NCBI GenBank assembly: GCA_903847205.1
Contig: CAINDA010000023.1
Coordinates: 1-33,896 of the forward strand
Length of the DNA: 33,896 bases
Direction of reading: 5' to 3'
Source of the DNA: an uncultured Bacteroidota bacterium
GTDB taxonomy: Bacteria; Bacteroidota; Bacteroidia; 2-12-FULL-35-15
Part shown: positions 1 through 33,896 of the stretch, piece by piece
Layout: each line of letters begins with the position of its first letter
How positions within the stretch are numbered: position 1 is the first letter of the stretch
Notes under the pieces: model-generated
The model's input: only the letters and a program-made list of their open reading frames with translations
The model's database searches: none
Told to the model about the DNA's origin: nothing
Translations under genes and position numbers: made by a program

Positions 1-163
1 GTTAATGAAACATGCTGAGTGGTTAATGAAACGTGCTGAGTGGTTAATGAAACGTGCTGAGTGGTTAATGAAACGTGCTGAGTGGTTAATGAAACGTGCT
101 GAGTGGTTAATGAAACGTGCTGAGTGGTTAATGAAACGTGCTGAGTGGTTAATGAAACGTGCC
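1..163. repeat. 21-bp tandem repeat (minisatellite), 8 copies
   Basis: Eight head-to-tail copies of a 21-bp unit beginning GGTTAATGAAACG. The first copy is cut by the window edge and has one change (CATGCT for CGTGCT); the last breaks off after GAAACGTGC. The middle copies are identical, which suggests recent slippage or unequal exchange. Because 21 is a multiple of three, one forward frame reads MKRAEWL repeatedly, but no coding gene is convincing here. The array lies downstream of the DUF423 gene and may continue to the left of the window. Confidence 0.95.
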
Positions 164-201
164 GGCTGCATAGTTTCAGCATTAATGCGGGAAAATTTTT
201 A

Positions 202-609
202 TTATTTCTTCCTCTCCAGCCCCGACATCCCCAATAAAACCCAGCCTGCAATAAAAAACAAACCGCCGATAGGAGTAATCGGCCCCAGCCAGTGAATACT
301 TGTTAAACCCAATAAACCGCCTAAGGATAGAAAGTATAATGAACCCGAAAAGCAAACAATGCCCGCCATAAAACAATAGCCGGCTTTTGATAATAATTTG
401 GTTTTATACTTGTCGGAAAGCAGGCACACTGCAAGTATTGCAATGGAATGATACATTTGATAACGCACTGCAGTTTCAAAAGTAAGCAGATTGGTTTCTG
501 TAAATGAAATGCCGTCTAATTTAGATTTCAGGAAATGCGCGCCCATTGCTCCGAAAGCAACCGCTATTGCTCCAGAAAATCCGCTGAATACTAAAAATTG
601 TTTTTGCAT
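202..609 (-). CDS. DUF423 family small membrane protein
   Basis: A 135-aa protein with about four hydrophobic helices and the marks of the DUF423 (YgdD/TMEM256-like) family. These are an N-terminal FSGFSGAIAVAFGAMGAHFL segment, the central FETAVRYQMYHSIAILAV stretch with its Tyr-His pair, and a C-terminal GPITPIGGLFFIAGW segment. Length is normal for the family. It is an inner-membrane protein of unknown biochemical function. It starts at ATG 609. About 210 bp of repeat-containing DNA separate it from the next gene upstream, so it probably has its own promoter or is read at low level from upstream. Confidence 0.9.
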   Translation of the reverse strand: MQKQFLVFSGFSGAIAVAFGAMGAHFLKSKLDGISFTETNLLTFETAVRYQMYHSIAILAVCLLSDKYKTKLLSKAGYCFMAGIVCFSGSLYFLSLGGLLGLTSIHWLGPITPIGGLFFIAGWVLLGMSGLERKK

Positions 610-690
610 AAATTCCGTTTTAAAAATTATTTTTGTTGAACAAACAGCTTCGGGTCAATAACAAATATCCTTTTTTATATCTAAACCTCT

Positions 691-797
691 CCCCTCTCCC
701 CTCGCCCCTCGCCCCTCGCCTTGAAAAAGGAGAGGGGTTCTAATCCTATACCTATTCAATATTCTTTGAATGATGGCTCCCCTCTCCTTTTTCAAGG
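691..797. repeat. Intergenic 19-bp inverted repeat with CT-rich heptamer run
   Basis: Positions 719-737 and 779-797 are perfect 19-bp reverse complements (left arm starts CCTTGAAAAAGG), separated by 41 nt. The left arm is preceded by a short run of CCCCTCG heptamers (about 697-719); the right arm is followed by a GGCTGGGGCTGAGG tail. The structure lies between two minus-strand genes, upstream of the DUF423 gene. Its form fits a dispersed palindromic or MITE-like intergenic repeat, but only one copy is in this window. It could also act as a transcript-processing or termination hairpin. Confidence 0.75.
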
Positions 798-821
798 AGA
801 GAGGCTGGGGCTGAGGTCTCC

Positions 822-1343
822 CTATTTCTGAGGTACAGGCAGTATTCTGCTGTGCCAGCTGTTTTTTAATTTAACTTCCCATTCGCTGTCGAAAGCTTTT
901 TTGGTATTAACCATGTTGTTAAAAACAATTACATCGCCTGATGCATCTTTGCTTTTGTCATCTGAATAAATACCCGCCAGTGTTAACTCTTCGAGCAGCT
1001 TATTTAAATTACATGATTTAATTTCGTTTCCGCTGCGGTAGGCGGTCTGCATACGGTCAAATAAATCCAGATTAAATTGTTTTTCAATTTCTTTGATAAA
1101 CCGTGTTGATGCATCAATACTGCATCCGCCTGCACTTGCCTGATTCTCATCTACAGCAATAACAATAAAACGATTATAGATTACATCAAAACTAGCTTTA
1201 AGGCTTGCTCCATGGGCTGTCCAGCCTGTAATAAAATACTGGCCTGCTCTTTCAATTTCACTCACCTGAATATCTGATAGAGCTTTATTACTTTGATACA
1301 CCCATACACGGGCATCTGAAGGCATTTGTTTAATAGAGTACAT
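822..1343 (-). CDS. Bacteroidota family misnamed 'ABC transporter ATPase'
   Basis: A 173-aa soluble protein matching, from memory, a conserved Bacteroidota family usually labelled 'ABC transporter ATPase'. Recognisable blocks are ARVWVYQSNKALSD near the N-terminus, GWTAHGASLKASFDVIYNRFIVIAVDE in the middle (residues about 40-67), a GCSIDASTRFI block, and a C-terminal VFNNMVNTK...SWHSRILP. I see no Walker A, signature or Walker B motif, so the ATPase name is not supported and function is unknown. The start is ATG 1343; the DNA immediately upstream is entirely a heptamer tandem array that ends only 7 nt from the start codon. The leader of this gene is therefore unusual and may vary in length between strains. 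Confidence 0.8.
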   Translation of the reverse strand: MYSIKQMPSDARVWVYQSNKALSDIQVSEIERAGQYFITGWTAHGASLKASFDVIYNRFIVIAVDENQASAGGCSIDASTRFIKEIEKQFNLDLFDRMQTAYRSGNEIKSCNLNKLLEELTLAGIYSDDKSKDASGDVIVFNNMVNTKKAFDSEWEVKLKNSWHSRILPVPQK

Positions 1344-1350
1344 ATTATTT

Positions 1351-1532
1351 TTGTTGGTTGTTTGTTGTTTGTTGTTTGTTGTTTGTTGCTCATTGCTTGT
1401 TGCTCATTGCTTATTGCTTGTTGTTTGTTGTTTGTTGTTTATTGCTTGTTGCTTATTGCTTATTGCTTGTTGCTCATTGCTTATTGCTCATTGCTTATTG
1501 CTCATTGCTTATTGCTTGTTGCTCATTGCTTA
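1351..1532. repeat. Heptanucleotide array, 26 units
   Basis: Twenty-six uninterrupted 7-bp units on a TTGYTYR pattern (TTGTTTG, TTGCTTG, TTGCTTA, TTGCTCA, TTGTTTA), apart from the first unit, TTGTTGG. Units vary at positions 4, 6 and 7, while the period is kept throughout. The array fills the gap between the stop of the gene at 1536-2264 and the start of the gene at 822-1343, and so would be the promoter/leader of the latter. No stop codon occurs in any forward frame of the array, which creates spurious Leu/Cys-rich open frames. Confidence 0.97.
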
Positions 1533-1535
1533 TTG

Positions 1536-2264
1536 TTAACTTTTATAATAGCATATTTTAATTCCAAAAGGAATATATAAACTTGCGTGATCACCTTCTG
1601 TAAATGAATATTTATAAGGAGCCCGGGCTTCCTTTGGCGCGCCGTGATGTGTTTCAACAATATCAACAAAGCCGGCACCAAGATACATTTCAAGATTCAA
1701 ATACGAATTTAACTGCAGGATTCTTCCAATCTTATAATTAAAACCGCTGCAATACTGCGTGATTTTAAAATCATAAGGAGTCGGTATATAAACTGAATTA
1801 ACATGTGAGAAAGAGTCGGTCGGAAAAGAAAATTCTTTTGTATAATATAAAAAGCCGATAGAATTAAACCGGGTTAAATTATGTTTCTGTTTAGTTTTCA
1901 GCCAGCGGTAATCCAACGAAAATTTAAAATCAGTTAATCTGCTTGAACCTATCGGGAAGAACAAATCATTAAATGCCGCACTTTGAAGTATAGAAGGCAG
2001 TTTGCCATATCCTACACCTATTTCCAAACTTTTCCTGTCCTTCAGTCTGAATTCAACTGCGCCTTCAATTACCGGGCAGACAAAACTTACACAGCTGGTT
2101 GGAATAAATTTAACAGCAATTAAAGGGGCTTTAGGAATAAAATCCATACCAAGCACCTGAAGGGGTGCATCCATTTTGTTCTCCTGCGAAAGACAATTGG
2201 TTATCGAAAAAAATGAAAGTATAACAACAGTGATTTTAAAAAAGGAAGAAAATTTCAATTTCAT
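1536..2264 (-). CDS. Putative outer-membrane beta-barrel protein
   Basis: A 242-aa protein starting at ATG 2264 with a typical signal peptide (lysine-containing start, hydrophobic core, cleavage near residues 22-26 around NCLSQ; a lipoprotein-like Cys at about residue 24 is possible). The body alternates hydrophobic and polar residues with many Tyr/Phe, for example LEIGVGYGKL, FKFSLDYRW and YLNLEMYLGAGF. It ends in an aromatic-rich strand, YIPFGIKICYYKS, as expected of a small barrel. No family is recognised with certainty. Its last codon touches the heptamer array. It lies 49 bp downstream of the Fe-S protein gene on the same strand and might be cotranscribed with it, though no functional link is apparent. 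Confidence 0.65.
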   Translation of the reverse strand: MKLKFSSFFKITVVILSFFSITNCLSQENKMDAPLQVLGMDFIPKAPLIAVKFIPTSCVSFVCPVIEGAVEFRLKDRKSLEIGVGYGKLPSILQSAAFNDLFFPIGSSRLTDFKFSLDYRWLKTKQKHNLTRFNSIGFLYYTKEFSFPTDSFSHVNSVYIPTPYDFKITQYCSGFNYKIGRILQLNSYLNLEMYLGAGFVDIVETHHGAPKEARAPYKYSFTEGDHASLYIPFGIKICYYKS

Positions 2265-2313
2265 TATCTCTTTGAATCAAAATTTTATTTGCAGCGCTGT
2301 CCTGATTTATTAT

Positions 2314-3102
2314 TTACAAACCCTTTGCCTGTGCAATTAATTCGGCAACATCCAGCACCTTAACAGTCTGTTCTTTATTGAAATGCTTCACACCATCAGT
2401 TATCATTGTGTTACAAAACGGACAGCCTACAGCAATAACGTCAGGATTCAGCGCCAGCGCTTCTTCTACACGTTCCACATTTATTTCTTTATTTCCTTTT
2501 TCAGCTTCTTTAAACATTTGCGCTCCCCCTGCACCGCAGCATAATCCCTTAGCTTTACTGCGTTTCATTTCTTCCAGCTCTGCTTCTAAATTCAGCATAA
2601 CTTCACGCGGGGCTTCATACACATCGTTGCCGCGGCCCAAATAGCAGGGATCATGAAAAGTTATTTTTTTACCTTTAAAACTTCCGCCTTCAATTTTTAT
2701 TCTTCCGGTATTTAATAAATCCTGTAAAAGCTGTGTATGATGCATCACCTCGTAATTACCGCCAAGTGATGGATATTCATTCTTTAAAGTATTAAAGCAA
2801 TGCGGACATCCCGTTACAATTTTTTTAACTTCATAACCATTCAATACTGCAATATTGCTCATTGCCTGCATTTGAAACAAAAACTCATTGCCTGCACGCT
2901 TTGCGGGATCACCGGTACAGCTTTCTTCTGTTCCGAGAACGGCAAACTTTACATTAGCATGATTTAGAATTTTAACGAGCGCTCTGGTAACTTTCTTTGC
3001 CCTGTCGTCAAAACTTCCGGCGCATCCTACCCAAAATAAAATTTCAGGAGTTTCGCCCTTGGCTGCATACTCCGCCATTGTAGGCACATTTAATACTTCC
3101 AT
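2314..3102 (-). CDS. Cysteine-rich (CCG) Fe-S protein, HdrB-like
   Basis: A 262-aa soluble protein with two CCG-type cysteine modules. The second is canonical: Cys153 in HDPCYLGR, Cys188-Cys189 in CCGAGG and Cys227/Cys230 in GCPFC. The first is a variant with Cys27, a single Cys62 instead of a CC pair, and Cys99/Cys102 in GCPHC. In HdrB, LutA/GlpC and SdhE-like proteins these cysteines hold an unusual Fe-S cluster used for electron transfer or disulfide chemistry. The gene lies 53 bp downstream of the membrane ferredoxin-like gene on the same strand. The pair resembles an HdrE/D-type module fed by quinone or another carrier; the donor and acceptor are not visible here. Confidence 0.88.
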   Translation of the reverse strand: MEVLNVPTMAEYAAKGETPEILFWVGCAGSFDDRAKKVTRALVKILNHANVKFAVLGTEESCTGDPAKRAGNEFLFQMQAMSNIAVLNGYEVKKIVTGCPHCFNTLKNEYPSLGGNYEVMHHTQLLQDLLNTGRIKIEGGSFKGKKITFHDPCYLGRGNDVYEAPREVMLNLEAELEEMKRSKAKGLCCGAGGAQMFKEAEKGNKEINVERVEEALALNPDVIAVGCPFCNTMITDGVKHFNKEQTVKVLDVAELIAQAKGL

Positions 3103-3155
3103 ATTTGTATCTCTCTTTTATATTCTTAAAATCCTAATTCCTAAATCCTCATTAA

Positions 3156-4460
3156 TTATTCCTTACTCCAATTTAACCTGTCTGCCTGCCCAAACTGCCA
3201 AGGTGCGCCGTTATTCTCTATGTTAGAAAACATTCCGTTTAAAGCAGCTGGCGCAGCACTTTCTTCCATCACTAAAAATCTCCGCATGTCAGTGATAATA
3301 CTCAGAGGGTCAATATTAACAGGGCATTCCTGTACACAGGCATTACAGGAAGTGCAGGCCCATAACTCTTCAGCAGTAATATAATTTCCAAGTAACGCTT
3401 TGCCGTCATCTTTAAATTCTCCGTTCAAATCAATGTTCTTTCCTACCTCTGTCAAACGGTCGCGGGTGCTCATCATAATTTTTCGCGGCGATAATAGTTT
3501 ACCAGTAATGTTTGCAGGGCATGATGAAGTACAGCGCCCGCACTCAGTGCAGGTATATGCATCAAGCAGCTGTTTCCAGCTTAAATCTTTTACATCCTTA
3601 GCGCCAAAACGCATCGGCTTATCAGGATCAGCCGGCGGCGGGGTAAACGAAGGATCAAGCATCGCTTTTACTTCATTTGATACGGATTCTAAATTGGTAA
3701 ACTGCCCGGGCTTATTTAGATTTGAATAATACACATTCGGGAAGGCCAATAAAATATGGAAATGTTTTGAATAAGGCAGGTAGTTAAGGAATCCTATGAT
3801 TCCCACAATGTGAAACCACCATGAAAAGCGCTCGATAAAAATTAATGAACCTTCATTCATACCGGCAAACAATGGCATTATAAACTGCGAAACTGGGTTA
3901 GCAAATGAAACGGTGTAGTGATGACTTCCCATTTTGAATAATGAAGCATCGGCAGCATTCATTACAAAGAAAGCACTCATTATTAAAATTTCAGAAATTA
4001 AAATAGCATTTGCATCGGTCCGCGGCCAGCCATTCAAATCATTGCTGGTAAAGCGTTTCAACCTGAGAATGTTTCTTCGTATTAAAAAAGCGGCACATCC
4101 GAATGTTACTAAAAAACCTAATATTTCAAAGGATGCAATCAAAAAACTGTATAAACCGCCGGTGAATGAAAGAAAGCGGTGAGTGCCGAAGATGCCGTCA
4201 ACAAACATGTCTATCACTTCAATATTGATAATTACAAAACCGACATAAACAAAAATATGAAGAATTGCAGCTGCAGGGCGGCTTACCATTTTCGACTGTC
4301 CTAAAGCCACACGTGCCATTGTTTTCCAACGTACCTGAGCCTGATCTTTACGATCTAAATCTTTACCTAGATTGATATTACGGCTCACTTTTTTTACATT
4401 AATGGTAAACATTACCACTCCTGCACTTACTAATAAAATAAAAATAATGCCTGCGATCAT
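3156..4460 (-). CDS. Membrane 4Fe-4S dicluster protein (HdrE/NarI-like + ferredoxin)
   Basis: A 434-aa protein. The N-terminal half (to about residue 245) carries roughly five to six transmembrane helices with scattered histidines that could ligate haem, as in NarI/HdrE-like subunits. The C-terminal half has two classical [4Fe-4S] motifs: Cys304/307/310/314 (CTECGRCTSSCP) and Cys369/372/375/379 (CTSCNACVQECP). It probably passes electrons between the membrane quinone pool and the soluble CCG protein encoded next. ATG 4460 is the start, with the first helix beginning at once. It heads the minus-strand pair. The exact redox substrate is unknown. Confidence 0.87.
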   Translation of the reverse strand: MIAGIIFILLVSAGVVMFTINVKKVSRNINLGKDLDRKDQAQVRWKTMARVALGQSKMVSRPAAAILHIFVYVGFVIINIEVIDMFVDGIFGTHRFLSFTGGLYSFLIASFEILGFLVTFGCAAFLIRRNILRLKRFTSNDLNGWPRTDANAILISEILIMSAFFVMNAADASLFKMGSHHYTVSFANPVSQFIMPLFAGMNEGSLIFIERFSWWFHIVGIIGFLNYLPYSKHFHILLAFPNVYYSNLNKPGQFTNLESVSNEVKAMLDPSFTPPPADPDKPMRFGAKDVKDLSWKQLLDAYTCTECGRCTSSCPANITGKLLSPRKIMMSTRDRLTEVGKNIDLNGEFKDDGKALLGNYITAEELWACTSCNACVQECPVNIDPLSIITDMRRFLVMEESAAPAALNGMFSNIENNGAPWQFGQADRLNWSKE

Positions 4461-4849
4461 TTTGCTGAATTTTTATGTCTTTACTGACGTTTAAATGTTT
4501 TGTGTTACGAAGTAAAATTAGATAAAAATAATTAATCCGGGACTTTTGCAAACAAATGTTTTTACTGCATTTCTGAATTGAGAATTATTCTTAAATAAAC
4601 CTGTTTTTTCGCAAGCGAATTAATGTTTTTTTTAGAAAAATCAAAAACCAAACCATTCCCTTTAAAAAGCCTATGACTTCTAAAAGCAAGTGTCATAATC
4701 TGCATTAATAAATTCTTTAAACCTTTGCTTCAAAAACTATAATTTTATGAATTGTTAATAAATTGGTAAAAATAAATTTTGCCCACCTTAATTTTTTGTT
4801 TCTATTTGGCCTATAAATCACTTAATAATTTAACTTAAAACAAAAAAAC
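4461..4849. other. Intergenic region between divergent genes
   Basis: A 389-bp AT-rich gap between the divergent Fe-S gene (left) and the small membrane protein (right). I see no open frame with coding character, RNA gene or strong hairpin. It should hold the promoters of both flanking genes; one candidate for the right-hand gene is listed separately. Confidence 0.7.
4752..4781 (+). promoter_or_regulatory. Candidate Bacteroidota-type promoter
   Basis: TTG at 4752-4754, a 19-nt spacer, then AAATTTTG at 4774-4781. This is seven of eight matches to the known Bacteroidota -7 consensus TAnnTTTG with its -33 TTG. It lies about 68 nt before the ATG at 4850. AT-rich DNA yields such matches by chance, so confidence is low. 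Confidence 0.3.
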
Positions 4850-5335
4850 ATGGAAGAAATTAACGTAACGGCTGCTGAGCCGGCAAAAAGACCAACATTT
4901 TTAACCGTATTATGCATCCTTTCATTTGTGGGAATTGCCATTAGTTTAATTGGCGGTATAATGAGTTATTTCACTTATTCTGCATTAGCAAATACGGGTA
5001 ATTTACTAGGAAATATGGCATCTAATGCAGGCGGTCAGCAAATGGGCGATGCAATGAATAAAGCAATGGATGCTTTTGGAATGGATCCCAGTAAAATGGC
5101 GATGAACTCATTAGTTGTTGCATTATTAAATATCCCCCTTCTAATTGGTGTATTAATGATGTGGAAACAAAAGAAAACCGGTTTTTTTATTTATGCCGCT
5201 ATTGAATTAATTCAGGCTATTATGCCGCTTATTATTGTAGGCGGTTTAATGGGAGGACTTTCCGTTATTTTGTATATTATTGTTGCAATTGTATTCATAG
5301 TACTTTACGGAGTGAATTTAAAATCTATGGCATAA
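4850..5335 (+). CDS. Uncharacterised four-helix membrane protein
   Basis: A 161-aa protein with a polar N-terminus (MEEINVTAAEPAKRP) and about four hydrophobic helices: one at residues 18-45, then three from residue 87 to the end. A Gly/Asn/Met-rich loop, SNAGGQQMGDAMNKAMDAFGMD, separates the first helix from the others. No signal peptide cleavage site is apparent. I do not recognise the family. It is a single-gene unit: promoter-like sequence upstream and a strong hairpin terminator 16 bp past the stop. Confidence 0.8.
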   Translation: MEEINVTAAEPAKRPTFLTVLCILSFVGIAISLIGGIMSYFTYSALANTGNLLGNMASNAGGQQMGDAMNKAMDAFGMDPSKMAMNSLVVALLNIPLLIGVLMMWKQKKTGFFIYAAIELIQAIMPLIIVGGLMGGLSVILYIIVAIVFIVLYGVNLKSMA

Positions 5336-5350
5336 TTTAATTTTACAAAA

Positions 5351-5390
5351 CAAAAAAAATCCCATCGGTCAACCGATGGGATTTTTTTTG
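5351..5390. terminator. Strong bidirectional hairpin terminator
   Basis: A near-perfect palindrome: CCCATCGGT at 5361-5369 pairs with ACCGATGGG at 5372-5380, extended by A8/T8 flanks to a stem of about 19 bp with a 2-nt loop. The T run serves the plus-strand membrane protein gene and the A run serves the convergent lptD, so it should end transcription from both sides. Confidence 0.93.
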
Positions 5391-5407
5391 TTTTGTATTT
5401 TTCAGAA

Positions 5408-7996
5408 TTATTTTGGTGCGCTAAAGTCCTGCCAATCCTTTTTTCTGGTCATTTTCAAATCTTTCAGCATAGATGATTTCACATTTATATCCAATGAAAA
5501 ACTTTGACGGAACCCAAAAGGAACCCACATAAATTTCATTTCCCAGCAATGCAGATCGCGGTGGATATTGATGGATGTAAGAGTAATCTGTCTGTTAGTC
5601 AAATCATATCCTGAAGATAAACTAAGTCTCCATTTTTTTGTAAGACTTACATCTCCGCTGAAAGTAGCAGTCTGCGTGAATACTGGTGCCGCGGTGGGTG
5701 TTCTGGCAACATAATTATAATTGCAATAAACATTTAAGTTCCAGGGGATATTAAAATCAATAAATTCATTTGGATGAGAATTATAATAATCTACTTCATC
5801 CTTCAATTCCGGGCTGCCAACTTTTTTTTTCGTATTATCAGGCTTAGCGGTTTTACTATGCAAGTTTGTGCTAATTGAACCCGATGCTGATGCAAATCGT
5901 CCGATGCGATTATTTTCCAATTCAAAATGCTGGTTATCATTTCCAGCGGCATCTAATTGATAGGGATCAAGTATCATATTGGCTCTTAAATCAATTAATT
6001 TAAATAACTTGGTATTGCCATTCAAATTAATCTGTGACCAATTGTGAGTTTTTACTGCAGCATTGTAATTAAACGAAACACCGAAATTATCAATTAATGA
6101 TACTTTTTTTGTAATCGAACCTGTATCTGTCTGCTGTTTTGTTTTCGCTTCAAGCGTATTCGTCAAACTAAAGGTAACTGCGCCGTAGCGCCCTGGCGGC
6201 GGTGTTCCGTAAATCCCGTTTTGAAAAATTGAATATTGCTGATATTTTCCGGTTGAATCGGCCTTCACGTTATGGTAATAACCAAACTGGCTTTCACTGA
6301 AATCGGGCCGGTAAGTATAGCCTATTGTTGGAGTAGCGACATGACGTATCTGCTTTAAATGTTTAGTCTTAAAAAAATAATCACCGTAGAAGTGTGAGCT
6401 GAAATTTGCCTGAAAGCTTATATCATTAGCCATTTGTAATCCATTCACTATTGCGGTATCTAACTTTTTTTTGCTGTCATTATACTTCTCACGGGTTGTT
6501 TGATAATAAATCATGCTTTCCGTTGTAATTGACGGGCTGAATGATAAGAATTTTAAAAAAGTGAAAGATGCACTAATCGGGGCGGTAAAATGGGCTCCGT
6601 TCTGCATTTGCTTAACAGCTTTATTAGTAAAAAGAACAGAGTCGAAAGTATTAATTTCGTTTCGGGCATTTGCAGTTGCACTTATTCCTATTTTATCATA
6701 CCATTTACTACCAATTGCTGTATTACTTTTAAAAGGGTAAAGCCTGTTCATTGTTAATGCCAATTCAGGAAGGCTTATATCTATTGCTTTAGTGAGTGTA
6801 TTCTGGCTGTGACGCGCATTAGCTGAAAAATTAAAAGGGGTGCCGGTAAATGTTTTTGAATAGGCAATATTTGACGTCATAGTATTGGTCAGATAATTGC
6901 CGGTTACACTGCTGTTATATTTATTATATGAACTGCTCCCTGCATTTACATTTGCTGAAAAACGGCTGCTCGGATTTGACTTCGCATCTTGTATATGGCT
7001 CCATGTAATTAAAAAATCATTGCTTTTTGTTGAATTTGGGAGTGCCTGATCACCATTAACCATTTGTGAAAAACTCAGATTAAAAGCACCTGAATAGCTG
7101 TAGCGTTTTCGGTACATGCTGTTGGCTTTTAACCCGTAACTGCCGTTTGCATATAAATCCCCGCGAAGAGCCAGGTCTACATTGTCATTCCCGCCAAAAT
7201 AAAAACCTCCGTCTTTTAAGAAAAAACCCCAGTTTGCTGACTCTCCATAAGTAGGCATTAGAATACCTGAAGCCCTTCCCTTTTTGTTCGGAAAATATCC
7301 GAAAGGAAGCACAAGCGGAGTAGGTACATCCAAAAGATATAACTGAGCCGGCCCGGTAATAATTTTGTCATTGGGTATAACTTTAATTTTTTTAGCCCCG
7401 ATATAAAAATGCGGATGATCTAATTCGCAGGTGGTATATTTTCCATTACCTACAAAATACACGTTATTACTGTCTTTTTTAATATCACGTCCATGAATAT
7501 AGCCGTCTCCCTGCTGGGTAATAACATCTTTTATTTTTCCTTTTTTTGTTTTAAAGTTATAGGAGATCTCACCTGCATGAAATTTCTCCCCGCCCTGTTC
7601 CGAAATTGGCTTCTGTATTGTGTTTCCAAGACTGTCTTTTATACCATGAGAGTACAAAACATTTTTATCAAAATCAAGTTCAATATAGCCGGCTTCAAGT
7701 TTCATATCTTCATAAATAACAACAGCGTTGTTATACAGGTATGCTTTTTGATTAATCATATCAATCTTCAATGAGTCGGAAGCAGTATAATTTATTTTAC
7801 TTTTTAAAAAAGAGTTTTCTTTAATCGGTTTATGAATGCTGTCTGTTACAGGCAGGGTATCTTTTAAGGCACTGTTTACAGGCTTTTTAACAACAGTATC
7901 AGCAGGAGAAAATTTATGAAATACGGAAGCGTAGTCTGTTACACTTATTAACAAACAAAAAAGAATAAAAAATACTTTTACCGGGATTCTATACAA
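5408..7996 (-). CDS. lptD: LptD, outer-membrane LPS assembly protein
   Basis: An 862-aa protein with a signal peptide (VFFILFCLLISV, residues about 8-19), an OstA/LptA-like N-terminal domain (about residues 65-200) and a large C-terminal beta-barrel. The family signature is clear around residues 215-285: PTPLVLPFGYFPNKKGRASG followed by ILMPTYGES and a GGFYFGGNDNVDLALRGDLY segment. LptD is the outer-membrane translocon that receives LPS across the periplasm. The length fits the Bacteroidota form, which lacks the obvious disulfide cysteines of enterobacterial LptD. The best start is TTG at 7996; no in-frame ATG precedes the signal peptide. It is divergent from the amidase gene and shares a terminator with its convergent neighbour. 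Confidence 0.9.
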   Translation of the reverse strand: MYRIPVKVFFILFCLLISVTDYASVFHKFSPADTVVKKPVNSALKDTLPVTDSIHKPIKENSFLKSKINYTASDSLKIDMINQKAYLYNNAVVIYEDMKLEAGYIELDFDKNVLYSHGIKDSLGNTIQKPISEQGGEKFHAGEISYNFKTKKGKIKDVITQQGDGYIHGRDIKKDSNNVYFVGNGKYTTCELDHPHFYIGAKKIKVIPNDKIITGPAQLYLLDVPTPLVLPFGYFPNKKGRASGILMPTYGESANWGFFLKDGGFYFGGNDNVDLALRGDLYANGSYGLKANSMYRKRYSYSGAFNLSFSQMVNGDQALPNSTKSNDFLITWSHIQDAKSNPSSRFSANVNAGSSSYNKYNSSVTGNYLTNTMTSNIAYSKTFTGTPFNFSANARHSQNTLTKAIDISLPELALTMNRLYPFKSNTAIGSKWYDKIGISATANARNEINTFDSVLFTNKAVKQMQNGAHFTAPISASFTFLKFLSFSPSITTESMIYYQTTREKYNDSKKKLDTAIVNGLQMANDISFQANFSSHFYGDYFFKTKHLKQIRHVATPTIGYTYRPDFSESQFGYYHNVKADSTGKYQQYSIFQNGIYGTPPPGRYGAVTFSLTNTLEAKTKQQTDTGSITKKVSLIDNFGVSFNYNAAVKTHNWSQINLNGNTKLFKLIDLRANMILDPYQLDAAGNDNQHFELENNRIGRFASASGSISTNLHSKTAKPDNTKKKVGSPELKDEVDYYNSHPNEFIDFNIPWNLNVYCNYNYVARTPTAAPVFTQTATFSGDVSLTKKWRLSLSSGYDLTNRQITLTSINIHRDLHCWEMKFMWVPFGFRQSFSLDINVKSSMLKDLKMTRKKDWQDFSAPK

Positions 7997-8155
7997 AATA
8001 ATAAAACTATTTTTGTGTTATATGTATTTAAGGGCTCAAAACTAACTAAAAAAAAATAGCTGGCAATTTGTAAACAGTTAATAAAGGCTAAATTAATTCA
8101 TTTATAATCTGCCTTTATTCAATTACAAAAAAACATCCTGAACCAGCTTCATTTA

Positions 8156-9499
8156 ATGAATATGCCTACTCCATCAATAATCAGAATCAGCCGAATAAAC
8201 AGGGTTAAAAAATCTGTTTATATTTCACTTTTTTTATTGAGTTGTTTTACCGCGGTCTCGTTCACTTCAAAATTCAAGCCAGTATTTGGGGTCAAAACAA
8301 TTGTTATTGATCCTGGCCACGGCGGCAAAGATCCAGGATGCCACGGCAGCAAATACAAGGAAAAGGATATAGCCCTTGCCGTATCTCTTAAATTGGGAAA
8401 ATACATTGAGGATAACATGAAGGACGTAAAAGTAATTTACACCCGCAAAACCGATGTGTTTGTTGAACTTCAGGAACGGGCAGAAATTGCCAACAAAGCG
8501 AAAGCCGATTTATTTATATGCATCCACTGCAATTCGGCCTGTGTGAGGGATAAAAAATTAAAGCGTGATGTCTGCAGAGATCAGGTACACGGCGCTGAAA
8601 CCTATGTTATGGGGATTAAAAATGAAAAGGGCAAATTGGATGTTGCCAAACGAGAGAATTCTGCAATTTTGCTTGAAGATAATTATGTTCAGAAATATAA
8701 CGGCTTTGATCCTAATTCGGACGAGTCTTACATAATTATGAGTATGTTCACTGATACTTATCTTGATCAAAGTTTAAATTTTGCGGCAAAAACCCAGAAG
8801 CAGTACAGCAGTCAGGCTGGAAGGAGTGATAAAGGCGTGAAACGCGCAAGTTTATGGGTTCTTTGGCGCACCTATATGCCGAGTGTATTAACAGAAATCG
8901 GATATCTTACTAATCTTGAAGAGGAACAATTTTTAGGTTCGGCAAAGGGACAGGATTATATTGCTTCAGGGCTTTTCAGATCGCTCAGCGCGTATAAAAA
9001 TGAATTAGAAGGCACATCCAAAAAATACAGCGACGCTATTGAAAAACAAGAACCCTATAAAGCTGGGAAAGAGGATACTTTAGAGCAGGTAAAAAACAAA
9101 GACCTCAATTTACCTCCTAAGATTGATTCCGCCGGCACTCTGAAAAACATAGGAAAAGATGCGGTGAATGAAACAAAAAAGGATGATAAAAAGAAAACGA
9201 CTGATAATAAGAAAACTCCTGATATTGAAAAAATAAAAGCGAATGAACCTGTAAAATCTGATGTGGTTTATAAGGTACAGCTTATTTCATCCGATAAAAA
9301 AATACCGCTGAATTCGGATAAATTAAAAAATGTTGAAAAACCAGGTGAGTATATAGAGAATGGTGTCTTTAAATACACTGCCGGTGAATTTACTAATCCG
9401 AAGGACGCAAAGATGCTTCAATCTCAGCTTCGCAAAAGCGGTTTTAAAGATGCATTTGTGATCACTATGCAAAACGGTAAAAGAATTACTACTAAATAA
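8156..9499 (+). CDS. N-acetylmuramoyl-L-alanine amidase (Amidase_3) with SPOR-like C-terminus
   Basis: A 447-aa peptidoglycan amidase that cleaves the MurNAc-L-Ala bond in the periplasm. A membrane anchor or signal segment at residues about 20-36 precedes the Amidase_3 domain (about 47-275). Zinc-site residues are visible: His55 in IDPGHGG, Glu69 in KEKDIALAVS, a His in FICIHCNS (about 124), and the catalytic Glu in LTEIGYLTN (about 245). A Lys/Asp-rich linker (about 290-365) leads to a C-terminal segment of about 80 aa (VVYKVQLISS...SGFKDAFVI) resembling a SPOR domain, which binds denuded septal glycan. A second ATG two codons in could also be used. MlaD follows after 48 bp, so the two are probably cotranscribed. 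Confidence 0.9.
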   Translation: MNMPTPSIIRISRINRVKKSVYISLFLLSCFTAVSFTSKFKPVFGVKTIVIDPGHGGKDPGCHGSKYKEKDIALAVSLKLGKYIEDNMKDVKVIYTRKTDVFVELQERAEIANKAKADLFICIHCNSACVRDKKLKRDVCRDQVHGAETYVMGIKNEKGKLDVAKRENSAILLEDNYVQKYNGFDPNSDESYIIMSMFTDTYLDQSLNFAAKTQKQYSSQAGRSDKGVKRASLWVLWRTYMPSVLTEIGYLTNLEEEQFLGSAKGQDYIASGLFRSLSAYKNELEGTSKKYSDAIEKQEPYKAGKEDTLEQVKNKDLNLPPKIDSAGTLKNIGKDAVNETKKDDKKKTTDNKKTPDIEKIKANEPVKSDVVYKVQLISSDKKIPLNSDKLKNVEKPGEYIENGVFKYTAGEFTNPKDAKMLQSQLRKSGFKDAFVITMQNGKRITTK

Positions 9500-9547
9500 T
9501 TCTAATAATTTATTAAATTTGCCGGCATTCAAAATTTTTTAACGAAA

Positions 9548-10525
9548 GTGAAAATATCAAAAGAAGCTAAAGTAGGAATTATTACAGTCATTGCCATTGG
9601 TCTTTTTATTTATGGTTTCAACCTTCTGAAAGGAAAAAATATTTTTTCTAATCAAAGAAAATTTTATGCGGTTTACCATGATATAGACGGCTTGGTGGAT
9701 GCAAATCCTCTTTTACTCAGGGGGTTCAAAATTGGGCTTGTCGGTGACATAAAATTATCAAAGGATACTTCAAGTATTGTTATTGTTACATTGCTCTTAG
9801 ACAATGACGTAAATATTCCAAAAAATTCTATTGCAAGAGTTATCAGTTCGGATATATTAGGTTCGAAAGCTGTTCAATTGATTTTGGGAAATGGAACCAC
9901 TTACGCTAAAAGCGGAGATACACTTCAATCTGCACAGGAAGATAACTTAAAACAATCGGTAAATAAAACTATTGCCCCTCTTCAGAAAAAAGCTGAAGGC
10001 TTGATAGCTTCAATTGATTCAGTAATGACTGTTGTGCAGGAAGTTTTTAATCAAAGTGCAAGGCAGAACCTCGCTAAAAGTTTTGAAAGTATTAAGCTTA
10101 CAATTACTTCATTAGAAACAACTTCTTACCGCATGGATACAATGGTTTCCAGCGAAAAACAAATTATAGCAAATATTCTGTTTAAAGTCAATATTATTTC
10201 TTCTACCCTTGCAAACAACAGTGATAAGCTGGCAAACGTTATTAATAATTTTTCGAATATAAGCGATTCTTTAGCCAAATCTAAACTCACCTCAACAATA
10301 AATAATGCCGACATCGCTTTAACTCAGACTTCTTCAATTTTGAATAAAATTAACAGAGGAGAAGGAACAATTGGCAAACTAGTCAATAGCGACAGCCTTT
10401 ACCGAAAGTTGGATAAGTCTTCCGCTGATTTAGATAAACTGCTAATTGATTTAAGGATCAATCCTGAACGCTATATTCATGTTTCTGTTTTTGGGAAAAA
10501 AGACAAACATAAACCTAAGGAATAA
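9548..10525 (+). CDS. MlaD/MCE family lipid-transport protein
   Basis: A 325-aa protein with an uncleaved N-terminal membrane anchor (residues about 8-28, GIITVIAIGLFIYGFNLLKG). Next comes an MCE domain (about 38-115) with the expected GLVDANPLLLRGFKIGLVGDI and ISSDILGSKAVQLI blocks. A long helical region (about 130-300) contains the MCE-family tail motif RGEGTIGKLVNSDSLY. MCE proteins form periplasmic lipid-carrying tubes or rings with an ABC transporter; the MlaE/MlaF partners are not in this window. The start is GTG at 9548, immediately before the Lys-rich anchor. Its position just after an amidase and near lptD places it in an envelope-biogenesis cluster. Confidence 0.88.
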   Translation: MKISKEAKVGIITVIAIGLFIYGFNLLKGKNIFSNQRKFYAVYHDIDGLVDANPLLLRGFKIGLVGDIKLSKDTSSIVIVTLLLDNDVNIPKNSIARVISSDILGSKAVQLILGNGTTYAKSGDTLQSAQEDNLKQSVNKTIAPLQKKAEGLIASIDSVMTVVQEVFNQSARQNLAKSFESIKLTITSLETTSYRMDTMVSSEKQIIANILFKVNIISSTLANNSDKLANVINNFSNISDSLAKSKLTSTINNADIALTQTSSILNKINRGEGTIGKLVNSDSLYRKLDKSSADLDKLLIDLRINPERYIHVSVFGKKDKHKPKE

Positions 10526-10643
10526 TATAGTTTATTTCCCTGCAGGATAAAATAACTTCTAATCGAAAGAATTTCATTTCTGGTTCTTCTGAATTAATCA
10601 CTTATAGTTTTTTTAAATAAAAAATGCGCTAGCTGCATCATTA

Positions 10644-11561
10644 ATGATTATTGAAGTAGAAAAAAAGGCAGCACTTAAAGGACATGGAAGCAGTATTTAT
10701 GCTTTAGCAGCAGGAATATCAGAACAGACTATCTTTTCGGGCAGCAGTGATAAGTTTATTGCCCTGTGGAATTTAGAAACGTTTGAAGCTGAAAAATTTG
10801 CGGCCTCTTTCCCTGATCCTGTTTATTCCATCTGTCACATCTTTGAGAAAAAAATACTTCTGGCAGGAACCCTGACTGGAAAAATTCATGTACTTGATTT
10901 AGAAAAAAAAGCAGAAATAAAAACTCTTCAGCTCCATACTGCACCCATTTTTGATATTAAATATTCGGCTTCAGCCAACTGCTTTTTCAGTGCTGGAGGC
11001 GATGGCAATATGTCCGTCTGTTCCCTTGAAACATTATCACTTGTTAAATTAATTAAACTCAACGATAAGAAAGTACGCAGTATTAATTTTAATTATATTT
11101 CTTCCGAAATAGCTGCTGCTTCAGGTGACGGCATCATTCATGTTTTTGATTTACATTCATTAGAAAAGAAAAAAAATTTTACAGCTCATCAGCTTTCAGC
11201 AAATGCAGTGTGTTACAGCCCTGATGGAAAATTTCTTTTATCAGGAGGAAAAGATGCATTTTTGAATATCTGGGATACCAGTAATTATGATCTGATAAAA
11301 ACGATTCCTGCTCATAACTGGGCAATTTACGATATTGTATTTCATCCCGACGCCTCATTATTTGCAACCGCAAGCCGCGACAAAACAATAAAAATATGGG
11401 ATGCAGAAACATTTGATTTACTAAAGCGCATCAATAAAGAAAATTTTGATTCCCATACACACTCCGTTAACAAATTACTTTGGAGTACATACAATAATTA
11501 TTTAGTTTCCGCTGGTGATGACAGGATAATTATGGTATGGAAAATTAACAAAGCTGAATAA
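10644..11561 (+). CDS. WD40 repeat protein, seven-bladed propeller
   Basis: A 305-aa protein made almost wholly of seven WD40 blades of about 40 residues. Good blade ends are FIALWNL, FLNIWDT, TIKIWDA and IIMVWKI; blades 2-4 are more diverged (VLDL, VCSL, VFDL). GH/AH dipeptides open several blades. There is no signal peptide, so it is probably a cytoplasmic scaffold for protein interactions; no partner or enzyme domain is attached. The gene is 118 bp after mlaD on the same strand and is followed by a hairpin terminator, so it may end this transcription unit. Confidence 0.9.
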   Translation: MIIEVEKKAALKGHGSSIYALAAGISEQTIFSGSSDKFIALWNLETFEAEKFAASFPDPVYSICHIFEKKILLAGTLTGKIHVLDLEKKAEIKTLQLHTAPIFDIKYSASANCFFSAGGDGNMSVCSLETLSLVKLIKLNDKKVRSINFNYISSEIAAASGDGIIHVFDLHSLEKKKNFTAHQLSANAVCYSPDGKFLLSGGKDAFLNIWDTSNYDLIKTIPAHNWAIYDIVFHPDASLFATASRDKTIKIWDAETFDLLKRINKENFDSHTHSVNKLLWSTYNNYLVSAGDDRIIMVWKINKAE

Positions 11562-11650
11562 TCTCCAATCTATAAAACTCTTCCACTTTCCTTATTTACA
11601 ATACTAACCGGGATATTAAACCGAAAAAAAGTCATTGAGTTCAGACAATA

Positions 11651-11689
11651 AAAAAAAGTTATATGAAACGGGTTCATATAACTTTTTTT
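11651..11689. terminator. Hairpin terminator after WD40 gene
   Basis: A 17-bp stem (11651-11667 with 11673-11689, core GTTATATGAA/TTCATATAAC) with a 5-nt loop ACGGG, flanked by A and T runs on the two sides. It lies about 90 bp past the WD40 stop and 73 bp past the stop of the convergent giant gene, so it can serve both. Confidence 0.9.
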
Positions 11690-11761
11690 TAATTGCTTTT
11701 TTAAAATTAGTTTTTCTTCAGCAGCTCACGACTAAAAGAGATATTACTGAAAATGCACTTT

Positions 11762-14700
11762 CTACTGGATTGAGAATTTACCGCCTCCTATAATTTCATT
11801 TTTATTTGTAAGCTTATAGAAATACATTCCGCATGGCATATCATCTCTTTCAATTTTAATCTCGAGGCCATTTTGAATACTTACCTGCTGGTTAGGTGCA
11901 AACTGAATGTTTTTAACCTTTCTGCCAAGCAAATCAAAAATTTCAATACCCACAACATCACTATTTCCAATATTTCCTTTTATTTCTATAATTGCAGATG
12001 TAGTAAAAGGATTTGGGCGAATGGTTACTGTGTTAGTTGTATTGTCAGCCAATTTACTTATACCGATTGTCACAATTGGGAACGGTGCGGAAAGCTCAGA
12101 ACAAACACCATTAGTGGTTCCTACAGTATAATTTCCATTTTGTACTGCTGTCCAATTCTGAGAATTAGCACCCGGTATTAATACTCCGTCCAGATACCAT
12201 TGATAATTAGGGGCAGTGCTTGAAGTAAGCAAAAATCCAACCTGGGTAATTGTCGGCGTCGGTGTAGGTACAACTGTTACAGTTATTACCTGAGTTCCAT
12301 CGCATCCATTGGTCGTTCCGGTGACAGTGTAAGTCGTTGTTGTTGTCGGGTTAGCAGTAACAGCTGCCCCTGTTGTAGTATTCAACCCTACTGCAGATGA
12401 CCATGAATAAGAGGATGCACCGCTTGCAGTAAGCGTTGTTGAACTGCCCGCACAAATGCTCGCAGCAGAAGGATTTACTGTAGTGTTTGGAGCAATACAA
12501 GGCGTAGTCACACAAATACTGAAAATAGTAGTTGAAGGCAGACTGCTTCCATGGTTATATACCCTCACAAAATAAGTGCTTCCGATAGTAAGATTCGAAG
12601 CATTTAATACTTCCGCTACTCCTCCGAATGAAGCATCTGAGCAATTTATATTCGCACCTGGGCAAACACCTGAACGCAAATCAATAACCGCATCAAAACC
12701 TGCAGAACCTGCAACAGTAATTGTATGAGTAGTTGCAGTTGCAACAAAACTGTACCATACATCATTACTCATTGAGCTTGTAGAATTATTACAAAGTATT
12801 GCCGGAAGTGACTGTGTTGCCCCTGCAACGTCACCTGTAACTGTTCCGCCGCAAACAGCACCATAAACAGTTAAAGAAACAGCGCCTGAACATTCGTCAT
12901 TTGCCGGAGCTGCAGGAGGAGGACCTGGGGTTGTTATACAAATTGTAAATGTAGTAGTTGACGGTACAGTGCTGCCATAATCATATACCCGCACAAAATA
13001 AGTGCTGCCTATTGTCAGCCCTGAAGCATTTATTACTTCTGTTCCTCCCATAGCAGTTGCATCGGCACAATTTATATTTGTTCCTGTACATGCACCTGAG
13101 CGCAAATCAATAACCGGATTAAAGCCTGCAGATCCTACAACTGTTATATCATGAGCTGCTGCTGTCGCAACAAAGCTATACCAAACATCGTCATCAGCTG
13201 TTCCCGTTGTTCCATTGCAGGAAATTGCCGGAAGCGATTGTGTTGCGCCGGTAACGTTTCCGGTAACAGCACCTCCGCAGGTAACACCATAAACAGTCAG
13301 CGCTGTTGCACCTGAACAATTATCATTTGCAGGAGCTGGTGCTGAAGGAGTAGTTATGCAAATTGTAAATGTAGTTGTTGAAGGAACTGTGCTTCCAAAA
13401 TTATAAACACGTACAAAATAAGTTGTACCGATTGTAAGTCCTGCAGCGTTGATTACTTCTGTTCCACCAGCGGTTGTAATATTTCCGCAGTCAATATTTG
13501 TTCCTGTCGGACAGATACCAGAACGTAAATCTACAACGGCATCAAAACCAGAAGAACCAACTACTGTAATATTGTGAGACACTGCAGTTGCTGTAAAGCT
13601 GTACCATACATCATTGGCAATTGTACCGGTTAAACCATTACAAGTAATAGGCGCAGCGGACTGGGTAGCACCAGAAATATCTCCTGTTACAGCACCGCCG
13701 CATGATGCGCCGTATACAGTTAATGAAACTGCAGCAGAGCAATCATCATTTGGAGGTACAGCTGATGAAGGAGTTGTTACACAAATTGTAAATACAGTGG
13801 TTAAAGGAATAGTGCTTCCAAAATCATAAACCCTCACAAAGTAAGTGCTTCCAATAGTTAAACCAACAGCGTGAATAACTTCAGTTCCGCCAGCCAATGT
13901 TGCATCGGCACATCCAATGTTTACACCTGGACAAGCACCTGAACGTAAATCAACAACCGCATTAAAGTTTGTAGAACCAACTACTGTAATATCATGTGAA
14001 GCCGCAGTAGCAACAAAGCTATACCAAACATCATCATCAGCAGTACCAGTCAAACCATTGCAGGTTATTGCAGGTAACGACTGAGTTGCACTTGCAGTGT
14101 TACCGGTAACAGTACCACCGCATGTTGCGCCGTAAACAGTCAGAGATATTGCTCCAGAGCAATCATCATTAGCAGGGACAGGGGGAGTTGGAGTTGTAAC
14201 ACAAATAGTAAATGTTGTAGTTGCAGGAACACTGCTGCCATTGTTATATACCCTAACCAGGTAAGTATTTCCAATTGTAAGCCCAGATGCAGTTAAAACT
14301 TCAGTTCCTCCGGCAAGAGCCGCATCAGAGCAATTGACATTTGTTCCAGGACAAGCGCCGGAACGTAAATCTATCACAGCATTAAAGCTTGTTGAGCCCA
14401 CTACCGTAACAATATGTGTAGCTGATGTTGCAACAAAACTGTACCAAACATCATTTGCAGATGTGCTTGTCGAACTGTTGCAAAGTATTGCAGGAAGTGA
14501 TTGGGTTGCTCCCGCAACATCACCGGTAACAGCAGCTCCGCAGGCAACTCCATAAACAGTTAATGAAACCGCGCCGGAGCAATTATCATTGGCTGGGGCA
14601 GAAGTCGTAGGAGTTGTAACACAAATAGTAAATGCAGTTGTTGATGGAACAGTATTTCCAAAATCATAAACCCTTACATAATAAGTTGAACCAACTGTAA

Positions 14701-17700
14701 GACCGACAGCATGAATAACTTCAGTGCCTCCTGCTAATGTAGCATCGGCACAACCTATGTTTGTTCCGCTGCATGCACCGCTGCGTAAATCAACCACCGG
14801 ATTAAAATTAACTGAGCCCACAACTGTAATATCATGTGTTGCTGCAGTTGCAGTGAATTTATACCATACATCATCATCAGCTGTACCTGTTAAACCGTTG
14901 CAGGTAATTGCTGGTATTGACTGTGTTGCACTGGCAGTATTGCCTGTAACAGCACCACCGCAGGATGCTCCGTAAACCGTTAAAGAAATTGCGCCTGCAC
15001 AGTCATCATTAGCCGGCACCGGCGGAGCAGGTGTTGTAACGCAAATAGTAAACGTCGTTGTTGCAGGCACTGTGCTTCCGTATGAATAAACCCTTACAAA
15101 ATATGTAGTACCGACAGTAAGTCCTGTGGCACGTATAATTTCTGTTCCGCCGTTTCCAGTTGAATCAGCACAATTAACATTTGTTCCATTACAAGAACCT
15201 GTGCGTAAATCAACAACAGCATCAAAACTTGCTGAACCGACAACAGTAATATTATGTTTGGCCGATGTTGCAACAAAACTATACCATATATCATCATCTG
15301 CAGTTCCTGTAAAGCCATTGCAAGTTAATGAAGACAGTGATTGAGTTGCACCTGTAACATCACCTGTTACTGCTCCGCCGCATGTTGTTCCGTAAACTGT
15401 TAAAGGAGCTGCTCCAGTACAATTATCATTTGCAGGAGGAGGCGCAGTAGGAGTAGTTACGCAAATTGTAAATGTAGTTGTTGAAGGAATTGTACTGCCA
15501 TAAGAATAAACCCTTACATAATAAGTACTGCCTATTGTAAGGCCTGTTGCATTCAAAACTTCAGTACCGCCCATTCCGGTTGAATCGGCACAGTTAATAT
15601 TTGTTCCATTGCAGGCACCTGAACGTAAATCCACAACAGCATCGAAATTTGCAGAACCAACAACAGTTATGTTGTGAGTAGCAGCAGTTGCTGTAAATTG
15701 ATACCAAACATCATCGTCTGCAGTACCAGTTAAACCATTACAAAGTAAAGCAGGAATAGATTGTGTTGCACTGGCAGTATTTCCTGTAACAGTTCCACCG
15801 CACGAAACACCATAAACTGTTAAAGAAACTGCGCCAGAACAGTCATCATTGGCAGGCGTTGGAGGTGCTGGAGTAGTAACACAAATTGTAAATGTAGTGG
15901 TTGCGGGAACTGTGCTGTAGTAATCATACACTCTTACATAATAGGTAGTGCCGGCAGTTAATCCCGTGGCAGTGATAACTTCCGTTCCTCCATAACCATT
16001 TGCATCAGCACACATTAAATTTGTGCCGTTGCAAGAGCCTGTCCGTAAATCAACAACAGCATCAAAACTTGCTGAACCAGCAACTGTAATAATGTGTGAT
16101 GAACCAGTAGCAACAAAACTGTACCATACATCGTCATCGGCAGTTCCGGTACATGGTGTAACAGCAACTCCAGAAGAAGTTGCTCCGATAACATTTCCTG
16201 TAACAGCTCCGCCGCAAGAAACACCATAAACAGTTAAAGGAACTGCGCCGGAACAATTATCATTAGCGGGAGGAGGAGTAGTTATACAAATTGTAAATGT
16301 AGTGGTAGCAGGAACTGTGCTGCCGAAACTGTAAACTCTAACATAATATGTATTTCCTATCGTAAGGGTTGTAGAATTGATTACTTCAGTCCCGCCATTT
16401 GTAGTAGCATCGGCACAGTCGATATTAGTGCCGCTGCAAGAACCGCTGCGAAGATCAACCACTGCATCAAGACTCGCTGATCCAACAACAGTTATTGTAT
16501 GGGAAGTTGAAGTTGCAACAAAACTATACCAAACATCATTAGCTGCTGCACTTGAAAAACTACTGCAGGTAATTGCTGGTATGGACTGTGTTGCACTGGC
16601 AACATCGCCGGTTACAGCTCCACCGCAGGCAGCACCGTAAACTGTTAAAACTCCTGCCCCTGCACACTCATCGTTTGCTGGTGTTGGAGGAACAGGCGTT
16701 GTAACACAAATTGTAAAAGTTGTTGTAGCCGGGACTGTGCTGCCCCATGAATATACACGGACATAATATGTAGTACCAATTGTAAGACCTGCGGCATGAA
16801 TAACTTCTGTGCCGCCGCTTGCAGTTGCATCAGCACACATCATGTTTGTACCATTGCAGGTGCCTGATCGTAAATCAACAACTGCATCGAAACTTGCTGA
16901 CCCAACAACAGTAATATCATGAGCAATAGCAGTTGCAGTAAAGCTATACCAAACATCATCATCAGCTGTACCTGCGCAAGTTGCAGCGAGTGACTGTGTT
17001 GCACTTGCAACATTACCGCTTGTTGCACCGCCGCAAGTGGCTCCATAAACAGTTAAAGAGGTTGCCCCGGAACAATTATCATTAACAGGAGCTGGTGTTG
17101 TAATACAAATTGTAAACGTTGGAGTTGCAGGGGCAGTGCTTCCATAGCTGTAAATCCTGACAAAATAAGTTGTCCCGGCTGTCAGACCTGTTGCATTTAT
17201 TACTTCTGTGCCACCTGCAGTAGTTGCATCCGCACAGCTTACATTTGTACCTGAACAAGAACCTGATCTTAAATCAACAACTGCATCAAAACTTGCTGCT
17301 CCCACAACAGTAATGTTGTGAGAAGATGAAGTTGCTATAAAGCTGTACCAAATATCATTAGCGGCAGTGCTGGTAAAATTACCACAGCTGATTGCAGCGA
17401 CTGACTGTGTTGCACCTGTAACATTACCAGTAACTGCGGCTCCGCATGCAGCGCCATAAACAGTTAATGGAACTGCTCCAGCGCATTCGTCATTAGCCGG
17501 AGCAGACGGAACCGGGGTTGTTACACAAATTGAAAAAGTTGTAGTTGCTGGAATAGAACTTCCAAAAGAATATACCCTTACATAATAAGTTGTTCCAATT
17601 GTAAGTCCTGTTGCATTTATTACTTCTGTTCCGCCGTTTGCTGCTGCATTGGCACACATCATATTTGTGCCGTTGCATGAGCCAGAGCGAAGATCAACTA

Positions 17701-19600
17701 CTGCATCAAAACTTGCAGAACCAATAACAGTAATATCATGTGCTGCTGCTGTTGCAGTAAATTTATACCAAACATCATCATCGGCAGTACCGGCACATGT
17801 TGCGGCTAAAGATTGTGTTGCTCCGGCAGTATTGCCAGTTACAGCACCTCCGCAGGATGCGCCATAAACAGTTAATAAAGAAGCACCGGAACAATTATCA
17901 TTTATAGGTGCTGGAGTGGTAACGCATATAGTAAATGTTGTAGTTGCTGGAACAGAACTGCCCCAAGAATAAACTCTTACATAATATGTTGTTCCTGCAG
18001 TAAGGCCGGTGGCATTTAATACCTCAGTACCACCGCTTCCTGTGACATCAGAACAAGTTATATTTGTTCCGTTGCAAGCTCCTGAACGAAGATCTACAAC
18101 TGCATCAAAACTGGCAGATCCAACAACAGTTATATTTTGAGCTGCTGCAGCTGCAACAAAACTATACCAAACATCATCATCTGCTGTTCCTGCACAGGTT
18201 GCAGCTAATGACTGTGTTGCGCCTGCAGTATTTCCGGTAATAGTACCTCCGCAGGATGATCCGTAAACAGTTAAAGGTACCGCCCCGGCACAATCATCAT
18301 TAACTGGACCAGGAGTAGTAACGCAAATTGTAAAAGTAGTAGTAGCAGGGATTGTACTTCCCCATGAATATACTCTTACATAATATGTACTGCCTACTGT
18401 AAGGCCGGTTGCTGTAATAACTTCGGTACCACCGTTTGCAGTTGCATCAGCACACATCATATTTGTACCGCTGCAAGCTCCTGAACGCAGATCTACTACT
18501 GCATCAAAACTTGCTGAACCAGCAACAGTAATAATATGTGAAGCTGCGGTGGCAGTGAATTTATACCAGACATCATCATCAGCTGTGCCGGCACATGTTG
18601 CTGCCAAAGATAATGTTGCTCCGGCTGTATTACCTGTTACAGCAGCGCCGCATGAAGGGCCGTAAACAGTTAAAGAAACTGCGCCTGAACAATTATCATT
18701 TGCAGGAGCAGGAGTAGTAACGCATATAGTGAATGTTGTTGTTGAAGGCATTGTACCCCAATAATGATATACTCTGACAAAATAAGTACTTCCGACAGTT
18801 AGTCCAGTCTCATTAATAACTTCAGTCCCGCCAGGTCCGGTAGCATCAGCACAGATTATATTTGTTCCATTGCATGAACCTGAACGTAAATCAACAACTG
18901 CATCAAAATTAGCCGAACCAACAACAGTAATAGTTTGAGCTGCTGCTGTTGCTACAAAGCTGTACCAAACATCGGCGCTTGCTGTACCTGTACAAGGCGC
19001 TGCAACAATGGACTGGGTGGCACCAGCAACGTTTCCGGTAACGGCTCCACCGCATGTATTTCCATAAACAATAAGAGCAGCTGCCCCCGAACAATTATCG
19101 TTGGCGGGAGCAGGTGTAGTAACGCAGATAGTAAATGTAGTTGTTGCCGGAACTGTACTTCCCCAGGCATATACCCTTACATAATAAGTTGTACCCACTG
19201 TAAGACCAACAGCCGTTATTACTTCTGTTCCTCCGCTTGTAGTTGCATCGGCACAATCTATATTAGTACCGCAGGCGCCATTTTGCAATTCAACAACCGC
19301 ATCAAAACTTGCCGACCCAACAACAGTAATAATCTGTGAAGCCGCCACTGCGGTAAACTTGTACCACACATCTTTAGCAGTGCTGCTTGTAGTGCTGTTA
19401 CAAATTAATGGGGCGACAGACTGTGTTGCACCAGCAACATCACCAGTAACTGCAGTACCGCAGGAAGCACCATTAACCGTTAAACCTAATGCATTACCGC
19501 AATAATCGTTTGCCGGCTGTGCAAAAACAGAACCAGCACTTGCAAGAAGTATTGCAAGAATAAAAAGAAAATTTTTCGTTGAGGGTAATTTTTTTTTCAT
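11762..19600 (-). CDS. Giant T9SS-exported protein with 17 PPC-like repeats
   Basis: A 2612-aa protein. Residues 1-27 form a signal peptide ending AGSVFAQ. Seventeen tandem modules of about 125-140 aa follow. Each opens with P-x-N-D-x-C-(S/A)-G-A, then LTVYG, VTG...GATQS, DVWY(S/K)F, ITVVGSASFDAVVDLRSG, GGTEV and TTYYVRVY, and closes TFTICVTTP. The fold signals resemble the bacterial pre-peptidase C-terminal (PPC) domain. Two Ig-like modules follow (about residues 2370-2510; SICAGSSTTLTASGASSYSW, then NYQWYLDGVLIPGAN). The last 90 or so residues are a T9SS type A sorting domain (RPNPFTTSAIIEI...DLLGRKV...GMYFYKL). It should be exported by SecYEG and the type IX system and displayed or released at the surface, probably as an adhesin. 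No enzyme domain is visible. Confidence 0.92.
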   Translation of the reverse strand: MKKKLPSTKNFLFILAILLASAGSVFAQPANDYCGNALGLTVNGASCGTAVTGDVAGATQSVAPLICNSTTSSTAKDVWYKFTAVAASQIITVVGSASFDAVVELQNGACGTNIDCADATTSGGTEVITAVGLTVGTTYYVRVYAWGSTVPATTTFTICVTTPAPANDNCSGAAALIVYGNTCGGAVTGNVAGATQSIVAAPCTGTASADVWYSFVATAAAQTITVVGSANFDAVVDLRSGSCNGTNIICADATGPGGTEVINETGLTVGSTYFVRVYHYWGTMPSTTTFTICVTTPAPANDNCSGAVSLTVYGPSCGAAVTGNTAGATLSLAATCAGTADDDVWYKFTATAASHIITVAGSASFDAVVDLRSGACSGTNMMCADATANGGTEVITATGLTVGSTYYVRVYSWGSTIPATTTFTICVTTPGPVNDDCAGAVPLTVYGSSCGGTITGNTAGATQSLAATCAGTADDDVWYSFVAAAAAQNITVVGSASFDAVVDLRSGACNGTNITCSDVTGSGGTEVLNATGLTAGTTYYVRVYSWGSSVPATTTFTICVTTPAPINDNCSGASLLTVYGASCGGAVTGNTAGATQSLAATCAGTADDDVWYKFTATAAAHDITVIGSASFDAVVDLRSGSCNGTNMMCANAAANGGTEVINATGLTIGTTYYVRVYSFGSSIPATTTFSICVTTPVPSAPANDECAGAVPLTVYGAACGAAVTGNVTGATQSVAAISCGNFTSTAANDIWYSFIATSSSHNITVVGAASFDAVVDLRSGSCSGTNVSCADATTAGGTEVINATGLTAGTTYFVRIYSYGSTAPATPTFTICITTPAPVNDNCSGATSLTVYGATCGGATSGNVASATQSLAATCAGTADDDVWYSFTATAIAHDITVVGSASFDAVVDLRSGTCNGTNMMCADATASGGTEVIHAAGLTIGTTYYVRVYSWGSTVPATTTFTICVTTPVPPTPANDECAGAGVLTVYGAACGGAVTGDVASATQSIPAITCSSFSSAAANDVWYSFVATSTSHTITVVGSASLDAVVDLRSGSCSGTNIDCADATTNGGTEVINSTTLTIGNTYYVRVYSFGSTVPATTTFTICITTPPPANDNCSGAVPLTVYGVSCGGAVTGNVIGATSSGVAVTPCTGTADDDVWYSFVATGSSHIITVAGSASFDAVVDLRTGSCNGTNLMCADANGYGGTEVITATGLTAGTTYYVRVYDYYSTVPATTTFTICVTTPAPPTPANDDCSGAVSLTVYGVSCGGTVTGNTASATQSIPALLCNGLTGTADDDVWYQFTATAATHNITVVGSANFDAVVDLRSGACNGTNINCADSTGMGGTEVLNATGLTIGSTYYVRVYSYGSTIPSTTTFTICVTTPTAPPPANDNCTGAAPLTVYGTTCGGAVTGDVTGATQSLSSLTCNGFTGTADDDIWYSFVATSAKHNITVVGSASFDAVVDLRTGSCNGTNVNCADSTGNGGTEIIRATGLTVGTTYFVRVYSYGSTVPATTTFTICVTTPAPPVPANDDCAGAISLTVYGASCGGAVTGNTASATQSIPAITCNGLTGTADDDVWYKFTATAATHDITVVGSVNFNPVVDLRSGACSGTNIGCADATLAGGTEVIHAVGLTVGSTYYVRVYDFGNTVPSTTAFTICVTTPTTSAPANDNCSGAVSLTVYGVACGAAVTGDVAGATQSLPAILCNSSTSTSANDVWYSFVATSATHIVTVVGSTSFNAVIDLRSGACPGTNVNCSDAALAGGTEVLTASGLTIGNTYLVRVYNNGSSVPATTTFTICVTTPTPPVPANDDCSGAISLTVYGATCGGTVTGNTASATQSLPAITCNGLTGTADDDVWYSFVATAASHDITVVGSTNFNAVVDLRSGACPGVNIGCADATLAGGTEVIHAVGLTIGSTYFVRVYDFGSTIPLTTVFTICVTTPSSAVPPNDDCSAAVSLTVYGASCGGAVTGDISGATQSAAPITCNGLTGTIANDVWYSFTATAVSHNITVVGSSGFDAVVDLRSGICPTGTNIDCGNITTAGGTEVINAAGLTIGTTYFVRVYNFGSTVPSTTTFTICITTPSAPAPANDNCSGATALTVYGVTCGGAVTGNVTGATQSLPAISCNGTTGTADDDVWYSFVATAAAHDITVVGSAGFNPVIDLRSGACTGTNINCADATAMGGTEVINASGLTIGSTYFVRVYDYGSTVPSTTTFTICITTPGPPPAAPANDECSGAVSLTVYGAVCGGTVTGDVAGATQSLPAILCNNSTSSMSNDVWYSFVATATTHTITVAGSAGFDAVIDLRSGVCPGANINCSDASFGGVAEVLNASNLTIGSTYFVRVYNHGSSLPSTTIFSICVTTPCIAPNTTVNPSAASICAGSSTTLTASGASSYSWSSAVGLNTTTGAAVTANPTTTTTYTVTGTTNGCDGTQVITVTVVPTPTPTITQVGFLLTSSTAPNYQWYLDGVLIPGANSQNWTAVQNGNYTVGTTNGVCSELSAPFPIVTIGISKLADNTTNTVTIRPNPFTTSAIIEIKGNIGNSDVVGIEIFDLLGRKVKNIQFAPNQQVSIQNGLEIKIERDDMPCGMYFYKLTNKNEIIGGGKFSIQ
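12505..19520 (-). repeat. Tandem 400-430-bp coding repeats (17 copies)
   Basis: The DNA encoding the PPC-like modules repeats about every 400-430 bp. The motif TAAACAGTTAA (reverse complement of the LTVYG codons) recurs near 12868, 13288, 13718 and on through 19068. Copies differ at many third positions, so the array is old enough to be assembled reliably, but some neighbours are closer than others, suggesting internal duplication. Open frames on the other strand here are by-products of the repeat. Confidence 0.9.
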
Positions 19601-20079
19601 GATAAAAATTTTAATGTTTGTTTGAATTAGATGGCAGCGATTTTATTGAAATGAAATTAGCAGCAAAAAAATCAGCATCCGTATTTAAAAACAGATGCTG
19701 AGGTTTTAAAAATGAAACAATGGGAAAACCAAAAGATAAAGAAATGTAAAGGCTGAAAGGTATTGTTGTAAAATTGTGCATTAGTGTTCTTCAATTAAAT
19801 AGCTTATAAACTATTGTATTTAAAACTAGGGTTCTTAATGTAACAACAATATGTTAATAACATTTTTAATAAAAAAGCAACGTTTGATGCTGCAATATTA
19901 AGAAAAAATTGTACAAGTCGGCGATTCCGGGGAAATTAAATTAATTTGACAGCTGTTTCCTCAATTACAACCCAATGAATATAGGCCTTTCAGGAAATAA
20001 AAAAACTTTATGGTCATCTATATTTTTAAATTTCAAAACAGCATTTTAGGAGGTACGAGATTTTTTGAAGATAAATCTC
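19601..20079. other. Intergenic region upstream of the giant surface gene
   Basis: A 479-bp AT-rich gap between the phoH-like gene (which ends at 20080) and the start of the giant gene. It contains an 8-bp inverted repeat, TCAGCATC at 19672-19679 with GATGCTGA at 19694-19701 (14-nt loop), which would sit in the leader of the giant gene about 70-100 nt before its start. No coding frame, RNA gene or convincing promoter consensus was found. Confidence 0.6.
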
Positions 20080-21024
20080 TTATTTTGTTTCGTAAGATTC
20101 TATAATTTTTTTCACCAGTTTATGCCGGATAACATCGCTTCCGTCGAGCTGGATAACGCCGATTCCGTCAACATTGTTTAAAAGTTTCATAGCCTGTATT
20201 AAGCCTGAGGGCTGGTGTTTTGGTAAATCTACCTGGGTAATATCGCCGGTAATTAAAAACTTAGCCGCAGCCCCCATCCGAGTTAAAAACATTTTCAGCT
20301 GTCCTTCAGTAGCATTCTGCCCTTCATCTAAAATTACAAAAGCACTATCCAGTGTCCTTCCGCGCATAAAGGCTAGAGGTGCAATTTGTATTATTCTGTT
20401 TTCGAGATAATAGGCCAGTTTTTCAGGAGCTATCATGTCGTCAAGTGCATCATACAAAGGCTGCATGTAGGGATCCAGTTTTTCTTTAAGATCACCGGGT
20501 AAAAAGCCAAGGTTTTCACCTGCTTCAACAGCCGGCCGGGTAAGAATAATTTTTTTTACTTCCCTGTTTTTTAAAGCACGGACAGCTAACGCCACTGCAG
20601 TGTATGTTTTACCGGTTCCGGCAGGGCCGATTGCAAAAACCATATCATTTTTTGATATGCTTTCAACAATTCTCCGCTGATTTTCAGTGCGGGCCTTTAT
20701 AATCAAGCCATTATTTCCAAATACTAAAACATTTTCAGCATCTGTTGTTTCACTTTTATTATTTCGGTTGGTGCTGCCTCCCAAAATCTGTTCTATTGCA
20801 TTTTCAGTAAGGTTCCCATAGCGGTTAAAATATGCGGTGAGGATATTGAGCACCATTTCGAACTGGTTCAAATCTTCATCATCTCCTGATGCTTTGATAA
20901 CCTCGCCGCGGGCAACAATTTTCAACTTAGAAAAACGCCTTTTTATAAGTTCAAGCTTAAAATCGTTTATACCATATAAATCAAGAGGGGTAATATCTTC
21001 AAGGGTTATTTTTCTTTCGCTCAT
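20080..21024 (-). CDS. PhoH family ATPase
   Basis: A 314-aa cytoplasmic P-loop protein of the PhoH/PhoL (YbeZ) type. An N-terminal region of about 100 aa (KLKIVARGEVIKASGD) resembles a KH-like nucleic-acid-binding domain. The PhoH domain has Walker A GPAGTGKT at residues 133-140, the LTRPAVEAGENLGFLPGDLKEKLDPY block typical of the family, and Walker B ILDEGQNAT at about 231-239. Family members are linked to RNA metabolism and ribosome maturation, often beside YbeY; no ybeY lies in this window. ATG 21024 is a good start. The gene is divergent from the DUF62 gene 155 bp away. Confidence 0.95.
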   Translation of the reverse strand: MSERKITLEDITPLDLYGINDFKLELIKRRFSKLKIVARGEVIKASGDDEDLNQFEMVLNILTAYFNRYGNLTENAIEQILGGSTNRNNKSETTDAENVLVFGNNGLIIKARTENQRRIVESISKNDMVFAIGPAGTGKTYTAVALAVRALKNREVKKIILTRPAVEAGENLGFLPGDLKEKLDPYMQPLYDALDDMIAPEKLAYYLENRIIQIAPLAFMRGRTLDSAFVILDEGQNATEGQLKMFLTRMGAAAKFLITGDITQVDLPKHQPSGLIQAMKLLNNVDGIGVIQLDGSDVIRHKLVKKIIESYETK

Positions 21025-21179
21025 AATAAACTTTACATTATTTTTATTCTAAGAGCACGAAAATAATATATTTTTGTCTATTGAAACAGTAAAGTAATTA
21101 ACCAATTTGATAATGTATTGATTTGAATTTTATAATTTAATTTTCAAATTTAAAATTATCATATTCTCAATTTTTAGAT

Positions 21180-21953
21180 ATGGCAATAATAACGCTTACA
21201 ACTGACTTTGGATTAAGAGACCATTATGTCGGTTCTGTTAAAGGCGCCATCCTAAATCAGCTGCCAGGTGCGGTTATTATTGATATTTCACATCAGATAG
21301 AAAAATTTAATATTCAGGATGCTGCATTTATTTTAAAAGAAGCATACAAAGATTTCCCAAAACATACTGTTCATATTATCGGGCTGCTTACAGAATACTC
21401 AAGTTCCGGAGGGTATTTGGCGGCAGCGCACAACGACCATTTTTTTATTGCTGCTGATAATGGTATTTTTTCTCTATTGTTTGATGAAACACCAAAAAAA
21501 ATTATTGAGATTGCAGCAGATACAGCTTCAAATTTAAGTTTTCCAGTGCGTGATATTTTTGTAAAGGCTGCCTGCAAGCTGGCCGGCGGAATTGATATTG
21601 AAACTTTAGGCAGACCAAAAGAAAATTTATTGCAGCGCCTTGCTTTCCGTGCTACTTCAATGGGCAATATTATAAGGGGTTCTATTGTATTTGTTGACTC
21701 ATACGGCAATGTGATTACTAATATTGATCAAGCATTGTTTAGTAAAATAGGCGCCGGACAGCCTTTTATAATTGAACTTGCCAGAAACAATCAGATTGAA
21801 AGAATAAGCAAAGATTATATTGAAGTACCGGAGGGTGAAATACTCGCTCTCTTCAATTCATCTAAAGTCCTTGAAATTGCCATGCGCAATGGGAAGGTGA
21901 GCAGTATGCTTAATTTAAAACTGAATGATTCTATAACTATCCGCTTTCAATGA
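21180..21953 (+). CDS. DUF62 / SAM hydroxide adenosyltransferase-like protein
   Basis: A 257-aa protein of the SAM-dependent halogenase/hydroxide adenosyltransferase (DUF62) family. It begins ITLTTDFGLRDHYVGSVKGAI, followed by IIDISHQIEKFNIQDAAFIL, IAADNGIFSLL and PVRDIFVKAACKLAGG. The C-terminal domain runs from about residue 165 (GSIVFVDSYGNVITNI). Characterised members hydrolyse S-adenosylmethionine to adenosine and methionine. By eye, the Asp/Arg/His triad of characterised enzymes is not present at the equivalent places (GLLTEYSSSGG and SFPVRD), so activity is uncertain. Its stop overlaps the start of the ABM gene by 4 bp (ATGA), indicating translational coupling. Confidence 0.87.
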   Translation: MAIITLTTDFGLRDHYVGSVKGAILNQLPGAVIIDISHQIEKFNIQDAAFILKEAYKDFPKHTVHIIGLLTEYSSSGGYLAAAHNDHFFIAADNGIFSLLFDETPKKIIEIAADTASNLSFPVRDIFVKAACKLAGGIDIETLGRPKENLLQRLAFRATSMGNIIRGSIVFVDSYGNVITNIDQALFSKIGAGQPFIIELARNNQIERISKDYIEVPEGEILALFNSSKVLEIAMRNGKVSSMLNLKLNDSITIRFQ

Positions 21954-22240
21954 TAATACGTATCGTAAAAATGACCTTTGCTCCTGAAAAGGCGTCTGAA
22001 TTTTTAGAAATATTTAATGCATCCAAACTGCTGATCCGAAATATGGAAGGCTGTACTCATCTCGAGTTATTGAATGATATTAAATCTCCCAATGTATTTT
22101 TCACATTCAGCCATTGGCAAACCGAAAATGATTTGAATAATTACCGCGATTCTGAATTATTTGAAATTGTGTGGCCTAAAACTAAAAAATTATTTGCTGC
22201 TAAGGCAGAGGCGTGGAGTGTTAATAAGGTTGAAAATTGA
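21950..22240 (+). CDS. ABM-domain (antibiotic biosynthesis monooxygenase-like) protein
   Basis: A 96-aa single-domain protein with the dimeric alpha/beta-barrel pattern of the ABM family. Strand MIIRIVKMTFAPEKASEFLEIF, strand CTHLELLNDIKSPNVFFTFSHW and helix NDLNNYRDSELFEIVWPKTKKLF are in the usual order. The SHWQT...DLNNYRDSE segment is typical. ABM proteins include haem-degrading and small-molecule oxygenases as well as many of unknown role; nothing here identifies a substrate. The ATGA overlap with the DUF62 gene suggests the two are made together. Confidence 0.85.
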   Translation: MIIRIVKMTFAPEKASEFLEIFNASKLLIRNMEGCTHLELLNDIKSPNVFFTFSHWQTENDLNNYRDSELFEIVWPKTKKLFAAKAEAWSVNKVEN

Positions 22241-22281
22241 TTGTTTGAAAATGTACTTGTTTAATTTTCAAATTTATTCTC

Positions 22282-23376
22282 TTATGGTTTATAGGTTATA
22301 AATTGAAATGCATTTTGAATCGGAGTAGCTGCGCCATTATAAATTGTAACTATCAAATGCCCTGAAGGGGAATCATCACTGGTGTCAAATTTAACAAAAC
22401 CATCATTTATCCCACCGCTTCTTATAGGTGTTATCAAAGTAATATAACCACTAGAAGAATAAGATTCACCCGTTATTGTAATCACATACTTCCCACTGCT
22501 ATAAGTTGAGCTCACATTATTAGTATGTGCATTCAGAGCAAAGGTTCCATCCGCATTTATACTTGCATAGGCAATCGGCACCAAATTAGCGGTACCGGTT
22601 TGCGTTCGGTTTAATTCATTTGAATTATTGCCATTAATATTAATAGTGCCGTTTACATCAAGTTTTGAAATGGGAGCAACTGTTGTACCAATACCGACAT
22701 TGCCATTAGCGGCTACTCTCATTTTTTCTGCGGCATTTGTTGCAATCACTAAATCCTGTGTATCTGTTGTCCCAATATAATTGGATGTTGGATTAGTACC
22801 AAGATTGCCAGTGAGTGACCAGGCATTTAAAGCGCCGTCGGCACCCGTTGAACCGGTTACTCCGGTGGCACCTGTTGCACCGGTGGCACCTGTTACCCCG
22901 GTAACGCCTGCTGCGCCAGTTGCACCGGTGGCACCATTAATTCCATTTGAAAGTCCTCCAGCAGTTTTCGCATACAGTGCATAGGGAACACTCATCATTT
23001 GTGTTGTTCCAATTGAAACATAATTGCTTCCGCCCACAGTATCAATTTTCACCTCTAAAAATTTATCACCAACTGACCAATTAATCTGTGAGAAAGGGAG
23101 ACTTCCAGAGATGATCGTTCCCATTCCTATTTTCAATGTAAATAAACCATACCTATTGGTTGAATCAGTATGCTGCTCTTTAAAAATAACAGGACCGTTT
23201 ACTGTTGAATCTCTGATAAAAAACTGCACCTTTAAATGAACTTTAGCCAGTATTTTGCCTGCAGATGTCCGTGCAACGGCCTGATAGTTTATTCCTTCAG
23301 GAGGGGCCTGGGCAAAACAGGGAATATTGATAAGAAAATATGATGATATACTTATTATAAAAAAAAGCTTTTTCAT
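22282..23376 (-). CDS. Secreted collagen-like protein, paralogue 1 (short stalk)
   Basis: A 364-aa protein. A signal peptide (to about residue 22, FAQA) is followed by a conserved domain of about 120 aa opening [12 protein letters not shown] and closing [15 protein letters not shown]. Twelve G-x-T/A triplets (residues 145-180) form a short collagen-like stalk. After this comes a tail-fibre-like block with IGTTDTQDLV, EKMRV and NVGIGT motifs, then a distinct C-terminal beta-rich domain of about 110 aa. No T9SS tail is visible, so the surface attachment route is unclear. It is convergent with the ABM gene and is the shortest of four tandem paralogues. Confidence 0.88.
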   Translation of the reverse strand: MKKLFFIISISSYFLINIPCFAQAPPEGINYQAVARTSAGKILAKVHLKVQFFIRDSTVNGPVIFKEQHTDSTNRYGLFTLKIGMGTIISGSLPFSQINWSVGDKFLEVKIDTVGGSNYVSIGTTQMMSVPYALYAKTAGGLSNGINGATGATGAAGVTGVTGATGATGATGVTGSTGADGALNAWSLTGNLGTNPTSNYIGTTDTQDLVIATNAAEKMRVAANGNVGIGTTVAPISKLDVNGTININGNNSNELNRTQTGTANLVPIAYASINADGTFALNAHTNNVSSTYSSGKYVITITGESYSSSGYITLITPIRSGGINDGFVKFDTSDDSPSGHLIVTIYNGAATPIQNAFQFITYKP

Positions 23377-23503
23377 AGTTTTGCTCTCAGGTCTCTGATA
23401 GAATGTGCTGTAAATTGCGATTAAATTACAATAATTTATTTCAATTCTTAAAAATTTTCGCTGAAGCTGTTTAAACTATTGTATATTCTTAAGATTAAAC
23501 GTG

Positions 23504-25687
23504 TTAAAAAACCTGTGCTATAATTGAACTTGAAACAAAGTAAGCTGTTGGTGTTCCTCCAGAAGTTACCTTGTATTTAGCGGTAAAGGTTGTATTTCCT
23601 AGAACATTTACTAAATAGGAGGCGCTGATTGAGAGAGGCTGTCCCGAAGAATTATCACATAACCCGCCTACTGAATAAGAATCACTTGCGAACTGTGTCA
23701 ACCCTCCTATTTCATCAAAGCTCATATAAGCGCCTTTCGAAGGGGAAGTATAAACAGAAATTGTGAGGGTGATTAGAACTTTGTGTGCTCCAATTGCGGA
23801 GATAGCTAACGTTGCGGCACTTCCTGTTGCAGGCGAAGCATAAACCGCTGATGTTGTTGTAAGAGTTGCTGAACTTGAACCACTTGATATTACATCACCT
23901 GCCGGCTGCCAGGATAAATTACCTGAGCCGTCGGTTTGAAGAGAAGAACCGCTTGTACCATCTGCAGCTGGCAGAACATAAGCAACATTTGCAGAGTTTG
24001 CTGCTGCCTGAAAACTTGTAAAAAAACCGCTGGACGCATTATAAAATTTCAACATCCCTGTTGCTGCAGAAGGTGTGCCCAATTGCGCCGCTCCGGCAAC
24101 ATGAAGTAATGAGCCGGGACTCATTGTTCCAATACCGACATTACCGCCAGTGGGCTGTAAACCCATATCACCATTACTATAAACCGACATTCTCGGCACC
24201 AAAAAACCGCCGCGAAAAACTGTTATATCAAGCATACTTTCATTGTTGGTAGTTGCACTTATATTAAAAGCCGTTCCCTCGTGTGTGCCGGTATTAAGGT
24301 ATAATGCTCTTGTAACGGCATTAGTGCCTGTGAGAATATCCAATTTACAACTGGGTGTCTGAGTACCAATGCCGACATTGCCATTTGGAAAAAAAGCACT
24401 AGCCGCATCCCATGCCCAGCCTAAAACCTGGTTAGGAGCCGAAATAGTATTAGCATATAACCCCGCGGCATTTCCTGCATCGTTGCCGAAAATGGCAAAG
24501 TGGCTGTGTAAGCTGTTTTTAGTTAAATCAATACCCACATGATCTGTTGCGGCATTTGCATTTGCAATGTTAATATTAGCAATATCGGTATTGGAAGTTT
24601 GGATATCAAGCATAGAGGCAGGAGTTATTGTTCCGATACCAACCATGCCGTTTTGGTCAATACGCATTCTTTCTGAACCATTTTGAAATGTATTAGGAGT
24701 TGTCATGAATTTTAAATAGGATCCATTAGCAGTGCCGGTGAACGTTTCGGATGCAGCCGCCACAATTTCTGTCTGATCATTTGTATTAAAACCTGTGCCA
24801 TATCCTCTGAATTTGAGACTTCCGATTTCATCACCCGCATGAATAGCTGCTGGTGCGCTTTCTGTTCCCCTTGCTTTTCTCAGCCAAATATGTGAATCTG
24901 CAAATGGATTATTATTATATTCCGTTCCTGCAATTCCTGACAAAAGAATTACAGATGTGTCAACTACTTCAAATATTGAATGAGGGGCAGCTGTTCCAAT
25001 ACCGACATTACCGCCTGCCTGCACTCTCATTTTTTCCATCCCGCTGGTTTTAAAAACCAAATCCTGAGGATCTGTTGTTCCAATAAAATTTGTTGATAAA
25101 TTTGTACCTGCATTGCCTAAGAGCGACCATGCATTTAAAGCACCATCGGCACCTGTTGCACCTGTAAGACCTGTTGTTCCAGCTGCACCAGTTATTCCTG
25201 AAGCCCCGGTTACACCCGTTACTCCGGTTACACCGGTTGCTCCTGTAACACCTGCCGCTCCTATCAGCGCAACACCGGAGGTTTTTGCATATAATGCATA
25301 AGGCACACTCATCATTTGTGAAGTTCCTATAGAAATATAATTACTCCCTCCTGCAGTATCTATTTTTACTTCTAAAAATTTATCCCCGAATGCCCATTGA
25401 ATATTGGCGAAGGAGCTCGTCTGATTAATACCCATGCCAATTTTAAGAGTAAACAAACCGTATATATTGGTGGTGTCAAGATGCTCCTCTTGAAAAAGAG
25501 AAATGCCGCCAGAATTTTTTATATTAAGCTGCACTTTTATGCGCTTGTTCGCAAGTACCTGGCCGGAATTATTCCTGGCAACAGCCTGATAATTGATGCC
25601 TTCGGGAGGTGCGAACTGGGCAAAGGAAAGTAAATTGAACAGCATCAGTGTTAAAGTACTTATTAGAAAATATAGTTTTTTCATCAT
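23504..25687 (-). CDS. Secreted collagen-like protein, paralogue 2
   Basis: A 727-aa protein with a signal peptide (SFAQ at about residue 24) and the same N-terminal domain ([12 protein letters not shown] to [14 protein letters not shown]). It has 13 collagen-type triplets (residues 143-181) and then an unusually long region with at least five GNVGIGT-type fibre motifs (for example GNVGIGTAAP, MVGIGTITP, GNVGIGTQTP, GNVGIGTMSP). The last 130 or so residues, after SGNLSWQPAGDV, form a separate beta-rich domain (ISAIGAHKVLITLTISVY), perhaps a binding head. Each fibre motif sits where phage tail-fibre and S74 stalk proteins have trimeric beta segments, so a trimer is likely. Confidence 0.88.
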   Translation of the reverse strand: MMKKLYFLISTLTLMLFNLLSFAQFAPPEGINYQAVARNNSGQVLANKRIKVQLNIKNSGGISLFQEEHLDTTNIYGLFTLKIGMGINQTSSFANIQWAFGDKFLEVKIDTAGGSNYISIGTSQMMSVPYALYAKTSGVALIGAAGVTGATGVTGVTGVTGASGITGAAGTTGLTGATGADGALNAWSLLGNAGTNLSTNFIGTTDPQDLVFKTSGMEKMRVQAGGNVGIGTAAPHSIFEVVDTSVILLSGIAGTEYNNNPFADSHIWLRKARGTESAPAAIHAGDEIGSLKFRGYGTGFNTNDQTEIVAAASETFTGTANGSYLKFMTTPNTFQNGSERMRIDQNGMVGIGTITPASMLDIQTSNTDIANINIANANAATDHVGIDLTKNSLHSHFAIFGNDAGNAAGLYANTISAPNQVLGWAWDAASAFFPNGNVGIGTQTPSCKLDILTGTNAVTRALYLNTGTHEGTAFNISATTNNESMLDITVFRGGFLVPRMSVYSNGDMGLQPTGGNVGIGTMSPGSLLHVAGAAQLGTPSAATGMLKFYNASSGFFTSFQAAANSANVAYVLPAADGTSGSSLQTDGSGNLSWQPAGDVISSGSSSATLTTTSAVYASPATGSAATLAISAIGAHKVLITLTISVYTSPSKGAYMSFDEIGGLTQFASDSYSVGGLCDNSSGQPLSISASYLVNVLGNTTFTAKYKVTSGGTPTAYFVSSSIIAQVF

Positions 25688-25764
25688 TTTGAGGTCAACA
25701 TTATTAAACCTGAATAGGCAGTAATAATAGCTTTATAAACGTGCTCAATAAAAGCCAGAATAAT

Positions 25765-27486
25765 TTACTGCGTTTCTATTATTTGGTAATTATATTTATA
25801 GGTAAACGTGCTTATGGCAGTGCTAAACCAAACAGTAAAAGTGCTGACTGTACTCGATACATATACATTTGTTATATTGTTAGCAGCAAGCAAATTTGCA
25901 GGTGTAAGAACTACTATTGGCGGAACGAAGTAACTTTTATTAAAAGTAATTACAACATTGCCGGCAACACCTGTGGCAGTTGGTGTTATAGTAATATTTC
26001 CGGCCACATCAGTAGCATTTGATAAAGTGTAAGTAGAATTTGCAGCGACAGCGACAGGCGGCGTCGTCTGCTGGCTTTGCAGATGTCCGTCTTTAATAGC
26101 AAGTCTCGCGTCTGCAGCTGGTGATGTTGTGCCGATGCCAATATTACCAATATGGTCAATAGTCATGCGTGTGACAGCGCCAACTGTATTGAAATTATTA
26201 GTAGTAGCAAAATACATTTTAGTTCCATAATTTCCAGATCCTTGTACATATATTCCAGCCTGAACAGTAGTGCGGTAACTTGATAGGAAGTGATCAGGGG
26301 TGCCAAAACTTATCCCCATCATATTCCCATCAACGTTAGTGTTCGGGACGAGATGAATTGATCCGTAGGCAGCTAAACCCGGGGTAACAGAATCCGCAGC
26401 AGCATTATAGTTCAATTGTAATCTGCTTAAAGGATTTGCAGTTCCAATCCCAAAATATCCAGAAGTTTGTTTCATTCTCATTCGTTCAATATTATTTGTG
26501 CCGAAAACCAGATCTTTCGAATCAGTGGTACCCATCCAGTTTTCTAAAGCACCAATTATTTGGCTGCCGTAAAATGTTGGGGGAACCGGACCGGTAATCC
26601 CTGCATTACCAGTCAATGTCCAGTGAGTTCCTAAATCGGCGCCGGTTGCACCTGTAAATCCAAACGAACCTGTTGCGCCGGTTATTCCAATATTTCCAGT
26701 ACTTCCTGTTGAACCTGTTGCCCCTGTAAAGCCCATGGAACCAGTGAAGCCCGTAAATCCAGTTGATCCTATTGCACCAGCTGCACCAGTAGATCCGGTA
26801 AATCCAATTGATCCTGTAGAACCTGTTTCCCCCATTACACCAGCAGCGCCTGAAGAACCCATTGCGCCCGTTGTACCTGTTGTACCAATATTTCCGGCCA
26901 GACCGGTACTTCCTGTTACTCCTAAAAGCCCTGTTATTCCAATGGAACCAGCAGCTCCTGTGCTGCCCGTTGAACCATTGCTTCCGGCAGCTCCTGTTAC
27001 GCCAGTTGTACCTGTTGCTCCTGTTGTCCCTATTAAGCCGGTGCTGCCAGGAGAACCTGTCAATGACGTACCCGCTGTTTTTGCATATAAGGCATACGGC
27101 ACACTCATCATTTGGGTTGTACCAATAATTATATAAGTACTGCCATTGCCTGTATCAATTGCAACTTCCAGATATTTATTGCCGGCTCCCCAGGGGATTG
27201 CTAAGAATGGAATACCAGTCTGGCTTGAACCCATGCCGATTTTCAGGGTAAATAAGCCGTATTTATTGGTAGTATCTGTATGTTGTTCCTGGAAAATTAC
27301 CGGCCCATTTATCAGCGAATCTCTTATGCTGAAGCGGACCATTATATGCCTTCCCGCAAGCGCCTGCCCCGCATTGTTTCTAGCAACAGCCTGATAATTT
27401 ATGCCTTCGGGAGGCGCCTGTGCAAAGGATGATGCAATGATCAGGAATAATGAAAATATATTTAATGAAAAAAATATTTTTTTCAT
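25765..27486 (-). CDS. Secreted collagen-like protein, paralogue 3
   Basis: A 573-aa protein with signal peptide [20 protein letters not shown] and N-terminal domain nearly identical to paralogue 4. It has 47 uninterrupted G-x-y triplets (residues 144-284, y mostly Thr), then fibre-type motifs (IGTTDSKD-like, [16 protein letters not shown]). The C-terminal domain of about 100 aa ([18 protein letters not shown]...YNYQIIETQ) differs from the other paralogues. Thr-rich Gly-x-Thr triplets are typical of bacterial collagen-like proteins and can be glycosylated. The upstream DNA is also duplicated from or to paralogue 4, showing recent gene duplication followed by exchange of the tip. Confidence 0.9.
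26635..27057 (-). repeat. Collagen-like triplet-coding repeat (47 triplets)
   Basis: A run of 9-nt-periodic codons for Gly-x-Thr/Ala inside paralogue 3. On the plus strand it reads as CCTGTT/CCAGTT-type blocks and creates long spurious proline/valine-rich open frames. Copy number can change by slippage without breaking the frame. Confidence 0.93.
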
Positions 27487-27660
27487 GATTCTTATCTAGA
27501 TGTTGTAAAAAATTGATGCCCCTTATCTGAGAGCTGCTTATTCACAGCCAATTCAGCCGTTAAAGTACGAAATAAATTTAAACAATTTTTTGGGTCACCT
27601 GAATTTCAGAGGAAATGTATAAATTCACGAATATATTTAATCGCTAAAACCCAACAAACA
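27487..27660. repeat. Duplicated upstream region, copy 1
   Basis: The DNA before paralogue 3 closely matches that before paralogue 4 (29594-29762). Shared blocks include GAGAGCTGCTTATTCACAGC, CAATTCAGC(C/T)GTTAAAGTACG, GAGGAAATGTAT and CGCTAAAA. It probably carries the promoter and leader of the gene; a strict TAnnTTTG match is not evident. Confidence 0.8.
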
Positions 27661-27682
27661 AGAGTGGCCTGGAAGTCTGATA

Positions 27683-29593
27683 TTATTTTTTATTCAGTTC
27701 CTCTAATTTCTTCATCAGCAAATCTATTTGTTTTTGCTGCACCGCATTCTCGGCTTTCAATTTTTCAATATCATTTTTTGTGCTTTCTGCATTTGAAGAA
27801 GAAGAGGATGCATCCATTTTTGTTTTTAAGTCTTTGATTATTTCACGCTGTTTTTGGTTCTGCTCATTCAATTCTTTAATAGAATTAATTAAAATATAAG
27901 TAATAGCATTGGGATCAAATTCCAATATATTTTCAGTTGACAGGCTGTCTTTGGGATCCATCCGCATTTTCACTTCTTTAATTGTGTAAGGCAGCACCTT
28001 TTGTATTTGCTGTGCAACTATGCCTACATAAGTTTCTTTGCTATTGATTCCAGCCTTGCCGTTGTACTGAAAAGTAACAGGATTAATCTGCAGTAATTTT
28101 GCAAGGCCGTCGTTAAACGGTATTATATTTTGTTTTAATCTTTCATCTGAAAACACGGCCCAAGTACCTCCACCCAATTTATCTGCGGTACCGTTTACGC
28201 TCAATACAGCAGTTGGAATTGCTGTGCCGATACCCACCTTACCGGCGGTGGTTACTCTAACTTTTTCAGTATTATAAGTCCGGATTGTAATATCGTGGTT
28301 TGATTGGGTGCCTACAAATGGCAGACCTGCAGTACTCCCGAAAAGGTAGGTGGCAATACCATCTCTTACTACCAAATATGCATCTCCGGTTTTTGCTAAT
28401 TGCAATAGTTCATTCGCATTAAATTGGGTTGAAGGATTAGGCCCAATGGTTAAAAGGTTTTGAGGAGAATTTGTTCCAATACCCACAAAGCCTCCTGAAC
28501 CCACCCGCATCCGTTCAAGATTATTAGAAGCGAGAACAAAATCTTTAGTATCAGTTGTACCAATAAAGTTATTATTGGCAGTAACTCCGATTGCACTTGT
28601 TGATGGTGCAGTTCCTCCATTACCAATCAGAAGCCAGCCGTTTGTTGCTCCTGTTGCTCCCGTTGCCCCTGTTGTACCAATTGCTCCTGTAGAACCGGTA
28701 TCACCAGTTGAGCCGGTGCTGCCAGTTATACCGGATGCTCCAATTGTACCTGTTGAACCCGTAGTTCCTGTTATTCCTTGTGAACCTGTTGAGCCGGTTA
28801 TACCTGCTGCTCCTGTTGCGCCAATTGCACCTGTTGACCCTGTTGACCCTGTTGCGCCTGTTGATCCTGTTATTCCAATTGAACCTGTTGAGCCGGTTGT
28901 TCCTGTTGAGCCGGTTGTTCCTGTTGTTCCGACTGAACCGGTAGAACCTGAGGAGCCGGTTGATCCGGTTAATCCTGAAGGCCCGGTTGTTCCAATACTG
29001 CCTGTATTTCCCGTATCTCCTGTGCTGCCGGTTATTCCTGGAGAGCCGGTATCTCCTGTGCTGCCAGTAAAACCATTGCTTCCGGCAGCTCCTATCTGGC
29101 CGGTGATCCCTATCGTGCCTGCAGCCCCGGTTGCTCCTGTTAAACCTGTGCTTCCCGGAAGCCCTGTTAATGCCGTACCCGATGTTTTTGCATAGAGGGC
29201 ATAAGGCACACTCATCATTTGACTTGTACCGAGTATAACATAATTATTGCCGCTGCCTGTATCAATTGCAACTTCTAAATATTTATTGCCGGATCCCCAG
29301 GGGATGGCAGAGAAAGGAATTCCTGTCTGGTTTGATCCCATGCCTATTTTTAGTGTAAATAAGCCGTATTTGTTGGTGGTATCTGTATGCTGCTCCTGAA
29401 AAATTACCGGCCCATTTATCAGCGAATCTCTTATGCTGAAGCGAACCATTATATGTCTGCCTGCAATTACCTGCCCTGCATTGCTTCTGGCGATAGCCTG
29501 ATAGTTTATACCCTCGGGAGGAGCCTGCGCATAGGATGATGCAATGATCAGGAATAATGAAAATATATTTAATGAAAAAAATATTTTTTTCAT
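27683..29593 (-). CDS. Secreted collagen-like protein with S74 chaperone tail, paralogue 4
   Basis: A 636-aa protein. Signal peptide to about residue 23; shared N-terminal domain (residues 24-140); 58 uninterrupted G-x-T-type triplets (144-317); fibre motifs ([24 protein letters not shown]). From about residue 482 there is a peptidase S74 (endosialidase chaperone) domain: [17 protein letters not shown] and [15 protein letters not shown] coiled coil of about 65 residues with a poly-Ser break closes the protein. S74 domains drive trimerisation of fibre proteins and cut themselves off before the Ser of the SDxRLK-type motif. Here the Ser, Asp and Arg-Leu-Lys are intact, so release of the tail is likely. 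It is the most upstream member of the four-gene minus-strand cluster. Confidence 0.93.
28643..29164 (-). repeat. Collagen-like triplet-coding repeat (58 triplets)
   Basis: The longest triplet tract of the cluster, coding residues 144-317 of paralogue 4 without interruption. Sub-blocks such as GST-GTT-GST recur, consistent with growth by in-frame duplication. The opposite strand is open in a proline/valine-rich frame that is not a gene. Confidence 0.93.
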
Positions 29594-29762
29594 GTTTCTT
29601 ATTTAAGTGTTGTAAAAAAATTGATGCGTATTCTCTGAGAGCTGCTTATTCACAGCCAATTCAGCTGTTAAAGTACGGAATAAATACAAACATTTTTTTT
29701 TCGGGTCATTTAATTTTAGAGGAAATGTATGAATTCAGGAATATTTCTAACCGCTAAAATCC
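29594..29762. repeat. Duplicated upstream region, copy 2
   Basis: Second copy of the segment described before paralogue 3, keeping the same order and distance from the ATG. The match fades near 29765, marking the edge of the segmental duplication. Confidence 0.8.
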
Positions 29763-30211
29763 TTTTAAATAAATGTCGAAGAAAAAATCTTTAAATCCTT
29801 TTTTTTGCCGGAATGCTATTTAAGTTTTTGAATGATAACCTGCACATACCGTTCAGGTTCACCTGAACTCACCGAGAAACCTAAATCGAACAATCGGCAA
29901 AGGGGTTCCCATAAAGAAATACAAATTAAAAAGTGAAACCTTTTTTATGGTTTTATCTCATCATTATTTGCTAATCAAATACCAATTTGAAGTGTAAAAA
30001 TTGGTAACGATGATAGAAGGGCTTCAAGCAAATTTACTGTAATTTATGAAGTTTTTAATTCCGGGTAAATATATTTTTATGAACATTAGGTACCTCAATT
30101 GTCCATATTTTATTTCTAATTCCCCATTTCATAATACACTCAGATAATAGGAAATAGAAAACTTTTGATTGGGAGAGTGGAAGTTATTTCACGAAGTGTT
30201 TATACTGTTCC
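29763..30211. other. Gene-free stretch with an 18-bp palindrome
   Basis: A 449-bp AT-rich stretch between the paralogue 4 leader and the 332-bp mini-element. No coding frame is convincing. The only structure seen is GTTCAGGT-TC-ACCTGAAC at 29851-29868, a perfect 8-bp dyad with a 2-nt centre that has the shape of an operator. No regulator gene is adjacent. Confidence 0.55.
29851..29868. promoter_or_regulatory. Possible operator-like dyad
   Basis: Perfect palindrome GTTCAGGTTCACCTGAAC, about 260 bp upstream of the collagen-like gene start. Its symmetry suits a dimeric DNA-binding protein, but it is single-copy here and could be chance. Confidence 0.3.
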
Positions 30212-30242
30212 CGCCCCTGTTGGTGTTTCAGGAGCGCAGCCG

Positions 30243-30266
30243 TTGCAGGTGTTATTTCACCTGCAA
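30243..30266 (-). repeat. REP-like hairpin, left type (mini-element)
   Basis: Arms TTGCAGGTG and CACCTGCAA around loop TTATTT on the plus strand, that is loop AAATAA when read on the minus strand. It is an exact 24-nt match to 32920-32943. Confidence 0.93.
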
Positions 30267-30415
30267 TCCCACAGCCATTTACATCACATCCAGCAATGGC
30301 CAAAGGGCGAAAAAATAACACATGCAATGGCAATTCCTCTGCTAATTCATTAACACCAACAAGGGCGAAAAGGGCGAAACCATAACTTACAAATGTAGAT
30401 AATATGCCTACGCTT

Positions 30416-30439
30416 TTGCAGGTGAAATAACACCTGCAA
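30416..30439 (+). repeat. REP-like hairpin, right type (mini-element)
   Basis: Arms TTGCAGGTG and CACCTGCAA around AAATAA, preceded by TATGCCTACGCT and followed by GGCAACT, as at 33522-33545. It is an inverted partner of the hairpin at 30243. Confidence 0.93.
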
Positions 30440-30624
30440 AGGCAACTGCTGTGCTGACATTAACACCAACAAAGCGAAAAACATAGAATTGGTTTTGCAA
30501 TCAATAGCATCTCCATTGTTAATAATTAACACCAACAAGGGCGAACACTACAGTTTAGCTATTGATTTTGGTTATTCGTTTTAAATATTTTTCTTTACTC
30601 CAAACATTTTTCCAACGGGGGGCG

Positions 30625-31209
30625 CTAGACAATTTTTATTTTTAATTTTTCTACTAAATCACCAATTTTTTTTTCTCCTTCAACTTCTATTTGAATTATC
30701 TCATCGATAAATATTGTTCCAATTATACCAGCAGGTCTGGCGGCATCCGGTTCATATGGAAACCCTTGTCTAAACCTTGTTAAATACTCTGAATTACAAT
30801 GAGGGCAATTGAAATAAATAAATGTTAAAATAGGTATTGAAAAAATATCAGCATCAATTATTGAAAAGGACTTGCTCGTTAAGAACTTATAAGGGCTTTT
30901 GCTAGTCTGATATACTTTTGTTTTTGGAAACAATACCTCCAATATATACAGAAATTTCTCATCAAATATTCTGCTAAAAACAGATCCCGTTCTAGTGAAG
31001 TTCTGATATTTATTTTCACCAAATCCTACATTTTTCGAACACTTCTTGCAATTAAATGAAGCAAACCAGCTGCAATTATATTTGAATTCTAAAGGAAGCG
31101 TTTGGTTGGAGAATGAACCATTGTTTTGTTTTTCAACAATTGTTTTTATAATTGGTTCTCCTAGTAAAGTAAAGGTAATCGAATTGATTTCACCTGTTTT
31201 CTTTATCAT
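30625..31209 (-). CDS. Hypothetical protein with two CxxC zinc-ribbon-like knuckles
   Basis: A 194-aa protein with no signal peptide. Two Cys pairs, FNCKKCSKN (about residues 53-61) and FNCPHCNSEYL (about 133-143), are 80 residues apart and could together bind one zinc ion. The remainder is rich in Phe, Ile and Lys. No family is recognised. It lies downstream of two immunity-like genes on the same strand, 80 bp after the last, so it may be part of the same accessory island and could itself be an immunity or cargo protein. That is inference from position only. Confidence 0.7.
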   Translation of the reverse strand: MIKKTGEINSITFTLLGEPIIKTIVEKQNNGSFSNQTLPLEFKYNCSWFASFNCKKCSKNVGFGENKYQNFTRTGSVFSRIFDEKFLYILEVLFPKTKVYQTSKSPYKFLTSKSFSIIDADIFSIPILTFIYFNCPHCNSEYLTRFRQGFPYEPDAARPAGIIGTIFIDEIIQIEVEGEKKIGDLVEKLKIKIV

Positions 31210-31289
31210 TTGATTAGTTATTTAACTGGTATAATTACTTATCCTTTGGTTTATTCTTGATTGTTTTTATTATTTATTGTCTCTGATTT

Positions 31290-31967
31290 TTATATCGATT
31301 CTGCCATTTTATTTAATTCTTCTGTACTATGACTGTCTAAAAACTCAATGACCTTCATACACTTTTCATACATAAAATATCCTTGAAATTTTGTCTCCAC
31401 TTCATTCTTGTAATAATCTCTTAACTCATAGTATTTTGGATTGCGGTTCAGTTTTGCGGTTATTAAACCTTTTATAATACGCCACCCTAAATCATCACAA
31501 TAAACGACTTTCTCTGTTGGATGTTCATTCAGTAATTTATCAATCGAATCAATTGTGTTGTATTTTACAAAAAATGCAGTGAGGTGATCATTATAGAACT
31601 TTTTAAAAATCATAAACCAATCTCTAATATCTATTTCAGTTTGAATTTTATACTGATAATTTATATCATTAAAATATATTCTCGTTGAAGTAGAAATAGT
31701 CCCACCTCCGCCAATAGATTTTATATAATCCATTTCTAAAATGTAGCATAAAACTTTATCAATTGCATCTACGCCAACATAAGCGTAAATGCCTGTATAA
31801 AAAACAGGTTCATATTTGGCAATTCCAAACCCAATTTTTCTATAACCTATTGACTCTGATACAAAAAAATCGCATCCTTGATTACCATATTTGCTTTTAT
31901 ACCCCAACGGCTTTAAAAAGCTTTCAAACTCCCTTTTTAGTTCTTTTTTTACTTCACTATAATTCAT
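31290..31967 (-). CDS. Immunity-like protein, paralogue A
   Basis: A 225-aa cytoplasmic protein, closely related along its length to the product of the next gene upstream (32053-32709). Shared blocks are MNYSE.KKELK.EFESFLK at the start, VDAIDK/TEKV.Y.DDLG.RIIKGL in the middle, and YYKNEVETKFQGYFMY.KCMKVIEFLD near the end. The N-terminal pattern (helix, then LGYKSK...QGCDF) recalls DUF4304-type proteins, but I cannot confirm it. Tandem paralogues preceded by short toxin tails are typical of immunity-gene arrays in polymorphic toxin loci. A stop-interrupted toxin-tail remnant ends 3 nt before its ATG. Confidence 0.75.
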   Translation of the reverse strand: MNYSEVKKELKREFESFLKPLGYKSKYGNQGCDFFVSESIGYRKIGFGIAKYEPVFYTGIYAYVGVDAIDKVLCYILEMDYIKSIGGGGTISTSTRIYFNDINYQYKIQTEIDIRDWFMIFKKFYNDHLTAFFVKYNTIDSIDKLLNEHPTEKVVYCDDLGWRIIKGLITAKLNRNPKYYELRDYYKNEVETKFQGYFMYEKCMKVIEFLDSHSTEELNKMAESI

Positions 31968-31970
31968 TGA

Positions 31971-32045
31971 TTATTTGATTCTTGGTCTTGTTATATATCG
32001 CGAAAAATCAGTAGTGGAACTATTTACCCAATATTATACAACTGG
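31971..32045 (-). pseudogene. Remnant of toxin C-terminal tail
   Basis: Between the two immunity-like genes the minus strand reads YWVNSSTTDFSRYITRPRIK and stop, matching the end of the 56-aa frame at 32713-32883 (FWVNSSTTDFTQYLVRPRIH, stop). An in-frame TAA just before Tyr (32034-32036), in place of the Glu codon, and the loss of similarity further upstream show it is a truncated remnant. Its stop is 3 nt before the next ATG, exactly as in the upstream copy. Confidence 0.8.
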
Positions 32046-32052
32046 CAATGAT

Positions 32053-32709
32053 TTAATCATTCGTAATTTTATTTAATTCTTCTAAACTATGATTATCTAA
32101 AAACTCAATTACCTTCATACACTTGGCATACATAAAATAACCCTGGAATTTGGTTTCTACTTCGTTTTTATAATAATCTCGTAGTTCATCGTACTTCAGA
32201 TTATCGTTTAGTTTAGCAACTACTAAGCCTTTGATTATTCTTGAACCTAAATCATCAAGGTAAATTACTTTCTCTGTTGGGTTATCATTTAGTAATTTAT
32301 CAATTGCATCTACTGAATTATACTTTTCAAAAAATGGAACCGCATATTCTTCATAAAATTTTCTTATGATTTTGCCCCATTCTTTAATGTCATATTTGGT
32401 TTTAATTTTGTAACGATAGTTTAATTCGTTGAAGTAATTTGATGTTCCGGAGCCAATAGCAAAACCAACATCTTCATGTAAAATATGTTTTTGAATTTTT
32501 TCAATAGGTATTATATTGATTCCAATAACACAACCCGTATTGAATTCATCAATATAGTCAGCAACTCCATAGCTTATACTTAATAATTGAGATTCATTTT
32601 CTTTGGAAAACGAACAACCCTGTGGGTCACTTTTTGACTTGTAACCTAACGATTTTAAAAAGCTTTCAAACTCTTTTTTTAATTCCTTTTTTGCTTCTGA
32701 ATAGTTCAT
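32053..32709 (-). CDS. Immunity-like protein, paralogue B
   Basis: A 218-aa paralogue of the 31290-31967 product. The N-terminus MNYSEAKKELKKEFESFLKSLGYKSK is nearly identical; the middle (residues about 30-110) has diverged most, and the C-terminal third is again highly conserved. Diversification of a central face with conserved ends fits immunity proteins that track variable toxins. The start codons of the two paralogues are 742 bp apart, the apparent duplication period. It directly follows, with a 3-nt gap, the toxin-tail frame at 32713-32883, so the two were probably once translated from one message. Confidence 0.77.
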   Translation of the reverse strand: MNYSEAKKELKKEFESFLKSLGYKSKSDPQGCSFSKENESQLLSISYGVADYIDEFNTGCVIGINIIPIEKIQKHILHEDVGFAIGSGTSNYFNELNYRYKIKTKYDIKEWGKIIRKFYEEYAVPFFEKYNSVDAIDKLLNDNPTEKVIYLDDLGSRIIKGLVVAKLNDNLKYDELRDYYKNEVETKFQGYFMYAKCMKVIEFLDNHSLEELNKITND

Positions 32710-32712
32710 TGT

Positions 32713-32883
32713 TTAATGAATTCGTGGTCTTACTAAATATTGTGTAAAATCTGTTGTTGAACTGTTAACCCAAAATTCTACACCACTTTCTAATTGGATT
32801 TCTATTTTAGGAGCATTGTTTGCAAATGGTCCAAATGCACTTGTAGCCTGTCCACCCCTCATTTCCACTTTTGTAATATTCAT
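32713..32883 (-). pseudogene. C-terminal tail of a probable polymorphic toxin, 5' end lost
   Basis: A 56-aa frame (ATG 32883; MNITKVEMRGGQATSAFGPF... to RPRIH) on the minus strand. The frame stays open upstream through the end repeat of the RAYT unit (reading NTNKGGN) until a TAA inside the hairpin at 32929-32931. It therefore looks like the surviving end of a longer gene rather than a complete one. The tail is repeated, degraded, before the second immunity-like gene. Toxin domains of Rhs/contact-dependent and T6SS/T9SS effectors end just before their immunity gene in this way. The toxic activity cannot be assigned from the tail. A genuine small protein remains possible. Confidence 0.65.
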
Positions 32884-32919
32884 ATTCCCGCCCTTGTTGG
32901 TGTTCCTGCAGCGCCGCCA

Positions 32920-32943
32920 TTGCAGGTGTTATTTCACCTGCAA
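32920..32943 (-). repeat. REP-like hairpin, left flank of RAYT
   Basis: Nine-base arms TTGCAGGTG/CACCTGCAA with loop TTATTT on the plus strand, 12 bp beyond the RAYT stop codon. It is preceded by GCGCCGCCA and is identical to the hairpin at 30243-30266. Confidence 0.94.
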
Positions 32944-32955
32944 TCCCAAAACCAT

Positions 32956-33489
32956 TTACATCACATCTATATAATGCACTAAAAAATCAAAATTATGATT
33001 TTCTAATTTATAAAATTGTGCGCTTGAATATAAATAGTCTTCCGCACAAGATGCCAATAGCCACTTTTCATGCAACGGATTATTATGTATGTAATTCAGT
33101 TTCTGCAAAAGTGTTTTCGTATTGTCAAGTTCAAACCAGTGAGGATTTCTTTCCCATAATTGATATCTCCGGTCTTTTGCATTTACAACAATATCATCAA
33201 GCAGTACGGAATCTTTTTTTATTAAATTGAATTTTATCTGCTGTGCAGTATATTTTAAAAAATCTCTTTGAACATCTGCATTTTTATGAGGTGCCAATAC
33301 TTGCCAAATTAAATGAATATGATTTGGCATAATTACAAAAGCCAATACTTTTACCCGCTTATTAGCACTCAAAAACTGAAGACTATTTATAATAATATTT
33401 TTGTGTTCGTCATCCTCCAATAGCTTTATCCATTTAAGATTGGTGGCTGTGAAAAAATAAACATCAGAAGTTTTTCTTATTGAAACCAT
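32956..33489 (-). CDS. REP-associated tyrosine transposase (RAYT, Y1/IS200-like)
   Basis: A 177-aa Y1_Tnp (HUH) protein. The HUH metal site is His57-Ile-His59 in VIMPNHIHLIW. The probable nucleophile is Tyr80 in FLKYTAQQI. The C-terminal half has the RAYT pattern LWERNPHWFELDN, LNYIHNNPLHEKW and YLYSSAQFY. These enzymes cut single-stranded REP hairpins and are thought to spread them; they are usually present once per genome and not flanked by classical IS ends. All catalytic residues are intact and the length is normal. ATG 33489 is the start; the leader (CTTACAAATGTTGATATTATGCC on the plus strand) is shared with the mini-element. The last codons also occur in the mini-element. Confidence 0.93.
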   Translation of the reverse strand: MVSIRKTSDVYFFTATNLKWIKLLEDDEHKNIIINSLQFLSANKRVKVLAFVIMPNHIHLIWQVLAPHKNADVQRDFLKYTAQQIKFNLIKKDSVLLDDIVVNAKDRRYQLWERNPHWFELDNTKTLLQKLNYIHNNPLHEKWLLASCAEDYLYSSAQFYKLENHNFDFLVHYIDVM

Positions 33490-33521
33490 AGCTTACAAAT
33501 GTTGATATTATGCCTACGCTT

Positions 33522-33545
33522 TTGCAGGTGAAATAACACCTGCAA
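33522..33545 (+). repeat. REP-like hairpin, right flank of RAYT
   Basis: Arms TTGCAGGTG/CACCTGCAA with loop AAATAA, 32 bp upstream of the RAYT start codon and inverted relative to the copy at 32920. It is preceded by TATGCCTACGCT, as in the copies at 30416 and 33727. Confidence 0.94.
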
Positions 33546-33634
33546 TGGCAACTCTTCAGCTGATCATTAACACCAACAAAGGCAAAATAGCATCTCCATT
33601 GTTAATCATTAACACCAACAAGGGCGAAAATAAA

Positions 33635-33668
33635 AATCCTGAATCCAATTTTCTTCGGATTCAGGATT
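33635..33668. repeat. 12-bp stem-loop beside the RAYT unit
   Basis: AATCCTGAATCC (33635-33646) pairs with GGATTCAGGATT (33657-33668) around a 10-nt loop AATTTTCTTC. No T run follows on the plus strand, so a classical terminator is unlikely. It begins 8 bp outside the right end of the RAYT unit and has no match to the REP hairpins. Confidence 0.75.
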
Positions 33669-33726
33669 CGGATATCAATCAATTATAATAACGAAGGCGC
33701 AGATTGTGGGTATTATGCCTACGCAT

Positions 33727-33750
33727 TTGCAGGTGAAATAACACCTGCAA
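33727..33750 (+). repeat. Solitary REP-like hairpin
   Basis: An exact copy of the 24-nt hairpin with the right-type context (TATTATGCCTACGC before, GGCAA after) but with no end repeat or partner within the window. The rest of 33490-33896 holds no gene that I can support. Confidence 0.92.
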
Positions 33751-33896
33751 GGGCAAAATGAATGTGATGTTGTCAGCTGCTTCAATGAATTTTAAACGTG
33801 TGATGAACCTTTGGAAACAAGGACTCAAATTTTTTATTGAAAATATATGTTTGTTATTAGCTTGCTATTTTAGAAGTTTATTTACCAAAAAGTTTA

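Follow-up and report, generated by a model that had tools for sequence, protein, structure and literature searches.

The stretch of DNA analysed here (the window; 33,896 nt) constitutes contig 23 in the 72-contig, 5.49 Mb genome of an uncultured Bacteroidota bacterium. Near its right-hand end it carries a unit built around a gene for a REP-associated tyrosine transposase (RAYT) and, to the left of that unit, a short element with the same ends and without the gene (the mini-element), both read on the minus strand (Table 1). Two tandem paralogous ORFs lie between them (31290–31967 and 32053–32709; 74% DNA identity over 372 columns), for neither of which a Pfam match was found. Further to the left, three adjoining collagen-repeat proteins with partial mutual DNA similarity, one of them with a Peptidase_S74 chaperone domain, are encoded at 23504–29593, and 11762–19600 encodes a protein of 2612 aa in which a T9SS-associated galactose-binding-like domain was matched in 17 stretches and which has a secretion tail. 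The last 141 bases of the window (33756–33896) are 100% identical to C62:1–141, and 33781–33896 are 100% identical to the end of C72; this is another multi-copy repeat, located at contig ends.

Table 1. Features of the mini-element and of the RAYT unit, in window coordinates (minus strand, RAYT sense).
Feature	Position	Strand	Remarks
Mini-element (internally deleted RAYT unit)	30208–30545	-	two blocks homologous to 32885–32967 and 33482–33628
Outer motif, RAYT-3' end	30212–30229	-	reads CGCCCCTGTTGGTG on the plus strand; matches RAYT unit 32889–32906
3' REP hairpin, TTGCAGGTG-loop-CACCTGCAA	30243–30266	-	hairpin pattern
RAYT CDS 3'-end remnant (D-V-M-stop)	30279–30290	-	12/12 identical to 32956–32967
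Interior, RAYT coding sequence not found	30291–30375	-	30313–30370 is a second 5' half-REP with outer motif
RAYT CDS 5'-end remnant (ATGGTTTC)	30376–30383	-	8/8 identical to 33482–33489
Retained RAYT leader (5' untranslated)	30384–30415	-	93.9% identity to the window RAYT across hairpin, leader and first codons
5' REP hairpin	30416–30439	-	hairpin pattern
Composite 5' end	30460–30542	-	inner copy of outer motif 30460–30476, outermost copy 30526–30542
Parent-type RAYT unit	32885–33628	-	inverted REPs 32920–32943 and 33522–33545, with outer motifs
RAYT gene, 177 aa	32956–33489	-	motifs NHIH, WQ, YIHNNP
Solo 5' REP end, 52 bp	33705–33756	-	92.3% to 33500–33551; also G000:C72:119451–119500

The RAYT narrowly passed the NCBIfam model NF047646 (REP-associated tyrosine transposase; 81.2 bits, cut-off 80) and fell under the cut-off of Pfam Y1_Tnp (20.1 bits, cut-off 23), and its best match in a sequence search of the PDB was weak (TnpA-REP 4er8, E 0.065). 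Both NHIH (the HUH motif) and YIHNNP (with the catalytic tyrosine) are present in the translation, from which activity is predicted. The gene is enclosed by two inverted REP hairpins of the form TTGCAGGTG-loop-CACCTGCAA with opposite loops, and inverted copies of CGCCCTTGTTGGTGTT lie beyond both hairpins. The right edge of the unit was placed at 33626/33627, because a paralogue without the unit (C72:119451–119578) is 97% identical to window 33627–33754 and then diverges where the window enters the unit. In the own genome, one full-length copy of this RAYT was found, together with truncated RAYT starts on contig 55, which are tandem remnants stopping after about codon 53 and about codon 18.

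Self-comparison of the region 29900–33896 aligned the mini-element with the RAYT unit in two blocks, one at 90.4% identity over 83 bp (30208–30290 against 32885–32967, E 4e-28), and the other at 80.1% over 171 columns (30376–30545 against 33482–33628, E 3e-43), where identity is lowered by about 24 additional bp in the mini-element. Both hairpins and both outer motifs are common to the two, as the original prediction had stated; the element it had bounded at 30212 and 30543 stands, with its limits corrected to about 30208 and 30545. The remnants of the RAYT start and stop codons that it had described are identical to the gene at every base, and these extensions into the coding sequence go beyond chance (about 1e-7 for the 12 nt at the 3' end and about 2e-5 for the 8 nt at the 5' end, at the base composition of the window). 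A second half-REP occupies part of the 85 bp that separate the remnants; it is 86.2% identical over 58 bp to the 5' REP half of the RAYT unit itself (30313–30370 against 33531–33587), and therefore no clean deletion took place; a deletion with an insertion, or template switching, is required. Of the internal deletion proposed originally, the derivation from the RAYT unit is upheld and the simple form of the event is not. On its minus strand the mini-element folds into one long hairpin (-59.2 kcal/mol, z -5.45), and none of 100 shuffled sequences was as stable.

The composite 5' end, a double outer motif with 'AATGGAGATGCTATT' in between, was found only in the mini-element and the window RAYT when the own genome was searched, and self-comparison detected no similarity between the two beyond the unit, on either flank. 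Since the composite end is present at both loci and the flanks are unrelated, copying concerned a unit rather than a segment of the chromosome. A local segmental duplication of the region followed by gene loss would find a precedent in the tandem paralogy of the two intervening ORFs; given flanks that lack similarity outside the unit, it was rejected as very improbable.

Over the 5' hairpin, leader and first codons, the mini-element matches the window RAYT at 93.9% identity and the two truncated RAYT starts of contig 55 at 94.0% and 89.7%, and the RAYT units of genus genomes G020, G014 and G034 and the G029 deletion derivative L204 at 64–75%. Identities of 89.7–94.0% within the own genome, against 64–75% in the genus, indicate that the mini-element most likely arose inside the lineage of its own genome. 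Its descent from the RAYT unit of this lineage appears well supported, because the remnants are in register with start and stop, the leader is close to that of the window RAYT, and the composite 5' end is shared. A second copy of the whole mini-element was not found in the own genome among the best 40 of 42 candidates (E up to 0.001). No empty site for the mini-element locus was present among the matches listed from the 36 genus genomes (best 8 candidates per genome), which comprised REPs, RAYTs, the window-end repeat, a collagen-like gene family, and one short weak match.

The DNA of the mini-element was then searched in 119 genomes (own included), 17 of which matched, 16 in the genus (own included) and one outside; RAYT relatives were present in 58 of the 119 (own included) and were mostly distant. 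All genomes compared are drafts, several related records are titled MAG, and some RAYT copies end at contig edges. Hairpins of the window's exact pattern occur in 8 of 36 genus genomes, and at the fetched loci of other genus genomes the hairpin loops are A-only or shorter. A nucleotide pattern for RAYT codons 12–18, allowing three mismatches, was discarded as too loose, with matches in all 36 genomes, and in many for controls of similar size.

From 100 fetched loci and the window end, 38 unique pairs of a 5' hairpin followed by a 3' hairpin were obtained, 8 around full-length genes and 30 small. Since the loci were picked by similarity to the mini-element or to RAYT, fractions among these pairs are not genome-wide rates. 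At least 8 nt of coding sequence are kept in 6 of the 30 small pairs (the window mini-element, G014 C320, G014 C156, G015 C3, G029 C156 and G029 C32), and the other 24 have no convincing coding sequence. On G015 C3 the mini-element retains the coding sequence from nt 453 onwards, with 95% identity to its own RAYT; G029 C156 retains it from nt 332 on (98%), and G029 C32 retains nt 1–141 (96%), its other half resembling the G029 REP pair L205. A seventh small pair, G020 C46, keeps the leader and ATGG only (80%), and four others (L300, L324, L341 and L342) match in the leader or 3' untranslated sequence only (E 7e-4 to 9e-7). The remaining small pairs gave nothing past weak matches, so that most small pairs are without a visible gene trace; mid-gene matches of several of them (e.g. 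L301, L304, L307; E 0.003–0.03) were counted as chance.

Two of the small pairs with coding sequence, on contigs C320 and C156 of G014, have a common junction, at which codon 19 is joined to the last eight codons and the stop; the RAYT match runs to CDS nt 57 (C320) or 55 (C156) and resumes at 506 or 505, and one base differs between the two in the codon preceding the junction. They are 87% alike over 345 columns, lose their likeness no more than about 10 bp from the outer motif at either end, and lie at different loci with unrelated flanks. Compared with the intact RAYT on G014 C189, the halves of C320 are 94% and 92% identical, and those of C156 85% and 94%. One junction at two unrelated loci indicates that such a deleted form is capable of being copied, and on the sequences copying of a deleted form appears much more likely here than two independent losses at one point. 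Recurrence of one breakpoint at several loci, to which the original prediction had looked, is thus seen in G014, and in the own genome no other copy was found, an outcome that the prediction itself had named as counting against it. In G015, a 3' RAYT fragment on C12 starts within a few bases of the point at which the C3 mini-element does and is without a 5' hairpin, which is suggestive only. An empty site for the G015 mini-element locus was not found among the matches listed from other genomes (best 8 candidates per genome), and its flanking genes match many genomes.

These relatives bear on three other accounts of the mini-element. The codon-end matches could be conserved regulatory DNA beside REPs, brought about by chance or functional convergence with no gene lost, and some small pairs do match RAYT units beside the hairpins in leader or 3' untranslated sequence alone; the matches of the mini-element, however, continue 12 and 8 nt into the coding sequence, beyond chance as calculated above, and the coding stretches retained in relatives are longer, at about 80 to about 200 nt, which leaves this account scarcely credible. 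The direction could also be the reverse, with a REPIN existing first and a transposase gene later inserted between its REPs to give a RAYT unit. Gene-less REPs are indeed common in the genus, but the remnants in the mini-element are the gene's start and stop ends in the correct register, and the longer coding stretches in G014, G015 and L142 (described below) make sense only as deletions; gene capture, which the G014 junction contradicts, was rejected and is considered highly unlikely.

The third account deserves more weight. A full RAYT unit may have moved to 30.2 kb and lost its gene there, in which case the mini-element decayed in place, never moved and is inert. This shares its derivation with the explanation preferred here and disputes mobility alone. 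It accords with the single copy of the form found in the own genome, with the extra half-REP debris inside it, and with the further truncated RAYT remnants on contig 55, and is opposed by the G014 pair, whose one junction at different loci with unrelated flanks indicates that deleted forms are copyable; it is held to be a real possibility, somewhat short of an even one. The explanation preferred is that the mini-element is a non-autonomous, internally deleted derivative of a Bacteroidota-type IS200/IS605-like RAYT unit, potentially mobile in trans, and this is considered quite probable.

A similar derivative was read outside these small pairs at L142 (JAFLBM010000017.1, a record titled Chitinophagales MAG), where the first approximately 40 codons are joined to the last approximately 17. 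This mini-element has different hairpins and lies upstream of a RAYT that is without internal stops in the stretch read, and the spacing of the start and end blocks found in that genome fits two full-length RAYTs and this one mini-element, with a short pair of hairpins on a different contig. The original prediction regarded such a lineage as rarely visible so plainly; its link between a REP pair and a RAYT is borne out, and given the derivatives in the genus and in this MAG, it is not confined to the window. A repeated block across a RAYT end was found at 11 of 80 named RAYT loci (L113, L115, L123, L126, L135, L142, L155, L167, L170, L172 and L177), several of which are tandem 3' ends, L142 alone having been read closely. 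Tandem or near-tandem RAYT 3' ends with downstream sequence lie beside RAYT genes at L115, L126, L135, L172 and L193, in several Bacteroidota records. At L203, L197, L199 and L217, in several genomes, tandem half-REPs stop in the hairpin loop and run directly into the next unit.

Full RAYT units were also compared within genomes. G004 has two contigs with the 5' side of a RAYT unit and two with the 3' side, all of which meet in one identical stretch of the RAYT gene. Identity between the 5' sides is 96.4% across 475 bp, as far as the hairpin foot; between the 3' sides it is 98.8% across 260 bp and ceases shortly after the outer motif. The genome has two near-identical RAYT units with different flanks, which look recently copied. 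G014 has two RAYT units with 89% identity to each other; a third 3' end there reaches 95%. RAYTs have been described as single-copy and not self-mobile (PMC3116915, Discussion; PMC8049555), a description that relatives G004 and G014 do not fit. For subclass 2.6 of the TnpA-REP proteins, the table of Quentin et al. (PMC6006769) gives 1.8 and 40.7, taken here as copies per genome and identity; with a value of 1.8, more than one RAYT per genome is therefore not new, and the near-identity of the units is the point.

On the best reading of the sequences, the RAYT unit is IS200/IS605-like, has atypical REPs and would repeatedly give rise to non-autonomous derivatives by internal deletion. The mobile unit would run from the outer motif CGCCCTTGTTGGTGTT through the 5' REP hairpin, leader, RAYT gene and 3' REP hairpin to the inverted outer motif, and an internal loss would take the gene and leave the hairpins, the leader and the extreme codons. 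The parts kept would include those that a Y1 (HUH) transposase is expected to need, and an intact RAYT might act in trans to move a gene-less remnant, a unit with active-site motifs being located 2.3 kb away. Cleavage of single-stranded DNA on the 5' or 3' side of the REP hairpin is published for related REP transposases (PMC8266576), and by analogy this RAYT would act on its atypical hairpins. In the mini-element, the loss would have involved, or preceded, the gain of the second half-REP, which terminates inside a hairpin loop. The simplest guess is that the template was switched at the hairpin while the DNA was being replicated or was transposing as a single strand; half-REPs broken off in the loop, found at L197, L199, L203 and L217 too, may represent jumps at hairpins.

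Deleted derivatives of this type are plausible intermediates towards REPINs. A further reading, put forward tentatively and with slightly less than even confidence, is that the RAYT unit of the genus is a still working IS which sheds deleted copies, and that codon-tagged mini-elements, leader-only pairs and solo REPs are successive stages in the origin of REPINs; if true, this would supply a step in that origin hitherto merely proposed. Where a derivative still has the first and last codons, its sequence connects the REP pair with the gene it came from, and the genus allows full and deleted units to be compared with leader-only pairs and solo REPs, in a setting where the RAYT itself seems to copy. 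Such shrunken copies show how a mobile gene may decay into small bacterial repeats.

MITEs arise from autonomous IS by internal deletion. Like them, the mini-element is short and non-coding and keeps its parent's two ends with the interior gone, here with an added half-REP. It differs from MITEs in having subterminal hairpins, a parent with a Y1 transposase, no expected target duplication and a low copy number, and multiple copies with the same junction were not found in the own genome.

Compared with the REPIN or REP doublet (Bertels and Rainey 2011, PMC3116915), the mini-element likewise has two inverted REPs, a short spacer (gap 149 bp) and a cognate RAYT nearby, and it differs in keeping the RAYT start and stop codons and in REPs without the GTAG foot. 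The hairpin feet, compared by eye, are GCCN-TTGCAGG; GTAG is found 5 nt 3' of the 5' hairpin in the mini-element and the window RAYT and is absent in both contig 55 copies. Unlike high-copy REPINs, the whole mini-element was found once in its own genome, where the exact hairpin pattern is present at 9 places. REPs and REPINs are common bacterial repeats whose origin from IS200-like elements was left open in the Discussion of PMC3116915, where REPs flanking such an element are given as 'one possibility' only, RAYT action in trans on REPINs is proposed, and deletions between REPs that leave singlets are mentioned.

The motifs of the window RAYT fit TnpA-REP subclass 2.6 (Quentin et al. 2018, PMC6006769; 179 aa, NH[LIV]H / WQ / YIH[QN]NP), a mostly Bacteroidetes subclass whose flanking secondary structures are described there as atypical and as recurring at other places in the genome; the main text of that paper does not use 'internal deletion', 'MITE' or 'non-autonomous'. 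RAYT genes with a nonsense mutation, frameshift or deletion have been reported in Pseudomonas and Stenotrophomonas (Nunvar et al. 2013, PMC3686654), and no mention was found there of deleted inter-REP units being copied or yielding REP pairs. In TIRtrons/TIRYT (PMC3733652) a RAYT-like gene lies within long inverted repeats, and some of these repeats make up families; no description of gene remnants between the repeats was found there. Among the open-access papers and abstracts consulted on RAYTs, REPINs and IS200 derivatives, none was seen to report REP pairs that retain the codon ends of a RAYT gene. RAYT deletions and MITEs were already known, and, set against that literature, the new part seems to be a visible series of derivatives within a RAYT/REP system.
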